Positions 1-64,000 of a stretch of DNA of 64,000 nt are shown piece after piece. The stretch's first letter is position 1. Every line of letters begins with the position of its first letter. The DNA is from a virus. The notes under the pieces were generated by a model that saw only the letters and a list, made by a program, of their open reading frames with translations, was not told where the DNA came from and searched no databases. The stretch covers positions 1 to 64,000 of the IMG/VR virus record IMGVR_UViG_3300031566_000019; one strand, 5' to 3'. Position numbers and translations under genes: made by a program.

Positions 1-469
1 TTTTCCCCTTAGCCTCTGCAAGGGCTCGAACCGCATCGTCAAACTGGTCCGTTGTCTCGGGGGTTGCGATTCTGTCAACACCATCGCTCGGGGCATCGGG
101 GATGGCCCAGTCCTGGCGATGACGGGCGATCTCAAGACGCATCGCTTTCTGCGAGATGTCATCGAAAGCCATCTGCGCGAGATTGCGGTGGGTCTCCGTT
201 TCGAGTTCAGAGAACTCGGGGTCATTGAGCAAGTAGTCCACCTGCTCGGCCATCCGTGTATGCCAAGGACTCACGGCCCCTTTGGCTCGTACGCAATCGG
301 CGTTCTTGCAGATCCGACAGTGGATCTTCATGAACTCAAAGTCGTCGCGCTGGAACCAGTTTTTGCCAGGCTCGTTGCATCCCGCGAACAGGTCTACCTT
401 TTGGCGCGGAACGACCCCAACGATCTTGTCCTCAGGACGGATGTTGAGGCTTTTGCGCTTCTTGGCCAT
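1..469 (-). CDS. Hypothetical protein, 3' end outside window
   Basis: The reading frame starts at the ATG ending at base 469 and stays open to base 1, giving at least 156 residues; the C-terminus is missing. The product begins MAKKRKSLNIRPEDK. Around residues 36-60 it has several cysteines and a histidine (including HCRICKNADC), which could bind a metal. The rest is mainly predicted helix, rich in charged residues. The start overlaps the upstream gene's stop by one base (TGATG), so the two are probably translationally coupled. I recognise no family. Its position downstream of the DNA polymerase suggests a DNA-metabolism accessory, by context only. Confidence 0.7.
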   Translation of the reverse strand, partial: MAKKRKSLNIRPEDKIVGVVPRQKVDLFAGCNEPGKNWFQRDDFEFMKIHCRICKNADCVRAKGAVSPWHTRMAEQVDYLLNDPEFSELETETHRNLAQMAFDDISQKAMRLEIARHRQDWAIPDAPSDGVDRIATPETTDQFDDAVRALAEAKGK

Positions 470-1080
470 CAGTCGTCCGCGAGGGCGCTGATGATGTCGT
501 CGTCGAGGTCCGAGCCCTCCTCGTCTTCCTCGGCTCCTGAGAGCATGTCCGCGATGGAGGCTGCCTCAGGTTCGGGTTCTGGATCGGCCTCGGGCTCTTC
601 CGGTTCAGGAGCTGCCTCAGCCTCTTCTGGTTGAGGCTCCACTTCGGGCTCAACCGGGAACGCCTCATCATGCGAGCCCGCGTGAACCGGCTCGCCGTTG
701 TCACGCTCAAGATCCATCTGCTCCTCTTCGGGCTCAGTAGGAGGCGCGAGCTTGCCAGCCTTCATGTCGTCCCAGTGCATCTGGTTCTTTGCCTTGAGCC
801 AGTTCTCGGTCTCAATGACGTTCGGACGCCCGGGTCGAGGGTTCTGTTTGAGTGCCAAGGGACAGTCGAGACACCGAGGCCCCATCACCATGAGACCGCA
901 GTTCTCTTGCCAGACCTTGAGGTGCTGGTACTGATTCTGGTCGATCGTCCCTTGCTTCCACAAGGTGTCGATGTCTTCGGGGGTTGACCCGTACATCTGT
1001 GGCGGTGGAAAGGTCTTCTTGTGCGTGCACTCGAGAGTGACCTCGCGGCCTTTGTAGTTCGTCGTGAGTGTTTTCAGCAT
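469..1080 (-). CDS. Hypothetical protein with cysteine cluster and long acidic Pro/Glu tail
   Basis: Unrecognised protein of 203 residues. The N-terminal half (about 1-105) has scattered Cys/His, including TLECTHKK and a GPRCLDCPL CxxC, so a small metal site is possible. From about residue 110 the protein is almost entirely Glu/Pro/Ala/Asp and ends in an acidic Ile/Leu-containing stretch (DIISALADD). Such tails often dock onto replication proteins, as in phage single-strand-binding proteins; that role is inference. I prefer the ATG ending at 1080, which has GGGA about 7 bases upstream. A TTG at 1084-1086 overlapping the polymerase stop (TTGA) would add two residues. It lies directly downstream of the DNA polymerase. 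Confidence 0.75.
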   Translation of the reverse strand: MLKTLTTNYKGREVTLECTHKKTFPPPQMYGSTPEDIDTLWKQGTIDQNQYQHLKVWQENCGLMVMGPRCLDCPLALKQNPRPGRPNVIETENWLKAKNQMHWDDMKAGKLAPPTEPEEEQMDLERDNGEPVHAGSHDEAFPVEPEVEPQPEEAEAAPEPEEPEADPEPEPEAASIADMLSGAEEDEEGSDLDDDIISALADD

Positions 1081-1082
1081 GG

Positions 1083-4000
1083 TCAAATCCCGTATGCGCC
1101 CGCAATGTGCAGGAACTCGATGTCGTTCACCATAATACTCGTATCAGGCCACGGCAGTCGTTCCCCTGTCGGGCTGACGACACGAAGCGGATGCGATCCA
1201 CGGCCTTGGCAATGGATAATGACCTTGGCGAGCTGGTCCGCAGTTCCGATGCTCAGTTCTCGGAGGCGGAACTCAAACACTTCTCCCTGTTTGAGATTGG
1301 AGTGCGCTCCCGGTGGCGTGAATCCCGGCGGTGGCGTGTACCCTGGAGGCGGCGTGGGCGCCTCAGGTGCCCCCGGTGCCTCAGATGTCGCTGAGGGGGC
1401 TTCGGGCGTCTCCGTGGCTGCGACGGCTTGTGGTGGCTCCTGAGGGGCCTGAGGAGGCGTAGCGGGTGCCTGTGACTCCAAGGGCTCCGTTGGCGCCGAG
1501 GGGGCCTCAGACAGAGGCAGTGGCTTCCACTCAGGGCCGAAGAACTTGAGCCCTTCTTCGGCGGTCAGATTCTCGACAACAGGAGCGAACCCGTAGCCGG
1601 GGCCGAAGATTTTCACGTACTTCGCAGGCCAGAGTTTCGCCTTGAGTTCGCCGGTGTCTTTGTCACGATAGAGGCGTCCCTTTTCGTCGGTCTGGAACCC
1701 ATCAGGCCGCACGCGTTGGAACTTGAAATCTTTGATGTCGAAGGGGACCTCCCAGTTCTCACCAATCTCGCAGTCGGTCGTCAACGGGACGGGCCACTTC
1801 AAGTTCAGGATGGTCTTGTTCCGCGTCATGATGTGCTGGAACAGTTCGACGGCCTCCGCAAGAATGTCATCCTCGATCTCGAACACGAGCTCGTCGTGAA
1901 TCGTGATGACCATGTAGACCTTCTTGAGCCAGTCCCGCTTCTTGCACTCCCGGTAGATCAGCGCCATCGCCAACTTGGTGATGTCAGCCGAAAGACCTTG
2001 GATGGGACCGTTCGTCGCGTTGCGTTCAGCCTTCGACTTGAACTTGCGGTTGATCTCCATCTGCTTCTTGACGGCTGCCTCACTTGGAGGTGCCGGCTTG
2101 ATGTCGATCAGCCGTGATTTCTGTTTGGGGGTGTTCGCCGCTTCGTACTTGCGCTCCCACTTGGCGAGTTTCTCGGGGTACTCCGCTTGGAGCTGCTCCT
2201 TGACCTTGCTGAACTTGGTAGGCGCGAGAATGTCGGGGATGGGGTAATGCCGCCCGAACGCCGTGGTCACGTAGCCGCGCTTGCGACCGAACCCCTTGAT
2301 CTCGTCCCACCAGTTTTTCAGGGTCGAGTACGTCTCGTTGAACGACCGGTGATGGCGTGCGGCTTCCTGCTCGGAGCAGCCTTCGATGGCACGGATGATG
2401 GCGCTTGGACCGCCGCCGTAAGCCATAGCGAAGTTGGCGGATTTCGCCCCCTGTCGCATCTGCTTCCACGCCTTCGTGCCGACCTTGTCCTCACCGAAGA
2501 AGGTGATGCCAGTAAGCGTGTGAAGGTCGCCGATGCGGTCGTCGCCGCACTTGGGGCAGTAGGCCGGGGGAGCCTCGGGCGTGGCCGTGCCGTCGCCCGA
2601 GTCGAACTCATGCTTGCATGAGCTGCATCGGAAATACTCACGGAGCCACTTGGGCTCACCCGAGAGGATAGTCGCGATGCGAAGCTCGACACCACCAAAG
2701 TCGATGGCCACCATCGTGCGGCCAGGGCGGGCACCGATGGCTGACCGAATCCCAAGCAGGCACGCAGGGCGCTTCTTATCGTAGGTGGCCGGGGTTCCGT
2801 GGATGGGGAACTTCGTGCCGCCATCCTCCGTGGGATTCTTGCTTGAAGGAGTTGTGAAGCGCCCGGTGTCCGTTCCGGTTTGTTTGAAATTCGCACGCAG
2901 GGTGCCGTCTGCCTCGGACACGTCTCGGTGCAAAGAGATCAGGTAGGTGCCGAGTGCCTTCTGTAGCTCGCCGAGACGCTTGATCTTGGGAAGGAAGGGA
3001 TACCGGTGGCCGTGTTTGTCGTTGAGACGCTCAATCTCAGCCGCCGTCGTCTGGACTTGGTCGGACTTCGCCGTTCGAGCAAGGTCAGGGATACGGAGTT
3101 CCTCAAACAAAGGGCCGATCTGCTGACGGCTGAGGATGTCGTATTTCTGTGGGAACTGAGCGTCGGGGTCGCCTTCGGGCAGGTCGAGCTTGAAGGAGTG
3201 CCCTTTGCTGTTGAGATCATCGAGACCCTTGCGCTTCGCCTCCTGGCGACAGTCATCGATCTGCTTGTTGATGTCGTAGTCGGGGTCGTCGGGGACGAAC
3301 TTCTTCCGCAGGATTCGGAACCACCCTGGCTCGATGGTCTGACCTCCCTCTTCTCCGCGCTCGTTACGATCGGGAGAGCGTTTGGCCCCGAGCGCTTCGT
3401 TGCAGAAATCGTAGATGTCGCACATCGCCTGGAAGTACTCAATCTGTCCGAGCTGGGTGAGTTCAGAGACCCGAGCTTGGTCCACCCAAATGCGGGGGCG
3501 CTCCATCCACCGCGTCGCGGGGATGGTCATCTTCTCCAGGTTGTAGACGACCTCTTGACCGAGGCTGCGTTTGCCGTCGGGGGCCACAACCTCAGGATGG
3601 ACCTTTTCGTAGAGCAGCAGCGTGCAGATTGCGTCAGAGCAGGCGTACCAAACGCAGGGCTCCCATGAGGGGTCGAGTTCAGAGAAGTCGAGTTTGCCTT
3701 GATGGTCTTTGCCGAACAGGTCCTCGAGTTCGATCATCTCCTTGTCGAGCTCGTTCGCTGACATGAACTTGAGACCGAGGTTCTTGTCCCGCGTGTTCCT
3801 GAGCCAGCCGAGGAGATTCGTGTCCTCCCACTTTTTCGGGGAGTCCCACATACCGATGGCTTCGCCACCGGGGAACTGGAGGAACTCATGGTCGAACTTG
3901 GCGTTGTGGAACACCGCAACCGCATCCGATTGCTCGAGCCTGCGGATGCAAGCGTAAGCCGGCTGAATAGCAAGGTTGCAGTCGCCCTTCTTGTGTCGAA

Positions 4001-4259
4001 GAGGGGCGTAGTATCCGTGCTTCCCGTCGGGGGCGAGACAGAAGCCTACGATCTTGTCAACGGTCTCGCCGTCGAAGACGCGGTTGTCGAGGCCAGTAGT
4101 CTCAAGGTCAAGCGCGTACCGTCCCGACGCAATGCACTCGTCCACAACGCGGTCGAGCATCTCGATGGAGTCGATGAGCTCCATCGAGACCTCATCGAAC
4201 CAAGGCTTCTTGGCTACGTCAGGGCGGGTGGCGTCCTCAAGGCTCTCCAGAAAATTCAT
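1083..4259 (-). CDS. polA: Family-A DNA polymerase (Pol I-like) with 3'-5' exonuclease
   Basis: Replicative or repair DNA polymerase of 1058 residues. Exonuclease motifs are intact: DLETTGLD at 51-58, HNAKFD at 118-123 and YACSD at 205-209. Polymerase motifs are intact: motif A AIDFGGVELRI with D520, motif B R602...K606...Y614, and motif C IHDELV with HDE at 788-790. No 5'-nuclease domain is present. Two oddities stand out. A Cys4 zinc ribbon (CSSC at 545-548, CPKC at 568-571) is inserted between motifs A and B. After about residue 900 a Pro/Ala/Glu-rich linker of roughly 80 residues tethers a small C-terminal domain of about 65-70 residues. There is also an extra Lys-rich insert (about 683-745) before motif C. 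The start has GGAGG about 12 bases upstream. Confidence 0.96.
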   Translation of the reverse strand: MNFLESLEDATRPDVAKKPWFDEVSMELIDSIEMLDRVVDECIASGRYALDLETTGLDNRVFDGETVDKIVGFCLAPDGKHGYYAPLRHKKGDCNLAIQPAYACIRRLEQSDAVAVFHNAKFDHEFLQFPGGEAIGMWDSPKKWEDTNLLGWLRNTRDKNLGLKFMSANELDKEMIELEDLFGKDHQGKLDFSELDPSWEPCVWYACSDAICTLLLYEKVHPEVVAPDGKRSLGQEVVYNLEKMTIPATRWMERPRIWVDQARVSELTQLGQIEYFQAMCDIYDFCNEALGAKRSPDRNERGEEGGQTIEPGWFRILRKKFVPDDPDYDINKQIDDCRQEAKRKGLDDLNSKGHSFKLDLPEGDPDAQFPQKYDILSRQQIGPLFEELRIPDLARTAKSDQVQTTAAEIERLNDKHGHRYPFLPKIKRLGELQKALGTYLISLHRDVSEADGTLRANFKQTGTDTGRFTTPSSKNPTEDGGTKFPIHGTPATYDKKRPACLLGIRSAIGARPGRTMVAIDFGGVELRIATILSGEPKWLREYFRCSSCKHEFDSGDGTATPEAPPAYCPKCGDDRIGDLHTLTGITFFGEDKVGTKAWKQMRQGAKSANFAMAYGGGPSAIIRAIEGCSEQEAARHHRSFNETYSTLKNWWDEIKGFGRKRGYVTTAFGRHYPIPDILAPTKFSKVKEQLQAEYPEKLAKWERKYEAANTPKQKSRLIDIKPAPPSEAAVKKQMEINRKFKSKAERNATNGPIQGLSADITKLAMALIYRECKKRDWLKKVYMVITIHDELVFEIEDDILAEAVELFQHIMTRNKTILNLKWPVPLTTDCEIGENWEVPFDIKDFKFQRVRPDGFQTDEKGRLYRDKDTGELKAKLWPAKYVKIFGPGYGFAPVVENLTAEEGLKFFGPEWKPLPLSEAPSAPTEPLESQAPATPPQAPQEPPQAVAATETPEAPSATSEAPGAPEAPTPPPGYTPPPGFTPPGAHSNLKQGEVFEFRLRELSIGTADQLAKVIIHCQGRGSHPLRVVSPTGERLPWPDTSIMVNDIEFLHIAGAYGI

Positions 4260-4298
4260 CGGCGGCGCATGTCCTCCGACGTTCTACCCGTCAAAACT

Positions 4299-4751
4299 TC
4301 ACGTAACGACGAACTCAGGGCCATCGACAAGGAACACGTAGCGTCCTTCGTCCCACGCTTGGGCTACGGCCGTCGCGCACTCCCTCAGGGCGCGATCTTC
4401 GGTAGGTGCCGCGTAGCATTCAGGCATCTGACTCGATCCCGGCAAGCAATGTGGGCCGGCCATGTCGCAGATGCCCTGCTGAGCCTCCAAGCAGAGTTTC
4501 TCCCGCTTTGCGATCCTCAGGGTCCGCCGCAGAGGTGGTGGCCCCAACATTTCACGAAGTGGCTTGGGGTGACCATGCAAAGCATGAGACAGCGCCTCTC
4601 CGCTGACGATCGGGATCTGCGCGCCCCAGCTCGTGCCCTCAAGCGGCCTCAAGGCGCCCCAGAGGTCGCCGTCTCGTGGTGGGGGGTAGAGGAGCAGAAG
4701 CTTCATGGAACGCTCCACGTCCTCCACAGCGACGTACCGGAGGCCGTCCAT
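4299..4751 (-). CDS. Hypothetical protein
   Basis: Unrecognised 150-residue protein between the primase-like zinc-finger gene and the polymerase. The ATG ending at 4751 overlaps the upstream stop by one base (TGATG); a GTG three bases earlier is possible. It starts MDGLRYVAVEDVERSMKLLL and has a central stretch with three cysteines (KLCLEAQQGICDMAGPHCL) that may bind metal or form a disulfide. No signal peptide or membrane segment is visible. Tight coupling with replication genes on both sides suggests an accessory replication role, as inference only. A short gap (4260-4298) before the polymerase contains its GGAGG ribosome-binding site. Confidence 0.7.
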   Translation of the reverse strand: MDGLRYVAVEDVERSMKLLLLYPPPRDGDLWGALRPLEGTSWGAQIPIVSGEALSHALHGHPKPLREMLGPPPLRRTLRIAKREKLCLEAQQGICDMAGPHCLPGSSQMPECYAAPTEDRALRECATAVAQAWDEGRYVFLVDGPEFVVT

Positions 4752-5341
4752 CACCCGGCCTCTTGGAGGGTTTCCATGACACGGCTACGAAGGGCCGCCA
4801 CAGCCTGAGTACCCTTGGTTTCTCCCCAATTTTGCCGGGCCACTCCGTATTCGATGCGATCGAAAACTTCCCAGAACGCGAGCAGCGTTTGCTGGTCGAG
4901 GTCCCGTTCAGCCGTCAACGTGTCGAGGAACTTGCGCAGCCGACCGCATCCCTCTTCGTAGGTGCCCTCGGGAACCGCGGTGGCGGCGGCGAACTCCTGC
5001 TCAGGGGTGACGGGGGCATCGCGCTCGTCATCCCATGGGAGCGGCGCTAGTCCACACCGTGCCTCGAGATGCTCGACGGCTTCGCGGAACCCCATGAGTT
5101 CCTTCTCCACCACCCATGCAATGGCGTCGCGCGTCTTCTGGCACACCCAACAGTAAGTTGAGTTGCTGAGCCCGTAGTAACGCGCCGAGGGTTTGTTGTC
5201 GGGGCCGTGCAGGTCACATGAGAACTGCTGCTCGCGCTGGCGATCTGGCACGACGGAGTAGCCCCACTCGGAGAGCATCTCCCCGAGGTCGGCCTCTTCC
5301 TTCACGCGCTCGGCTCGAGCCCTGAGTCGTTCGCGGCTCAT
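4751..5341 (-). CDS. CHC2-type zinc-finger protein (primase zinc-binding domain only)
   Basis: A 196-residue protein whose N-terminal part resembles the zinc-binding domain of DnaG-type primases. It has a Cys-x2-His pair at C42/H45 (CDLH) and a Cys-x2-Cys pair at C64/C67 (CWVC) about 20 residues later, with the usual basic/aromatic surroundings, then a helix like the one following CHC2 fingers (AIAWVVEKELMGFREAVEHLEA). In DnaG and T7 gp4 this domain recognises the priming trinucleotide on single-stranded DNA. The catalytic TOPRIM and RNA-polymerase domains are absent; the last 100 residues are helical and unrecognised. Catalysis would need a partner encoded elsewhere. ATGA overlap couples it to the upstream gene. 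Confidence 0.8.
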   Translation of the reverse strand: MSRERLRARAERVKEEADLGEMLSEWGYSVVPDRQREQQFSCDLHGPDNKPSARYYGLSNSTYCWVCQKTRDAIAWVVEKELMGFREAVEHLEARCGLAPLPWDDERDAPVTPEQEFAAATAVPEGTYEEGCGRLRKFLDTLTAERDLDQQTLLAFWEVFDRIEYGVARQNWGETKGTQAVAALRSRVMETLQEAG

Positions 5342-5985
5342 AACTCGTAGGCCCTGGTCATCCTGACAAGGGTGTCGAGGTCCGGCCTTGACCAGGCCGC
5401 AAAGGTTGTCGGGGCGGTACTAGGACTCGGACGGAAATGGATGGGGCACGTCGATTCGGCGATCAAACTGAACACACCCTTCTTGGTCAGGTGGCACACT
5501 CGCCGATGGTCTCGGTCAAGTGCCACGTAGTGATCGCCGTCCCTTTTGATGGACCGAACCAGACCGTAGGGTCCGAAGGTACGCTCCTGACCACTGAGCT
5601 CCTTGACAGCGTGGTCGCAGAAAACTCCCCAAGTGTAGTAGCGATGCTGACGGACGAGATTCTCGCTCGCTTCGTGCGGGAAGAAGCGCACCTGAGCGAT
5701 ATCCACGTCGAGATCAAGGAACGCGTGAATGTGGTGAAGTTCGTGTCTGAGGTACTCGGCCTGCCCCGGACTCAGGCACACCATGAGGAACTTGGCTTTG
5801 TGGGCGTTGGCGAACCCGAGGCTTTTGAGGGCGAGCTCCAGGTCGAGGTACAGCTCTACGAGGGTGCGAACGGAAGTGCCGAGCCGTCTGAGGTCGAGGG
5901 TGCTCTCGCAAGCCTCCATCACGTTGCGCTCATGTTCGAGCGGAGGAACGAGCTGGAGCCGCTGGTAAGCCTCTGCGAGCTTCAT
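5338..5985 (-). CDS. Hypothetical protein
   Basis: Unrecognised 215-residue protein. I start it at the ATG ending at 5985 (MKLAEAYQRL) because AGGGGAG lies just upstream; an in-frame GTG at 6039 adds 18 residues but has no ribosome-binding site. The protein is mixed helix/strand with His-rich patches (LRHELHHIHAF, RDHRRVCHL). No catalytic motif, signal or membrane segment is evident. It overlaps the primase-like gene by four bases (ATGA), which suggests membership of the replication operon. The 97-base gap upstream (5986-6082) holds no gene; it contains the heptamer GTCCTAT (minus strand, 6054-6060) discussed in the findings. Confidence 0.7.
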   Translation of the reverse strand: MKLAEAYQRLQLVPPLEHERNVMEACESTLDLRRLGTSVRTLVELYLDLELALKSLGFANAHKAKFLMVCLSPGQAEYLRHELHHIHAFLDLDVDIAQVRFFPHEASENLVRQHRYYTWGVFCDHAVKELSGQERTFGPYGLVRSIKRDGDHYVALDRDHRRVCHLTKKGVFSLIAESTCPIHFRPSPSTAPTTFAAWSRPDLDTLVRMTRAYEL

Positions 5986-6082
5986 GCTCCCCTTGTACGC
6001 CTTTGAAGGACGCCGGCCTCTCGTGAGCAGCCCTGGCACACACGGGAGGCACTATAGGACCACCTGCGCGCGATCCCGAGTT

Positions 6083-6931
6083 TCACGAAGCGTCTTCGGG
6101 CTCGTCTTCTTCGGACCCCGTGACCGTGTAGCCGCGGCTCTCAAGTTCATTGATCATGGCGCGGGAGGACAAGTAGTCCACGGTCTCGTCATCCATCGCA
6201 TCGTCCTCATCGCACGCGCCACAGGAGGGGTAGTCGGGCGGGAACATCTTCGTTTCCACCGGGCAGAACTCGTCGCTGTACTTGCAGCCATGTCGCGTGA
6301 GGCAGCAGTGGCTCAGGTGGCCTCCGACGCCGGGGGACTCCGCAGTGAGGCCGTGGTTCTCAAGGAGGTTTTTGGTCTTGTCGTTCGGGACGAGCTTCCC
6401 GAGGACAAGCATCGGATCGTATTCAGCGACGTCGGCAAGCCCTTCGGACAGCATCCATTCGATCTCGTCCTCGCTCGTGATCGCGTACCTCACATCTTCG
6501 CCCTTGGGGACCCAGTAGGCGTCGCCCCGATCGTTCTTGGTCTTGTAGAGGTTGCCGTACTTCACGAGAGTTGCGATGGCTTCATAGCGGTCGAAGGTCA
6601 TCGTCGTTCGTTCTTTGCGGTCCACCATATCAATGACTCGTTGGGCACCTTTGCGGCCTAAGCCTTCGTACTTTTCAAGGACAGCACGGAGAGCGTGTCT
6701 TGTCGTAAGGCGCGGCTCTATGGCTGGGGGCTTCGATAGCGCTACGAAACACTGGAGAATGTAGCTCAGTCGTTCTTGTTTCCCCTCGGAGACCCGGTAC
6801 GCGGCCATGATGGCTTGGCGCCACACTTGCTCAAACATGTCCTCGTCAAGTTTTTCGAGTTCACGGACCACGTCGTCGGCGTCCACGTTGTGGACGAGCA
6901 TGGTCAAAAGGTCGGTGGCGGTCTCAGGCAT
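6083..6931 (-). CDS. Hypothetical protein with C-terminal cysteine cluster and acidic tail
   Basis: Unrecognised protein of 282 residues. Residues 1-150 are helical; a segment around 85-135 (RHALRAVLEKYEGLGRKG followed by helix and a KTKNDRGDAYWV hairpin) looks like a winged-helix fold, which would suggest DNA or protein binding. Residues about 205-240 hold a cluster CC...HGCKY...C...CGAC that could coordinate one or two metals. The C-terminus is acidic (SEEDEPEDAS). Its ATG overlaps the PspC gene's stop by one base (TGATG). It sits in a cassette with the ligase and PspC genes; no function can be assigned. Confidence 0.75.
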   Translation of the reverse strand: MPETATDLLTMLVHNVDADDVVRELEKLDEDMFEQVWRQAIMAAYRVSEGKQERLSYILQCFVALSKPPAIEPRLTTRHALRAVLEKYEGLGRKGAQRVIDMVDRKERTTMTFDRYEAIATLVKYGNLYKTKNDRGDAYWVPKGEDVRYAITSEDEIEWMLSEGLADVAEYDPMLVLGKLVPNDKTKNLLENHGLTAESPGVGGHLSHCCLTRHGCKYSDEFCPVETKMFPPDYPSCGACDEDDAMDDETVDYLSSRAMINELESRGYTVTGSEEDEPEDAS

Positions 6932-7245
6932 CAGTCGTTCTCCAAGTCCAACGAGCGCATGTCCTTCTTCACCGCGTCCCAGATCTCTCGCTCGTCGGCG
7001 TCCAAGTCAGCAGGGTTGAGCTGCTTCTTCGCAGGCTCGGGAGGATTGTCCATGAGGAACCACAGCAGGGCGTAGAGCACGAGCCCGACACCCCATCCGA
7101 GAAAGGCCACCACGAGACCGAGGCGCCAGAACACGGCCGGGACCCCCGTCCACCGTGCAAGGCCAGAACAGACACCGCCAATCTTGCCCTTCTCAGGGTC
7201 CTTGTAGAGCCCCCGAGGCTCTCGTCGTGCGGGAAGGTTGCTCAC
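6931..7245 (-). CDS. PspC-domain membrane protein
   Basis: Small protein of 104 residues with a full PspC domain: residues about 12-68 read as LYKDPEKGKIGGVCSGLA, then WTGVPAVFWRLG and a hydrophobic helix (LVVAFLGWGVGLVLYALLWFLM), ending PPEPAKK. In bacteria PspC is an inner-membrane sensor of the phage-shock response that binds PspA/PspB when the membrane is damaged. The remaining 35 residues form a charged, probably cytoplasmic helix. It starts with GTG in a GTGA overlap with the ligase stop and overlaps the next gene by one base, so it is an integral operon member and not a stray insertion. A role in dampening host envelope stress or superinfection is inference. Confidence 0.88.
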   Translation of the reverse strand: MSNLPARREPRGLYKDPEKGKIGGVCSGLARWTGVPAVFWRLGLVVAFLGWGVGLVLYALLWFLMDNPPEPAKKQLNPADLDADEREIWDAVKKDMRSLDLEND

Positions 7246-9188
7246 AGAAGCGCCTTCGCTTCCTCAAGACTGATGACCTTGGTGCCTTGCGCTCGGGCCT
7301 TCTTGGCTTTCCCGCTGGTGCTCTTGGGGTCCTTGGCGACGAGGTAGGTGAGACCCTTGCTGACGCCACTTTTGAGGGAGCCGCCGGCCTCGAGGATCTC
7401 GTCGTTGAGCGACGGGTCACGGATGCCGGTAAAGCAGAAGGAAAGACCCGAAAGCTTGCCCCCAACGATGGGCATCTTGATCTTCACCCCGGCTGCTTGG
7501 AGGCCGTCGATGACTTTGCGGCTGCGACGGAACCCATCGACAAACTTCTCAGCCTTCGTGTCCCCGATGCCCGGGACCGCGGCGATCTCTGCGACCGTCG
7601 CATCCTCCATCTTCTCCAAGGTGTCGAAACCGGCGTCCGCGAGTTTCTGCGTCATGGAGCGACCCCACAGGTCAATGCCGAGGGAGCCAACGAAGTCCGC
7701 GATGCGAAGTTCCATCTTGGCCTGCAAGTTCTTCATGACCTTCGTGGCCGTGCTCTTGCCAACCTTCTTGCCCGAGAGCGTGACGACGGCGAGCTCGTCC
7801 ACGTCGAGACCGTAAAGATCGGCCGGCGTCGTGACCATCCCGTTCGCACAGAGCGCGTCGAGCAGTGTGTCGCCCCAGTCCTTGATGTCGAGCTTCTTGA
7901 CCCAACGCTTGACGGAGCCACTCTGCTGCGCGGGGCACTTGAGTGAGTTCGGGCAGAGCGTGTAGGCGCCATCTCGCTCAAGCTTCGTGCTGCACGAGGG
8001 GCACTTGGTCGGTGTTTGAAAGCGGGCGTTCTTGGAAGGAGTGAGCACCTTCTCGACGTAGGGGATCACGTCGTTGCGGCGTGACACCAGGATCTTGTCG
8101 CTCATGCCAAGCAGCATGTCGGGACACTTGGCCGCAAGACGCCCCAAGTTGTCCACGTTGTGCAGGCTCGCTTGCGACACGGAGGCCCCTGCGAGATTCA
8201 CGGTGTCGAAGTAGGCGACGGGAGTGATGCGTCCGCTGTTGCCAACTTGCCACACGACTTCGCGGAGGCGCGTCGGTTGTTCCTCGTGGGGGAACTTGAA
8301 AGCACGGGCGCCTTTAGGTCGGCCGTCATGCTCTCCAAGGTGGTCCATGATGGTGAGCAGGTTGCACTCCACCACCAGGCCATCGATGTCGTAGTCGAGC
8401 TTCTCACGCGTGGAAGCGATGTAAGCGTCGTAGACCTTGCTCACGTCGCCGCTGTTTTTGCAGGTGGTCCAGTTCGGAGTGACAAAGCCTAGGGCCTTGA
8501 GCAGCTTGAACTCCATCGCCTTGCTCGTGACCTTGTGGTCTTCGCTGATGAGCTGGTAGCAAACGATGGTCAGATGCTTGCAGTGTGCCGGGTCCGACTC
8601 GCGCTTTGAGATGCCGCTCGCGGCGTTGCGCGGGTTCTTGTACTCGGGGACGTGTTTCTTGTGGTCGCTCTTCTTGAGGACGATCTCACCGCGGACGTAG
8701 CCGGTCAGGTCCTTGGCCTTCTCCACGGCGCCTTTCATCAGGAGCACGTTGCGGGTGATATCCTCACCGGTGATGCCGTCACCGCGGGTCAACGCCTGCA
8801 CGAGTTTGCCCTTCTTGTAGCGAAGGGAGATGGAGATGCCATCCAGCTTCTCACTGACGACCAAGGTTCCGTTGGCCTCCTCGATGTCGCCATCACGCTT
8901 GGCCGTGGCAATCTTGAGGAGAAGGTCCGTATCCCACTTGATGAATTCGTCGGTGGTCTGGACCTTGAGCAGGCTCCCCATCGGGGCGCTGTGCTTGACC
9001 TTCTTCCACTTGGTCTTTTTGGCTTGGGCTCCGACGCGTTTGAAGAACGCGTTTTTGGAGTCGAGCTCGCGCAACTCGTCCTCGAGGGCGTCGTACTCGG
9101 CGTCGCTCATCACGGGGTCGCCGTTGTAGTAGGCGTCTTGGGCCTGCTGTAGCTGCTCTACGAGATCAGAAATTTCACGTTGGCTCAT
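7242..9188 (-). CDS. ligA: NAD-dependent DNA ligase
   Basis: Seals nicks using NAD+, for example joining Okazaki fragments. The 648-residue protein shows the bacterial LigA order. The Ia domain (YYNGDPVMSDAEYD at 20-33) binds NMN. The adenylation domain has catalytic Lys in KLDG (114-117) and conserved RGDG/GEDIT and NPRNAASG motifs. An OB fold is followed by a Cys4 zinc finger (CPSC...CPNSLKCP, around 410-440), helix-hairpin-helix repeats (VPGIGDTKAEKFVDGF) and a C-terminal BRCT domain (about 570-648). Length is close to cellular LigA, so no truncation is evident. The ATG has GAGG 8 bases upstream. It is the first gene of a coupled ligase-PspC-hypothetical trio. Confidence 0.96.
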   Translation of the reverse strand: MSQREISDLVEQLQQAQDAYYNGDPVMSDAEYDALEDELRELDSKNAFFKRVGAQAKKTKWKKVKHSAPMGSLLKVQTTDEFIKWDTDLLLKIATAKRDGDIEEANGTLVVSEKLDGISISLRYKKGKLVQALTRGDGITGEDITRNVLLMKGAVEKAKDLTGYVRGEIVLKKSDHKKHVPEYKNPRNAASGISKRESDPAHCKHLTIVCYQLISEDHKVTSKAMEFKLLKALGFVTPNWTTCKNSGDVSKVYDAYIASTREKLDYDIDGLVVECNLLTIMDHLGEHDGRPKGARAFKFPHEEQPTRLREVVWQVGNSGRITPVAYFDTVNLAGASVSQASLHNVDNLGRLAAKCPDMLLGMSDKILVSRRNDVIPYVEKVLTPSKNARFQTPTKCPSCSTKLERDGAYTLCPNSLKCPAQQSGSVKRWVKKLDIKDWGDTLLDALCANGMVTTPADLYGLDVDELAVVTLSGKKVGKSTATKVMKNLQAKMELRIADFVGSLGIDLWGRSMTQKLADAGFDTLEKMEDATVAEIAAVPGIGDTKAEKFVDGFRRSRKVIDGLQAAGVKIKMPIVGGKLSGLSFCFTGIRDPSLNDEILEAGGSLKSGVSKGLTYLVAKDPKSTSGKAKKARAQGTKVISLEEAKALL

Positions 9189-9211
9189 TTACATCCTCTG
9201 TACGGAGTGCA

Positions 9212-9224
9212 TGTAGGTTCTACA
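9212..9224. promoter_or_regulatory. Short inverted repeat upstream of ligA
   Basis: TGTAG-GTT-CTACA lies 24 bases upstream of the ligase start, in the 71-base gap 9189-9259. It is a 5-bp arm, 3-base loop palindrome that could be an operator half-site pair or a small RNA hairpin. No T-tract follows and no convincing -35/-10 pair is visible nearby. A five-base arm can occur by chance. Confidence 0.25.
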
Positions 9225-9259
9225 CTTTCTCCGGTCTGATTTGCGCGTCTTACGCGGAA

Positions 9260-9832
9260 TCAAGAAGTCACTGCTGCCGCGGCCTCCTCATCGACCTTGT
9301 TCTCGGGCCAGTACCAGTGACCCTCATCCTTCTCGACGTTGTAGGGGCGTCTTTCGTCCTCCCCCTCTTCGCGGATGCCATCCCACAAGGCTTCGCTTCC
9401 AGACATCTGATTCCAACATACGCCGCGCCACCCCTTTGCTTCCGCTTCCTCGACGACCTTGCGGAGCGCGGTTGCTTGCTCAGGAATGGTGAACATGTAG
9501 TTCTGTTCCCTTTGCCGAGGGCCGTAGGTTCTGTCAAATTCCTCGAGCGCGGAAGCGACGGAAGCAACATGCTCCATGGGGATGACCACCTTGTCGAAGG
9601 TCGTCATCAGAGTCACCGTTTCCCACGGTGCGAGCTTGCCCTCCTTGGCGAGATCGAAGACGGGCTTGAGCCCACTCATCATCATCATGGTGAAGGCCAT
9701 ACCCGTCGCTTGGAGATGTTTCTCGGCAAGGATACGCCAGATGGCCATCGCTCCCCCGTGGGCGTTGGAGAATCGTTCGTAGATCACGACATCGCCGTCG
9801 CGACTCACTGCGTATAACCGGGTCTCGCTCAT
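9260..9832 (-). CDS. Hypothetical protein
   Basis: Unrecognised protein of 190 residues. I choose the ATG ending at 9832 (MSETRLYAVSRDGDV) because GAGGGA precedes it; an ATG nine bases upstream (MREM) lacks a ribosome-binding site. It opens with beta strands, then a helix with a Met run (GMAFTMMMMSGLKP), and ends with an acidic/Ala-rich tail. No signal peptide, transmembrane helix or catalytic motif is evident. It sits between the methyltransferase fragments and the ligase. The gap upstream (9833-9907) contains only weak GC-rich hairpins (GGGC/GCCC and CCAG/CTGG) without a T-tract. Confidence 0.7.
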   Translation of the reverse strand: MSETRLYAVSRDGDVVIYERFSNAHGGAMAIWRILAEKHLQATGMAFTMMMMSGLKPVFDLAKEGKLAPWETVTLMTTFDKVVIPMEHVASVASALEEFDRTYGPRQREQNYMFTIPEQATALRKVVEEAEAKGWRGVCWNQMSGSEALWDGIREEGEDERRPYNVEKDEGHWYWPENKVDEEAAAAVTS

Positions 9833-9907
9833 TTCCCTCATTTTACGGACAGAATTGGCGATCTCTGCCGAAAGGGCTACCAGGGCTCTGGGGTGCCCAA
9901 GAGGGCC

Positions 9908-10558
9908 TTACCCTTCTGATCCCTGTCCTCCGAAGCCCTTGAAGAACCTCGAGGCACCCCCGGTGTCGCCGTACCAGATCATCGGGGTTCCGTCGGCGCG
10001 ATTCTCAGCCCCGTAGGCGGCGCCTTTGTTGCCCTCTCGACTGCCAGCCGAAGCACGCTTGACCGTCCCCGAACCCGAGGTCAGTTGGCCGCTCTCCCTG
10101 TCGAGCTCAGCCACGGGACAACCCGCTTCGCACTCCCAGTTGGGCACCGTCTCTTTCCCGTCCGCGCCCGCGTAGCTCATGTCCTCCATCGGAGGCTTCT
10201 CTCCTTCGGAGAAGATGGTGCGCCCTCCACTGTTTTTGCGGTGAGCTGTGCCGGTTGCGACCTTACGAGTGCCAACGACTCGACATCCAAGGCGATGCAC
10301 GAGCATCACGTTGGGGGGCCACCGTCCTCCGTGGTTTACCTGCCACTGCCCCCACCCTTTCTTGTGGTGAGGGAACTCGGCACCAATTCCCTCTTCAGAG
10401 GCGAACGCCCCTTTACCTACCGTCGGCGTCTTGTCAGCCTCGGATTGGTAGGCGATCCGACTCGCGGCAATGTTGAGGGCGCCGGCTTCGTGCTCCACGA
10501 CATTAGCCGTGGTGCTCCCTGACTGACAGGGTTTTCGCGCCACGGTTACCACTCTCAT
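9908..10558 (-). CDS. Stand-alone target-recognition fragment of a beta-class DNA methyltransferase
   Basis: A 216-residue protein matching only the middle of phage-type adenine methyltransferases. It begins MRVVTVARKP, the strand that in full-length enzymes follows 'ALKPAWEP', then TTANVVEHEAGALNI...RI, GRWPPNV, a WECEAGC cysteine pair, and ends soon after GGASRFF. In full-length enzymes that point precedes the HPTVKP and FxGxG AdoMet-binding motifs. It therefore lacks both the catalytic DPPY and the cofactor-binding motif and cannot act alone. It is paralogous to the first 195 residues of the 11191-12675 product. The catalytic half lies at 14315-15019. Its ATG overlaps the phosphatase stop (ATGA), so it is translated as part of the cluster. 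It could be a swappable specificity subunit or a decaying remnant. Confidence 0.8.
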   Translation of the reverse strand: MRVVTVARKPCQSGSTTANVVEHEAGALNIAASRIAYQSEADKTPTVGKGAFASEEGIGAEFPHHKKGWGQWQVNHGGRWPPNVMLVHRLGCRVVGTRKVATGTAHRKNSGGRTIFSEGEKPPMEDMSYAGADGKETVPNWECEAGCPVAELDRESGQLTSGSGTVKRASAGSREGNKGAAYGAENRADGTPMIWYGDTGGASRFFKGFGGQGSEG

Positions 10559-11187
10559 TTGAACCCGCTGACCTTCGCGTACGCCTTCACGAGTTTGACG
10601 TAGTCTGGGTTCATGGTCCCGGCCGCCGCCACGCTGTCAGCGAGTTTGAATGCCTCTTTGAGTGTGTAGCCCATCACTCGCATGGCAAACGCAGCCACCG
10701 AGGCACCCGTCCGATCTGTCCCGTTCATGCAGTGAACGTAGACGGGCATCCCGAGACGGTTGAGCTGCGCAAGACGGTCCACATAACCGATGAAGTCGTA
10801 GGACCGCAGGGCCGGACCGAGGACGATGGAGTTGTTCCCGCCCTCGATCTGCCACCACATCACCTTGTCCTTGTCGCCGTGCAGCACCCCCGGCACCCAC
10901 GGCGGATCTTCTTGATTGAACTGCGGCGGGATGTCGGGCCGGTTCGTGGGCCATGTTGCCTCCACGTCGATGCCGAACGCCTCCATCTCGGGCTGCCAGA
11001 CATCGCGCTCGCCGCCTTCCACGTTGTCGATGACCGACACGTCGATGAAGGGCTGCTCCTCATTGATGCCAAGTACCTGGCGAAGCTCCTTGAAAGCGAA
11101 CGTCCGGTCAGAACGGAGAGGAAGATTGCCGCGCCAGAGGTTCATTCCGACGTGGGCACAACGAGAGGGATCGAATACGGCTGCCAT
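10555..11187 (-). CDS. Tyrosine/dual-specificity-type protein phosphatase
   Basis: A 210-residue protein with the Cys-x5-Arg phosphatase signature HCMNGTDRTG, nucleophile C153 and phosphate-binding R159. A helix typical of the fold follows (ASVAAFAMRVMGYTLKEAF). The N-terminal part has the strand/helix layout of small tyrosine or dual-specificity phosphatases (NLPLRSDRTFAFKELRQVLG; FIGYVDRLAQLNRLGMPVYVHC). Members of the family remove phosphate from Tyr/Ser/Thr, and some act on phosphoinositides, RNA 5' ends or nucleotides, so the substrate is open. It sits between two methyltransferase fragments and overlaps one of them by four bases. No signal peptide is visible, so a cytoplasmic role is likely. 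Confidence 0.85.
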   Translation of the reverse strand: MAAVFDPSRCAHVGMNLWRGNLPLRSDRTFAFKELRQVLGINEEQPFIDVSVIDNVEGGERDVWQPEMEAFGIDVEATWPTNRPDIPPQFNQEDPPWVPGVLHGDKDKVMWWQIEGGNNSIVLGPALRSYDFIGYVDRLAQLNRLGMPVYVHCMNGTDRTGASVAAFAMRVMGYTLKEAFKLADSVAAAGTMNPDYVKLVKAYAKVSGFK

Positions 11188-11190
11188 GGT

Positions 11191-12675
11191 CTACTCCAGT
11201 TCCTCGACGCGCTGTTTGGCCTGCTCGAGCAGATACGTTTGAACACGCTCTCGATTCTCAGCGCACTGCGAACAGACCTCAAGACGCTCACCCTTCTCCT
11301 TGATCTCCATCTCCGTGTCGCGCTCTTCGCATACGGGGCAGTCTCCAACCGAGGACTCCTCGTCACTCCCCCCGAACCCGAAGAAGTCCCCGAGACCGAC
11401 GGACTCTTCTGCCGCGAACTCAGCTTCGGACTCGATAGTTGCACCGTTCCAAGCATTCTCTGCTCGGTCCCAGTGACGGATGCGCTGGTCCGCGATGCGT
11501 AGATACTCAGCATCTTGGTCGATGCCGATGAAGTTGTGTCCCGTCCGCAGACACGCGAGTCCCGTCGTGCCACTCCCCATGAAACAGTCCACCACCGTGG
11601 CGCCCTTGGGGATGTCTTGTAGGAGTGCTTCCATGACGCCGACAGCCTTGACCGTGGGATGCTCATTCTGCACGACGCGTCCCGTGTCCGACTCTCGAGC
11701 CACGATGCCCGTGTTGCGTTCAGCCGAGCTGGCCTTTGCGACGTAGTGGAACTCGCCCGGGGTGTCGAGGAGCGCGATGGCATCGCGGATCTCGTAGCCA
11801 AAGTCTTCGACGGCACACGCCCCCGTGTGCCCCGTAAGTTCCTCGTCAGGAGCGACCAGCAGCAGGTGTGCGCCTGGCCGAAGGACTCGATCGATCTCTT
11901 CCATGTGGGGCTCAGGGTTGCCCATGGTGATCATCCCATGCACCGACGCGTCCTCGTGCTCCTCCCACGGGTAGTCCTCCAGGCTAGGCTGCGCGATGAT
12001 GACGGGCTCACACGAGGCAGGCGGAGAGATCATCGTGATCAGGTAGTCAAACAGTTCTGGAGGCAGCTCGTTCATCTCAATTTCCTGTACCTGCTTAAAG
12101 TATCGAGCAGCGCTTCCGCTATCGTCGTAAAGAGGTCCCTGTTTTTGGTAGTCCCCTTGGTTGGGGCGGTACAGGCTTGGAACCGACGTGGATGAGGGAT
12201 GTGGGCCCGTAGATGGGCGCTGTCCGCTCTGCTCCCCCAGACTCTGAACCGCACAGCCCTCTTCGCACTCCCATACGGCAACCTGTTCTTCGGGCTGAGC
12301 TTCGCTTTCGTACTCATGCCCCGCACCTCCGCCGAAAGGCTTCGCGCCGTCTGACCATCGGTTGATGGTGTAGCCTGGCACCACTATGGTGCCAGTCTGT
12401 TTACAACCAGCACGGTGCATCAGGACCACATTGGCAGGCCAACGCCCCGTCCCGTCTGCCGTCCCACATCCCATCTTGAAATCAAGGCCACGCGTGCGGT
12501 TGTCCTCGTGCCCACGATCTCCACTTGCGTTTGCCTTGTAAGTCCCTTGGTCTTGAACTGAGGAGAACCCTATCCGGCACGCATCGATGTTGATGGCACC
12601 TGCTTCGTACTCGGTGATGTTGGCAGTCGTGCTCGAGGCAATGCACGGCCGACGACTGACCGTCACTACCCTCAT
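11191..12675 (-). CDS. C-terminal part of a split beta-class DNA methyltransferase (target recognition plus AdoMet-binding half)
   Basis: A 494-residue protein in three parts. Residues 1-195 are a target-recognition fragment starting MRVVTVSRRP, with GAINIDACRI, GRWPANV, a WECEEGC pair and a SAARYF end. Residues about 202-310 resemble a second methyltransferase fold (EEIDRVLRPGAHLLLVAPDE, EDFGYEIRDAI) but have GNPEP where a catalytic D/S-PP-Y might stand. Residues 308-400 carry FHYVAKASSAERN, HPTVK (339-343), the AdoMet-binding motif DCFMGSGTTG (363-372) and GIDQDAEYL. A C-terminal zinc ribbon follows (CPVC 446-449, CSQC 468-471). No DPPY/SPPY is present; that motif is in the separate protein at 14315-15019. 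Together they would contain motifs IV-VIII, TRD, X and I-III. The start overlaps the upstream stop (ATGA). Confidence 0.85.
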   Translation of the reverse strand: MRVVTVSRRPCIASSTTANITEYEAGAINIDACRIGFSSVQDQGTYKANASGDRGHEDNRTRGLDFKMGCGTADGTGRWPANVVLMHRAGCKQTGTIVVPGYTINRWSDGAKPFGGGAGHEYESEAQPEEQVAVWECEEGCAVQSLGEQSGQRPSTGPHPSSTSVPSLYRPNQGDYQKQGPLYDDSGSAARYFKQVQEIEMNELPPELFDYLITMISPPASCEPVIIAQPSLEDYPWEEHEDASVHGMITMGNPEPHMEEIDRVLRPGAHLLLVAPDEELTGHTGACAVEDFGYEIRDAIALLDTPGEFHYVAKASSAERNTGIVARESDTGRVVQNEHPTVKAVGVMEALLQDIPKGATVVDCFMGSGTTGLACLRTGHNFIGIDQDAEYLRIADQRIRHWDRAENAWNGATIESEAEFAAEESVGLGDFFGFGGSDEESSVGDCPVCEERDTEMEIKEKGERLEVCSQCAENRERVQTYLLEQAKQRVEELE

Positions 12676-12893
12676 AATTCCTTGATGCCTTCCAGGAACT
12701 CCTCACGATCGAAGGTGCTCCAACGATCCTTGAGAACCTTGCCGCGCCACACGATGATCTCGGAGTTCTTGACGATGCCTCCATCGATGGGAGGCCAGCC
12801 GTCCGCCGGAGTGTCCTCGAGCGCGCAGGCCGGAACCGTCACACGCCAAGACGCCCGAGCTCGATAGTAGACGCGGTTGTCACCTTCCATCAT
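12672..12893 (-). CDS. Small hypothetical protein
   Basis: A 73-residue unrecognised protein. It has tandem start ATGs (12893 and 12890) with GGGTGA just upstream, and overlaps the methyltransferase fragment downstream by four bases (ATGA), which supports it as a real translated gene. The sequence is a mix of strands and short helices (RVYYRARASWRVTVPACAL; EIIVWRGKVLKDRW) with one cysteine and no signal peptide or membrane helix. It is wedged between the Tat-signal-like gene and the methyltransferase fragment; function unknown. Confidence 0.65.
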   Translation of the reverse strand: MMEGDNRVYYRARASWRVTVPACALEDTPADGWPPIDGGIVKNSEIIVWRGKVLKDRWSTFDREEFLEGIKEL

Positions 12894-12899
12894 GGACGC

Positions 12900-13616
12900 T
12901 CACCCGATCAGAATACGGCCCCCGAATTTGCTCACCGCCATCTGGCCCTTGGCGATGCGTTGGTCGAGGGAAAAGAGACGGTCCATGTCAATCCCCGACG
13001 GGATTTCGATTGGGTATTCTCCGTTCTCCGAGTAGATCTCCCAACCATTGAGTTCAAGACCACCACTCCCAAGCTGACCCAGGATATACGGGGTGTAGCT
13101 GATTTCGACACGAAACCCCCGAGTCTCATAGAGCGCGGCTGCGAAGATGTCCGTATCGACCAACGTGACGAGCATGGCATCGGATCGCTTGTACGGTGGC
13201 ACTTTGAGCAACCGTTCTTGAGATTGCTTGGCGAAGTCGCTACGCATTTGCATCGCAGCTTTGTAGAACGCTTCATGTGCGTCGCCTCCGTCCGCAAGCT
13301 GTACTGTGACGGAAGGGACGCAGTGCTCCTCGTCCGTGTGGTAGAGGCGGCGCCCGCCTATCTTCGGCCAGGATGCGCGGATGATTTTCCGGCCCCACGA
13401 AATGCCCCCAGGCACCGGCGTCATTGTCGTCGGCACGACCTTGGGTCGAGTGAGCACGAGGTGACTCCGTGTCAGGCTTGTGTGCTCCGGCGTCCAGATC
13501 TTGCTCTCTTTGCCGGAGAACAGAGGGACGATTGGACTCGCATTCGCTGTCGTAGTAACGAGCAGCGAGGTGCCGCCTACCCCGAGCATCTGTAGGAACT
13601 GTCGCCTGTTGGTCAT
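12900..13616 (-). CDS. Hypothetical protein with twin-arginine-like signal peptide
   Basis: A 238-residue protein. Residues 1-26 (MTNRRQFLQMLGVGG...TTANA-SP) look like a twin-arginine export signal: N-R-R-x-F-L, a moderately hydrophobic stretch and an Ala-x-Ala cleavage site near residue 26. The mature part has strand-rich segments (SWPKIGGRRLYHTDEEHCVPSVTVQL; FRVEISYTPYILGQLG) and a helix around 110-130. I do not recognise the family. Tat signals are rare on phage proteins, and the RR motif alone does not prove Tat use; a virion protein with a processed hydrophobic N-terminus is an alternative. It is flanked by DNA-modification genes. Confidence 0.75.
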   Translation of the reverse strand: MTNRRQFLQMLGVGGTSLLVTTTANASPIVPLFSGKESKIWTPEHTSLTRSHLVLTRPKVVPTTMTPVPGGISWGRKIIRASWPKIGGRRLYHTDEEHCVPSVTVQLADGGDAHEAFYKAAMQMRSDFAKQSQERLLKVPPYKRSDAMLVTLVDTDIFAAALYETRGFRVEISYTPYILGQLGSGGLELNGWEIYSENGEYPIEIPSGIDMDRLFSLDQRIAKGQMAVSKFGGRILIG

Positions 13617-13625
13617 GGCTACACT

Positions 13626-14315
13626 CTACTCTTGTGCGGAGAGGAGTCGCTCGTAGGTTCCCTCGAAACCCGACAAGTCGACGGAACGCAGATCCCGGTA
13701 GTCAAACGGGATGCCCTCGGTAAGGCTGATCATGGGACCACGGAAACCCAACAGGGTGCTGTTGTAGCGGACGAATTCCCGCTGGATGCGGAGGCGCCCC
13801 TCGACGAACTCGATCCCTCTTTGCACGATGCGCCACAGCCCCGAACTGCGCTTCTTTGGATCGTCATTCGGTGCCTGCTCAATGAGCCCCCAGTACAGGA
13901 GCCGGGAGAACTCGCCGTCCTTGCCCATGAACTTCGGTGCCCTCGAAGGGACATGGACGAAATCACCAGGATGCAGGTCGTGGTACCGCTTCATCCAAAT
14001 CAAAGCGATGGCGTTGTTGATGCTGAACGGAAGAGAGCGAGCTTTGGCGATGCGGTCACACGCCCCACAGATGACACCATCCTTGGTGTACATCCCTTCC
14101 GCGACACGATCCCGTTCCTCCTCGAGGCCGCTGCCCGTAAGTGGCTCACCGACGACCTTGCGCAGGTGCCCCATGTGCTCCCGCATAAGTGCCTTGGCGC
14201 TGTCCACGTCTCCGGCCTCCAAAGCATTCTCGATGCGCTTGAGCTGTGCTCGGAGTTTGTCGAAATCCTCGTCCGGCTCGGAGACCCCTATTACTGTGGC
14301 GAAGTCAAACTCCAT
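13626..14315 (-). CDS. Hypothetical protein with CxxC and winged-helix-like region
   Basis: A 229-residue protein. I start it at the ATG ending at 14315, which overlaps the stop of the methyltransferase half by one base (TGATG). The frame stays open further upstream, but that part is Arg/Gly-rich and is a shadow of the methyltransferase gene. Residues about 5-60 are helical. Around 75-85 is GVICGACDRI (CxxC). Residues about 90-190 (SINNAIALIWMKRYHDL; EFSRLLYWGLIEQAPN; SGLWRIVQRGIEFVEGRLRI; YNSTLLGF) look like a winged-helix domain found in uncharacterised phage and bacterial proteins. DNA binding is inference; no specific function can be named. Confidence 0.75.
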   Translation of the reverse strand: MEFDFATVIGVSEPDEDFDKLRAQLKRIENALEAGDVDSAKALMREHMGHLRKVVGEPLTGSGLEEERDRVAEGMYTKDGVICGACDRIAKARSLPFSINNAIALIWMKRYHDLHPGDFVHVPSRAPKFMGKDGEFSRLLYWGLIEQAPNDDPKKRSSGLWRIVQRGIEFVEGRLRIQREFVRYNSTLLGFRGPMISLTEGIPFDYRDLRSVDLSGFEGTYERLLSAQE

Positions 14316-15019
14316 CAGGGTTTCCTCGCCACAACAACAGGTTCCCAAGCCGGCTTCAAAGCGGTCCCGTACCCCTCCCACAATTTGGCCAGCTCCGTCG
14401 CGGGGATCGTGATGGGCACATCCACGGCAACCTGCTTGGCCCCGGTACCGTAAGCCCCGACGCCCTTGCCTCCTTCGTCCGTCGTCTGTCGGACCCCCCG
14501 GCCATGCACGATGTCGTTCATGTTCTCGCCGCCGACACCACGTTTGGTCCCGACGACTTCGCGCTCCGCACCAGCCTGCTTGTCGATCATTTTTGAGATG
14601 TTCGTGGATTTTGGGAAGCCACTTCCGTAAATCCATGCCTCAAGTTGGGGCTTGCTGAACAACGCCTGCTCCATCGCGCGCGCCATCTTGTGGAAAGTTC
14701 TTGTACCACCGAACGCTTTGACCACCCCACCAGGCTTGAGTTTTCGGAGCACAAGTTTCCAGAACTTCACATCGAAAGCGATGCCGGTGGCGTCCCAGAC
14801 TTTGCCCATGAAGCCGCCCGTTTTTCTCACTTGGTCGTGTGAACCAAGTTTCGTACGGCCGAAAGGAGTGTTGGGGTCGTTCTGTCGAGGAGACCCTCCC
14901 CGACTCACCTGTGTCAGGTCATAAGGCGGGTCGCAGACGAAAGCATCAATCGAGCCATCTTCGAGTTCCTCGATGCGTTCGAGGCAGTCCCCGTACAACA
15001 GTTGCACTACAACGGCCAT
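14315..15019 (-). CDS. Catalytic (N-terminal) half of a split beta-class DNA adenine methyltransferase
   Basis: A 234-residue protein starting MAVVVQLLYGDCL at the ATG overlapping the helicase stop (TAATG). It carries motif IV DPPY at 30-33, the KPGGVVKAFGGTRTFHKMA block, WIYGSGFPKSTNISKMIDK and the DVPIT..ATELAKLWEGYGTALKPAWEPVVVARKP segment of phage-type DNA methyltransferases, then stops. In full-length relatives the chain continues through the target-recognition region into HPTVKP and FxGxG (AdoMet binding); all of that is missing here. DPPY generally marks N6-adenine transfer. The missing parts are encoded separately at 11191-12675, with a second recognition fragment at 9908-10558. After the TGA all frames lead elsewhere, so a simple one-base sequencing frameshift does not restore the enzyme. 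Confidence 0.88.
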   Translation of the reverse strand: MAVVVQLLYGDCLERIEELEDGSIDAFVCDPPYDLTQVSRGGSPRQNDPNTPFGRTKLGSHDQVRKTGGFMGKVWDATGIAFDVKFWKLVLRKLKPGGVVKAFGGTRTFHKMARAMEQALFSKPQLEAWIYGSGFPKSTNISKMIDKQAGAEREVVGTKRGVGGENMNDIVHGRGVRQTTDEGGKGVGAYGTGAKQVAVDVPITIPATELAKLWEGYGTALKPAWEPVVVARKP

Positions 15020-16602
15020 TACAGTTCCAAGTCGGGGGTCTCGTGCTGACGCTTCGCCTTCTTGCGCCACTTCTTCTGGTCATCGTCGTCACCGCCGCTC
15101 TTGGCTTGCTGCATGGCGGTGTCGAGCTCAGCCATGGTCGTGGTGTCATCCGTAAGGAGCCGACGCCATGTGAAGCGCACGCTGACAGGGATGCGTTCAA
15201 ACGGTTTCTGATCGCGCGACTTGAGACACTGGAAGATGGCCTTGTCGATCTTCCGTAGTTCGTCATCAATCCAAGTAGCTGTCACGATGTCTGCCGACCT
15301 CTCACACTCGTTCGCGTACGAAAGGTGCGTCAGATTGTACCGGCCTCCGCTCTTCTCAGCCGCTCGATAGCCTTCACGCGAGATCTGAAACAGGCACAAG
15401 ACCGCGATCCCCATGCCGCGGTTGAACGACATCGCCATTCGCTTGAGATCTCGGACGACTTCGTTGAGCTTCTCCGTCGTGTTGGAGTACCGGCCACGCG
15501 CGCTCATCAAGCCAGCGTGGTCGACGACGATCATGGAGAAGGGTGTCTTCGAGAAAATGAGCTCGGCACGGCCCCGCAGATCGGCCATCGAGAAGTCCGA
15601 CTTGTCGGGATCGGCAACCTCCAGGTGGATGGAGCCGTACTCCTCAGCTTGGAGACTGTAGGGGCCCGCGTGGGGAACCGTCGAACGACCACCGAGGTCG
15701 GGGACCACGTACTCTCGAAGGAACCTCTCCTCGTTGTCGTTCAACAAGCCGTCGCGGATCTTCTCGTAGTCGAGGCCCCCGTCGATGCCGAGCTGTTCGC
15801 GGATATCCGCGAAGTCCTCATGTGCCGTGTGCATCGTGTAGATGATGTTGCGGCACTGCATGTAGGGCATCTCGAGCGAAAAATAGACGGTCGAGAACCC
15901 GAAGTAGACAGCTTGGACGTAGGCCCAATGGAGCGCGAACGTGGATTTCATCGAGCCCGTGAACCCTGCATGAATCCACAACTCGTAGCGCTTGGCCCCT
16001 TTGAGGGCGGCATCAATCTGCGAGATGCCGCAGTACTGACCGATGCCGAATTTGGGATCCGCCTTGACCCGGTCATACCGGCTCAGGAAGTCCTCACCGT
16101 CCTGCGTCAGGTTGCCCGAGAGCTTCGACCCGAGCGTGGGCGCCACGATGTTGTGGCTCCCGTCGAGGACATACCGAATCGCGTCGATGGCTCCGAGGAG
16201 TTTCGTGCTCTTGCCTCGCGGGTCTTTGAGCTCGATGCCTGTCGAGATGATCTTGGCCCCCTCCTTGAACAACTCGATGGCGACGCGGTTACGACGGTCG
16301 CGGGCCTTCTCTTCAAGGTAGGTGAGAAAGTCGCCACGCGTACGCGGCTTGATCATCGCCAGCCGCTCGAGGCGGTCCACCACGTCCGCTTCTTGAACGG
16401 CCGTGAAGTGTTGCCTCATCGTCTGGATAGATGGGACGTGTCCGTAGGTCTTGAAGAAGTCCTGCAGGTACGTCCAGACGATGTTGTCTTCGGGGGTGTC
16501 GAAGCCAAGCCCCGACTCCTGCATCGCATGGTAGTTCTGCGCGAAGAGTTGCTCGCTGTCCGTAGCCTGAGCGAGGAAACAGGATCGAAGGATGTTCTTC
16601 AT
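15019..16602 (-). CDS. DnaB-like replicative helicase
   Basis: A 527-residue RecA-fold helicase of the DnaB type, expected to unwind the fork 5' to 3' as a hexamer. The N-terminal 130 residues are helical, as in DnaB. Walker A is AGFTGSMKST at 212-221, with Met where the last Gly of GxxxxGK is usual. A FSLEMP block (241-246) matches the DnaB 'SLEM' motif. Walker B is SMIVVDHAGL with D361. Later motifs include LCLFQISREG and NECERSADIVTATW, matching the DnaB glutamine-containing motif and arginine-finger region. The tail is Lys/Asp-rich. It overlaps the upstream zinc-finger/acidic protein gene by four bases, suggesting coordinated production with a loader or partner. Confidence 0.9.
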   Translation of the reverse strand: MKNILRSCFLAQATDSEQLFAQNYHAMQESGLGFDTPEDNIVWTYLQDFFKTYGHVPSIQTMRQHFTAVQEADVVDRLERLAMIKPRTRGDFLTYLEEKARDRRNRVAIELFKEGAKIISTGIELKDPRGKSTKLLGAIDAIRYVLDGSHNIVAPTLGSKLSGNLTQDGEDFLSRYDRVKADPKFGIGQYCGISQIDAALKGAKRYELWIHAGFTGSMKSTFALHWAYVQAVYFGFSTVYFSLEMPYMQCRNIIYTMHTAHEDFADIREQLGIDGGLDYEKIRDGLLNDNEERFLREYVVPDLGGRSTVPHAGPYSLQAEEYGSIHLEVADPDKSDFSMADLRGRAELIFSKTPFSMIVVDHAGLMSARGRYSNTTEKLNEVVRDLKRMAMSFNRGMGIAVLCLFQISREGYRAAEKSGGRYNLTHLSYANECERSADIVTATWIDDELRKIDKAIFQCLKSRDQKPFERIPVSVRFTWRRLLTDDTTTMAELDTAMQQAKSGGDDDDQKKWRKKAKRQHETPDLEL

Positions 16603-17678
16603 CGCTTCCTCCCGAACGGCTTGTTCGAGGACTTTTTCTTGAACGCTTTAAGCCGTGACTGCTCCTCTTGCACTTCTTCGTTCTGTTTCATCTGATCAAG
16701 AAGGTTGCGAGTTCCGGTAGGCGTCACGCCCTCGTCGTCTTCCCCTTCGTCGTCCTCGCCTTCGTCGTCCTCGCCTTCGTCGTCCTCGCCTTCGTCGTCT
16801 TCCCCTTCGTCGTCCTCACCCTCCTCGTCCTCACCCTCCTCGTCCTCACCCTCCTCGTCCTCACCCTCAACTTCTTCATCTCCGTTGAGATCCGAGAGCG
16901 CATTTTCGATTTCGGCAGCAACCTCTTCGCCCCCGGCCTCAAGCAAGTCGTCGGGGTCCACATCGGACACGGTTTGCGCGGCCGCGATGGCTCCTCCCAC
17001 AATCTTGAGGGAACCCGATCCGGTCAACCGGATGTGGGGCCAGTGAAGAAGCATCCCCTCGAGCGCCTCACTGTAAGCACGGTGGTCGGTCGTCATCAGC
17101 GGCGCAGCCGGTTGGTCAAGCACCCACGAAGGGCGCCCGAGATGGCGCCGCGTCTTGATGGCCTCGAGGAGCACCGATGGGGTTTCCTTGTTCGGGGCCG
17201 TCTTCACTCCGAGCATGAAGACCACGAGTTCGTAAGACTCGACCAGCTCATCGATGTACATGGCCGTGACACGAACGGTGTCGAGCTCCGTATCGTAAAT
17301 CTTGTGGCCTTGCGCGTACGCAGTGTTGAGCCACGCCTTCACGAGATCCTTGTCCGACCAAACGCGGACATCCCACATGTGATTCTTGCGGTAACAGACC
17401 GCTTTGAAGTGCTTACGGAAAACGGACTCTTGGGAAGTTATCCACAGGTCTCGTTTCGTAAGACTGAGGAGAGGGCAACTCTCCCGCAGTCCAGGCACGT
17501 CCTTGGTCTGAGACAGCGACGGCCAAATGCGCTCCATGTTGGCCCTGCGGTGATGGTCGAGGGTGCACTCACAGTCGCGGCCGCCTTTGTCACCCGGCAT
17601 CGTGATCATGGACGGTGCGTAGATCCACCCCTCCCCTTTACACTTGGGGCAATCTGGGTCTGCGTAGGGCCGCTTCAC
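16599..17678 (-). CDS. Zinc-finger protein with acidic repeat tail; possible helicase-loader-like protein
   Basis: A 359-residue protein starting with GTG at 17678, in a GTGA overlap with the methyltransferase stop and directly after AAGGAGG; the frame stays open upstream but that stretch is Arg-rich shadow. Residues about 9-16 are CPKCKGEG, followed by a CEC further on, like a DnaJ-type zinc finger. Residues about 90-230 (LVKAWLNTAYAQG; YELVVFMLGV...; LLEAIKTRRHLGRPSWVLDQP) resemble the back half of a DnaC/DnaI-like AAA+ ATPase, but no Walker A is present. Then come about 45 residues of Gly-Glu-Asp repeats and a basic C-terminus. Position immediately upstream of the DnaB-like helicase fits a loader or helicase partner; this is inference. 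Confidence 0.75.
   Translation of the reverse strand: MKRPYADPDCPKCKGEGWIYAPSMITMPGDKGGRDCECTLDHHRRANMERIWPSLSQTKDVPGLRESCPLLSLTKRDLWITSQESVFRKHFKAVCYRKNHMWDVRVWSDKDLVKAWLNTAYAQGHKIYDTELDTVRVTAMYIDELVESYELVVFMLGVKTAPNKETPSVLLEAIKTRRHLGRPSWVLDQPAAPLMTTDHRAYSEALEGMLLHWPHIRLTGSGSLKIVGGAIAAAQTVSDVDPDDLLEAGGEEVAAEIENALSDLNGDEEVEGEDEEGEDEEGEDEEGEDDEGEDDEGEDDEGEDDEGEDDEGEDDEGVTPTGTRNLLDQMKQNEEVQEEQSRLKAFKKKSSNKPFGRKR
16729..16868 (-). repeat. 15-bp tandem repeat coding Glu-Gly-Glu-Asp-Asp/Glu
   Basis: About nine in-frame copies of a 15-base unit (CCTTCGTCGTCCTCG on the plus strand, with a CCCTCCTCGTCCTCA variant for the last copies) inside the preceding gene. They encode a run of five-residue acidic repeats. 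The first copies are near-identical and the last three form a second near-identical set, which indicates recent unit duplication. A multiple-of-three unit keeps the frame, so copy number can vary without breaking the gene. Confidence 0.9.
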
Positions 17679-19138
17679 CCTCCTTGTACCCCCAAGAGTT
17701 CCAAGATGCCGCCGCCTTCGTCGTCTTTCTCTCGAGAGGGGGCGTCCTCGCCTAAGAGGCGAGCTGTAGCGAGTTCCAAGTAGTCGGGGTTCACGTCGAG
17801 CCCAACGTAGTCTCGGCCGTTGTCGAGACTCACAACGCCTGTGGTGCCACTCCCCGAGAAGGGATCGAGAACCCGACACGGGATCGCCTCATGCGCAGGG
17901 CAACCACATGTTGGATGCCACACTGTCGTGGTCTTCGATTGTCCGTGCTCAGAGTCCTCCCCGTCGAGTTCTCCAGGGGCACCTGTCGCCTTCATGACCT
18001 CCTCACGCCAGTCAGGGGGCTCAGTCGCCTCCACAGCGCGTTCCCACGGGTTGCCGCACATGGGGCAGCACCCGCGCTCGGACGTGCCTGCAAGGACACA
18101 GGGCTCAATCAGCTCCGGCGGGAAAACGGCGAAGTGCGCACCTCGGTACGGTTTCGGCGTTACCGTCCAGACGGATCGCTTGTTGCGCCCGTTGGCAGGA
18201 CCTTGCTGAGCAAGATCGTCGCTGAGGTCGTAGTCGTACTTCTTGTCGGGCCGCATCGCATCGTACTGCGCCCCGCTGCGTGAAGTGAGCCGTCGCTGGG
18301 GTTTCATCGACAGCGGCTCTTTGATGGCATCGTGATCGTAGAAGTACTTGGCCTTCTTCGTGAGCATGAAGATATGCTCGTGGGATCGCGTGACTCGATC
18401 CCTCACGCTTTCAGGGAGCGGGTTGGGCTTGGCCCAGATGATCTCGCTGCGCAGGTACCACCCGTCGTCCTGGAGCGCGAAAGCAGAGCGCCAAGGGATA
18501 CCAACAAGGTCCTTGGACTTGAGACCTGGAGGTGCGACGGGCTTCTTGTCTTTGTAGGTGAGACCCCGTTCTTCGAGTCGTTTGGAGATCGAGAAGTTGC
18601 CATCCTTCTTCTGGCCTGCGCGTCGCTTTGTCGTCTCGGATTGGTAGCTCGCCCCCGAAGGCCCGGACCCCGCGTAACTGTCCCCGAGGTTGAGCCAGCA
18701 TGTGCCATCATCACGAAGGACTCGACGGATCTCACGGAAGATCTCGACAAGATGTCGCGTGTACATCTGAGGCGTAGGCTCAAGGCCGAACTGACCGAGC
18801 CATGCACCACACCTCTGGCAAAACTGCCCACTCCCGGCCGTCTGCCTTTTGTCTGCTGCTTCGGCGCTTTTCCCCTTGGTTGGCTCGACCTGATTCGGAT
18901 GGTGAGGTCTGCCCATCGGCCCCCACTCGTGATCGCACCCCTCGTCGCCTCCCCACACCTGTGCCTCACCCTCGTAATCACGAAGACCCCAATACGGAGG
19001 GGACGTGATCATGCACTGCATGGAGCCCTCAGGGAGACGGCGCAACCCCTCAAGACAACTCGCCCCGTAGAACAAAGTGGCCGTAGCGGGATGGTCCCCG
19101 AGGGGTCTGCGTACTTCTACCGGCTCCACCTCACTCAT
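17675..19138 (-). CDS. DNA methyltransferase (N4-cytosine or N6-adenine, beta-class, TSPPYWG type)
   Basis: Apparently complete 487-residue methyltransferase. It has LFYGASCLEGLRRLPEGSMQ, then motif IV TSPPYWGLRDY (about 49-59), RRVLRDDGTCWLNLGDSYAG, LVGIPWRSAFALQDDGWYLRSEIIWAKPNPLPESVRDR, HEHIFMLTKKAKYFYD, a variable recognition region (about 265-340), cysteine pairs CCPMCGNPW and CGCP, and finally the AdoMet motif LDPFSGSGTTG followed by GLDVNPDYLELA. This order (IV ... I at the end) is the beta class. SPPYWG is typical of N4-cytosine and some N6-adenine enzymes, so the modified base is uncertain. No restriction gene is adjacent, which fits an orphan protective methylase. It overlaps the SNF2 gene (ATGA). 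Confidence 0.93.
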   Translation of the reverse strand: MSEVEPVEVRRPLGDHPATATLFYGASCLEGLRRLPEGSMQCMITSPPYWGLRDYEGEAQVWGGDEGCDHEWGPMGRPHHPNQVEPTKGKSAEAADKRQTAGSGQFCQRCGAWLGQFGLEPTPQMYTRHLVEIFREIRRVLRDDGTCWLNLGDSYAGSGPSGASYQSETTKRRAGQKKDGNFSISKRLEERGLTYKDKKPVAPPGLKSKDLVGIPWRSAFALQDDGWYLRSEIIWAKPNPLPESVRDRVTRSHEHIFMLTKKAKYFYDHDAIKEPLSMKPQRRLTSRSGAQYDAMRPDKKYDYDLSDDLAQQGPANGRNKRSVWTVTPKPYRGAHFAVFPPELIEPCVLAGTSERGCCPMCGNPWERAVEATEPPDWREEVMKATGAPGELDGEDSEHGQSKTTTVWHPTCGCPAHEAIPCRVLDPFSGSGTTGVVSLDNGRDYVGLDVNPDYLELATARLLGEDAPSREKDDEGGGILELLGVQGG

Positions 19139-20739
19139 GCGTACTTCCTCGCGTCCCGCATGAGTGCTGTGAAGATGTCATCGATGCTGTTGTCGTCGGT
19201 GACGGTGATGTCGCCCATGTTCTCGCCTTTGAGTCGTTTGCCCATGACCTTCTCGATGAGCTGCATCTTCTTCCGAAGAACGCCCATCACCCGCACATCA
19301 ATCGTACCGCGCGCAACCAAGTGGATGGCATAGCAGCGATCGTGTGTTGAGCCGATGCGAATCATGCGACCGAGAATTTGGAGGTAGTCTCCGGCCGACC
19401 ACGGCGAGTCGTAGAAAATGATGGCCTTGGCTGCTTGAAGGTTGATGCCCTCAGCGGCGGCCATCGTGATCCAACAGACCTGCACGTCGGACGACGGATC
19501 TTGGAACGCCTGCATGTTTTCTTTGCGGACGTTCTCGTCGGTCTCGGCCCCCGTGATGCGCACCGACTTGATCTTGTACTTCTTGGAGTTCCCTACCTCC
19601 TCGAGCTTGTCGATCATCTTGCGGAAACGCGAAAACACGATGACCTTCTCCCCTGCGAGGTCCCCCTCCGTGAGGAGCTCAAACAGTTCCTGCATCTTGT
19701 CGCTGTCACCTTCGACATTGATGAGCTCAGGGTGGTCAACGATCTGCTGACAGTAGATGAGGGCCGTGAGTTTGGTGGTCTCGACCTCCTCACCGTCCTG
19801 CCTCTCGAAGAGACCGGCGAGGGCTTCCTTGTAGACACGCTCTTGGTCCCGCGTCATGCCACACTTGTGCTCGCGGATCTGGAGCACCGGCAGCTCCTTC
19901 GCCACGTCGAACTTGGCGCGTGCAAGGAAGTACGGATCGATCTTCTCGCGGAACGACGCAATCTGGTCGTTGCGGTATCCGATGATGACGGGGATCTGTC
20001 GGCGGCTGCCCGGAATTGCTTGCAGCCGTGTCAGACAGTACTGCGTCATGAACTTGTTCTTCGTGCTCGGAAACAGCCCCGGCACCACCAGCGAATAGAT
20101 GGCGTAGCCTTCGATGAGGTTGTTCTTGATCAGCGTGGCCGTCAGAGCCCAGAAGCGTGATGAGTTGTTCGCCAAGTGGCGCACCACCTGGTAGGTCTGC
20201 GTGCTTGGGTTCTTGTACGCCGTCGCCTCATCAGTGATGAGCACGTAGTCTGTCCAGGCCTGGATGTACTTGATGTCGCGCCGCGCGGTCGCGTAGCCCA
20301 TGATGAGAACGGTGGGCCCCGTGGAGTGCTCGAACTCCTTGTAGACCTTCTGCCGTTTGGGGGGCGTCCCGGTACAGGTGATGACCTTGATCTTATCGGG
20401 CTCGCAGAACTTGTCGAACTCAAGCGCCCATTGCCCGACAACGCTCTTGTTCGTCAGGATGATGGTCTTCATGTTGGGCTCTTTGGCCCACACGTAGCAG
20501 AGCGCGGAGATGCTCTGGATCGTCTTGCCCAGACCGGTGTCGTCGCCGAGCAAGAACCGGTTCATCGTGACCAAGTGCACGATGCCCTGCACTTGGTAGT
20601 AGCGATGACGGAACGGTTTTTCAGAACCGTCGAAGTCCGTGAAGGTCTGCTTGAGCAGAGGCGTCGGCTTCAGGGACAGGTCCGTTTTTTCACGGATCTG
20701 TTTGAGCCGAGTGTGAGCAGCCGCGAGCTTCGGGTCCAT
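19135..20739 (-). CDS. SNF2-type DEAD/H helicase/translocase
   Basis: A 534-residue superfamily-2 ATPase of the SNF2 group. Motifs seen: RYYQVQGIVHLVTMNRFLLGDDTGLGKTIQ (Q-motif region and Walker A), TIILTNKSVVGQWALEFDKF (Ia), ITDEATAYKNP (Walker B DEAT, where SNF2 enzymes have DEAH), WALTATLIKN (III), KVIVFSRFRKMIDKLEE (IV), WITMAAAEGINLQAA (V) and DYLQILGRMIRIGSTHD (VI). SNF2 proteins translocate along duplex DNA to move or strip bound proteins; phage relatives sit in replication/recombination operons. There is no nuclease or chromatin-reader domain. The gene begins 17 bases downstream of the preceding gene's stop and overlaps the methyltransferase start by four bases. Confidence 0.93.
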   Translation of the reverse strand: MDPKLAAAHTRLKQIREKTDLSLKPTPLLKQTFTDFDGSEKPFRHRYYQVQGIVHLVTMNRFLLGDDTGLGKTIQSISALCYVWAKEPNMKTIILTNKSVVGQWALEFDKFCEPDKIKVITCTGTPPKRQKVYKEFEHSTGPTVLIMGYATARRDIKYIQAWTDYVLITDEATAYKNPSTQTYQVVRHLANNSSRFWALTATLIKNNLIEGYAIYSLVVPGLFPSTKNKFMTQYCLTRLQAIPGSRRQIPVIIGYRNDQIASFREKIDPYFLARAKFDVAKELPVLQIREHKCGMTRDQERVYKEALAGLFERQDGEEVETTKLTALIYCQQIVDHPELINVEGDSDKMQELFELLTEGDLAGEKVIVFSRFRKMIDKLEEVGNSKKYKIKSVRITGAETDENVRKENMQAFQDPSSDVQVCWITMAAAEGINLQAAKAIIFYDSPWSAGDYLQILGRMIRIGSTHDRCYAIHLVARGTIDVRVMGVLRKKMQLIEKVMGKRLKGENMGDITVTDDNSIDDIFTALMRDARKYA

Positions 20740-20756
20740 GCGACCGTTATACGCAC

Positions 20757-21425
20757 CTAGTCGAACAACTCGACCATGCGACGAACGGCAGGCTTGAGCT
20801 GGAACCGGTCCTCACCGAGACGGTTCTTGAAATCTCGGAGAAGAAGAATCGAAGCTTGAGCTTTGGAGCCCTTCCCGCGCCCTTGGAAGACATCGAGCAG
20901 GTCTCGAGATTTCGCCCAAACCACGTTCGTGAACTTACGCTCCACCTTTGACACGAAGTTCTTGAGGAACCACTCGCCCAGCTCTTTCAATGCGGCATCC
21001 CGAGAAGGAGCCTCTTCCATGTGCGGGACACTCATGCGCTGCCACGAGCTCGGCACTTCCCCGAACCACATCCGCGCGCTCTGCATCGTTTTGAGTGCGT
21101 TTTTCAGGCGCGACGGCATCGAAGGCCAGTGCTGCCCGTTGACCACGTACCAGTTGAGAAACAGGGGATCGATGCCGTGCCGCTTCGCGATACGCTTCTC
21201 TGCTTGATCGAGTCCGTGAAACTCTGTCTTCATGGCGCGGATGAGTTCGTTCTTGAGGGACTCGTAGGCACCATCCAGAACGGCCTCGCGTTCCCTCGGA
21301 GACATCGCCAAGGCGCGTGGAGGGGTGACTCCTCGTGCGGGCTCTTTCTTCTTCTCGGGTCCTAGAAGCTTCTCAAGCAACCAAGACCTGGCGACTCTTT
21401 CAGGGCTAGCGGTGTGGAGGCTCAT
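20757..21425 (-). CDS. Hypothetical protein
   Basis: Unrecognised 222-residue, mainly helical and basic protein. It opens MSLHTASPERVARSWLLEKLLGPEKKKE, with a helix ending in a Lys-rich linker. Later segments have many Trp/Lys/Arg (FLNWYVVNGQHWP; RLKNALKTMQSARMWFGEVP; NFVSKVERKFTNVVWAKSRDLL), consistent with nucleic-acid or protein binding. No enzymatic motif, signal or membrane helix is seen. It is coupled to the peptidoglycan-binding-domain gene by an ATGA overlap and precedes the SNF2 helicase, so DNA metabolism is a reasonable guess but not shown. Confidence 0.75.
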   Translation of the reverse strand: MSLHTASPERVARSWLLEKLLGPEKKKEPARGVTPPRALAMSPREREAVLDGAYESLKNELIRAMKTEFHGLDQAEKRIAKRHGIDPLFLNWYVVNGQHWPSMPSRLKNALKTMQSARMWFGEVPSSWQRMSVPHMEEAPSRDAALKELGEWFLKNFVSKVERKFTNVVWAKSRDLLDVFQGRGKGSKAQASILLLRDFKNRLGEDRFQLKPAVRRMVELFD

Positions 21426-22243
21426 GTATCAGGGTCCCGAACGTCGAGGACGACGCGGCCGGGACCGGAGATTTGAAGATCGGCCCCACGAACGGTCCGC
21501 GTCGCGCGTACCTGTCCATAGGGATGAATAGAGAAATCAACGTCGGGCATCTCAATTCGGCCCTGGACCTCTCTTTCAAGCGTATGCGGGATATGCGGCG
21601 CCTTTTCCACGATCTGTTTCGCCACATCCGCCATCGGAAGCGAGTGCAAGTTTGCCGCTCTCAGCGCACCTTGCGTCTTGTTTCCCACGATCCCGTCGAT
21701 ATTGCCCACGTTGAACCCGATGCGGTGCAAATGCGCTTGGACAAGGCGCTCTGTGATGCGACCCCCCTCCCACTTGCCAACATCGACCTGAGCCGCACAA
21801 CAGAACGATGGGAACCCGGCTTCTCCTCGACCGGCACCGAGCAAGTGGTCCATCAGCAAAGCCCATTCACCAAAGTAGTGGAACACGGTGTCGTGGGGTC
21901 CCGCCAAGGGATAGCGAGTGAAAGGCACGAGTCCGAGAGGCACCGCGATGGCCCAGAGCATGGCGATCTCACGCTCACGTCTTGAAGCGTTCGGACCCTC
22001 GTCGTCCTTGATCGTCAACTTGAGGTACGCCTCGCGCCCCGTTGGCACTGCGGACCATTCAGGCGGTAGCCCAGTAGGCCCTGGGTTCTCGCGTACCTGG
22101 TCCCAGGTCATCTCTAGCTGACCGGGCCCCTCGATCAAAACCGTTGCCTTCAACTTCGAGATGCGTCGCTCGAGCTGCCGCAAGGCTTCAACCGTGTCGG
22201 GCGTGAACGTCCCACGCTTGAACTGGACAAGACGGCCCCTCAC
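21422..22243 (-). CDS. Protein with peptidoglycan-binding-type repeat
   Basis: A 273-residue protein starting with GTG in a GTGA overlap. Residues about 161-200 (RITERLVQAHLHRIGFNVG then IDGIVGNKTQGALRAANL) match the three-helix PG_binding_1 fold, with the usual V-Q-x2-L ... G-x-I-D-G-I-x-G-x-K-T-x2-A-L pattern. The N-terminal 150 residues are unrecognised; a cysteine pair (FCCAAQ) lies around 148. The last 60 residues are strand-rich. No catalytic lysozyme, amidase or peptidase motif is visible, so it is not an endolysin on its own; it may be a virion cell-wall anchor or an endolysin partner. Similar domains also occur in host proteins unrelated to lysis. Confidence 0.78.
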   Translation of the reverse strand: MRGRLVQFKRGTFTPDTVEALRQLERRISKLKATVLIEGPGQLEMTWDQVRENPGPTGLPPEWSAVPTGREAYLKLTIKDDEGPNASRREREIAMLWAIAVPLGLVPFTRYPLAGPHDTVFHYFGEWALLMDHLLGAGRGEAGFPSFCCAAQVDVGKWEGGRITERLVQAHLHRIGFNVGNIDGIVGNKTQGALRAANLHSLPMADVAKQIVEKAPHIPHTLEREVQGRIEMPDVDFSIHPYGQVRATRTVRGADLQISGPGRVVLDVRDPDT

Positions 22244-22449
22244 GAGTTGGCTCCTGGCATCGACATCTCCTCACGATACCCTTGGAGCATCAACGCACAG
22301 GCTTCGCGGAGCGCTTTCAAGTCGGCTGCGTCCTTGATGAGAGCCCGCGTGCCGTACTCGTCCTCGAGGAAAAGGTCGCCGTCATCGAAGATGCGCACGA
22401 TCTTGAACAGGTGATCGTGGAACGTGAAAATCTGGACAAGTTCGTTCAT
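22240..22449 (-). CDS. Small hypothetical protein
   Basis: A 69-residue protein, MNELVQIFTFHDHLFKIVRI, followed by an acidic strand (FDDGDLFLEDEYGTRALI) and a long helix (AADLKALREACALMLQGYREEM). It looks like a compact alpha/beta protein without signal or membrane helix. It starts six bases after the chaperonin stop and overlaps the next gene by four bases (GTGA), so it is very likely translated. It may act with one of those neighbours, but no family is recognised. Confidence 0.65.
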   Translation of the reverse strand: MNELVQIFTFHDHLFKIVRIFDDGDLFLEDEYGTRALIKDAADLKALREACALMLQGYREEMSMPGANS

Positions 22450-22455
22450 GAATCT

Positions 22456-24126
22456 CTAGCTTTCTACGCGAGTGAGCGCGACTTCTGCGCTCAAAAGGGT
22501 CGAAGCTGTTGAGATGGCCATCAAAATGGTGGCCTTCACAACCTCGAGGGGGTCGCACAGAACAGGACTCTGGCGCAGATCTCGGATCTCACCCGTCATG
22601 GCGTCCCAACCGGCCTCCCACGACGGGGCCGGTTGGGGGTCACCAGGGGCACAGGAGGCCCTGAGAACGGCTTGGACCACCACAGAGGGCTCGTGGCCTG
22701 CGTTCTTGGCGAGCGTCCTGAGAGGCTCCCTGAGAGCCTTGACAAGGATCTCGTCGCCTACCCCTGACAGTGCGAAGATCGGGGAGTTGCCCCGGGAAGC
22801 GTTGACCGCGAGTTCCAAGAAGACCGAAAGCGCCAAGTATGCGATCCCCCCGCCGGGAACGACGCCCCCTTCGACAGCAACCCTGACGGCGCCGAGAGCA
22901 TCTTCGATCCTCGCTCGTCGTTCGCGAATCTCCGTATCGGACCAGCCGCCGACCCTCATGATGCAGAGCCCGTCGGTGAGCCGTGCGATCCTCGTGCGGA
23001 GTTCCTCGACGTTGTGGCTCGATCCCTCTCCTTCGATTTCACGCTGGAGTTGGGCCACGCGCTCCTCGATGAGGGGGAACTTGTCCTCGTAGGCGACGAA
23101 GGTTGAGGACTCCCTACCGATGGTCGCCGTCTGTGCTGAACCGAGCATCCAGGACTCGAACTGCTTGAGTGGCGTGACTGCGGGGTCGATCACGGTTGCC
23201 CCTGTCAGCGCAGCAAGATCGTCGAGATGACTGCGCATGAAGTCGACATGACCCGGGCATCGCACGGCCGTCACTTCAAACTTCCTGCCGTCATTTCGCT
23301 CGAGTTTGCGATCGTTGGCGACGAGCACCTTCACCGCTTCCCCGAAGCACCCGCGAGAAACAATGATGAGGGGGTGCGGGAACTGTGTGGCCTCCTCAAG
23401 GATGGGAGCGATGTGCTCCATCGTGGTGAGCTCGGAGTTCACGAGCGCAACGAGGGGCATGTCCAGGGGCCTGTCCGATCCGTCAGGGTTGAGCAGCTCG
23501 CTGCTTTCGCACCCCTTGTTGATCTCCATGCCCGTCTTGTGCACGAGCTCGATACCTCGTCCCCTCCCCTCTTCCACGATGATCATGCCTTCGGAACCCA
23601 CAAGGCCGAACGCTTCCACGATGGCTGATGCTGCTTCGTCGTCTCCGTTGGAAGCCGCGAGCGCGACCTCTTTCATCAGGGTCTCGTCCTCTACGTCCTC
23701 GGGGCAGCACACGTCGAACAGGTTCGCCCCTACCAAGTTGTCCGCAACCCGCTGTAGGTCTTGGGCAAGTAACACCGGGTGAGCCCCTGCAGCGATCCAC
23801 TTGAGACTTTCTCGCAGGATGGCATGGACGAGGATGGCCGTCGTAGTCGTCCCGTCACCGCAGCTCTTGTTGACGTTGCTGCACGCTTCTTGAACGATGC
23901 GTGTGCCGAGTCTACGGATAGGGTCTTCGGGTTCGATCTCCCACGCGACAGACACGCCGTCTTTGGTGGAGAGCACGCCTCCCGGGCGGTCGAGCATGAC
24001 GGTGCGCCCGCGGGGGCCATAGGTGGCCGCAACAGCGCGGGTCATTTCTTCGACCCCCTCGAGCATTCGCTTACGGGCGGCGATACCACGAGAGATCTTG
24101 ACCGGTTTTTTCCTGGGTCGTTTCAC
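22456..24126 (-). CDS. groEL: Phage-encoded GroEL-family chaperonin
   Basis: A 556-residue group I chaperonin homologue, close to the length of bacterial GroEL. The N-terminus matches GroEL (KISRGIAARKRMLEGVEEM, ATYGPRGRTVMLD, TKDGVSVAWEIE). The ATP site GDGTTT is at 90-95 with D91. IEDALGAVRVAVEGGVVPGGG near residue 410 keeps the equatorial catalytic Asp and glycine loop. The apical segment is much diverged, and a Cys-rich patch (FDVCCPED) occurs near 137. The C-terminus lacks the GGM repeat. Start is GTG at 24126; no good ribosome-binding site precedes it. No GroES gene is in the window. It probably folds virion proteins, as reported for chaperonins of some large phages. Confidence 0.93.
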   Translation of the reverse strand: MKRPRKKPVKISRGIAARKRMLEGVEEMTRAVAATYGPRGRTVMLDRPGGVLSTKDGVSVAWEIEPEDPIRRLGTRIVQEACSNVNKSCGDGTTTTAILVHAILRESLKWIAAGAHPVLLAQDLQRVADNLVGANLFDVCCPEDVEDETLMKEVALAASNGDDEAASAIVEAFGLVGSEGMIIVEEGRGRGIELVHKTGMEINKGCESSELLNPDGSDRPLDMPLVALVNSELTTMEHIAPILEEATQFPHPLIIVSRGCFGEAVKVLVANDRKLERNDGRKFEVTAVRCPGHVDFMRSHLDDLAALTGATVIDPAVTPLKQFESWMLGSAQTATIGRESSTFVAYEDKFPLIEERVAQLQREIEGEGSSHNVEELRTRIARLTDGLCIMRVGGWSDTEIRERRARIEDALGAVRVAVEGGVVPGGGIAYLALSVFLELAVNASRGNSPIFALSGVGDEILVKALREPLRTLAKNAGHEPSVVVQAVLRASCAPGDPQPAPSWEAGWDAMTGEIRDLRQSPVLCDPLEVVKATILMAISTASTLLSAEVALTRVES

Positions 24127-24180
24127 AGCGCAAAGGAGGAACGTGAAGTGCCCCTCATTGTACGCGCGAAGATAAGCGAG

Positions 24181-24555
24181 TTACCGCGAGGCTGGGTACT
24201 CATCGAAGAAGTGGTCGCCCACGGCGTCGAAAAGCACTTCGTGGATGTCTTCTTGGTCCCCTGAAAGGCTAATGTCGAGGATCTCACCGACACCGTTGCT
24301 GTCCTTGTCGCTGATCTCGATTTTGAAGACGGCTTCGGTCCAGTACTCGGTCAAGAACGCACGTAAAGCAGGCTCGTATTCCTCGAAGTCGATCCCGGCT
24401 TGTTTGAGCTGATTCGGGGCGATACGGATCGTGGCGCCTTTGAGGACGGCCTCACTCGTCTCACCTTCGTTCATCTGCACCATCTGCGGGACCTCCGTGT
24501 GCGCCTGCACAGGACATCCTACCAAGAGGGTTAGAAGGGGAATCAGGGTCGTCAT
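24181..24555 (-). CDS. Small exported/lipoprotein-like protein
   Basis: A 124-residue protein with an N-terminal export signal. The segment TTLIPLLTLLVGCPVQA offers a lipobox (LVGC, Cys14) or signal-peptidase-I cleavage after VQA; the lipobox fits better by position but lacks a positive N-terminus. The mature part is acidic and helical (APNQLKQAGIDFEEYEPALRAFLTEYW), followed by strands (VFKIEISDKDSNGVGEILDISLSG). No family recognised. It is the first gene after the terminator at 24587-24617, so it may have its own promoter, although I see no convincing one. An outer-membrane lysis accessory is conceivable from context, but it does not look like a typical Pro-rich spanin. Confidence 0.7.
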   Translation of the reverse strand: MTTLIPLLTLLVGCPVQAHTEVPQMVQMNEGETSEAVLKGATIRIAPNQLKQAGIDFEEYEPALRAFLTEYWTEAVFKIEISDKDSNGVGEILDISLSGDQEDIHEVLFDAVGDHFFDEYPASR

Positions 24556-24586
24556 ATAGCATGTACGGGCGTCTGTTCCTTTTTAC

Positions 24587-24617
24587 ATGAAAAAGCCCGA
24601 CCAGATGGCCGGGCTTT
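24587..24617 (-). terminator. Rho-independent terminator after the holin-like gene
   Basis: On the minus strand AAAGCCCG (24617-24610) and CGGGCTTT (24599-24592) form an 8-bp stem around a 10-base loop, followed by TTTTTCAT. This is a classical intrinsic terminator about 30 bases downstream of the holin-like gene's stop. It is the only strong terminator I found, and it marks the boundary between the virion/lysis genes and the chaperonin/replication genes. The plus strand also has A and T runs flanking the stem, so it could act in both directions. Confidence 0.85.
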
Positions 24618-24646
24618 GCGCGCTTTGCGCGGGTAAGGGTTGTCGG

Positions 24647-25267
24647 CTAACTGCCGGTGTCTTCGGCCGGGGCTTCCTTTTTGCCCCCCATGACATGCTT
24701 GAAGAGCATCTCCCACAGGCCGACCGCAGCCGCACCAGTGGCGAAACCGCCAAGCACTGCATCCGAAATGGCGACACCGTCGACCATCAGGGCAGCAGCC
24801 ACGTAGCCGGCCATGCTTGTGCCAGCCGCGACCCACGGCACCACCTTGGGTCCGAGCTTGTCCTTGAGGCCGAACTTGTTGGCGAAAAAGACCAGGAGCA
24901 TCAAAGCGAAGGCAGCCGCGAGGCTCCATTGTCCGCCTTTCGCGGCATCGACAAGGGACTTGACCACAGACATGGCCTCCTCATCGCTGCTGATCTCAGC
25001 TTTGGCATCAGCCTTTTCATCGGCCTTGGCGTCAGTTCCGTCGGTGCCCGATTCCTCCGGGGAGGTCTCCTTGGCATCGTCAGTCTTGGCGTCGTCGGCC
25101 TTGGCTTCGTCCGTTTTGACATCATCTGCTTTGACCTCATCGGCCTTCGCGTCGTCTGCCTTTTCATCGGTCGCAGCCGCATCCTCCGTGGGAGGTTGGG
25201 CCATCGCCGGGCTCGTGAGCATGAAGGCTGCGAGGAAAGCCAGCAGCACCATCATTCGGTTCTTCAT
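24647..25267 (-). CDS. Holin-like membrane protein with signal peptide and Ala/Asp/Lys repeats
   Basis: A 206-residue protein in three parts. Residues 1-23 form a signal peptide (MKNRMMVLLAFLAAFMLTSPAMA, AMA cleavage). Residues about 25-92 are a low-complexity charged region of imperfect ADDAK/ADEVK repeats. Residues about 112-200 contain two to three hydrophobic segments (SLAAAFALMLLVFFANKFG; VVPWVAAGTSMAGYVAAALMV; AVLGGFATGAAAVGLWEMLF) with a Lys-rich end. Two or three helices with a charged tail resemble phage holins, and the gene lies at the end of the virion block just before a terminator; the role is inferred. The start overlaps the upstream stop (ATGA) with GGAGAAC upstream. Confidence 0.7.
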   Translation of the reverse strand: MKNRMMVLLAFLAAFMLTSPAMAQPPTEDAAATDEKADDAKADEVKADDVKTDEAKADDAKTDDAKETSPEESGTDGTDAKADEKADAKAEISSDEEAMSVVKSLVDAAKGGQWSLAAAFALMLLVFFANKFGLKDKLGPKVVPWVAAGTSMAGYVAAALMVDGVAISDAVLGGFATGAAAVGLWEMLFKHVMGGKKEAPAEDTGS

Positions 25268-25647
25268 GATTGTTCTCCTTGATTGTGATTCAGAATCGCT
25301 TTCACGACCTGAGCCTTGGTGTCTCCCGGCCCGACCTCAAGGTCGTGCTGGAGGGAGTAGAGGTAAAGGGTAGTGTGAGGGATAGCCGCGAGCGTGTCGT
25401 GAGTCGCGCCCTCGAGGTCAAGTACGATCGGTGCACGAGCCCCCCCTTGGAGGGAGCCAGGCGCCGGCGGATCGTCCGGGTCGTACACTTTGGGTTGGCC
25501 GATGCCATTCAGTTCGCGCTCGACCACTCTCCGCATGTCCGAGGAGATCCCCGGGGACGCAAGAGTTCGATGAAGCTTTCGCCGCAGCCTTTTGAGGTGC
25601 GGTCGACGGACTTCCATCGAAATCATCTGCTGCGAAAAATGCTTCAT
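25264..25647 (-). CDS. Small basic protein with SAP/Rho-N-like C-terminus
   Basis: A 127-residue protein. The first 50 residues are strongly basic helix (HLKRLRRKLHRTLASPG). A Pro/Asp linker follows (YDPDDPPAPGS). The last 30 residues (YSLQHDLEVGPGDTKAQVVKAIL) fit the helix-extended-helix pattern of SAP/HeH/Rho-N domains, which usually bind DNA or RNA. No signal or membrane segment is present. It lies between the 1895-aa virion protein and the holin-like gene, with an ATGA overlap to the latter. It might be a virion or DNA-associated protein; the function is not known. Confidence 0.7.
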   Translation of the reverse strand: MKHFSQQMISMEVRRPHLKRLRRKLHRTLASPGISSDMRRVVERELNGIGQPKVYDPDDPPAPGSLQGGARAPIVLDLEGATHDTLAAIPHTTLYLYSLQHDLEVGPGDTKAQVVKAILNHNQGEQS

Positions 25648-25657
25648 GAGCTACCCG

Positions 25658-28600
25658 TTAGGACTGCGGGTCGGTTTGATTGCGACCGGGGAACGGGGCC
25701 ATCGGCACCGTCTCAGGATCATCCGTCGTGCGTGTACGTCCCACGAACATGGGCTTACCGTTGATGCGGTAACGATCAGAGGCTGCGTAGCCTTCGCCGA
25801 AACCGGTTGGGCTGATAATGCCGCCGATGGTGATGCCCGTGTCCTTCTGCGACGGACGCTCGTTGCCGATGACACCCTGCGTCAGGATGACCATCTGAAT
25901 CTCATCACCGTCCGTGGTGATGTCGTCCGTCGAGAACGCCTCCTCCACGAAGTTACGGATGAGAAGCGCCTTGCAAGCAAGCATGCCTCCCTTGAGCACC
26001 GGCTCGAGTGCGGGTGCGAAGGAATCCGAGAACCAGTCCACAGGACCACCCGGGTTACGGCCACCGAGCACGAAGGCTGAGCCACCACCACGGAACAAAC
26101 GGAACCTCTTGCTGCCGCCCGGATTCGTGTCCGAGAACGCGGTGTACTGGAGAATCGCACCGTCTGCTTGAGCGATGAGTTCTCCGGGTGCGCCGGCGAA
26201 CCGAGTGAACTCCTCACCTGCCGAAGCAGTGAGAGGAAGCAAGCTCTGCACGGGTCGGATGCCACCGAAGAACGTGTTCACTGCGGACGAGTTGTCCCCG
26301 AGCGGGTTCTCTCCGATGAAGTCCGAGTCTTGGAGCAGGATGCCAAGTGGCAAACGCTCCGTCATGCCTGTCAGGCTGAGCTGCGTCGTGCCGTTGCCGG
26401 CATTGAGGCGCAAGTCATCCCCACCGATCAGGTTCGTGGTGGTGAGCTGGGCATTGAGCCCTTGCTCGCCAGTGGTGGGCACCTTGAGCAGGAAGTTCGT
26501 GAGGTCGTTGACCTGAACCTTCACGTTGTTGCCGGCGGCTCCGACCTCAAACGCCACGATTTCGATTTGCGGCGAGTCGATGTCGTTGAAAGCCACCACG
26601 ACGCTCTGGAGTTCAGTGCGTGCATTGATCTTCGTCCACAACTCTCGAGCAATCACAGCCGGGTCGGGCGAGCTCGCATCGAACTCGTCCGCATTCAACG
26701 TGGCTCCGTTGACCGCTGTGAACACGTACGGCGTCCCATCGGGCACGAAAACGGTCGTGGCCGACGTGAGGAAGTTGAACGTCGAGTTGTCTCCGATGAT
26801 CTCGAGGACCGCGGAGGCACGGTTCGTGTTGGTCTGTGCCTGGCCTTCGGTGAAGGCTCGCGTCAGAATGCGCCACGCCGGAGTGTTGATCGCCGGTGGG
26901 ATACGGTTCGATGCGATCACCGCATCGTTCGTGTACCCCACGTCGGTCGGGGTGCCTGGGAACAGGCGACCGCCCATGTTGCCGGTGCCCATGGTCGTGT
27001 AGAAATCGACGGCTGCGAGCACTTGGTACGAACGACCGTTCGGACGTTGCGGGATCTGGTTGCCATCCGAGTCAAACTGCTGAATCGGCTGAGCGAGCCC
27101 AAAGGCGTCCGACTGTGCCACCTGCCCATAACGGTTCTCATAGTCAGAGACCGTACGGACTTCCCCGGCACGAGACATGTAGGGGTCACCCTGGTACACG
27201 GTGCGCTCGTATGCGACGTAGAGGCGCTGCGAGTCAGGAGCCGCGGCCGGGATACACATGACGGCACCCGAGAGCTCGGGGTTGCCGTTGTCGGACCGCA
27301 GAGTTCCTTGGCCGTTGTGACGCCGAGCCATCACGTAGTTGTTCTCGTTGATAAACCCATTGCCGAACCCGAAAGCCGTGAACTCAAGAACGTACTCGAG
27401 CTGCTCAGGCAGCTCTCCGCTAGCGAAGTTCGGGCTCTTCGTGATGTCGATGGCGTTGAACGGGATGATGTACGTGTGGTCACCCGAGACCCCCGTGAGG
27501 TCCATCGCACCGTCTTGGCAGATGAACAGGGTCTGCTTGTCCGCATCCCGACGCAACAGATTGACGGTTGGATTGGCCTCTGGGGTCACGCGGTCGCCTT
27601 GGTAGGTCGCGCCACCCTTGGCCACGAAATCACGACGGTCGTAGACGCCGACGAGACGGGAGATGCCCAAGTATGGAGGCAGCATGATGCCCTTGAGCCC
27701 TGCCCCGAAGTCCGAGCTAACCGTGTTGTTGAGCTTCTGCGTAATCTCGGCAGCCTCGGCGCACCCGGTCCCGATATCGGTCGTGAGGCGTCCTTGGTAG
27801 CCGGGCTTGAGCGTACCGGTGATGGTAGCGAACTGGGCGTAGTCCAGGCCTGAGGTTGCACCCGTCTGCGCGTACAGGTAGGTCACCTGCGCGCCGCCGG
27901 TCATGTTGTCTTCACCACCGATGATGTTGAACACGGGGTTCGACACATCAGTCACGTCGCAGAACAAGTGGTTGAGGCCCTCGAGGAAGTTGCCCGAACC
28001 GAACACAGGACCGTTGTCCTGGTAGTACGGGATATCCTGTCGGCCAAACCGCGGCATGTACTGGTGTGGCACCGGGTAGCCCATGCGCAGACCAGTCGTG
28101 AAGATCTGTGCGTCGTCCTTCGGTCCCGTGAAGCCTCCAAGAATGAGTGCCGGGGACGGGTACTGCGTGTCGTTCAATGGGTTGGTGACCCACGGAGCCC
28201 CGAGCAAGGTCGGAGTGTTGAACGGCGCGATGGTCGAGGGGTTCGGCAAGATCGTGACGCCCTTGAAGGTCATCGCCTTGCGCTGGAACGGCCGGAACAG
28301 AAGGGTCTTCGATCCGTTGTCGAAGAAACTCTCGTTCTCACGATCGATCTCCGAGCTCAGCACCACATTGCCGCCGTAGTTTGGAGCGTTGGGAGCCCAC
28401 TCACCAAGACTCGGCAAACGGTTCCACGTTTGGATGTGCGTGGGGCAGAAATCGACCTCAGCCGGGTTGCCCGGTGCTCCCGTTTCAGTCGGGAAGTTCG
28501 GATCAAGCACGGCCTTGCTCTGACGCATGATCGCACTGTTCGGGGTCTGCACCGCGATGCGATTGATCTGGTCAGGCACACGAGCCATGCCACCGCGTCC

Positions 28601-31345
28601 AGGGTGGTACATCAACGTGACATTCAGGATCGCCTTGAAATCGAAGGGGGTCGTGAGTGTGCGTCCGGCCTTGGCGCCCGGGTTGATGTTGTCCACGTTC
28701 CAAGGGTTGCTAGCGCCCCCCTGTGCGGCCCGCAGGTCCGTCATGGTGATCGTCATGGCAGCAGGGCCACCTGCCGATCCGTTGCCGTCCTCCGCGTTGG
28801 TGATCTGCGATCGCAGCTCAGCCGTGACGGTCTTCGTCGTCGTGTTGTTGAAATCCACGATCCCTTGCGAGATGAACTTGACGCGAATACGATTGGACTG
28901 GCTTGCCGGATTGGTCGTAAGACCCCCGTTGGCCGTCGTGGTTCCCGCACCGATGACCTTGAACGCACCGTTGTTCTCGGTCTTCTCATCATCACCGAAC
29001 AGGATCAGGTACACCTCGGACGAGTTGCCCGTGATGTCCTTCCCGCCGTTGGTGAGCATGGACCACAAAGTTCGCTGACGACGAAGCACCGGCTGCGTCA
29101 AAGCGTTTGGGTTGTTCTCGAAGGCCCCGTTGGAGTCCGCGCTCCACCAGTCGCCATCCACATCGAAATCGATGCCTGGCAGTACGATCTCACCCTCACC
29201 AAGCGGGATAGTGCCACCCGAAAGGAAGTTGCCCTCAAGCTGCGTGGCGCCGGTGATGCCCGTGATGACCGACGAGCTGTTGAGCACGCCGCCACACACG
29301 AGAAACGGCTTCTCGAAGTCGAGGGACTGGAGCGGGTACATCGGTCCGGGATGCTCGTCCTCCGTTTCGCCGGGCCCCGCGGGGGACAGCGCTTGGAGTC
29401 CTGCACCAGGCCCCGCCACGACGGCGTTGGCCTGATCGGAGCTCACCCACAACATGCTCACCGGGTTTTGCATCCCGGTGTTGGCGGTGGGGAAACGCGT
29501 CTTCCAGTATTCAAGCGGACTGACGAAACGAACGGCTCGAGTGCTCCCATCACGGAAGGTCTTGCGGGCGCCGTTGGTCCCATCATCACCACCGATGTAG
29601 AGAAAGACCGTCGTGCCGTCAGTGAACCCGGGAGTCGCGTTGTTCTGATTGTTCATGAACGCAGCAGGCTTGAAATCAGCCCCCACGTCCCAATCGACAA
29701 GGTCATCGAGTGTCTGAATGAACCCGGCGTTGATGGTGCCGTCCGGGTTGAGCAACATCGTCACGTCGCCTTGAATGGCGGCCGCGTCGGACCACACCTG
29801 ACGGATCCCATCAGGCCCATCGATACCCTCGGTGCCCACGGGAACCGCAGTGCCTCCGTCTTGAAGCAAGTAATCGATTTCAGTGACTGTCACTCCCTCG
29901 GTGTCGCCACCAGGGGCGCCAGCTTGCTTCCACGTCGATCGCAGACGGTTACGGACCACGGCTGCGACGTTGTGCAGCAAGATGCGGGTGTAGTCCCAGT
30001 CCCCGATGTTGCACCCACGGCGCAGGTCGAGGACATCTTCTTGAGACACTTCGTCCGCGAACTTGCCGTCGGGACGGGTGTTGAAGAACTGAATGGGACT
30101 TCCCGATCCGGGATCGCCGCCCGAATTGCGGCCAACGTGGTTGAGGATGTCCGAGCCCCAACGTCCACGACCATTGGCGGGGACCGTAATGGTCGCCGGG
30201 CTCGCAGTGGTATCCACAGCCGAGATCCCAATGACCTCGTCATCGATGACCATGAAGGCCTTCGTGAGGTCCATGCTCGAGTCGTCCCATCCCGAGCCAA
30301 TCAGGTTGTCAACCTCGATGAGGGTAGCCACCGTGAACTGTTCAGGGGCCAAGTCATTGATCAACGACATCGTGGTGAGCGCCGTGGCTCCGTCACGAGG
30401 ATCGGGCAAGGTGGCTGCCGAAGGGTTACGATCGAAAGCGCCGTTCTGATTGGGTGCCCCCGACAAATTGGCGGCCACGTAAGGCTGGTTGTTGCGCCGA
30501 AAAAGAGCGCAGACCGGAATGGCGTACGAATAGCCGTCTACGGTTCCCAAAGTGTTCTGCGCGTCGCCGTTGCCAGCACGCCACAAGGAGGGGTCTCCAA
30601 GGGCATCACGCATGTTTTCGTAAATGAAGGAGGTGACCGCGCTCGCGGTGCCCTGAGCGAACACGTTGGGGTCCCCAAGACCATCGGGGTAGACTTGAAG
30701 GTCAGGACTCGAACCCGCGCCCGAGCCACTTCCGACCACGCGAAGACGGTATTGGAGCTGCACGCGTTCGGTGGTCTCATGACCGATGGTGGGGTCCGTG
30801 ATGTCGTCAACGATGTTGGTTCCACCGAACTCGACGTTGCCGTACTTCCAGACCTTGTCGGATGCCGGTTTGTTGGCGGTGCTCGGATTCGGAGCGACCG
30901 AGGCCATCCACACCTCAAGAAACACGAAATCAATGCGCGTGTCACTCTCGGGAGGGGGGTACAGGCGCACTTCGTTGGAGGTCGATCCCGCAAGGGTGAG
31001 TTCAGTACCCGTGACCGGGACAATCCAACCATTGACGTTGGCGTACAGGACAGGGGCGAGTTCCTCGGGGTTCCCATCCGAGTCGTTCTTCTGCTGACCA
31101 AGTCGGAAAAAGTTCGACCAAGAAGACTCAGTCACGTAGTCCGCAAGCGCACGCGTGGGGTCGAGGAAGAACCCTGAATGAGCCTCAGCACGCACGAGTT
31201 GAGCGAGCTGCTCAACTTGATTCTGCTGCACCAGGTTCACTTCGCTGTCGAGCGGAGGCTTACCTTCCTGAAAAACGACAGCTTGAAACTGACGTGCGAA
31301 TGCGCTGAGAGTACGAGAAACGCCATTACCGAAATCTTGTGCCAT
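25658..31345 (-). CDS. Giant virion protein (tail fibre/baseplate candidate), paralogue of 39000-42425
   Basis: A 1895-residue protein, the largest in the window. Residues about 1-480 share blocks with the 1141-aa product of 39000-42425: KPPLDSEVNL, DFVFLEVWMA, YGNVE...DDITDPTIG, TTERVQLQYRLR, YAIPVCALFRRN and RPDGKFADEV...VLDLRR. The rest is Gly/Asn/Pro/Thr-rich, strand-dominated sequence without catalytic motifs, transmembrane helices or signal peptide, typical of multi-domain phage adhesion or baseplate proteins. The ATG has AAGGAC upstream. It lies last among the virion genes. Which virion structure it belongs to is inferred from context and composition only. Confidence 0.8.
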   Translation of the reverse strand: MAQDFGNGVSRTLSAFARQFQAVVFQEGKPPLDSEVNLVQQNQVEQLAQLVRAEAHSGFFLDPTRALADYVTESSWSNFFRLGQQKNDSDGNPEELAPVLYANVNGWIVPVTGTELTLAGSTSNEVRLYPPPESDTRIDFVFLEVWMASVAPNPSTANKPASDKVWKYGNVEFGGTNIVDDITDPTIGHETTERVQLQYRLRVVGSGSGAGSSPDLQVYPDGLGDPNVFAQGTASAVTSFIYENMRDALGDPSLWRAGNGDAQNTLGTVDGYSYAIPVCALFRRNNQPYVAANLSGAPNQNGAFDRNPSAATLPDPRDGATALTTMSLINDLAPEQFTVATLIEVDNLIGSGWDDSSMDLTKAFMVIDDEVIGISAVDTTASPATITVPANGRGRWGSDILNHVGRNSGGDPGSGSPIQFFNTRPDGKFADEVSQEDVLDLRRGCNIGDWDYTRILLHNVAAVVRNRLRSTWKQAGAPGGDTEGVTVTEIDYLLQDGGTAVPVGTEGIDGPDGIRQVWSDAAAIQGDVTMLLNPDGTINAGFIQTLDDLVDWDVGADFKPAAFMNNQNNATPGFTDGTTVFLYIGGDDGTNGARKTFRDGSTRAVRFVSPLEYWKTRFPTANTGMQNPVSMLWVSSDQANAVVAGPGAGLQALSPAGPGETEDEHPGPMYPLQSLDFEKPFLVCGGVLNSSSVITGITGATQLEGNFLSGGTIPLGEGEIVLPGIDFDVDGDWWSADSNGAFENNPNALTQPVLRRQRTLWSMLTNGGKDITGNSSEVYLILFGDDEKTENNGAFKVIGAGTTTANGGLTTNPASQSNRIRVKFISQGIVDFNNTTTKTVTAELRSQITNAEDGNGSAGGPAAMTITMTDLRAAQGGASNPWNVDNINPGAKAGRTLTTPFDFKAILNVTLMYHPGRGGMARVPDQINRIAVQTPNSAIMRQSKAVLDPNFPTETGAPGNPAEVDFCPTHIQTWNRLPSLGEWAPNAPNYGGNVVLSSEIDRENESFFDNGSKTLLFRPFQRKAMTFKGVTILPNPSTIAPFNTPTLLGAPWVTNPLNDTQYPSPALILGGFTGPKDDAQIFTTGLRMGYPVPHQYMPRFGRQDIPYYQDNGPVFGSGNFLEGLNHLFCDVTDVSNPVFNIIGGEDNMTGGAQVTYLYAQTGATSGLDYAQFATITGTLKPGYQGRLTTDIGTGCAEAAEITQKLNNTVSSDFGAGLKGIMLPPYLGISRLVGVYDRRDFVAKGGATYQGDRVTPEANPTVNLLRRDADKQTLFICQDGAMDLTGVSGDHTYIIPFNAIDITKSPNFASGELPEQLEYVLEFTAFGFGNGFINENNYVMARRHNGQGTLRSDNGNPELSGAVMCIPAAAPDSQRLYVAYERTVYQGDPYMSRAGEVRTVSDYENRYGQVAQSDAFGLAQPIQQFDSDGNQIPQRPNGRSYQVLAAVDFYTTMGTGNMGGRLFPGTPTDVGYTNDAVIASNRIPPAINTPAWRILTRAFTEGQAQTNTNRASAVLEIIGDNSTFNFLTSATTVFVPDGTPYVFTAVNGATLNADEFDASSPDPAVIARELWTKINARTELQSVVVAFNDIDSPQIEIVAFEVGAAGNNVKVQVNDLTNFLLKVPTTGEQGLNAQLTTTNLIGGDDLRLNAGNGTTQLSLTGMTERLPLGILLQDSDFIGENPLGDNSSAVNTFFGGIRPVQSLLPLTASAGEEFTRFAGAPGELIAQADGAILQYTAFSDTNPGGSKRFRLFRGGGSAFVLGGRNPGGPVDWFSDSFAPALEPVLKGGMLACKALLIRNFVEEAFSTDDITTDGDEIQMVILTQGVIGNERPSQKDTGITIGGIISPTGFGEGYAASDRYRINGKPMFVGRTRTTDDPETVPMAPFPGRNQTDPQS

Positions 31346-31358
31346 AGCTCAAAGTCCT

Positions 31359-32147
31359 TCAGAAGAGCAGCCCGTAGTGGGCGATGTATCTCTTCGAGAG
31401 TGAGTTCGTGTTCTTGAAGGCCAAGCGGATCAGCGTGGCGGGGTTACAGAAGGCGATGGGCACCAAGCGTTCCACAGGGAAGAAGTTCGCTCCGTCGTTG
31501 ACCGAGATGAAAACCTCAAAATCAGTCGGCTCTTGGTCAAGTTCAAGAGCCTGCCGAATCGCAGGAGAGTTCTGACCAGCGAAGAACCCGAAGTCCGTGT
31601 TCACATCCGTGGTCGTGTCAAACTCGTAGATGTACCAGTAGACGACGAACTCAGTCGCGCCGACTCCACCGGTCAGGGGCCCGACATCAATGGTGTCGGT
31701 GACGATGACACCAGGGCGCTCGAGGCCAAACCCAGGTGCATCGTTTTGCGGCAAAACTGCCACGGAGTTGGGGGCGTTGCCGAACGGCAACGGGCCCGCC
31801 GTTCCGCGCCCGAACTGGAATCGTGAAATGTGGGTTGCCGTGACCGGCGCACCCTCGCTCAGGACCCCTGCGGGATCGAGATCGTCGATGTCGCCCCCCT
31901 CGATGAGGGGGTTGAACAGGATGTTCTCGTACTGAGGGAACTGAACGAGCAACCCCGCGAAGTTCCGAGCCACGACCGAATTCGGGTCGGAACTCGGTAA
32001 AACGAAGCTGTCGGACTCCACGGCCACCTTCACGCCCTCCGCGATGGGGACCATGTACTGGCCATTCCGAGACACAGAGACCCCGTTTGGGGGGTTCTTC
32101 TCGACTTGGAGAATCTCGTCTCCGACGAGTGTGGCTACGATGCGCAT
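31359..32147 (-). CDS. Virion-associated hypothetical protein
   Basis: A 262-residue strand-rich protein (MRIVATLVGDEILQVEK; ...ATEFVVYWYIYEFDTTTDV...; FEVFISVNDGANFFPVERL; IRLAFKNTNSLSKRYIAHYGLLF). No membrane helix, signal or enzymatic motif. The alternating strands and turn residues suggest a beta-sandwich, as found in tail accessory or fibre-tip proteins. It starts 42 bases after the 1189-aa gene's stop; that gap contains GTCCTAT on the plus strand (32169-32175) and no terminator. Assignment as a structural protein rests on its place inside the virion block. Confidence 0.7.
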   Translation of the reverse strand: MRIVATLVGDEILQVEKNPPNGVSVSRNGQYMVPIAEGVKVAVESDSFVLPSSDPNSVVARNFAGLLVQFPQYENILFNPLIEGGDIDDLDPAGVLSEGAPVTATHISRFQFGRGTAGPLPFGNAPNSVAVLPQNDAPGFGLERPGVIVTDTIDVGPLTGGVGATEFVVYWYIYEFDTTTDVNTDFGFFAGQNSPAIRQALELDQEPTDFEVFISVNDGANFFPVERLVPIAFCNPATLIRLAFKNTNSLSKRYIAHYGLLF

Positions 32148-32189
32148 CGTACGTCTCTAAGGGGGGCAGTCCTATAAACGGAAAATGGA

Positions 32190-35100
32190 CTACGGAAGCG
32201 GGGGTAGATCGTCAATATCGGAGTCCAAGATGATCTTCATGGAGAAGATACTCAGGTCCATGCCAAAGGGCGTTCCAGGAGTTTCTCGAATTGCCGCCGC
32301 CGTAAAAAGGCCCCTGCCGTTGGAGACCGGCAATTGGTCTGCATGCGACACCGTGATGGAGTCGATCAGGTTCTTCTCACCGTCGTAGACCCCCATTTTC
32401 ACGATCTGCGAGTCGAGGTCGTTGAGTGCGATCCGGTTCGTCTCGATCACGAAGTAGTAAGGCCCCTGGAAAATGAAAGGACCCGTACTCGCACTTGTCC
32501 CCACCACAGGAAGAATGTTGTCTGGGTTCGTCGCTCCTCGTGTCCAGTACCTCCACGTACCCGCGGCTGCGAGATCGAATTGAAACCCGATGACACTGAA
32601 CGATGGGGCCAACACCGCCGGATCAGGAACGACACCAACCGTGGGAGTAATCCCTCCCCCGCCGCTTTCATCTTGAACGAAACCGATGAACCCTTTCGCC
32701 GTGGTGACCGGGTTACGGATCAGAATGCCCGCTTTGGCAACGAACCTGAGATTGTTGACCGTGGTAACGGAGCCCCTACCGGGAGGGGTCGCGTTATCCT
32801 GCGTGATGATCCCCGCAAAGCTTACAGCCTCAACCGACCGAATCTGGATGGCCATGCTCGGCCCTCGGTTGGTCCCGACCCCTAAAGGCCCCGGGATCGA
32901 GTGATCGTACAAGAAACCAGGGTTGGTACCGCCCGAATGGCCAACATCGGCTTGGTAGGCGAGGCCCTTGTAGATCCCGTCTTCTGCGAAATACAACAAG
33001 CCGGTCGAAGTAGGCACAGGGTTGGTGATGGTGTCGGCAGGAACCCGGAGCTTCGAGGGTTGAATGTGCCCCGTGGTCCTGTCGAGCTGCGCCGCAAGAT
33101 CTGGGCGCGGACGGATGGAAATAGACCCATCGATTTCGGGAAGCACCTTTGCACGCTCGAAACGAAGAGTCTGCGCTCGAGCCTCACTGCCGTACGTCGT
33201 GTCTCCGGCATAAAAATCCGTCACGGCCGGCAGCGAGAGGGTCTCCGTTCCGAAGAACACTTCACGCCGCAAAACGACGCCCCGAGTCTGCTCGCCCGCG
33301 TACAACGAGGGATCTGGATTGAAGGCCGTCGGGAATGCACTGAGCCCCAACAACGCTGTCCTCGGAGCCGCCCCTGAGACAACCGTGCGTGTCGAGGTGT
33401 AGCCCCAACGACCCAACGACTGCGAAGTGTCGGAACCCGTAGTGATCACGATGACCCCGGTCTCAGGACCATCCCAGAGCCGATCCAAAATGATGGCGTT
33501 ATCGCCTCCCGCATCTGCCGAAGGCCCGATGAACGGAGCGGTCACCGTGAAGGTGGTGGCGCCTGCGAAAGTGGAATCGAGCATGATCTTGGCGAAGACC
33601 TCTTCGCCGTACAGATCAGCATCGCGAAGACCAGCTCCTCGATTGGCGGTGACACGCGCTCCCGTCCCGAGCTGGGACTCCTCCATCGAGTAGGGCACGC
33701 AAGCCCCAAACAACACGACCTCTCCACGAGGGTTGTTGCCCGTGATGCCTTGGATGCCGTTGGGGATGACATCCGAAGGTGCCAGAGGAATATCGCCTCG
33801 GGACGTGGGCGGAGGGAGGCTCAAACGCACGATCCCCGATGAGTAGTCGACCTCGAGGAACTGCTTCTCCGTTGTGATGGAACCATCGATCACGAGCTCG
33901 CGGCCCATAATCGGCCGATCGAAATCGGGGATGGCTTGCGTGGCGTCGTTCGGGTCTTCTATTGCCGGGAACAGCACCATGCGGAACCCAAGGTCCATCA
34001 AGTTGCCCGGGTTAGCCGCCTCAGGAAGACCGACACCGAAGAAACGACGCGTATCAAAGATCGCTTTGTCAGGGCGTCCGGCCGAAGATCCTCCGGGAGG
34101 TGGTGGCCCTCCCCCAATCGAGAGAGGATCTGACAACTGCTTCTCGAACCGCTCAACCCAGTTCGGGTTGATGAGGTTTTTGAGCCGCGCGGACTCAACC
34201 TTGTCGATGCGGAAAGCGTTGTACCAGAGTGCTTCAACCGGTTCGTGTAGCGTGAAGCCCACCGCCACATTCGGGCCGTGGATGGTGGCTTCCCAGGGTC
34301 CCGGACCCCAGTAGGTGAGGCCCGTTTGCGGATCTGTTTCAGGCACTCGAGCCAAGACCACGGTGTCGGGGCCCACGGTCGTACCCACCACGTCGAACCA
34401 TCCCAAACAGTTCGGGATGCTGCCCAACGTAAGGTCGGGGAGGTCATCAGCTCGTGCAGTCGCATTGATGCGAATGATCGGAAACCGCGACGAGAACAGA
34501 GGAGGTTCGGAGTAAATGGTTGAGTCCGAAACCGTCAGCGTCCAGTTGCCCACCAAAGCCGACGGCGCAAAAGCCGTTGCCTCGACGTTGGCGATAGCTT
34601 CTCGGACTGGGATCGGAATGGGCAGGCGCACGGAGCCGCCATACGCCGTCGGCTCGCCCCCGATGGGGCTACCGAAAGGAGCTCGGGCGTTGGTGAAGCC
34701 ACCGCCGATCCAGGTGCCGTCTCCGCTTCCGGGACCTGCGGCGCTGTCGTAGGGTGGGAAGTTGTCGTTGCCAGCCGCCTGCTCTGGCGAGACGGTCACA
34801 AAGACCTGCTCGCGGCCCGACGTGCTCACACCATCGTTGCCCCCCGGCGCCCCGGACTGCGGAATGGCAGCCAGCCGTGTCACGTAGGGCTTGATGACCG
34901 TGATCGCCCGAATCGCCCGAGCCCCTGCAATCGGCAAGTCGAAGAAGTTGGCGAACGATTTGTTCGGATGGATCTCGATGGTGAAATCCGTGATCGCCGA
35001 AATGCGGAAGACCTCGTAACGCGCCGTGTCCGTGAAGTTGGAGAGCGCCCCCATCGGCACCTGGCCTCCAACCGTGTCCAACGAGCCAGGGTTCGCCCCA

Positions 35101-35759
35101 TCGTCCGTGACGATCAGGTAGAGACCCCCGTTGGGCTCAGCCGCGTCACCGATGGTCCACGGCGTCGCCGGCACCGCGGTCGAGTTTGGGCCGTACGTGC
35201 CAAGGACAGTCGTAAAGATGGACGACGGCACCCCGTCTGGCCTCACCCCCACGGTCAGGAGATCACCCCCGTTAGGCCCCGCTCCCTGTGCGACGTCCCA
35301 AGTCCAGTCGGTGAACGGCGACTTGAGCGTAGAACCCACAACCTCAAAAGAGATCGGGTGCCCCACCAGCGAAGGGCCCTTGCTGCCGAATGTGTTGGTC
35401 CGCCAGTTGTAAGGGACGAAGTTGACCTCTGGAGGCCCGCGTTTGCCGACGTGATGCGTCTTGGACCGGATGGGTACCGGAGGCCCGAGCGGATCGATAC
35501 CCTCAATGGGCTCAGGAGGGGTTCCGATCGCGTTGGGAGCGACTCGAGATCCCCAACTGTATTTGTACTGGGCGGCCCATGAGCCCGACATCCCCTCGAT
35601 GACCTTCGCAGCGAGGGCGGCCTTCGCAGCGTTCACCGTGGCGTCACGACTGATGTGCTCTTGCCACGGCTCAAGTGCCAGACGCGTCTTTCCCTGGGCC
35701 TCAAAAGCCTTACGGAGTTTGTCGAGGGTCTCCTTTTCCTGGTCAGTGAAGTCAGCCAT
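32190..35759 (-). CDS. Large virion protein (tail fibre/baseplate candidate)
   Basis: A 1189-residue protein. A helical, charged N-terminus (TDQEKETLDKLRKAFEAQGK) and an Ala-rich helix around 45-65 are followed by more than 1000 residues of strand/turn sequence rich in Gly, Pro, Thr and Asp. There is a Pro/Gly linker around 560 (GGGPPPPGGSS). No catalytic residues, signal or membrane segments can be identified. Length, composition and tandem position with similarly large genes indicate a structural tail component; the fold and exact role are not recognisable by eye. The start has a GGAGTTCC sequence directly upstream. Confidence 0.78.
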   Translation of the reverse strand: MADFTDQEKETLDKLRKAFEAQGKTRLALEPWQEHISRDATVNAAKAALAAKVIEGMSGSWAAQYKYSWGSRVAPNAIGTPPEPIEGIDPLGPPVPIRSKTHHVGKRGPPEVNFVPYNWRTNTFGSKGPSLVGHPISFEVVGSTLKSPFTDWTWDVAQGAGPNGGDLLTVGVRPDGVPSSIFTTVLGTYGPNSTAVPATPWTIGDAAEPNGGLYLIVTDDGANPGSLDTVGGQVPMGALSNFTDTARYEVFRISAITDFTIEIHPNKSFANFFDLPIAGARAIRAITVIKPYVTRLAAIPQSGAPGGNDGVSTSGREQVFVTVSPEQAAGNDNFPPYDSAAGPGSGDGTWIGGGFTNARAPFGSPIGGEPTAYGGSVRLPIPIPVREAIANVEATAFAPSALVGNWTLTVSDSTIYSEPPLFSSRFPIIRINATARADDLPDLTLGSIPNCLGWFDVVGTTVGPDTVVLARVPETDPQTGLTYWGPGPWEATIHGPNVAVGFTLHEPVEALWYNAFRIDKVESARLKNLINPNWVERFEKQLSDPLSIGGGPPPPGGSSAGRPDKAIFDTRRFFGVGLPEAANPGNLMDLGFRMVLFPAIEDPNDATQAIPDFDRPIMGRELVIDGSITTEKQFLEVDYSSGIVRLSLPPPTSRGDIPLAPSDVIPNGIQGITGNNPRGEVVLFGACVPYSMEESQLGTGARVTANRGAGLRDADLYGEEVFAKIMLDSTFAGATTFTVTAPFIGPSADAGGDNAIILDRLWDGPETGVIVITTGSDTSQSLGRWGYTSTRTVVSGAAPRTALLGLSAFPTAFNPDPSLYAGEQTRGVVLRREVFFGTETLSLPAVTDFYAGDTTYGSEARAQTLRFERAKVLPEIDGSISIRPRPDLAAQLDRTTGHIQPSKLRVPADTITNPVPTSTGLLYFAEDGIYKGLAYQADVGHSGGTNPGFLYDHSIPGPLGVGTNRGPSMAIQIRSVEAVSFAGIITQDNATPPGRGSVTTVNNLRFVAKAGILIRNPVTTAKGFIGFVQDESGGGGITPTVGVVPDPAVLAPSFSVIGFQFDLAAAGTWRYWTRGATNPDNILPVVGTSASTGPFIFQGPYYFVIETNRIALNDLDSQIVKMGVYDGEKNLIDSITVSHADQLPVSNGRGLFTAAAIRETPGTPFGMDLSIFSMKIILDSDIDDLPPLP

Positions 35760-35768
35760 GGGAACTCC

Positions 35769-38700
35769 TTACGGGACGGTAGGCGGACCGAACGGCGCCG
35801 TGTCGTTGGGGCCGAGGCCGTTGCTATGACGAAGGAGGGTGACACCCGTCAGGGCGCGCGGGGTGTCTGAGGTAGAACCAGATCCTCCTTGAGTGAAGTT
35901 GTAAGCAATACCCGCGGCTTTGATGCGGGCACGCACCACGACGGGGGCAACCCCAAGTGGAGCGAGTGGGTTGAGTCCCGAGTTAGCAAACACGTTGACG
36001 GAGGGACCCACGTTGATGCGAACCTGACAGAACACAGTACCCGTGACAGCGTCGCGACCATTGAACGTCGCAGTCGGGTCGATGATCTGGCAACCTGCAC
36101 CATCCGCGAGAGGGTCTTGTTTGGAAGGACCGTCCATGTCACGGCGCCCCATGTCCATCCACGTCGTAAGACCTGGGATCTTTGCCTCGAGCGCGATGAA
36201 GGCACTTCCCGGCCCCCCTGGTGTGTAGCCGAAGTCAGCGAGCTCAAGGCCGTCGATGCGGAAGGTGAGGAAAGGCTGCCCAACGACAGTGGGTTCTTTA
36301 TCCGCATCCGCAACCTGGTTGGAGTACGCGGCATCAAATACACGGAGGTACACGCGCTCAGGATCGACCACGACGTTGTAGTCGGGCTGCCCCACCGAAG
36401 GGGTGAACCCTGTCGTGTAGTCGATTTGCGGGTAGATCAGCATGCCACTGAACGGGCATGGGTTCGTCACGCCATCCGTCACCGGAGGATCACGGTCAGG
36501 CAGCCCTGACACCTGTGCTTCCGTCGTCACCGCTGCCGCCGAAGAAAGGTCGAGCAGGTGATAGTCGGTGCGCAGGAAGCTGGCGATGCCGAAGGACACG
36601 AGCGCTTCGGAGGCGAACCTCACGGGCAGCTCAAGCGGTCCCGCCACCGGGAACGGAAGCCCCGGTCCCACCAAGTTGCCCACGAGCAATCCTGCGTTAT
36701 AGGTCGAGTCGATGCTGACGAGTGCGGAGTCCGCCACCCGATAGACCTCATCGTAGAACCGCTCCTCCACATCTTTGCGCGGGGTCTCAAGGCTCGGTCG
36801 CGGCGGGAAGTCTCCGGGGTCGGTGGTCTTGAAGTTCCCGTAGTCACCGCCGCCGTCAAATGAAGGCGACTGGTTCGTCGTGTGCATGAGGATGGAGTCC
36901 CCACCAGGATTCGGAAACAAGAACGAAATGTTCGGGTCCACCGTATCTTGCTGTTGGACCGGCTTGCGCATGAACAACCGCAAGCGTGCGTCGTGCGAAA
37001 AGTGAGATTGCGTCAGGTCACCGACAGAACGGATGGGGATGTCCCCACCGACAAGAACGATGTCGGCACTGTCGATGGTGGTGGGGCCGGTGCTCAGGTC
37101 CCAAGGACCGCTCACACTGTCCAAATCCACGTAGTCGAAATCCACGCGTTGATAGAAGGAAAGCCCCGTGTATCCGGCTCCGAGACCGTTGAGCAAATTG
37201 CTATCTGCGGTCAGCATCCCCATGTAGAGGACGCCGGGATGCTGGTGCCACAACCCGTTCGTGATGTCCGGGAGCGCGTGGAGATACCCAAGTCGGAACG
37301 CAGTGGACCACAGCCCACTCACACTCCAGTCGAGGGTGTCGATTCTCCAGTTCGTTCCTGGGCCTGACCCGTTCGGGAGGTGATGCTGCACGCCTGAGAC
37401 GTACATGACTTCCCCGGGCTCACTAGCGAAGGTGTAGCTTGGCCCGCTGAGAAGAACGAGCGGGTCGTTTTCGTCATCGAAAATGGCCGACCGATGGAGG
37501 TGGTACGCCGAGGACGTAACTGGCGTTGGATTCGTGGTGTCGGTCAGATTGTCAACGCTCTCCGGGTTCGTGTAGTTCACCATGTTGGCGCTCCACATCT
37601 CGTAACCGAAGAAGAAGTCGTCGGGCATCGTGCCGTCACGAGCAAACGACTCGAAATCGCTTTCCCGTTTGAAATGGAGCAGGAGGTAGCTCCCCTGGTC
37701 GGGGGAGCTCATGAGATCGAAGGTGTGTCGGTAGCGAGAGACCTGGAAAGTCCAGTAGTCCTTCAAGAAGTTCGCGTAATCTCCGGCCTGCGTCAGATCC
37801 GTTCCCGGATCAAGGGACACAGGAGGCTTCGTGAAGTAGCGAGGCTTCTGAGCAGCGGGCGTGTGTTCGATCCCCGTAGCACTCGAGTAGTCATCGAGAT
37901 ACGGGAGCCGGTACTGGAAGAAGTTGTCGTCATTGCCGCCGCCGTTGGCCGCCGTCGTGCCTCCAAGGATGGGGATGCCACCAGGGACAATAGGGACGCC
38001 TGCATTCAAGTCCGAGCCAAGACGAACTTGACCCGCAGTCGGATCGGCGCCGGCAGGGATCGGGGACCCCGTCAGGACATCCAACCCGGTATGAAGCTCG
38101 GCCATGTTGTACTGACCGGAGGCACGTCCAGGGAAAGCAAACACGTCGGGGGACCCCTCGGAGAACATGCCCCCGGGGTCGCCATCACACTCATCATTGA
38201 TGCCCTGGCCGCACAAGATCGCTGCGACAACACGGGTCGTGAGGGGCTGCGCCAAGAACTCAGGAACGCCTCCGGCCGCCGGCCAACGAAGCAACGCAAT
38301 CACACCACGGTCGGCGGGGAACACAGACCCCGACACCACCACTTCGGGATCGGCAGGAGCTGTGAGGCGAACACGAGCGGTCTCGATGATCGGGCCGATA
38401 CGAACGAAACCACCTTCGTGCACGGTGCCCGTGCCACCACCAGGGTAGCCCACGTCTTCCACGTTGAACGTCGGGTCCGAGTTCGGGTCGTCACCGTCTA
38501 CGGTGAAAGGAGCACCGCGGGTATTGGTCGCTCCGGGGCCAAAAATGACCGGCGTGAACGACTGCTGCGCCTCGAAAGGAGGGACCCACCACTCGTTGTA
38601 GATAAAAAAGTCTTGATTGGGAGAGGCCGGGACCGGGGAAGTCACCTCCCCACGCAGCACGTAACCCGCATCGCGGAGTTTGAGACGCCCCCAGTCGGGG

Positions 38701-38996
38701 ACCCCCGTGAAACCGAGGACGGTCGAGAAGTTTCCGATGGTGGGCGGCTTCAAAGGAACAAGCGCACTGAGTTCGTCCAGGTTGCCCTGCACATCGTCCC
38801 CGAAGTAGATGCCTCCCGAGCCCGTGGTCGAGATGGCGGACGCTTCATGGGCTCCCTGCGGGTCGTTGAGATGTGCCTCAAGACCGTGGTTCTGTCCCTC
38901 GATAACCTCGTCCGTGAACGAGTTGGAGTCCACGGAGTTCTGGTTTGCGAGGCCAGTGCCCTTCTTGATGCTGCCGGGATCTACGTTACGAGGCAT
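35769..38996 (-). CDS. Large virion protein (tail fibre/baseplate candidate)
   Basis: A 1075-residue protein. The N-terminus (MPRNVDPGSIKKGTGLANQNSVDSNSFTDEVIEG) resembles a flexible attachment segment, and LEAHLNDPQGAHEASAI...DDVQGNLDEL is the kind of short helical repeat seen near the base of phage fibres. The remainder is Gly/Pro/Asp/Thr-rich with many aromatic residues (YWTFQVSRYRHTFDLM; FFFGYEMWSANM), predicted beta structure. No enzymatic motif is seen. It lies only nine bases from the 1189-aa gene and three from the 1141-aa gene, so it belongs to one virion operon. Confidence 0.78.
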   Translation of the reverse strand: MPRNVDPGSIKKGTGLANQNSVDSNSFTDEVIEGQNHGLEAHLNDPQGAHEASAISTTGSGGIYFGDDVQGNLDELSALVPLKPPTIGNFSTVLGFTGVPDWGRLKLRDAGYVLRGEVTSPVPASPNQDFFIYNEWWVPPFEAQQSFTPVIFGPGATNTRGAPFTVDGDDPNSDPTFNVEDVGYPGGGTGTVHEGGFVRIGPIIETARVRLTAPADPEVVVSGSVFPADRGVIALLRWPAAGGVPEFLAQPLTTRVVAAILCGQGINDECDGDPGGMFSEGSPDVFAFPGRASGQYNMAELHTGLDVLTGSPIPAGADPTAGQVRLGSDLNAGVPIVPGGIPILGGTTAANGGGNDDNFFQYRLPYLDDYSSATGIEHTPAAQKPRYFTKPPVSLDPGTDLTQAGDYANFLKDYWTFQVSRYRHTFDLMSSPDQGSYLLLHFKRESDFESFARDGTMPDDFFFGYEMWSANMVNYTNPESVDNLTDTTNPTPVTSSAYHLHRSAIFDDENDPLVLLSGPSYTFASEPGEVMYVSGVQHHLPNGSGPGTNWRIDTLDWSVSGLWSTAFRLGYLHALPDITNGLWHQHPGVLYMGMLTADSNLLNGLGAGYTGLSFYQRVDFDYVDLDSVSGPWDLSTGPTTIDSADIVLVGGDIPIRSVGDLTQSHFSHDARLRLFMRKPVQQQDTVDPNISFLFPNPGGDSILMHTTNQSPSFDGGGDYGNFKTTDPGDFPPRPSLETPRKDVEERFYDEVYRVADSALVSIDSTYNAGLLVGNLVGPGLPFPVAGPLELPVRFASEALVSFGIASFLRTDYHLLDLSSAAAVTTEAQVSGLPDRDPPVTDGVTNPCPFSGMLIYPQIDYTTGFTPSVGQPDYNVVVDPERVYLRVFDAAYSNQVADADKEPTVVGQPFLTFRIDGLELADFGYTPGGPGSAFIALEAKIPGLTTWMDMGRRDMDGPSKQDPLADGAGCQIIDPTATFNGRDAVTGTVFCQVRINVGPSVNVFANSGLNPLAPLGVAPVVVRARIKAAGIAYNFTQGGSGSTSDTPRALTGVTLLRHSNGLGPNDTAPFGPPTVP

Positions 38997-38999
38997 GCC

Positions 39000-41900
39000 C
39001 TACTCCTGATTCCCCGTCGTCATGAGAAGGTTCTTGGTTCGGAAAATGCCGACGCCAGTGTTGCCCTCAGCGTCTGCGAACTCGACGTTGTTGTTCGCAT
39101 CGAGGACGGCCCATCGCGTGATCACCAGGAGGAGCAGTTCATCCTTTCGGAACAACACACTGTCTTGCAGCGATCGAGCAAGCACTGGGACGAAGACCTT
39201 GTGCCGCACGACGTTGCTCATGCCCTGAGCCATCGCCGTGGGACGGTGACTTGAGCGGTTGATGACCGGGTACACAGCGCGGAACTCGGTGTCCTTGAAC
39301 GGTGCATCGGTGACAGGGGTGCCTCCGACCGTCCAACCGATCGAACCCTCAGCGGGGACGAGAGAGTGGAGCGCCAACGTGCCCACCTCCGCATCGAAAT
39401 CGTCGATGGAGATGTTCGCCGTCGCAGCGAAGTAGTATTCGCCAGGGAACGTGGCAGGTGCCGGCGGCACCTCCGTGCGACCGTCGTTGACGGGGAGCTG
39501 GTCGAGTGGGGCGAAGTACGGGAACGGGAGCTCCACGCTGCCCATGCCGACCTGACCGGTCCACACGTTCGTGCTGATGTACATGGGCTCCACGTTGAGC
39601 GTGGAAGGCAACGGCCCAAGAGCCCCGGGGTACGGGAAGTCTTGAATGGTCGTGCTGATGGTGCCTTCCTTGGTGCCCACCGTTTGCGGCGCGTTCGTGC
39701 GGTAGTAGACCGTCTGCTGGTAGCCCGCGCCGGCTGGTCCGAAGTTCGGCAGAGGGTCCTGAGCAAAGAAACGAACCTCGCACAAGGTCTGTCCGGCACC
39801 TGACAATGGAACGGCAGGCGCAGGGCCGGAAATATCGAGCGTCACAAGGCGCGTGGAGGCTCCGTAGTGCGTGTTCGGGTCGTCCACGTCCCGAGGGTTC
39901 CCATCGTCGCCATCGGTCACGAGGATGGACGTGGAGGCGTCTCCGAAGAACCGGCGAGGCAGCACGAAGGTGGTGGGGTCCCGGCTGACTACCGTTTCAG
40001 GCGTCAGGGTTCCAATGGGGATGCCCGCGTTTCCCCCACCTGCGGTCGGGTCGTTGGCGATGTACTCAATGGCGACTTCACGGAACCCTTGTCGGAACTC
40101 GGGAGCGCGCCGGTCTTCCATGTCAGTCGGGCGCTGATCGGGTCCTGTGGGGAGCCAGTTCTCGAGCATTGGACCGTAAGGCCACGGGACAGGATCGGGG
40201 ACAACCTCGTGGTCGGGAGTGTCGGTCGTGCCGAAGCCCAGGGGATAGGTGATCTCGAGCTCGACGAACACGCGTCGAGGGGAGCCCACGTCACCACTGA
40301 TGAGCGTGCCCACCATGTCATGTGCCGCAGCGTTGATGCCTCCGGTGACTTGGGTGGGGTTCACATCAAGCGTGAGCTGTGCGTGAGGTGTCCCGAGACC
40401 GATGACCGTTGTGAGCTTCACGGTCTGATCCACCGCAAAGTTCCAGTTGCCGTCATCGTGGAATACCGAAAGGACATCCGTGATGGTGGTTCCCGGAGGG
40501 GCGAGCGCGGTGAAGAGACCGCCGGGTCCGGGCCACGACTCGACATTCGTTGGATCGAAGTCTCCGAGCGTTGAAGTGTTGAGCGAACTCAGATCGATGT
40601 TGAGCTCGTCCCCCTCAGCCCATCCCGCAAAGGCGGCTGCGAAAGCCGGGCGCACGACATACTCGCCTGGTGTCGTCCCCGAGACGTCCCCGGGAAGCAA
40701 AGCAAACACGACACGCTCCACGACAGGCTGATCCCCGAAGCGACGAGCAACATGGTCGAAGTTGCGAATGGTCTCGCCTCGAGTCGTGTCTCCCGAAAGT
40801 GGGGCCACACCGCCGGCGGCCGCAGTACGACCGACCTCGTTTGCCACGAGGTTGCGCGTAGACACGTCGCCCGAGCCTGCCCCCATCACCTGCTTGGAAG
40901 CGGTATCGATGGCCCACGTCCGCACAGTACCGTCTTGAAGACACTGCATCTGGTACTGGAGTTCCCCGGCGAAATCGTGATCGGCGAACTTGACGTGCCG
41001 TCGAAGGTCGAGGACATCGTTGTCCACGATCTGGTCTGCGAACACACCATCGGGGCGTCCCGACTCGGTGGGGGCAACGGCCGCGAACAGATTGGGGTTG
41101 GCGATGCCTCCGTGGTCATAGCGGAGACCGCCATTCGTATTCTCAAGCGGATTGAACCCGATACCCGCCGTAGCGTCGTTCTTGCGGAACACGAAGCAAA
41201 GCGGGATCGCATAGACGAACCCATCAATCGTTCCGAGGTCCGACGCAGAAGAGGCGGTGCCCGCTCCGGCGATCCACAACCCGTTGTCGAGCAGCCCGTA
41301 ACCGATATCCGTCCCGGCGACACCATCTCGAGCATCGCTGTTGGCGACCACCGATTTGAGATCAGCAGGCACGAAAGGATACAGGGCAACGGGTGCAACC
41401 TGTGTCCCCTGCGCAAGGACAGCGGCGTTGGAGAAGCCGTCTGCTTGGAGTTTGAAGTCGATGCCCTCAGCCGCGCCGGTGTGCCGGATGCGGTACTGCA
41501 CTTGGACACGCTTGGTCGTCTCGACCCCCACGATGGGATCTTCGATGTCGTCCTCGAGGGCGACGGTAGTCGAAGAATCCACATTGCCGTGTCGGTAGAT
41601 CGAATCCTGCGTGGGCTTGTTTCCTGTGTCTGCGCCACCCGTCAGGAATCCTCCCGAGGCCAAAATGCCGACGGGGTTGGAGCTGCCGAGTGTGATGGCG
41701 TTTCCAACGACACCTGGAGCATTGGCCGTGATCTGCACGTTGTTGGCGTTCGCCACCGCGGTCACGGAAGGCACCACCGCATTGATCGCCGTGGCCAGGT
41801 TGCTTGCCGTCACAGCGGGGCTGATCGCGTTGATTTGGAACTGGAAAGCTGCAGGCGGGACGAGGACAGCAGTGAGGATGACGCCATCGACCGTCACCGT

Positions 41901-42425
41901 GTTGCCCACAGCCACTGCAACCGGGTCGTTGACGAACAGGCTCCCCTTGGCGCTAGGGCTCTCGCTGACGAGCGCGAGCCAGACCTCAAGGAACACGAAG
42001 TCGGTGCGCTTGAACGTCGCGGGGGTGCCGTCGAAAGTGGTGGGCGCGTCAAGCTGAATGACGTTGTCGCCCTTCGTGTCCGTATCGACGTACTCGATAT
42101 CGAGCAGCATCCCGGCAACGAGAGCTTGCACCTTCTGCATGTGGAAGGCGTTGGGGATGAAGTCAGGATTCAGCCCGGGGATGTAGGGGTCGTCGTAACT
42201 GAACTCGTTGTACGCATCGCCCCGCGACTGACCACGCACCCATCCCGAAGGCAAGGTTCGCGCAAGCTGCCGGATACGGTCGAGATCGCGGACATCCTGC
42301 TCAAGGTTCTTCTCCGAGTCGAGAACGAGCTTCCCCTTCTGAGACACGACGGTGTCCCAGGACCGTTCCTTGGGATCAAGGTAACGGCTGACTGACGTGG
42401 GGAAGTACTTCGGGCGAGTAGGCAT
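39000..42425 (-). CDS. Large virion protein, paralogue of the 1895-aa protein
   Basis: A 1141-residue protein. Its N-terminal 500 residues are related to those of the 25658-31345 product: KGKLVLDSEKNL, DFVFLEVWLA, YRHGNVD...DDIEDPIVG, TTKRVQVQYRIR, FVYAIPLCFVFRKN and RPDGVFADQI...VLDLRR occur in the same order. Between these it has an extra insert around 165-260 (Val/Ala/Asn-rich strands such as AVAVGNTVTVDGVILTAVLV), which resembles small repeat modules in adhesins. The C-terminal half is unrelated, strand-rich and Pro/Gly-rich. No catalytic motif is visible. Two related N-termini with different C-termini suggest a shared attachment platform bearing alternative distal modules. Confidence 0.8.
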   Translation of the reverse strand: MPTRPKYFPTSVSRYLDPKERSWDTVVSQKGKLVLDSEKNLEQDVRDLDRIRQLARTLPSGWVRGQSRGDAYNEFSYDDPYIPGLNPDFIPNAFHMQKVQALVAGMLLDIEYVDTDTKGDNVIQLDAPTTFDGTPATFKRTDFVFLEVWLALVSESPSAKGSLFVNDPVAVAVGNTVTVDGVILTAVLVPPAAFQFQINAISPAVTASNLATAINAVVPSVTAVANANNVQITANAPGVVGNAITLGSSNPVGILASGGFLTGGADTGNKPTQDSIYRHGNVDSSTTVALEDDIEDPIVGVETTKRVQVQYRIRHTGAAEGIDFKLQADGFSNAAVLAQGTQVAPVALYPFVPADLKSVVANSDARDGVAGTDIGYGLLDNGLWIAGAGTASSASDLGTIDGFVYAIPLCFVFRKNDATAGIGFNPLENTNGGLRYDHGGIANPNLFAAVAPTESGRPDGVFADQIVDNDVLDLRRHVKFADHDFAGELQYQMQCLQDGTVRTWAIDTASKQVMGAGSGDVSTRNLVANEVGRTAAAGGVAPLSGDTTRGETIRNFDHVARRFGDQPVVERVVFALLPGDVSGTTPGEYVVRPAFAAAFAGWAEGDELNIDLSSLNTSTLGDFDPTNVESWPGPGGLFTALAPPGTTITDVLSVFHDDGNWNFAVDQTVKLTTVIGLGTPHAQLTLDVNPTQVTGGINAAAHDMVGTLISGDVGSPRRVFVELEITYPLGFGTTDTPDHEVVPDPVPWPYGPMLENWLPTGPDQRPTDMEDRRAPEFRQGFREVAIEYIANDPTAGGGNAGIPIGTLTPETVVSRDPTTFVLPRRFFGDASTSILVTDGDDGNPRDVDDPNTHYGASTRLVTLDISGPAPAVPLSGAGQTLCEVRFFAQDPLPNFGPAGAGYQQTVYYRTNAPQTVGTKEGTISTTIQDFPYPGALGPLPSTLNVEPMYISTNVWTGQVGMGSVELPFPYFAPLDQLPVNDGRTEVPPAPATFPGEYYFAATANISIDDFDAEVGTLALHSLVPAEGSIGWTVGGTPVTDAPFKDTEFRAVYPVINRSSHRPTAMAQGMSNVVRHKVFVPVLARSLQDSVLFRKDELLLLVITRWAVLDANNNVEFADAEGNTGVGIFRTKNLLMTTGNQE

Positions 42426-42435
42426 CGGCGACCGC

Positions 42436-43089
42436 CTAGAATGTGAGGCGCCACGTTATGGTCAGGATCGACGTGGCCGGTTTCGAGATGACCGAGAAGG
42501 TCAGGTAGTTGACCAGCTCGTCATAGTTCGAGACGTCGATCGTCGGGTCGTAGGGAGAGCCCCCTTGACCGGCGAAGTTTGGGTTGTTGTTCTGAACTCC
42601 AGTGTTGTCGGAGATCGTGGAAAGCAGACCCATCTCGTTGAGGGGACCAACCGCCTCGGACTCACCGTAAATCGTGGTGAAGTCCACCACGTTCGTCGCG
42701 ATGGAGACGGCCGCGCCATTGGCGTCACGGAACGTGGTCTCCGAAAACGACTTGCGCTGAATCTCGTTGTTGAGACGCCGCTGCTGGTTCCCTGGGGCGT
42801 CCGGGTTCAAGACCGCCCCTAGGGCACCGGTGCCAACCGAGAGCATGTTGATGCCGTGTGCGGGCTCGAGCGGGTCCTTCATCAGGCGCGCTACGAGAAG
42901 CCCTGCATCGAGAGTCACGACGTTGTCCTGCTGCCGCTTGAGCAGGAGCACTTCGGTACGGGCGTCGCGCATCTCGAAAAAGACGGTGCCTTTGACCGTC
43001 AAGAGCGAGGGCTCCGCGTAGCGGTGTCCCATGCCGATCTTGAAGCCGGTTCTGGCCGGCTGGATGTTTTCACGAATGACCTTGGGCAT
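42436..43089 (-). CDS. Virion-associated protein, possibly tail/baseplate
   Basis: A 217-residue protein (MPKVIRENIQPARTGFKIGM) with a mix of strands and a central helix (LDAGLLVARLMKDP). Segments such as INMLSVGTGALG, NNEIQRKSF and GPLNEMGLL, then TSILTITWRLTF at the end, match a pattern I associate with phage fibre-attachment or baseplate accessory proteins: a conserved GTG, an oligomerising helix and a beta-sandwich. That match is from memory and unverified. The start has AGGGAG upstream. The 40-base gap before it contains GTCCTAT on the minus strand (43115-43121). Confidence 0.7.
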   Translation of the reverse strand: MPKVIRENIQPARTGFKIGMGHRYAEPSLLTVKGTVFFEMRDARTEVLLLKRQQDNVVTLDAGLLVARLMKDPLEPAHGINMLSVGTGALGAVLNPDAPGNQQRRLNNEIQRKSFSETTFRDANGAAVSIATNVVDFTTIYGESEAVGPLNEMGLLSTISDNTGVQNNNPNFAGQGGSPYDPTIDVSNYDELVNYLTFSVISKPATSILTITWRLTF

Positions 43090-43129
43090 TGGGACTCCCT
43101 GTTATTTGCCTCTGATAGGACGAAAACCG

Positions 43130-46100
43130 TTACGGACCCGTTCCTCCGCTGCCGAAGAAGAGGTTCGTGGTGGTGTTCGTGGTGGTGTCGTAGAGCTGTC
43201 CGAAGACACTCCACCCCACGCTACCGTCCAGACTCTCGAAGGATGGTGTTTCAGGTCCAAGTGGTGTGAACAAGATCGCTTCTTGGAGGTTTCCGCCGGC
43301 ATTTTCGTCGCCGCCGCTCGCCTCCAAGAACGTGGAACTCGTGAACCCGCCGAAGCCATCTGCGGGGCCGTCACTGAACGAAATCGGGGTTGTCTCCGTG
43401 AACGCCAGTCCATCGAACCCGATGCCAATGAGCCCGTTTCCAATGTCACCCGGGTCGTTTCCAGGCGCTCCGGCTTCTGCCGCTCCGGGAATGCTGTCGT
43501 CGCAAAAGGGCGACAATCGACACTCCTCACCTTCCGCAACCTCACAGAAGTCGATGTCTTCGTACTGGATCTTCGAGTCCTGTTGGAAATCAAGAAACCG
43601 GAACGGATCGTTGAAAACGAAGGCCGGGTCGGTGTTGAAGACATCGTTTGGATCGTTGAACCGCGATCCCCATGCCAACTCAGAGGTCGCCTTACTAACC
43701 TGTGAAGTCTGAAAAGGAGGCGTCCCTTCGTTGAGTAGCGTCGTCCCATCCAAAAGGGGTTGCGAGCACAGATAAGTTTTCGTGAGTGGTTTTCCGGCCG
43801 CGTAGCTCACCGTCACGGACACTTTTGTGTCGAGCGGGTAACCAGACCCGTCAGGGCCGCCGGGAAAAACGGGGTCCAGCGCATTGAGCTGAACCGGTCT
43901 TGGGAACACAAAGTCAATGTCGTCGTTCAGGCTCGGATTGTTGACGAAGGGATCTTCGTCATCCGGCACGTCGAACGACGGATAGTATCCGAGCGTCATG
44001 TACGACGTGATCGTGATGGTCTGCGTCTCTTTGTCAAAGTCAAAACTGTTGGGCAAGTACGTGACCGTACGCCCCGCAGAGTTGACGAAGGTGAAATTGA
44101 ACACCCGATCCACCGTCACATTGAGCGAAGTCAAGGGGATCGTTTCCGAGTCCGTCGACAGGACAATGCCTTGCTCAACGGTCACGTCATTCCCGAACTC
44201 ACCGCTCGTGATGACGTTGTACTGATTGAGGACCATGTGCGGCGGCATGATCCAATCCTCAGACGCATACCGGTAGATCCGGTAACGGACCTCATCGATG
44301 CGCGTCTGCGAAATCGAACGAGAATCTAGGGCGCCAAAAGACACCGTCCCAAAAGTCGAGTTCTCTGAGGCTCGAGGAAGACCGCGATACTCGACGTTGA
44401 TCCATCCCGCGCTCGGCTCCGTGAACTGCGTAGCAAAATTGCCCGTAAATCCCGGAGGGGGCGGTAGGTCTGGCCGCAAAATGGTGACGCCCCACCCTGG
44501 ATCTCGATGGATTCGGACGCGCATTCGTTGGGTCCAATCCATCTCCTCAATCACGGCAGACAGGTCACTGTTGGGAACCTCGAGGGAATCCGTACGCGGA
44601 AGCTGCCACTGGTTGATGTCGTTTACGTCGCCCCCGAGCCAAACACCAAGCGTCCTTTTGGCCGTAGAAGGAGCCAAGACAACCACCGACATGTCTTCGA
44701 TCTCCACAACACACGCAGTCACCGAAGACGCGAACCCAAGAGTGGCTTGCGTATCAGAGCTCGACAGACTGAACAAAGCCAAGTCCGCGACCCCAAGCAC
44801 CACGTCATCCACCACCACACTCACTGTGCTTACGTCGTAATCGGCCACCACGCGATAAGTGTGGAGTTCGCCGTCGTTCCAAGTGACATCGAAAGCGGCA
44901 ACCTCCACCCCTGTCTCCAGAGAGAACAGGAAAACTTGGTCAGGGGTCCCTCCCGCGGCCACACGGAGTTGAAGACCCACCCCACGCGCGCCGCCCAAAG
45001 GACCAACGTCTGAGCCGAAGAAAATACCTGTATCCCCTGTGATGTCGGTGGTCGCCACCGACTCCACTGTGAGGCGCTCCTCTAGGATGCGCCCATCGCC
45101 TGCGGGATCTGTCGTAGCTCCTGTTTCAAGGAGCTCAAAGGAGTAGAACAAGTTCTCCCCCTCGGCTTGGGTGAACTGCATGCGTTGACCTTGCACGCGT
45201 TCCACCCCCAACCCCCCACTCTTTAGCCATCCTTGCGCATCTGGGAGAAGAAGCCCCGACAAAGAGACGCTACGCAAGTTGAGGAGACTGCGCTCGGTAG
45301 CCGACTCTTGATACAGGATCGTGGCAAGTCGAACTTCTCGAGTGCCGTCACTGACCACGTAGAGCAAGTCCCCCGCACCAAGGATGGCGCTGTCGAGCTG
45401 AAAAGTCGTGTCTACATCGATAGCAAGACGACGCGTCAGGAAAGGCTCGAGCCGCGCGTAACCGATCGTCAGATCTTGCCCTTGGACCCCGGGCTCATCA
45501 TCGCTCGAGGTCGCTTTGAGTAGGATTTGGTCTCCGGTTGAGTCGATGATCCGCGAGCCAAAGTCTTGTGTCAGAAACCAAATGTTGTTGGGGTCGTCCT
45601 CAGGGAGATCGTTCATCTCCGCAGACACCACGATCTGTCGAACGTGCTGTGTAGTGACGCCCGGCTCAATCCCGTAACGAACGAAGTACCAGTCAGACAA
45701 ATTGCTGGCGCGCCGGTCTAAAGACCCCCAGAAAACCTCACCCTCGTTTCCTGTCGGATACAGGAGAACACCATCGGGAGGGATGGAGAAAGGAGGAGCC
45801 CCCTCCAACTGCAAGGCGTTCCCCGCAAAAGAGCCCCCCACAAACAGCTCGGCATAGCCTTCAGGAAGCCGTTTGATGTCGTTTTTGACGACTAGACGGT
45901 AAGTGTTGGGACGGTTCGTCTCACCATCACCATCCCACCGTTGCTCAAACATCGCCGTGAAATCCCGGTTCCCATACAATTGAGCATTTGCCGGGAAGGG
46001 GTTGGACGAGTCGATTGACACGGTGCTCGTGCCGTTCGTCTGGTCCACGATTTCGATGACCTCGTAAATCCCTTCTTGCGTACCTTCAAGAATTTGGAAC

Positions 46101-48706
46101 CGAATAAGATCATCGGAGATCAGACGTTCTCGAATGAGTTTTGGGAGAGCATCGCTATCGGTTCGGAACGTGGTTGGATCGAGAATTTGAATGGGAGTCT
46201 GGTAGGCCAACTGCCATGACTCCGCGAGTTCGGGGAAAGAGGGATCGACGAGCATCCCGATGTGCTGCACGTCATTGATGAGGAGAGCCCCAACCAAATA
46301 GAGGTGATTGTTCGTGTGACAACCGAAACCCACCCCTGTGAAAACACCATCGGGAAATGGGAGCGGAAGGCCAGGATCAGGTTCACCATCGATCGGGATG
46401 GTCGCCCCATCCGTGCGCACTTGAAAGCGCACCACCATCACGATGGTCTCCTCTTGGTCCGCCGTGATTTCGCGTTCGTAAAACCCCACGGTCCCCGTAT
46501 CAAAGGACCCGCTGACCTGTTTCAAAATCTGAAAGAACCCTTGGGTTACTTCCAATGCCTCGGCGATGTTCCCCGGAAAAATCGTGCCGTCGTTTTCCGC
46601 AAAGTCGATTTCAAGAGCAGAGTTGTCCCCGACAAGCACCCAAGGATTATCCGGGTCCAGCGCAGGATCTACGGTGCCTTCGTAGAAAACCACCTCCCCT
46701 TGAGTCCCGCGCTCCTCCCCTTCAAGAGCAATCTGATGCGGATTGCGATTGAGCAGGAGCGTTGTGGGGCTGTTGAGCGCCGCCGTGTACTGCTGCTGAA
46801 ACGCGATGAACCGTGGACTACGCAACAACGGCTTGCGTGTCTTGGGGCCTCCGGGGCCGAGAACAAGCCCCATCGGGAACCGCGAGAACTCTTGGCCGTT
46901 CGTACCCCCACCAGGGAGACCGACCCCACTTGAATTTCCCCCTGTAGGACACAGGGGCTTGCAGTCGTATTTGTTAAGGACGACTCCAAGTGTATTGAGA
47001 CCACCCATCGCCATGATGGGAGAGGGAAACCAGATGTAGTCGACCCCTACGTCCATTATGCCCGGGGGCATCAACGGGATCGGGATCGTCAGAAATATCT
47101 TGGCGTAGTACGGATTGACGTTTTCGACTTCGACGGCGACACCGTTGACGGAGACCACCACGTCTCGCTTCGTGGCCGGCGTCGCGTCTCCCCACCCTTT
47201 GACGAGTGGTCCTTTCTTCGTGAGCAGAAAGTTCTTGGCGTTCGCTCCCGAACCGACGAAAGGAGCCGACTGATTGTGCAGGAAGTTCCATGCCGCCGAG
47301 AAAACCGTCTGCGTCGCGGTAAACAGCAGGTCTTGAAGCGGGAAATCGAGGATCTCGTGGACACCTGCGGGGTCGAGATGGAACTGCACACCAGCGGGAA
47401 ACCCTGGCGGTGCGGTGAAGCTCGCAGTGAGACCGGCCACGATGGGTTCGCCATTCACGACGACCGTGTACGTGTCCGCCTTCTGATTGCGTGCCAGCGA
47501 AACAACGACCTGTTGGCTCGTCCAATCGATGCTGGAGCTCGCGCTGAAAAGACCAGACTCGATCTCGAGCGTGTCCACGCCCGCGATGCGTTTGAACGCA
47601 AGGCTCACCTGCACGGCACTGTCGTTGATCAAGATCAACACAACCGGGTCCGTTCCAGGCTCGGGGTCGATCTTGACTGCTGCCGACGCATCGAAAGTCA
47701 CATCGACGCGGTAGCTCGAGTTCGGAAGCAATTTGCCCGACGTGTCGAGGAATCTCCACCCGTAGGAGAAACCGACCTGCTTCGACATCAGGATTTCGTC
47801 GGTGCCCTGTGTCGTCGTCCCGCTGCCGATCTCCTGCGCGATGAAATCGGCCTGTGGAGCTGTGGGCAGGTAGGTCCCATCGTAGTCGATGGCCGTCGCC
47901 GGGCTGACAACTCCCGTGTACTGCGCGCTCGTCATCCCGAGCACGTCGAGTTTCACCTGACTCGCATCAAGGTTGTACGGGTGCGTGACTGTCTGCGGCA
48001 GAATGGTCTGCGGATACGTTGTCTCGTAGCCGTAGGCATCGGGGTCTTCAATGCCGGGCGTGAATCCGGCTTCGGGAAGCATGTCCTGCTCAAAATCGTA
48101 GACGAGCTCCGAACCAGAGATGGGAGTGATCGTGAACGGAGGAGGCTCGCCCTTGCACAGCACATTGGCTTGGTTGAGAGGGGCGTAGGCCGCGATGGCC
48201 GTACCTCCGATGTCTCGGGGGCCGACCACGACGACCGTGTAGAGGCCTCCGAGCGTGGTGCCGGTGTGATTCAAAATCACGGAGGTCGGCCCCCACGTCC
48301 CCATGACGCCTGCTTGGACACTCAAAACGGTGGCCGGGGCAGCTCCCGTCACATCAATGAGGGTGTAGCTCGCGGGATCGAACAGATCCGCATCGGGCGA
48401 CATCTCTTGCGAGAAGAACACCTCGATGATGAAACCCGTGATCGATATCGCAGCGATGACCTCGGGAGGAGCCGACAAACTGTCGATGCAGCCGTAGGGA
48501 CCGGTGCCGTAAGCACAGCCTCCGTATCCGCCCGTGACCGCGATGGTGGGTTTGCCGAACCCTCCAAGAGAGCCGTAGGGACTCAGACCATAAGCGTATC
48601 CACCGTAGCCCCCAAGGGGAGGCACAGTGGCTGGTAGAGACACTCCACCGAGACCCCCATAGGGGCCGTAGCCGTAGGGCTCAAGTCCGTAGCCGAAGAC
48701 GCTCAT
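43130..48706 (-). CDS. Giant virion protein with Gly/Tyr-rich repeat N-terminus
   Basis: A 1858-residue protein. Residues 1-75 are a Gly/Tyr/Pro-rich repeat region with recurring PYG...GGLGG, GGYGG and YG-x2-PYG units. Residues about 80-175 look like a bacterial Ig-like or fibronectin-like sandwich (ITGFIIEVFFSQEMSPDADLF; DPASYTLIDVTG; LYTVVVVG). Later parts have strand-rich lectin/LamG-like segments (ELHTYRVVADYDVSTVSVVVDDVVLG; YVVSDGTREVRLATILY). Near 1705 a Cys trio occurs (FCEVAEGEECRLSPFC). It has no catalytic motif, signal or membrane helix. It probably forms a long adhesive structure on the tail; this is inference from composition and location. Confidence 0.8.
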   Translation of the reverse strand: MSVFGYGLEPYGYGPYGGLGGVSLPATVPPLGGYGGYAYGLSPYGSLGGFGKPTIAVTGGYGGCAYGTGPYGCIDSLSAPPEVIAAISITGFIIEVFFSQEMSPDADLFDPASYTLIDVTGAAPATVLSVQAGVMGTWGPTSVILNHTGTTLGGLYTVVVVGPRDIGGTAIAAYAPLNQANVLCKGEPPPFTITPISGSELVYDFEQDMLPEAGFTPGIEDPDAYGYETTYPQTILPQTVTHPYNLDASQVKLDVLGMTSAQYTGVVSPATAIDYDGTYLPTAPQADFIAQEIGSGTTTQGTDEILMSKQVGFSYGWRFLDTSGKLLPNSSYRVDVTFDASAAVKIDPEPGTDPVVLILINDSAVQVSLAFKRIAGVDTLEIESGLFSASSSIDWTSQQVVVSLARNQKADTYTVVVNGEPIVAGLTASFTAPPGFPAGVQFHLDPAGVHEILDFPLQDLLFTATQTVFSAAWNFLHNQSAPFVGSGANAKNFLLTKKGPLVKGWGDATPATKRDVVVSVNGVAVEVENVNPYYAKIFLTIPIPLMPPGIMDVGVDYIWFPSPIMAMGGLNTLGVVLNKYDCKPLCPTGGNSSGVGLPGGGTNGQEFSRFPMGLVLGPGGPKTRKPLLRSPRFIAFQQQYTAALNSPTTLLLNRNPHQIALEGEERGTQGEVVFYEGTVDPALDPDNPWVLVGDNSALEIDFAENDGTIFPGNIAEALEVTQGFFQILKQVSGSFDTGTVGFYEREITADQEETIVMVVRFQVRTDGATIPIDGEPDPGLPLPFPDGVFTGVGFGCHTNNHLYLVGALLINDVQHIGMLVDPSFPELAESWQLAYQTPIQILDPTTFRTDSDALPKLIRERLISDDLIRFQILEGTQEGIYEVIEIVDQTNGTSTVSIDSSNPFPANAQLYGNRDFTAMFEQRWDGDGETNRPNTYRLVVKNDIKRLPEGYAELFVGGSFAGNALQLEGAPPFSIPPDGVLLYPTGNEGEVFWGSLDRRASNLSDWYFVRYGIEPGVTTQHVRQIVVSAEMNDLPEDDPNNIWFLTQDFGSRIIDSTGDQILLKATSSDDEPGVQGQDLTIGYARLEPFLTRRLAIDVDTTFQLDSAILGAGDLLYVVSDGTREVRLATILYQESATERSLLNLRSVSLSGLLLPDAQGWLKSGGLGVERVQGQRMQFTQAEGENLFYSFELLETGATTDPAGDGRILEERLTVESVATTDITGDTGIFFGSDVGPLGGARGVGLQLRVAAGGTPDQVFLFSLETGVEVAAFDVTWNDGELHTYRVVADYDVSTVSVVVDDVVLGVADLALFSLSSSDTQATLGFASSVTACVVEIEDMSVVVLAPSTAKRTLGVWLGGDVNDINQWQLPRTDSLEVPNSDLSAVIEEMDWTQRMRVRIHRDPGWGVTILRPDLPPPPGFTGNFATQFTEPSAGWINVEYRGLPRASENSTFGTVSFGALDSRSISQTRIDEVRYRIYRYASEDWIMPPHMVLNQYNVITSGEFGNDVTVEQGIVLSTDSETIPLTSLNVTVDRVFNFTFVNSAGRTVTYLPNSFDFDKETQTITITSYMTLGYYPSFDVPDDEDPFVNNPSLNDDIDFVFPRPVQLNALDPVFPGGPDGSGYPLDTKVSVTVSYAAGKPLTKTYLCSQPLLDGTTLLNEGTPPFQTSQVSKATSELAWGSRFNDPNDVFNTDPAFVFNDPFRFLDFQQDSKIQYEDIDFCEVAEGEECRLSPFCDDSIPGAAEAGAPGNDPGDIGNGLIGIGFDGLAFTETTPISFSDGPADGFGGFTSSTFLEASGGDENAGGNLQEAILFTPLGPETPSFESLDGSVGWSVFGQLYDTTTNTTTNLFFGSGGTGP

Positions 48707-48731
48707 CTATCACAGCACAAAGTGGGTTCGG

Positions 48732-51047
48732 TTAGACCGTACCGGTGAGGGACACGGTGAGGCCGTCCGATCCGACGGGAAGAGGTGACGGGTAGGTCAC
48801 TTGGATGAGCAGGGACTCGATCGCACCAGGCGCGACCGCAATCGGGAGATTGGCAATGGGGAGAAGGAGCGCAGGGCCCGTAGGAGCTGCGACCGGGATC
48901 GGGAAAGCACCCGGCAAGAAACTCAGGTCAAACCCTGCGGCTCCGTAGCCGGGGCCTGCCGCCGGGTCCACGATGGGCACCAGAGCTCCCACAGGGCCCA
49001 CGAAGACCTGCAAGAAGGTGCCGGGTGGGAAGGGGCCTCCGACATTGAAATAGAGCTGAAGGGGCCCTGCGGCGCCAGGAGGGCCACCGGCCCCCGGGGG
49101 CACCGCGAACCCCGCAGCGTAGTTGATGATGTCGAACTCTTGCGTGATGAACGGCGGCGCAAACGCGACCGTCGGGACGTACATCTGACGCGAGAGCGTG
49201 TCCTGTACCGTCCCGCTAGCAGCCAGCGTGATGCGTCCTTGAGCATCGACAGTGAGATTGGTGCGCGTGTAGGCACCAGGGGCAACGCCCGTAGCCGTGA
49301 GGTTGACAGCGATGGCGCCGTCATCGACACCCGCGTACGAGATACTCGTGCCGGTGCCGGCTCCAAGCACACGGTTGTCCGAAAGACCCGCGGCAGGGGA
49401 GAATGTGATGAAGGGAGCGCTTGACGGAGCCGCACCACCACCACCGCCACCGGCGATCTCGTCGAGAGCATCCTGCACGTTCTCCGACAAAAGACCGGAA
49501 GACGTGTTGTCGTAGAACAGAGAACGGCCGTCGGTGAGCGCCTGTCGAGTGACGGAGCCAACGATCGTGACATCCGGGTCGTACTCTGAGGACGCCGCAC
49601 GAAGGTACGAAGTGCCCACGACCCCCGTGTCGTCGATGGTGATCGTCAGGAACCCGGGAGCTCCTGCACTGTCATCACCGAGACGGGTACGACGGAGGTT
49701 GACGGCGAGGTCGCCGGGAACTGCCGCAGCCGTGGGGTTGGCTTCGATGCCATCCGTGACAACGCCGCCAGTGTCGATGGTGAGCGTGCAGTCCTCGAGC
49801 GAAAGCTCTTCGGACCATGTCTGAATGGCAAATGAGGCGGGATCGTTCCCGGTTTGCTCAAAGGTGCAGTGAGAGAACCGCCCGATGACGCCACCGTTGA
49901 GGGACGGGTCCACCTGACCGATGCTTGGTCCGATGAAGGCCGTCTCGCTCGCAATGAGCTCGGCGGTCCCGGCGGACACGTCCACAAGGAACGCAAGGGA
50001 ATCACCCGAAAAGGTGTCCTCCTGGATGACGCGACAATCGTGAAGAAAGGCGCGTCCCTGTTCGACGGAAATGCCGGCGCCTTGGCTCGGTGCCGCACCT
50101 CCCGACTGAAGAAGCTCAGTGTTGAGCAGGTAGACGTCGCCGTCACCAATCTTGCGCATGAGCGCGTTCGTGGTGGTGCCCACGTTCTCGAGCACCATGT
50201 TGGCGATCATGGCGTACTCGCCAAGGTTCGCCATGTTCGCCGTCATCGTGCCCGCGGGGGCACCGCCGTTTGCACAGCGAACAGTCACGCTACGGTCGAA
50301 GTCAGGGTGGTCCCCGGTACCGCCTCCCGTAGAGGGCCATCCAATGACATGGACGTACGGCTTGAACTCGATGTCTTCTTGATAGAACCCGGGACGGACC
50401 GCGATGATGACGGGCTGCGTCGCGCTCGGAGCAATGCCGCCGTTGAAGTCCGCATTGGTTTCGGCAGCAAGGATGCCGGCACTGATCGTGGAGAAGTCCG
50501 CGAACCCCTCAGCGACGGCCGGATTGTTCGGCGCGGCCAGGTTGTCTTTGCCGCGGTTCGCATCGACGTAGATGATGCGACCACTTGCAGAGACGTGCTG
50601 AATGAGACAGAGCAGCCGGTTCAGGTTGAAGTTCTGGTCGTTGGCCCAGCCCTCAGCCGACACATCCACCGGGATGATGCCGCTGCCATCGCGACGTTCT
50701 CCTGCCGCGACGAGTTTGAGATCACCGAAAATCGTGTCAAAGCGTAGACGAACGTACTGCTCATCTTGACTCGGGAGACCCGCATCGATGACGAGACGGA
50801 TCAGGTACGGTCCCTCGTTGTCGACGGTGAAAGTCACCGGACCAGGGCCGAAGATGTTGCCGATCAAGGTGGCAGCGGAAGGGTTACGGTCCTTGTCCTC
50901 TGGAGCGAAGGCGATCGACCAAGCGTAGGTGGTCGCAGGTCCCCCGACTTGATCGAGCTGGACCACGTCCCCTGTGCGGAGGTCGTCGCGACTCGCCCCG
51001 ACGACCGGGTTGATGCCGTTGACGAGACTCTGAATCAATGCGGGCAT
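48732..51047 (-). CDS. Tail fibre/spike candidate with pectin-lyase-like middle domain
   Basis: A 771-residue protein. Residues about 1-105 form a strand-rich domain (FTVDNEGPYLIRLVID). Around 155-205 is IIYVDANRGKDNLAAPNN...FADFSTISAGILAA, the opening pattern of phage right-handed beta-helix spikes, and 205-500 continues in short repeating strands (VHVIGWPS; DCRVIQED; EDCTLTID). Around 545 is LSENVQDALDEIAGGGGG, an N-(V)-Q-x-A-L-D-x-I helix common in phage fibres, then NLTVDAQGRITLAASG, a repeat common in fibre shafts. The end is Gly/Pro/Ala-rich. Catalytic residues for a depolymerase cannot be pinpointed. It is a good candidate receptor-binding protein. Confidence 0.8.
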   Translation of the reverse strand: MPALIQSLVNGINPVVGASRDDLRTGDVVQLDQVGGPATTYAWSIAFAPEDKDRNPSAATLIGNIFGPGPVTFTVDNEGPYLIRLVIDAGLPSQDEQYVRLRFDTIFGDLKLVAAGERRDGSGIIPVDVSAEGWANDQNFNLNRLLCLIQHVSASGRIIYVDANRGKDNLAAPNNPAVAEGFADFSTISAGILAAETNADFNGGIAPSATQPVIIAVRPGFYQEDIEFKPYVHVIGWPSTGGGTGDHPDFDRSVTVRCANGGAPAGTMTANMANLGEYAMIANMVLENVGTTTNALMRKIGDGDVYLLNTELLQSGGAAPSQGAGISVEQGRAFLHDCRVIQEDTFSGDSLAFLVDVSAGTAELIASETAFIGPSIGQVDPSLNGGVIGRFSHCTFEQTGNDPASFAIQTWSEELSLEDCTLTIDTGGVVTDGIEANPTAAAVPGDLAVNLRRTRLGDDSAGAPGFLTITIDDTGVVGTSYLRAASSEYDPDVTIVGSVTRQALTDGRSLFYDNTSSGLLSENVQDALDEIAGGGGGGAAPSSAPFITFSPAAGLSDNRVLGAGTGTSISYAGVDDGAIAVNLTATGVAPGAYTRTNLTVDAQGRITLAASGTVQDTLSRQMYVPTVAFAPPFITQEFDIINYAAGFAVPPGAGGPPGAAGPLQLYFNVGGPFPPGTFLQVFVGPVGALVPIVDPAAGPGYGAAGFDLSFLPGAFPIPVAAPTGPALLLPIANLPIAVAPGAIESLLIQVTYPSPLPVGSDGLTVSLTGTV

Positions 51048-51081
51048 GGGCTTCCTCGGCCGGAGCTGCCGGTCCTATCTT

Positions 51082-51101
51082 GCGGGGGCCTATAGGCCCG
51101 C
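51082..51101. other. Intergenic GC-rich palindrome GGGCCTATAGGCCC
   Basis: A perfect 14-base palindrome (51086-51099), extendable to GCGGG...CCCGC with a small bulge, lies in the 61-base gap between the tail-protein-I-position gene and the fibre candidate. It can form a stable RNA hairpin on either strand but is not followed by a T-tract, so it is not a standard terminator. It might be an attenuator, an RNase processing site or a protein-binding site. Nearby is GTCCTAT (51072-51078). Confidence 0.45.
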
Positions 51102-51108
51102 CACCGAG

Positions 51109-52539
51109 CTACAAGAAGAACTGGGCAGACACGTCTTCTCCCAGGACGGTGAAAGGCGTACGAACGCCCAAGCGCTCCAGAGACAGCCCGTAGGACTGCC
51201 CTGTAGCGACCGCAGGCATCCTTGTGAGGGTCGTCAGGATGCTCGGCGCAACTCGCACCTGGGTCGCCCCAGAACCCGCAGGGACGAGCCCTACGGCCCC
51301 TCCGTTGTTCCCGAGCAACGTCTCGAGACGGTAGCTTCCCGTGTTTGGCCCCTCAAGGATGGTGATAATTTCACCTTCTGACGCATCGGAAAAATCCTGA
51401 TCCGTATCTTCAAGAACGCCATCTTCGTCCACGATTGTCGTGACATCCCCTGACAGGCCCGTGGGGCTCGTCGTGTACGGTCTTGGGACGGGGACCCCTT
51501 GGGTATCCACATCATCCCCCGAAATTAACCGTTGGATGCCAACGACTCGGTAGCGTCCGAGTGTTGCGGAATCTTGACCTCCATTGGAGGGGCTTGAATT
51601 TGGACCGTCCAAAATCTCCAAGACGGCACCCTCACAAACAGCTCGGAAATCTCGAGTAGGATCGGAAAAAAGGAGTTGCCCCGTGAGGGTGGTGCCGCCG
51701 TCCCCCGTAATCTCCTTCATGCCGCAACAGAATTTGCGGAACTCTTCGTAGTACCAAGGGTCAAGTTCGATGAACGGAGCGGCTCTGAACAGATTCTCAA
51801 ATGAATCCAAAAACAGGTGCCGGTACTCAAACAAGGATGTCGCAGGACGAAGAGCACGAAGAATGCGAAGGTTGTTCCGCAACACACGGAACGGGTCCTC
51901 GGGGAACCCGGTCCCCAGCTCACCGGTGATCAGCTCACCGGTGGTGGGATCGGTGAAAACCGTGACGCACAAGACGTTGATTTCAAACTCGTGCTGCTCC
52001 CCGAACCCCCAGTAACTGATTTCTCGATCCGAGAAATCAACTTTGGCAAGTACTTGAATGACCGCTTCGGTCAGAAGCTCAAGCCCCTCTTGGACCGTCT
52101 CCTGTGTGGAACCTTGAAGCAGCAGCAGAATCATGCGCCGCAAGAACTCGCGATACGTCAAGTCACCATCCACCTCGGGGATGCCTCGAGGGTCCTCATT
52201 GGTGTTGGGGAACACCAGCGTCCCAATCATCTGCCAAAGATACTCTGGACGAGCGAAGTCCACGTCGGACTCCAGGCCAGTGTCCTCAAGCGTGAGCTGA
52301 AGATCCGCGAGCTGCTCGGCGATGGCTTGGTACTGCACCCAGTAGTACGGGCCCGGGATCTGAGCGACGTAGTTCGATGGAAGCACCTGTTGAAAAGTGC
52401 TGAGGATCGAATCAACGATGTCTCTCTTCGTCCGGGACCCTTGCTGCCCCTCTCGAGAAACAGGCGCCGGGTTCTGCTGTCGCGTGAACGGCAGGTACGG
52501 CGTCTTGGGCAGAATCAGTGGCTTCTTCTCATCAGACAT
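51109..52539 (-). CDS. Baseplate/tail protein in the tail-protein-I position
   Basis: A 476-residue protein starting at the ATG ending 52539 (MSDEKKPLILPKTPYLP); an open in-frame extension upstream is shadow of the J-like gene. Residues about 40-130 (VDSILSTFQQVLPSNYVAQI; YWVQYQAIAEQLADLQLTLEDTG; YLWQMIGTLVFPN; YREFLRRMILLLLQGST) are helices like those of phage tail protein I and related baseplate wedge parts. The later section has strands and a CCGM motif near 270. It lies immediately downstream of, and overlaps by eight bases, the baseplate J-like gene, as gpI follows gpJ in P2-type phages. Family membership is inferred from order and helical pattern and needs a profile search. Confidence 0.75.
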   Translation of the reverse strand: MSDEKKPLILPKTPYLPFTRQQNPAPVSREGQQGSRTKRDIVDSILSTFQQVLPSNYVAQIPGPYYWVQYQAIAEQLADLQLTLEDTGLESDVDFARPEYLWQMIGTLVFPNTNEDPRGIPEVDGDLTYREFLRRMILLLLQGSTQETVQEGLELLTEAVIQVLAKVDFSDREISYWGFGEQHEFEINVLCVTVFTDPTTGELITGELGTGFPEDPFRVLRNNLRILRALRPATSLFEYRHLFLDSFENLFRAAPFIELDPWYYEEFRKFCCGMKEITGDGGTTLTGQLLFSDPTRDFRAVCEGAVLEILDGPNSSPSNGGQDSATLGRYRVVGIQRLISGDDVDTQGVPVPRPYTTSPTGLSGDVTTIVDEDGVLEDTDQDFSDASEGEIITILEGPNTGSYRLETLLGNNGGAVGLVPAGSGATQVRVAPSILTTLTRMPAVATGQSYGLSLERLGVRTPFTVLGEDVSAQFFL

Positions 52540-55500
52540 TGCGTCTGTCCTCACCGAACGTGAAGAGGAAGTTGCCGACATCGAAGAACTCAAGGCGACT
52601 CGCTTCGATGTTCTGTGCCAGCACATCTACCGAGGTCACGGTGTACGTGGCCGCGTAGGCGTGCAGAACAGGGCGATCGTTCACAGGCAACGAGAGAAGG
52701 ACACGATTCTGCGTGATCTGCTGTCGGATAGCCTCAACCTCCGCATTCGTGTTGGCTTGCGGGAACTTCTGACTGATGGTGGCATCGTCCGAGTACCCTG
52801 GAATGGCCAACCCAGCATTTCCGATGATGAACGCTTGGTTTGGAGAGTTGACGATGGACAGAGGGTCCGACTCAAGAAACGCCAATGCGAAATCATCTTG
52901 GAACACCCCACGGAAATCCGTGGTCGGACCTCCTGCGTTACTCGTCGGGTTGTTGAGCTCGTCGTCGAGCAACCATGTCCTGACCGTGTCCGTAGTGAGG
53001 GGCACCTGCGGCGTACCAAGTAGCAGGAGGGTCTCCGACTCGGTGACTGTCGAAATGGATTCCCGTACTACACGAGCACCAGGCCCTCGAGCGAGCTTCG
53101 TGAGGGGCGTCTGCACATAACTGACACCCGTCGTACCGTCGATGACGGCGATGACATCCGATTGTCGAACTGCGGACCCGAGGGGGAGCGCACGAAGGAA
53201 CGTGGCCAAGTTCGTGCGCAATCGGGTGTCTGCCCTGGAGCGCGAAGCTCCAGATTGAAGTGTAATCGTCGCGGTGATGTCTGTCGGAATCTCCACGGCC
53301 TCCTTGACCAAGACATCCGCAGTAAGATGCTTCTGCGCATCCAGTGCGTCCTGCGTCGTTTTGATGACGAAGTTTGTCGTGTACGCGACGGTGAAATTCT
53401 CAGCGTGGTCGTAGTCCACAAGCACTGTCTCACCACTAGAGATGCTGCTGTTCTCGGTACGCCGGATGGCAACTGCCGTGGTGGAGTTCCCGGCGATGAT
53501 AATGAAATCTGCGTTGCCACTCGGGTCCGTCGGTCCCCGGTATTCCACGGTGCCGCTCTGATTGAACACGCGAACGGTCAGCAGGTTGACACCAAGGTTG
53601 TTAAGGAACTCATCAAACTGGGCCAGCATGATGTGGCCTTCCGAAGAGATCGCAATGGGCTCCCCTGAGGGCACCCCGTTGACCTGATTGATCCTCAGGA
53701 AATCCCCCGCTCGGACCGAGCGCCCATCAAGAAGAGGGTCGGATGGCCGCACGAAGTTGTAACTCGTGTCAGGCAACGTGCCCGACACCTGCCCGGTCAC
53801 CGAGACCACAGAATTCACAGGCTGCCGGGTGAACGTGAAAGTGTTGGAGGTCTGGTAACGATAGTCGCCGAGCACTACATCGCCCAAACTCACCGCAGGT
53901 TGGGCGATCGTGGTGTCAAGCTTGATCGTCTGAAAATCTTGGATCACCACGTTGGTGAGGTTGAAAAAAGTGCCACGCGAAGCATTGCGAAGCCCCAACC
54001 CCAAAGCCACATCGTCGAGCATCTGAGCGAGAGGGTTGCTGATGGACAAGTTCGTGTCCTGAGCTCGGAACACGAGATCATTCGGGTTACCGATCAAAAC
54101 AAACTGAACATCCCGCGCAACTTCAAAGGTGAAAGCGAACACGTCGGTAACTTGACCCGCGGACTCGCCCCGAACCCACACATCGACTTTGCCACCAACA
54201 TGCTTCTTGAAGTCATCATCGTAGTCGCGCTGCATGAGCGCGTCACCGGCCTCCACCACGCGAACTTCTTGCACGCCTGCCACGTCAGCCGTGGTCTGGA
54301 GGGTGCCCTGCTCCGTTCCGGTATCTACCCCTGCGAGTGCGTTGCGGGCTCGGATGGAGAGCTGGAGGTTCGTCTCCTGATTGAGGCCACCGAAGGTGTT
54401 GTTCGGGTTTGAAACCCCGAGCCCGGGAATCGAAGACACAAGGGTTCTGATCTGACCCGCGCCACGGTTGCCCGCGGTTCCAGCTTGAATCGCTTGCACC
54501 TGCACATCCACTTGGAAAAACCCGGTCGTTGGATTGAGGAAGGCAGCAAGGTTTTCAAGGGGAATCGAAGCGTCCGTCACCGTAGCGAACTGGACGCCCC
54601 CGCTCGCCACTCGGGTACCAAGCGGGATGAAAATAGTGGCGTTGGGTTGTTGCCGCGTGAAGAAGGTGACGAAGCCTCGAGCTCGAGTGCCCGCACGACG
54701 GAAGACCCCGTTGCGAGCTGCGAGTTGGTTAACCGACTCGTCGATGATCGTCTGTACCTCTCCAGGGTTCTGGAGAGAGAACACCTGTTGGAGGGCTTGT
54801 TTGTACGGGGACTGGTTGACCGGCGTGGGGCCCCCGGTCGAAGTCACTCCGTCGATTTGGAGCAGAGTGTCGAAGGACTGAATGCGGTACAAGAAATCCA
54901 CCAAGAGCCGCATCCTGATGATTTCATTTGCAGCCGGGTCCACCACCGTGTCACGGATGACTGCCCCCTGTTGGACCGCAAGCTGTGGTGTAGTCCGCGT
55001 GAGACTGTTGATGGTGTCCTCGACCACATCGAGACGAGCCGGGGAGGGAAAGGTCCCAAGGTTCTCGTTAACGATGGTCGGGGTGGCCGCCACTTCAATG
55101 GAGAACGCCGACTCAATCTCGGTCTGCACATCAGGATCGAAGAACAGCGCCGTGGCCACATAGTAGAGCGGCTCCGTGAGGGGTGTGCTTGAGAACTCAC
55201 CGATGGGCGCCGTAGGTGGCGTATTGAGCGGACCGTATTGCCGGTTGTGACTGAACGTGTAGAAGCTGCGCTCAACCACGGACTCCGTGGTCACAGTCGT
55301 CTTGATGCGTGTGACTGTCTCGGGGACCTCCGTTACGTTGACGAAGTCGGTCTCGAGCAGGTTCTCCTGCTCTTGTTCCGTGATCGCAGCCGCGAGCTCG
55401 GGAGTGAGTGGGATGTCCTCCAGGTTCTCAACGATGTCATTGCTTGAAGTCTGTGTTTGCAAGATCTTGACATAGAGAGGGTCTGCCGCCGGTGTCCCGT

Positions 55501-56080
55501 CAGGGTTCGTCGCAATCGTGTTTTCTGACTCAAAAGAAAGGATCGTTGAAGTCTCCTCCACCTTCTCAAAGTCAATGACGACGTTGATGTTGACACGCTG
55601 GTATCCCGAGGCACCGCCCCCTTGGAAACGAGACGCATAGAAGTTCAACCCTCGGAAAGTCGTCGAGTTGACCCCCTCTGCACGAATTGTCACCGAGTCT
55701 TGGAACTGCTCAACGCTGACGTTCGTAGGGGGCGTGCTGAGGAGACCGATGTCAGCTTGCTGTACAAGGGTGGCCTCGACTTGAGCAGGCATCGAGACCG
55801 CACCAGAAAAACTGATGGATCGGACTTTAATGGCATTGAGCCCTGGGGCGAGCTCCAACCCGTCGGGGAAAGAGGATGGGTTCGGGAACGAGAACTTGGT
55901 CCCCTCAAACACGATGAGATCGGGGTCCGACGTAAACGGCTCCCCCCGAACACTGATCTGCATGTCCACGGTGTCGGGGGCCATGACGCCCGCAAAGAAC
56001 CGATTTGGAATCGTAGTGGAAAACAGAGTGACCTCGCGAGGGACTCCATCAGGGCCGAAAACTTTGGGTGTATCTACCAT
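52532..56080 (-). CDS. Baseplate J-like (gp6/gp47-type) protein
   Basis: A 1182-residue protein containing a baseplate J-like core around residues 455-600: ARGFVTFFTRQQ, IFIPLGTRVASGGVQFATV, FFQVDVQVQAIQAGTAGNRG, IPGLGVSNPNNTFGG and QETNLQLSIRARNAL. These correspond to the usual I-P-x-G-T, Q-A-x2-A-G-x2-G-N, and N-x2-x-F-x-G-G-x3-E-x4-R-x-R signatures. In contractile-tail phages this protein forms the baseplate wedge ring. The protein is much longer than typical J proteins (about 300-400 residues): about 450 extra N-terminal and 500 extra C-terminal residues, mainly strands. Neighbours are a gp25-like gene upstream and a tail-I-position gene downstream, the expected order. Confidence 0.85.
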   Translation of the reverse strand: MVDTPKVFGPDGVPREVTLFSTTIPNRFFAGVMAPDTVDMQISVRGEPFTSDPDLIVFEGTKFSFPNPSSFPDGLELAPGLNAIKVRSISFSGAVSMPAQVEATLVQQADIGLLSTPPTNVSVEQFQDSVTIRAEGVNSTTFRGLNFYASRFQGGGASGYQRVNINVVIDFEKVEETSTILSFESENTIATNPDGTPAADPLYVKILQTQTSSNDIVENLEDIPLTPELAAAITEQEQENLLETDFVNVTEVPETVTRIKTTVTTESVVERSFYTFSHNRQYGPLNTPPTAPIGEFSSTPLTEPLYYVATALFFDPDVQTEIESAFSIEVAATPTIVNENLGTFPSPARLDVVEDTINSLTRTTPQLAVQQGAVIRDTVVDPAANEIIRMRLLVDFLYRIQSFDTLLQIDGVTSTGGPTPVNQSPYKQALQQVFSLQNPGEVQTIIDESVNQLAARNGVFRRAGTRARGFVTFFTRQQPNATIFIPLGTRVASGGVQFATVTDASIPLENLAAFLNPTTGFFQVDVQVQAIQAGTAGNRGAGQIRTLVSSIPGLGVSNPNNTFGGLNQETNLQLSIRARNALAGVDTGTEQGTLQTTADVAGVQEVRVVEAGDALMQRDYDDDFKKHVGGKVDVWVRGESAGQVTDVFAFTFEVARDVQFVLIGNPNDLVFRAQDTNLSISNPLAQMLDDVALGLGLRNASRGTFFNLTNVVIQDFQTIKLDTTIAQPAVSLGDVVLGDYRYQTSNTFTFTRQPVNSVVSVTGQVSGTLPDTSYNFVRPSDPLLDGRSVRAGDFLRINQVNGVPSGEPIAISSEGHIMLAQFDEFLNNLGVNLLTVRVFNQSGTVEYRGPTDPSGNADFIIIAGNSTTAVAIRRTENSSISSGETVLVDYDHAENFTVAYTTNFVIKTTQDALDAQKHLTADVLVKEAVEIPTDITATITLQSGASRSRADTRLRTNLATFLRALPLGSAVRQSDVIAVIDGTTGVSYVQTPLTKLARGPGARVVRESISTVTESETLLLLGTPQVPLTTDTVRTWLLDDELNNPTSNAGGPTTDFRGVFQDDFALAFLESDPLSIVNSPNQAFIIGNAGLAIPGYSDDATISQKFPQANTNAEVEAIRQQITQNRVLLSLPVNDRPVLHAYAATYTVTSVDVLAQNIEASRLEFFDVGNFLFTFGEDRRNV

Positions 56081-56091
56081 CGCTAGATCTC

Positions 56092-57264
56092 CTACCTGGG
56101 CGCCACCCCTGGGAGGGTGCCGGTTCGAGGATCAAGTCCGAACCCTTGGAGTCCCAACGAGAGGCCGTTGCTTCCGGCCAAAGCAGCCGTCCCCGGTGCC
56201 GCGAAGACGGTATTGATGACGACGGGATGGTTGGACGCGTTTGCGGCAACGATTTCGACCTCAAACACCGTCGGATCAAATTGAGACGGGAAAGTGCGTA
56301 CCGAAACGACCGAAGCAAGACGCTCCCGAGAAGACACGGCCTGGTAGCGTGCCTGCGCCGTCTGGAGGCGCTGAAAAATCGTGAGGGTCATCGTGATATC
56401 TTCCGTGATGACAGACGCCCCCGCTCCGACAGCCTTCGTACCAATGCGTTCAAGCAACGTGGTCCCGTACTTCGCATTGAACGGGTTGGACCCCTTGATC
56501 GTGCTGAGAATCTTGAGCACCGACTGGTTCAACAAGTCCTCATTGATGACCGTCAAAGGCTCGCCTGCTACATCGATCCGATAGTCGTTTTCGATGCCGT
56601 AGCCTTGGCAGCGACGACAGTGCTGTTGGTACGTCGTGTAGGTGACTTTGAAGAAAGGGTTGCCCTTCACTGGCTCTACGAACCTCGGGAACCGGGAACT
56701 GACGGTGCGCACCGAGGCAAGCCCCGGATTGATGTTGAGCACATCCCGTTCAGCAAACTCCCAAGCCGGATAGACCACACGACCTCGCGCTCGGATCTGA
56801 TGGACAAAACCAAGGCTCTTTCCCGCAGGCCCTTCCACGCGCACTCGTGAGCGCGGTCCTTGGTCCAGGCGGTCTCGGACACGTATGTATCCATTGATGT
56901 TGGCGCACACCAAATCAACCGCTTGGTTGGCAAACGCCGCATTTAACAGCTCGACCACTCGACTCGCGGGCACGCGCGATCCCGTAGGAAGGTCCACCGT
57001 CACGGTCTGTGTTCGATTGGAAAGGGTGACCGTGTTTTCGTTTTTGACGATTTTGAAAGGGCCCGACCCTGACCCCGACAACAACGCCGACGTAAGCAAC
57101 CCGTGCGCCGGGATCGACACGTCATCGTTGGCCGTGATGCGCACCCGACTTGAGGACGCCACTGGCTGCAAAGTGCGCAGCTCCTGGCGGTCAGCGCCTA
57201 GAGGCACCTCCTCTTCAATCGTCAGGTGGGGACACGCATGTCCCAGTTGGAAATCAAAGCTCAT
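56092..57264 (-). CDS. gp25-like baseplate wedge protein with N-terminal extension
   Basis: A 390-residue protein. Residues about 240-355 (LNQSVLKILSTIKGSNPFNAKYGTTLLERIG...ITMTLTIFQRLQT...ERLASVVSVRTFPS...FEVEIVAANAS) fit the GPW/gp25 fold: an I-L-x-T-x-x-G-x-N/R-x2-x2-Y/F-G-x2-L motif, then a helix and paired strands. gp25 joins the baseplate wedge to the sheath and is present in all contractile injection systems. The N-terminal 235 residues are extra; they include a strand-rich region and CRRC at 216-219 that may bind zinc. It directly precedes the J-like gene, with 11 bases between them. Confidence 0.75.
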   Translation of the reverse strand: MSFDFQLGHACPHLTIEEEVPLGADRQELRTLQPVASSSRVRITANDDVSIPAHGLLTSALLSGSGSGPFKIVKNENTVTLSNRTQTVTVDLPTGSRVPASRVVELLNAAFANQAVDLVCANINGYIRVRDRLDQGPRSRVRVEGPAGKSLGFVHQIRARGRVVYPAWEFAERDVLNINPGLASVRTVSSRFPRFVEPVKGNPFFKVTYTTYQQHCRRCQGYGIENDYRIDVAGEPLTVINEDLLNQSVLKILSTIKGSNPFNAKYGTTLLERIGTKAVGAGASVITEDITMTLTIFQRLQTAQARYQAVSSRERLASVVSVRTFPSQFDPTVFEVEIVAANASNHPVVINTVFAAPGTAALAGSNGLSLGLQGFGLDPRTGTLPGVAPR

Positions 57265-57294
57265 GGGTCTACTCTCTGGCGTCTAATAGGCAAA

Positions 57295-58242
57295 TCACCC
57301 CACGGCCCAGGGGTCCACACCCACCGGATCGTCAAAAAGCGTGTCGAACAGCGAGATACCTGTTGGATTGGTCTCCGTGCCCAGCTTTGTGGTCGTGAAA
57401 TCCGGCTCTCCGTCGCTGTTCGTTTGGTAAAAAACGCCATCCATCTCCGATACGAGCCGGGTGAGGTGGAGGTTGCGCGCATAGCGGGAGGGATCTGGGG
57501 GGTTCGGAAGATCCTCGACTGAGCCTCCGATGGCTTGTTGGATCAGCGTGTCGCGCTCCTCCATAAGCTGCTCCCGGAGGTCCATCAGTTTGATGATGCG
57601 CTGTTCCAAATGCTCAAGTTCTCCGAGCTCCTGTCGAACCCACCGACGTGCGTGGTCCATGCGAATAGCCACGTTGCCCCCAGCATCCGCTTGGTCGAAA
57701 TACTTGCCAGCCAGGGTCATGGCATCTCGAGGGAACGTCGGAAGGGCACCGGCATATCGACCACCAGGCCCATAAGAGTCCGTGCTGCGTGGAGCGATGG
57801 CACCACCATGGGGCTGGTCATACGGCGTCGACTCAACACCCTGGTCCGTGAAGACTTCGTTGGGGTTGTCATCAGGACTCTCAGTGGGGTCGTTGTTGGT
57901 CGAGAATAGGATTTCATCCGGTTGGAGCCACATGGAGATGCTCATAGGGCTGCCACCCTGAGCGATGTACGCTTGACAGAGTTTCTCAAGCGAAGACCCC
58001 GGCGTAACCAAGTATTTCGTCCGCACCTCCGACACAGTCTGGACAACGCGTTCAGAGCCATTTTGCGTGTCCTTCACCGTTTCTTCACGCGTTTCGTAGA
58101 AAGCGGTGATGCGACCAAGCCTGCGGAGTTCGGCGTTGAGTACCTTGACGCGTGAAGAAACATTGCGGCGTTCGTTCAACGTCCAGTTGCGGAAAGCCCC
58201 CCACTGCGCTTTGCGCATGGACCCGAGATAGTTGAACGGCAT
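57295..58242 (-). CDS. Virion-associated hypothetical protein
   Basis: A 315-residue protein. It opens MPFNYLGSMRKAQWGAFRNWTLNERRNVSSRVKVLNAELRRLGR, basic and helical. A middle segment is Pro/Asp/Gly-rich and likely flexible. Residues about 195-240 form a strong coiled-coil candidate (ELGELEHLEQRIIKLMDLREQLMEERDTLIQQAI). The C-terminus is again flexible. No catalytic motif. It lies upstream of the gp25-like gene and shares a one-base overlap with the 896-aa gene's stop (58242), so it is probably a baseplate or tail component. The 30-base gap after it contains only ribosome-binding sequence. Confidence 0.72.
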   Translation of the reverse strand: MPFNYLGSMRKAQWGAFRNWTLNERRNVSSRVKVLNAELRRLGRITAFYETREETVKDTQNGSERVVQTVSEVRTKYLVTPGSSLEKLCQAYIAQGGSPMSISMWLQPDEILFSTNNDPTESPDDNPNEVFTDQGVESTPYDQPHGGAIAPRSTDSYGPGGRYAGALPTFPRDAMTLAGKYFDQADAGGNVAIRMDHARRWVRQELGELEHLEQRIIKLMDLREQLMEERDTLIQQAIGGSVEDLPNPPDPSRYARNLHLTRLVSEMDGVFYQTNSDGEPDFTTTKLGTETNPTGISLFDTLFDDPVGVDPWAVG

Positions 58243-60932
58243 CAGTCGTTTCCTTTGAAAAGCGCAGCGAACACGTCAATGGCCAGGTTGGGGATGCCAC
58301 CGGCGAACAGGACGATGCCACCACCGTAAGAGTCCGATTGCGGGTTTGCAGGCGGGGTGGGCTTGTTCTGCGAACCAATCAAGGCCGTGGTCACCCCATC
58401 TGTACCGGGGGCCACAACAACGAGGCCCGCCGCTGGCGTGATGGAGAAGAAGAACCGAAGCAATCGTTGGATGAGAGCATTGAGTCGGTTGAGGAAGGCT
58501 TGGAGTTCGCGGATACGGCTCTGAAGAAATTCGATGTAGCGCCGAATGGTCTCCGCGATGCTTTCAATCGCAGCTTGAATGGCCCTGAGCAGCGCGAGGA
58601 TCTGATCGAAGAAACGATCGATGGCTGGGATGCCTTGCGGGAACAGCCGGAAAGCAATCCAGCCGCGCTCTTGTGGGCGCACTTGAGGCCCCACAGCGAC
58701 TTGGAGCACGAACTGTGCCCCCTCATACACGCTGTCGGGGATCAGGTTGCGAACGAAATCCATGGACTGCAGTCGAGCCCCTTGTCGGATATATGCAACC
58801 GGCGCCATGTCGACTGACCCGCGTCCTCGGTTGCTACCTTCCGTCACCGACGCGAAGAAGAAGTGTGGGTTTCGTTGAAGAAGAGCACGGCTTCCAGTCT
58901 GACGAGTTATGTTGTCCGCGATGCGGCCGCCCGTTACTCCGAGTGACTGCGGGTTCGGAGACAACCCGAAAGTGTTGTTGTCGTTTTGAAGAAGTTCAAG
59001 AAGAGACCCCCCTACCTGACCTTGACTCCTTCGGATCTCATCAACATCGGGGTCCGTAGTGACTCCGATGTTGCCAAAGCGCGGGTCGAAGAAGATGCCG
59101 AAGTTGAGAAGATCCTGAGCACGCTCGACAGCAAGTTGGCGTGCGGGGAGCGGCGGCAAATTCTGGGTAAGGAATCGGTTCGTCAAATTGATGCAGTTGA
59201 TGAACAGCTTGCGCCTGAACTTCGGCAACGACGCGCCGGCTTCATTGAAGTACTTCTTGACCTGGCGGCGTCCGGTGAGCTGGATCATCAGGAATTTTGC
59301 CAAGTCTTCAAGACCCGTGGACAGGCGAGCGTTATCCTCGTAGGTACCCCAAAACGGGTTGATCCTTCCATCAGCGAGCGCCTGCCCCGACGACGGCGGG
59401 AAATCAACGGGCTCTCCGCTCTCCGAGAGAATGACAGGAAGATCTGACCGACTCAGCACCAAAACGGCCAACGCTTCAGCCACAGCACGCAAGTACAGTT
59501 CCGTGCTCGCGTCGGGGAACAAAATGGGTGTCACGGCCGAAGGAGGTCCGGCATCCAGAAGCCCCACCGTGTCAGGATTCTTGAGTGTGAGTACGGGCCC
59601 CTCACGGTCACGCAAAGCCGTTTGGTCCGCGACAAACTGGTAACCCGTTGCGGACTTGATGTCCCGAGTCACCGCACGCACACGAACGAAGAACCGCTCT
59701 GGCTGGTTGTCATCGTTTTTCCGTGCAATTTTACCGGGGCCCGCGGGGCCAAAAAGACCCGTATTGAGCTCAAAATCGGCATCGAACGGCATGTCATCAA
59801 ACAGGAAAGTCGCGCCGTAGCCCTTGCCTGGAAAGAACAGATTCTGACTAAACGGAACGTAGAAAGTTTTCTGGAGGTAGTGCTTGTCTCCGCTCTGGAG
59901 CAGGTCAAGCGGGATCGGGGCTTGGTCGTTGAGGTTTTTGATACCGTAGATGCGAACAGCGTCGCTCTTGAACTCTCCCAAGAAGTCAACAGCATCGTTC
60001 CAGTTGATGTTGCCGTTGACATCGACCTGTTGAATCCCACCACGAAGGAGGATCTGGTTCCCGTCTTCATCGAGGACATCCACAACCTCCGTCTTGGACG
60101 GCTGGTTGTTGAGGTCCATGGACTGCGCCGAGCCTTCGATGACACGCTCGGCCACGAGTTTGATGGGTTGCTCAAGCGTGGAGAACTCCACGAAGAATCC
60201 CGCGGGGGGGAGAATGGGCGTATCGGGAAAAGGCGCCCCCGGAATAGGGGCCATCTGCCACGTCAAGTTCACCGCGTTATAGGGGTTGGCGAGGTTGTCT
60301 TCGACAGAACGCTTGGGACCGATGCCACGGAAAAACCCCTTGCTGAACGAGAAGATCGTCGCCCCGTCGTACCCGTAAGTCGCTTGGACGTTGGTGACCG
60401 AGCTGTTCAACCGGTTCCGTCCCCTCCGATTGAAAAGCGCGAGAATGGACCGGATGAGTTGGACGATGCGGTTGATGCCGCGGATATCGGCCTGGACAAA
60501 CAAGAACACTGCCAGGCACGTCGAAAAGGAACTGATGTTCGGACGGTTGGGGTCCGAAGTGTCTTGCAGACGTGCCACCATGCGGGCTTCGTAAGACAGG
60601 TAGCCGCCCTTGAGCGCCTGAAAATCAGGCCCCTCGAGCGCGTACATGTCCCCGTGGATGTAGATGCCCAACTGTCGGAGGTCGTTGAGAAGCGCCTCGA
60701 TAAGACGCTTGATCGCTTCGATGAGGGCGATCAAGGGATCAAGCAATCCGCTGAGGAACACCTTAAGCAACTCGAGCACCGCCAAAAGAATGTCGAGGAT
60801 GCGGATGATGAACGAGAAGAACGCATCAACCGCCTCGCGCACCGGCTCCAGAAAGTCCGGGATCTCAAGCGAGATGGTCTGCCAGGTGCCTACAACGCCT
60901 TGTTGTTCTGGTCCTAATTCTGGATTTGGCAT
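58242..60932 (-). CDS. Virion-associated protein with long amphipathic helices at both ends
   Basis: An 896-residue protein. Residues about 25-90 are an almost unbroken helix of Leu/Ile/Val with spaced charges (IIRILDILLAVLELLKVFLSGLLDPLIALIEAIKRLIEALLNDLRQLG). Residues about 775-850 form a second such helix (FDQILALLRAIQAAIESIAETIRRYIEFLQSRI...RLNALIQRLLRFFFSI). The centre is strand-rich and Pro/Asp-containing. The helices are too regularly charged for simple transmembrane segments but could be membrane-active or coiled-coil. A tape-measure or baseplate hub role is possible, although the length is short for a tape measure. No lytic domain is visible. Confidence 0.75.
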   Translation of the reverse strand: MPNPELGPEQQGVVGTWQTISLEIPDFLEPVREAVDAFFSFIIRILDILLAVLELLKVFLSGLLDPLIALIEAIKRLIEALLNDLRQLGIYIHGDMYALEGPDFQALKGGYLSYEARMVARLQDTSDPNRPNISSFSTCLAVFLFVQADIRGINRIVQLIRSILALFNRRGRNRLNSSVTNVQATYGYDGATIFSFSKGFFRGIGPKRSVEDNLANPYNAVNLTWQMAPIPGAPFPDTPILPPAGFFVEFSTLEQPIKLVAERVIEGSAQSMDLNNQPSKTEVVDVLDEDGNQILLRGGIQQVDVNGNINWNDAVDFLGEFKSDAVRIYGIKNLNDQAPIPLDLLQSGDKHYLQKTFYVPFSQNLFFPGKGYGATFLFDDMPFDADFELNTGLFGPAGPGKIARKNDDNQPERFFVRVRAVTRDIKSATGYQFVADQTALRDREGPVLTLKNPDTVGLLDAGPPSAVTPILFPDASTELYLRAVAEALAVLVLSRSDLPVILSESGEPVDFPPSSGQALADGRINPFWGTYEDNARLSTGLEDLAKFLMIQLTGRRQVKKYFNEAGASLPKFRRKLFINCINLTNRFLTQNLPPLPARQLAVERAQDLLNFGIFFDPRFGNIGVTTDPDVDEIRRSQGQVGGSLLELLQNDNNTFGLSPNPQSLGVTGGRIADNITRQTGSRALLQRNPHFFFASVTEGSNRGRGSVDMAPVAYIRQGARLQSMDFVRNLIPDSVYEGAQFVLQVAVGPQVRPQERGWIAFRLFPQGIPAIDRFFDQILALLRAIQAAIESIAETIRRYIEFLQSRIRELQAFLNRLNALIQRLLRFFFSITPAAGLVVVAPGTDGVTTALIGSQNKPTPPANPQSDSYGGGIVLFAGGIPNLAIDVFAALFKGND

Positions 60933-60935
60933 CAG

Positions 60936-61250
60936 CTACCTCCCTCCCCCTCGTTTGAGTCGCGCAAGCTGATGGCCCAGTTCGTCTGTTTCCCGAAGGT
61001 CGTGTTCGACTTGTTGTTCGATGATGCCGCCCATCTCTTTCAAGATGTCCGCGTACCATTTGAGCGTAGGCAACTGAGCCGTGTCCCCGTCCTTGACGTG
61101 GTCTTCGTTGTTGACCCACTGGTTTGGTTCGATCCCCTGTGCCCGAAGTCGTTCAATGACCTCTTCGGGGGTCATCTTCGAACAATCGAAATCAAAGGGA
61201 CTCCGGTACTCGTACGGCTTGCGCTCCCTCTTCCTTTTTCGAGTGGTCAT
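60936..61250 (-). CDS. Small basic virion-block protein
   Basis: A 104-residue protein with a highly basic N-terminus (MTTRKRKRERKPYEYRSP), a helix (TPEEVIERLRAQGIEP) and a long C-terminal helix (TLKWYADILKEMGGIIEQQVEHDLRETDELGHQLARLKRGG). It overlaps the upstream gene's stop by four bases (ATGA) and starts the tight cluster leading to the 896-aa protein. No family is recognised; it may be an adaptor or an assembly chaperone for its large neighbours, which is inference. Confidence 0.65.
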   Translation of the reverse strand: MTTRKRKRERKPYEYRSPFDFDCSKMTPEEVIERLRAQGIEPNQWVNNEDHVKDGDTAQLPTLKWYADILKEMGGIIEQQVEHDLRETDELGHQLARLKRGGGR

Positions 61251-64000
61251 GCGCCAGCGTCTCCCACCGACTTCGACAGTCGAAGTTGTTTGAGTTCTTG
61301 ACGCCGCTTCTTGGGAAGTTCTCGATCGAACCTGCGGATGAGCTCCAAGGTGCCATCTTCACGATTGACTCGGAAATCGAGCCACGCAAACCGTTGCTCA
61401 CGGAACTGATCGTCGTTGTCGAGCACATCCTCGATGCGGTCGGGCAACACGGGGCGACCATCTCCATCGTCCGCGGTCGGGTTGTTCACGTTGGTCTCGA
61501 GCGTTGAGTAGCTCGGGACGCCGGGCAACGCGCCCACGGGGAACTCAGCATCCAAACGGAAGTCGTTCACCCAGAACCGCCTATCGAGGACTCCGAGGGA
61601 GTCCGTGGTGTTGGCGTACGGACTGATGGACACCAGACCGCGCACCCCGTCGATCAGCTCGTTGCTCATAACCCCTTTCCCTTCGTCAGGGATCAAAGGG
61701 TTACCGAGATCTGCGACGTGCTCGTCACGCTGGAACACGAAGTAGCTTCCGAACTTGTCCTCTCGGAAAAACACATCGAACTCCTCTAGGAAGCTCAGCG
61801 TGCGCTCTCGCATGAGCAGAATCAGGTCTACCGCATCCGTAGAAAACAGTGCGGAGGGCCGAAACACCCGATACGAGAAGGGCGCGATGCTCAGGAGGTT
61901 TCCACGGAAGGAGTTGGCAGGAGACCCGTTGTCACCCGCAAACGCCGTGGGCCTCAGGTCGAGCTGTCCCTCCACGCCCGGGCCTCCCGGGGGGTCCGCG
62001 AACGGAGCCGTAGAACCCGAGATCGTTGGAAGCACCGCGTACTCCGCGTCAACCCCGAAGGTGACGTTGCCGCCACCGGGATCGGCCGAGTACTCGGTCT
62101 CCGAACTCACAGTCAGGGAATCCCCCGCGATCTCAGTCACGCGATACCACCCACGGTTGTCGTCGAGCTCGGAAGGACCCCCGGCAAGGAAAGGCACCTG
62201 CTGTCCTGCCTGAGCCGTCGTGCGCCCTGGGACGCTGCGGTCCCCAAAGGGCCTCGTTCCGCGCTCCTGGCCCGTCGTGGGGACTCCTGAGGGGCCTTGA
62301 ACGAGCCCCGCAGAATCGATCAGGACGATGTCCCCTTCTTGGATGTTGAGGGCCGCGAAGTTGACGGTGCCGTCGGTGTCTTTGAGACGCCTCGGATCTG
62401 TGGGGTTGGCTTCGGAAGGGACGAACCCTCCGTCTTCGCTCGAGTAGTCTGCCGTGCGCTCAAGAAGCATCGTGTCAACGATCTGGCTGAAAAGCTGAGC
62501 GTTGCTCTGCTGATGCGGGACAGGTACTTGTCGCAGGTAGACCTCAAACTTCTTACCTGGAACGTCTGCGGCCGGGACCTTCGTGATGCCGGGCTCCTTG
62601 AGCCAGATCTGCGTTGCGGACTCGATGCCTGCAATCTCGATCTCCTCGAGGAGAGTCGTGCCGTCATCATCGAACAGTCGGAAGAAGTCTCCGGGGTTCA
62701 CGTTGACGAGGTCATCGTTGAACGGACCAAGGTTCGTGGCATCGTCAGCGGTCACGACGTAGGGGTAGACAAACCCTTCTGTCCCCACCGGTGCGCTCCC
62801 GAAATCGGAGATGATGCCTTCGCGGATCTCGTAGACGTAACGCAGTGGCCCGAGCAGCTCCCCGATGCCCTCGAGCACCGTATGGAAACGACGGATGCGA
62901 CGAATCTCCCAAGTCACCGGTTCGTCCGTGGAAGGTTCACCAAAAGCACTGGGGTCACGGAACCCGATGTCCGCAGCAGCCACCGAGTTGCCCGCATCGA
63001 CCACCCGCTCAGCACCCCCGGCCAAGTTGAGCGTCGGTTTCGACCACGAGGGCTCAAGAAAGATGCCTGCTTGTGCGTGGAACCCCGGAGCCAACAGACC
63101 AGTGATCGTGAGCAGGGTGTCTCCAGGCATGATGGCGAAGAGCCCTGCAACGGTATGGATGGAGTTCCAATCGGAAAGCCCGACAGGGGTTTGGTCGATC
63201 TGGAAAAACTCGGGGACGTTGTCGTAGACGTACGCGTTGGGGTCGGGATCAAAAGATGTGTTGAGGATCGGAGTGGCCACAAACACTCCGAGCTCGTTCA
63301 GGCCAGGAGCACCAGCAACAAGATCAGCTCCCGCCAAGTCCCACCCTGCTGCACCGCCCGGCCCAAAAATGGCGATGCCATCGAAGCCACCAATGGGGGT
63401 GGGGAGCGGCGCCAAAGACCCGACCGTGTTGTGGTTGAAAGGTTTGGGCTCAGTCCCACCAATCAATAAATCCTCGGCATTCTCCATCGTGATGTCGACC
63501 CGATAGAATCCCGATACGAGAATCCCCTCGGCGAGAGCATCGATCTCGGCGGCCGTGAACGCAGTCCCGGCAAAGTCCTCGACGGTGAGGGGGTCTACGG
63601 TGAAGACGTTGGTGCCGTTGTTGACCGCCGTGTACGCAATTTTGTAGTTCGCAGTCGTGTAGTTCGCGGCATCGGGATCAGGCTGCACGATGAAGTACAG
63701 GAAACCACCCGCCGGGTCCCAAGCTGACCCTCCTCCAAGCAGTGTCGTGTTTGAGACCGTGACGGTGCCTCCGACATCGACATCCGTTGAAACAAGGGAT
63801 GGGAATTTGACGCCAGCCCATCCGGGAGTGTTTGCAGGCAACGTGGTCTGGGACGCACCCAGATCTCGCTGTTGCGTCGTAAGATCGGCCGCCGATGGCT
63901 CAAGCGCGTACTTGACGAGATAGGTGCCAGCCGTAGCCGCTCCCTTGGGGGCTAGATCGTCCGTCCCAAGGATGACGAGAACATCCCCCGCCTCAACGGC
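61247..64000 (-). CDS. Large virion protein, 5' end outside window
   Basis: The frame is open from the window edge to the stop at 61247, giving at least 917 residues. A TTG near 63841 is not the likely start, because in-frame coding sequence (GDVLVILGTDDLAPKGAA and onwards) continues to base 64000 without a stop. The protein is strand-rich with Gly/Pro/Asp (TVTVSNTTLLGGGSAWDPAGGFLYFIV; VFVATPILNTSFDPDPNAYVYDNVPEFF) and ends with a more charged helical region (FLEEFDVFFREDKFGSYFVFQRDEH; IRRFDRELPKKRRQELKQL). No enzymatic motif is seen. It is the most upstream virion gene in view and probably a baseplate or tail component. Confidence 0.78.
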   Translation of the reverse strand, partial: AVEAGDVLVILGTDDLAPKGAATAGTYLVKYALEPSAADLTTQQRDLGASQTTLPANTPGWAGVKFPSLVSTDVDVGGTVTVSNTTLLGGGSAWDPAGGFLYFIVQPDPDAANYTTANYKIAYTAVNNGTNVFTVDPLTVEDFAGTAFTAAEIDALAEGILVSGFYRVDITMENAEDLLIGGTEPKPFNHNTVGSLAPLPTPIGGFDGIAIFGPGGAAGWDLAGADLVAGAPGLNELGVFVATPILNTSFDPDPNAYVYDNVPEFFQIDQTPVGLSDWNSIHTVAGLFAIMPGDTLLTITGLLAPGFHAQAGIFLEPSWSKPTLNLAGGAERVVDAGNSVAAADIGFRDPSAFGEPSTDEPVTWEIRRIRRFHTVLEGIGELLGPLRYVYEIREGIISDFGSAPVGTEGFVYPYVVTADDATNLGPFNDDLVNVNPGDFFRLFDDDGTTLLEEIEIAGIESATQIWLKEPGITKVPAADVPGKKFEVYLRQVPVPHQQSNAQLFSQIVDTMLLERTADYSSEDGGFVPSEANPTDPRRLKDTDGTVNFAALNIQEGDIVLIDSAGLVQGPSGVPTTGQERGTRPFGDRSVPGRTTAQAGQQVPFLAGGPSELDDNRGWYRVTEIAGDSLTVSSETEYSADPGGGNVTFGVDAEYAVLPTISGSTAPFADPPGGPGVEGQLDLRPTAFAGDNGSPANSFRGNLLSIAPFSYRVFRPSALFSTDAVDLILLMRERTLSFLEEFDVFFREDKFGSYFVFQRDEHVADLGNPLIPDEGKGVMSNELIDGVRGLVSISPYANTTDSLGVLDRRFWVNDFRLDAEFPVGALPGVPSYSTLETNVNNPTADDGDGRPVLPDRIEDVLDNDDQFREQRFAWLDFRVNREDGTLELIRRFDRELPKKRRQELKQLRLSKSVGDAGA

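Follow-up and report, generated by a model that had tools for sequence, protein, structure and literature searches.

Two giant proteins with a common N-terminal part

The locus analysed here raises the question of what two giant and partly similar phage proteins do, and in particular whether they are receptor-binding branches with swapped distal modules or baseplate proteins. The window, 64,000 nt corresponding to positions 1 to 64,000 of IMGVR_UViG_3300031566_000019, contains both ORFs on the minus strand, stop codon counted in: the long paralogue, hereafter A, occupies exactly 25658..31345 (1895 aa), and the short paralogue, B, exactly 39000..42425 (1141 aa). All coordinates given below are also on the minus strand.

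The original prediction held that the two proteins share an N-terminal platform and then diverge, and the profile-profile comparison that it proposed bears this out: residues 4-498 of A (29852..31336) are homologous to residues 7-539 of B (40809..42407, an insert included) with an hhalign probability of 100 and an E-value of 3.1e-49, while the profiles of the distal parts do not match (probability 0.1, or 0.2 with larger alignments). The similarity is likewise detected by BLASTP (2e-23) and by Smith-Waterman alignment, in which the pair scores 280 and the best of 200 shuffles of B scores 80. The four sequence blocks quoted in support of the prediction keep one order in both proteins, namely DFVFLEVW (A139-146/B142-149), TT(E/K)RVQ(L/V)QYR(L/I)R (A191-202/B303-314), RPDG(K/V)FAD (A424-431/B457-464) and VLDLRR (A438-443/B471-476), and their patterns have no further match anywhere in the six frames of the window. 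Homology at the sequence level thus leaves little room for unrelated N-terminal folds in A and B.

No Pfam, PHROG or NCBIfam model matched A at E 0.1. Structure searches with the AF2 model of whole B (pLDDT 86.6, pTM 0.82) matched no solved structure to the shared domain, and Foldseek against the PDB gave no row with E < 0.001 for this model or for that of A residues 696-1895 (pLDDT 77.7, pTM 0.62). A weak likeness of B 29-492 to chain 6n38_E of the T6SS TssK-TssF-TssG (VIA Z 4.8, 146 residues, rmsd 4.8) was set aside, since this Z lies inside the range given as uninformative.

The long/short pair and its distal parts

One long and one short copy on the same strand were found in 47/51 of the IMG/VR contigs examined (40/44 records of one set and 7/7 IMG/VR records of another), and both paralogues are also present in LR745208. 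In the tree, where A2 and B2 denote a distant long/short pair and A and B the main pair, A+A2 and B+B2 form separate branches with a support of 100/98; a preliminary quick tree gave 98 and 90. The distal part of A (residues 499-1895, 25661..29851) is conserved with A orthologues and that of B (residues 540-1141, 39003..40808) was assigned from its conservation, the distal comparison and the AF2 model of B. Distal homology follows the N-terminus, A distal parts matching those of A2 and B distal parts those of B2, and A-B distal matches number 1 among 3564 possible pairs. Single-linkage clustering of the distal parts initially fused 142 proteins into one group, bridged by one common module (L066 A/L169 B) and by a marginal A2-B match (E 9e-5).

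The proposal for this pair was a gene duplication after which distal modules were swapped. The paralogous N-termini agree with an old duplication, but swapping is not seen in this lineage, since distal parts stay with the N-terminus of their own paralogue and the long and short proteins lie on separate branches. Judged from the sequences, the A/B duplication is old and the pair is kept in a lineage of huge phages. Matches in a genome collection comprised 11 contigs placed in metagenome bins of many phyla, with four bins hit twice; these contigs appear to be phage and give no host.

A sheath-type module in internal slots

In B, the shared domain is interrupted by a 106-residue insert, a sheath-type module (residues 161-266, 41628..41945; VIA Z 11.4, 90 residues, rmsd 2.3 to 8kee), and A carries a copy near its C-terminus (residues 1527-1644, 26414..26767; module HMM 1e-21; VIA Z 10.6, 94 residues, rmsd 2.2 to 8kee). 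The original prediction did not mention this module. It matches sheath insert domains in sequence (E 0.0016) as well as in fold, a likeness that concerns the module alone, and resembles the insert domain in the sheaths of Agrobacterium phages Milano and 7-7-1 and in the sheath-tube of cyanophage A-1(L) (8kee). In these known cases the module is part of the sheath, whereas in A and B it lies inside proteins of a baseplate cluster. Modules of this kind are also seen in podovirus tail proteins, flagellins and crAss001 virion proteins, and such a spread over varied virion proteins and flagellins does not point to the baseplate. This piece of about 110 residues is the sole movable one found, and it occupies internal slots, not tips. 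Under a strict pattern test, 48/66 B proteins have their first copy between the FLE-W and KP blocks, and the fixed slot in B is established for these 48; in the remaining 18, one block was unmatched by the simple patterns or beyond the allowed distance.

Gene neighbourhood and rates of conservation

A gp25-like baseplate wedge protein (56092..57264; phrog_43, 6e-4), homologous to phage G gp187 and to a Tunturi_5 protein with the annotation baseplate protein, and a gp6/J-like baseplate wedge protein (52532..56080; phrog_6, 4e-28), whose Tunturi_5 and phage G homologues carry a baseplate wedge annotation, precede B, which lies about 10 kb downstream of the wedge match. Among the 11 records, of 14 searched, that have a wedge match and both paralogues, B is found on the same strand about 9-15 kb downstream of this match in 10, the exception being G022, with B about 87 kb from the wedge gene. 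In LR745208, A is more than 50 kb from B, so that the link of A to the baseplate cluster holds for only some of the lineage. In phage T4, several peripheral baseplate proteins (gp9/gp10/gp11/gp12) are encoded after gp25-gp6, and A and B are likened to them by gene place, not by sequence or fold.

Directly upstream of B is a 217-aa gene (42436..43089) matching phrog_5417, of unknown function, and a gene of the same type is found there in 37/39 loci with room for it; the 262-aa gene directly upstream of A (31359..32147) recurs in 53/64 such loci. A duplicated cassette of small gene plus giant gene was considered and rejected, the two small genes being without homology (hhalign 0.1%). Likewise, an apparent second paralogous pair, g51109/g43130, proved artefactual: a single fusion protein from LR745208 belongs to both families, and the match vanishes once this protein is removed.

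Between B and A are encoded a faster-evolving protein of 1075 aa (35769..38996) and g32190, of 1189 aa (32190..35759), the fastest evolving of the group as judged by identity in relatives. In five relatives the identity of the wedge protein is 65, 65, 52, 46 and 42%, that of A 79, 75, 63, 47 and 43% and that of B 79, 74, 58, 44 and 43%. A and B are therefore conserved about as well as the wedge protein or better, unlike g32190, whose identity in six relatives is 39-58%, against 58-85% for A and B there, and which went unmatched in G006 and across the complete LR745208 record. We regard g32190 as a candidate adhesin. Of the roles originally predicted, receptor-binding or baseplate branches, the baseplate fits the gene order, but the rates of A and B do not suggest receptor-binding tips.

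Relatives in cultured phages

Profile matches to the shared domain or its N-terminal part were obtained in five proteins of Bacillus phage G (gp211, gp420, gp423, gp431 and gp673, at E 0.01), which thus has five genes with this domain where the present phage has two. N-terminal homology to A was found by hhalign for gp420 (98.7%) and gp211 (97.6%), and the best BFVD match of the B model is gp211 (E 2e-25), with gp420, gp431 and gp423 at ranks 3, 5 and 13. An orthology of gp211 to B and of gp420 to A was considered; tree and comparison left both without assignment. In gp211, gp431 and gp673, the N-terminal part shows a match to a tail PHROG, phrog_10588 ('tail protein'). The distal domains are Laminin_G_3-like in gp211 and ILEI-like in gp431, both under the Pfam cut-offs (24.7 of 27.6 and 25.4 of 27 bits, respectively), and GH113 plus polysaccharide deacetylase in gp673. 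By hhalign, the phage G distal parts have no detectable relation to those of A or B; the best B distal/gp211 match has E 0.028, and five shuffles and one reversal gave 0.24-0.59. An initial local match (84%, E 7e-6) weakened to E 0.035 once the alignment was enlarged and restricted to the distal parts, and homology between these distal parts is not claimed.

In Tunturiibacter phage Tunturi_5, described as a myovirus (PMC11924767), gp247 ('tail fiber protein') contains about 400 residues of the shared domain (hhalign 99% with A and B), its distal part being at chance level except for a weak local match (E 0.0005, 50 columns). A single copy was found there, as opposed to the long/short pair, and it lies upstream of its wedge gene, whereas B lies downstream.

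A more distant likeness is to DUF4815 (PF16075), a family with baseplate structures solved for Staphylococcus phages, to which A and B are not assigned. Its example here, the UHP46 protein of 1152 aa (PDB 9euf and others; the title of entry 9eui names the phi812 baseplate), is of a size like the A/B family and has a similar N-terminal motif, and its gene follows, as here, baseplate or gp25/J-like genes plus a small one. The direct profile match is weak (E 0.0035, 49 columns), and the link passes through gp673 of phage G (1.2e-6 and 3.2e-7). Against the DUF4815 model, which has a 30-bit cut-off, neither A nor B gave a row at E 10, and none of the five relatives' records exceeded that cut-off. 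Fold comparison with 9euf gave rows mostly from the insert, and DUF4815 models appeared in BFVD only at E 0.1.

Alternative explanations

If A and B were receptor-binding (tail fibre) branches, their distal parts would be exchanged between phages to change host range. This would be in line with phage G, which joins the shared N-domain to glycan-related domains, with the tail fiber annotation in Tunturi_5 and with the lack of detected distal similarity outside the lineage. Within the lineage, however, distal identity tracks N-terminal identity (rho 0.84-0.90), and among pairs with N-terminal identity above 0.7 some quarter or third of the distal part drops under 0.45 in 3 of 58 for A and 0 of 48 for B, the module slot of A doing so in 4 of the same 58. 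A hypervariable tip is also lacking: among the distal segments of A, mean identity is highest (0.46) in the last 240 residues, at the C-terminus. The distal parts of A and B were thus neither variable nor exchanged relative to their N-termini, and we consider exchanged tips unlikely. A recent duplication with distal exchange was rejected on the distal pairing, the tree branches and the tracking of N-terminal by distal identity.

Separate duplications giving rise to A/B and to A2/B2 would accommodate an AU test in which A2+B2 as one clade is not rejected (p 0.163), but they would not produce homologous distal parts in A/A2 and B/B2 and disagree with the branch support reported above, and a repeated origin of the pair is highly improbable. 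A place in another part of the virion, such as neck whiskers, tail-shaft decoration or capsid fibres, could be argued from the variety of proteins carrying the sheath-type module and from the distance at which A can lie from the wedge cluster; the position of B beside the wedge genes in 10/11 records and the tail PHROG matched by the phage G paralogues speak against it and make it quite unlikely.

Proposed role of A and B

The reading that we favour, and hold to be reasonably probable, is that both A and B are structural proteins associated with the baseplate of a huge phage with a contractile tail, each combining a docking N-domain with a fixed, specialised distal part. The shared domain of about 450-500 residues would seat both proteins on the tail tip, with a docking site probably on or near the gp6/gp25 wedge, and the distal parts, fixed per paralogue, would form two distinct structures at the periphery, such as arms or the bases of fibres, receptor contact being made mainly by the neighbouring, faster-evolving proteins. 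As no solved structure matched the shared domain, docking through the N-terminus is something that we infer, as are the presence of A and B in the virion, their oligomeric state and receptor contact by the neighbours.

More speculatively, and in our view less likely than not, the shared domain may be a baseplate docking socket of huge phages, distantly akin to DUF4815 of Herelleviridae, from which one lineage froze a long/short pair and phage G made five arms, some with glycan-binding or -cleaving heads; the sheath-type module, absent from A2/B2, might then have entered both main-clade paralogues and in places been copied between them.

No Pfam, PHROG or NCBIfam model covers the family formed by A and B, which is a marker of one lineage of huge phages. 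The two proteins are probably parts of the tail-tip baseplate, host recognition being likelier in the faster-changing neighbour genes, and these fixed-looking giants can thereby be told from neighbours that are the likelier determinants of host range. The family also links metagenomic megaphages to the culturable phages G and Tunturi_5, where the idea of docking can be tried.

Homology and gene context of the two paralogues

The two giant proteins encoded on the minus strand at 25658-31345 (A, 1895 aa) and 39000-42425 (B, 1141 aa) had been noted to share an N-terminus and to diverge thereafter, and both observations were borne out. The quoted sequence blocks are present in order in A and B and match no other place in six frames, BLASTP aligns the pair with an E-value of 2e-23, the Smith-Waterman score is 280 when 200 shuffles gave at most 80, and hhalign aligns residues 4-498 of A with 7-539 of B (E 3.1e-49). 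The distal profiles, C-terminal of this shared domain, display no match between A and B; B used as query on its own record matched only itself and the N-terminal part of A. Neither protein has a Pfam (E 0.1), PHROG or NCBIfam match. The structure model of B is confident (pLDDT 86.6, pTM 0.82) and that of A 696-1895 moderate (pLDDT 77.7, pTM 0.62), both being strand-rich. In B, a long helix (36-57) overlaps the conserved GKxxLDSExNL motif (31-41), with a pLDDT of 64-79 by blocks. A BFVD search with the B model returned phage G gp211 on top (E 2e-25) and gp420, gp431 and gp423 at ranks 3, 5 and 13, and the PDB rows were mostly taken up by an inserted module and not by the rest of the shared domain.

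The IMG/VR virus record comprises 71,680 bases, of which the window covers 1-64000, and the tail cluster occupies the minus strand. There, a gp25-like wedge gene (56092-57264) and a gp6/J-like wedge gene (52532-56080) are followed by several giant genes, B, giant genes of 1075 aa (35769-38996) and 1189 aa (32190-35759), a 262-aa gene and finally A. Past A, ten more genes were scanned, among them one for GroEL, replication genes and two of DNA-methyltransferase type. The GroEL-type chaperonin is phage-encoded at 22456-24126, after the tail cluster (phrog_5725, 7e-89). The nearby proteins at 9908-10558 and 11191-12675 have a common N-terminal part of about 200 residues (37% identity, 3e-27); a DNA-methyltransferase-type part is present in the longer of them. 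In the metagenomic record LR745208, one 1763-aa protein (12554-17845) covers two window genes, its first ~500 residues matching 51109-52626, which adjoins the wedge gene, and the remainder matching the C-terminal part (494-1815) of 43130-48706; this is either a fusion, a split or a head exchange.

Distribution among phages

Among 50,697 phage records searched by tblastn (E 0.01), B matches four and A the same four, namely LR745208 (485 kb, metagenomic), Tunturi_5 and two copies of phage G, with at least 80% coverage in LR745208 alone (43% identity for A and for B). Tunturi_5 has one gene with the shared domain and phage G six matches in five genes. An IMG/VR search with a 12-row profile of the shared domain gave 454 related stretches; the top 80 were retained, and the records of 44 of these loci, plus ten others, were searched for A and B. 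In this sample, biased since the 80 loci were ranked by A likeness and include near-duplicate contigs (e.g. G008, G009, G010), A was found in 44/44 records and B in 40/44; the four with no B match (G021, G023, G025, G031) may be fragments. Among the ten others, both paralogues are present in 7/7 IMG/VR contigs and in LR745208. In all 47 IMG/VR records having both, they lie on the same strand, B being upstream of A in 45; in G033 and G034 A is upstream of B by 49-56 kb, start to start, and the match scores of G034 are those of LR745208. Shared-domain contigs (L287-L297) also occur in metagenome bins labelled archaea, Verrucomicrobiota, Actinomycetota and others, and are probably binned phage.

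Duplication history

The predicted gene duplication is upheld, and the sequences indicate that one old event gave the long and short paralogues. When 146 distinct complete proteins plus window A were sorted by length, the long ones comprised 54 A and 12 of a distant type (A2) and the short ones 66 B and 10 of a distant type (B2), with 5 others. Distal parts are homologous within each line: BLAST (E 1e-4) produced 1302 A-A2 and 646 B-B2 alignments, both widely matching, as against one A-B alignment in 3564 possible pairs and one marginal A2-B alignment in 792. In a tree of the domain built from 78 representatives (careful IQ-TREE run, bootstrap not quite settled), A+A2 and B+B2 branch apart with 100/98 each, and an earlier quick tree had given 98 and 90 for this split. 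Alternatively, the A2/B2 and A/B pairs may descend from separate duplications; a tree grouping A2 with B2 passes the AU test (p 0.163, non-significant), so that the domain tree alone is compatible with this scenario, but the A-A2 and B-B2 distal homology speaks against it and for a single duplication. The attachment of the phage G and Tunturi_5 copies in the tree is unsure due to their long branches.

Distal regions and the movable module

The further proposal that distal modules were swapped was not supported. Distal identity follows N-terminal identity (correlation 0.84-0.90) in long (66 proteins, 2145 pairs) and short (76 proteins, 2850 pairs) proteins, with no distal swapping apparent, and A and B appear to evolve at core-like rates. 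Identities to the window proteins in G001, G003, G008, G006 and LR745208 are 65, 65, 52, 46 and 42% for the wedge protein, 79, 75, 63, 47 and 43% for A, and 79, 74, 58, 44 and 43% for B. The 1189-aa protein displays 39-58% in six relatives, whereas A and B display 58-85%, and its match is absent from G006 and from the entire LR745208 record; the 1075-aa protein is intermediate (47-69% in the same six, 33% over part in LR745208). Of the 58 A pairs whose N-terminal identity exceeds 0.7, identity drops under 0.45 within the first distal quarter for three, which may reflect local replacement, and for four within the slot of a module described below, which is looser than the rest of A (correlation with N-terminal identity 0.68); zero of the 48 such B pairs show a distal drop below 0.45.

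Residues 1527-1644 of A and 161-266 of B are both copies of this module, which is about 110 residues long. Its sequence resembles that of sheath proteins (9hz7, E 0.0016), and so does its fold: against 8kee the B copy scores Z 11.4 over 90 residues and the A copy 10.6 over 94. Flagellin, FliD, podovirus-tail and crAss001 chains are matched as well. An iterated model detected the module in 47/54 A, 0/12 A2, 66/66 B and 0/10 B2. By a strict pattern test, two conserved blocks flank the first copy in 48/66 B proteins, and in A 239-311 residues are C-terminal of the last copy. In the 25/66 long proteins with both flanking motifs measurable, the A slot spans 146-194, 279 or 380-409 residues and is followed, after the second motif, by 226-248; the wider slots suggest added domains. 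Two recognisable copies occur only in L066, the A protein of contig G013, which has in common with the B protein of that contig (L169) a 128-residue stretch of 56% identity, suggestive of copying between paralogues.

Baseplate context and proposed role

The wedge genes beside A and B are homologous to baseplate genes of Tunturi_5 and phage G. Of 14 records searched for the wedge gene, 11 contain a wedge match together with both paralogues; Tunturi_5 and phage G lack an A/B pair, and one further record gave no match. In 10 of these 11, B lies ~9-15 kb downstream of the wedge gene, the exception being G022 (~87 kb). A 217-aa-type gene is upstream of B in 37/39 loci and a 262-aa-type gene upstream of A in 53/64, and their products may be partners or chaperones.

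In phage G the same N-terminal domain precedes a Laminin_G_3-like domain in gp211 and an ILEI-like domain in gp431 (both below the Pfam cut-off), and GH113 and polysaccharide deacetylase domains in gp673; all three have a match to phrog_10588 'tail protein' in their N-terminal parts. The giant gp673 (529-3627 of its locus), which also has an N-terminal DUF4815-like segment below cut-off, is possibly a tail protein degrading cell wall or capsule. Two Herelleviridae encode a similarly sized DUF4815 protein after baseplate genes and a small gene; in Bacillus phage Grass, those baseplate genes are of the gp25 and J types. Structures of this protein have been solved (9euf and others), 9eui being titled as the post-contraction phi812 baseplate. 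A and B returned no DUF4815 row in the profile search, profiles compared directly match weakly, and gp673 provides the only link; they may work like the DUF4815 protein. This pair is not described in titles and abstract starts among the matches listed, in a literature search outside of which most subscription journals fall. We infer a location in the virion where the shared domain would dock peripheral proteins on the tail tip; A and B are envisaged as probably fixed structural parts in this lineage.
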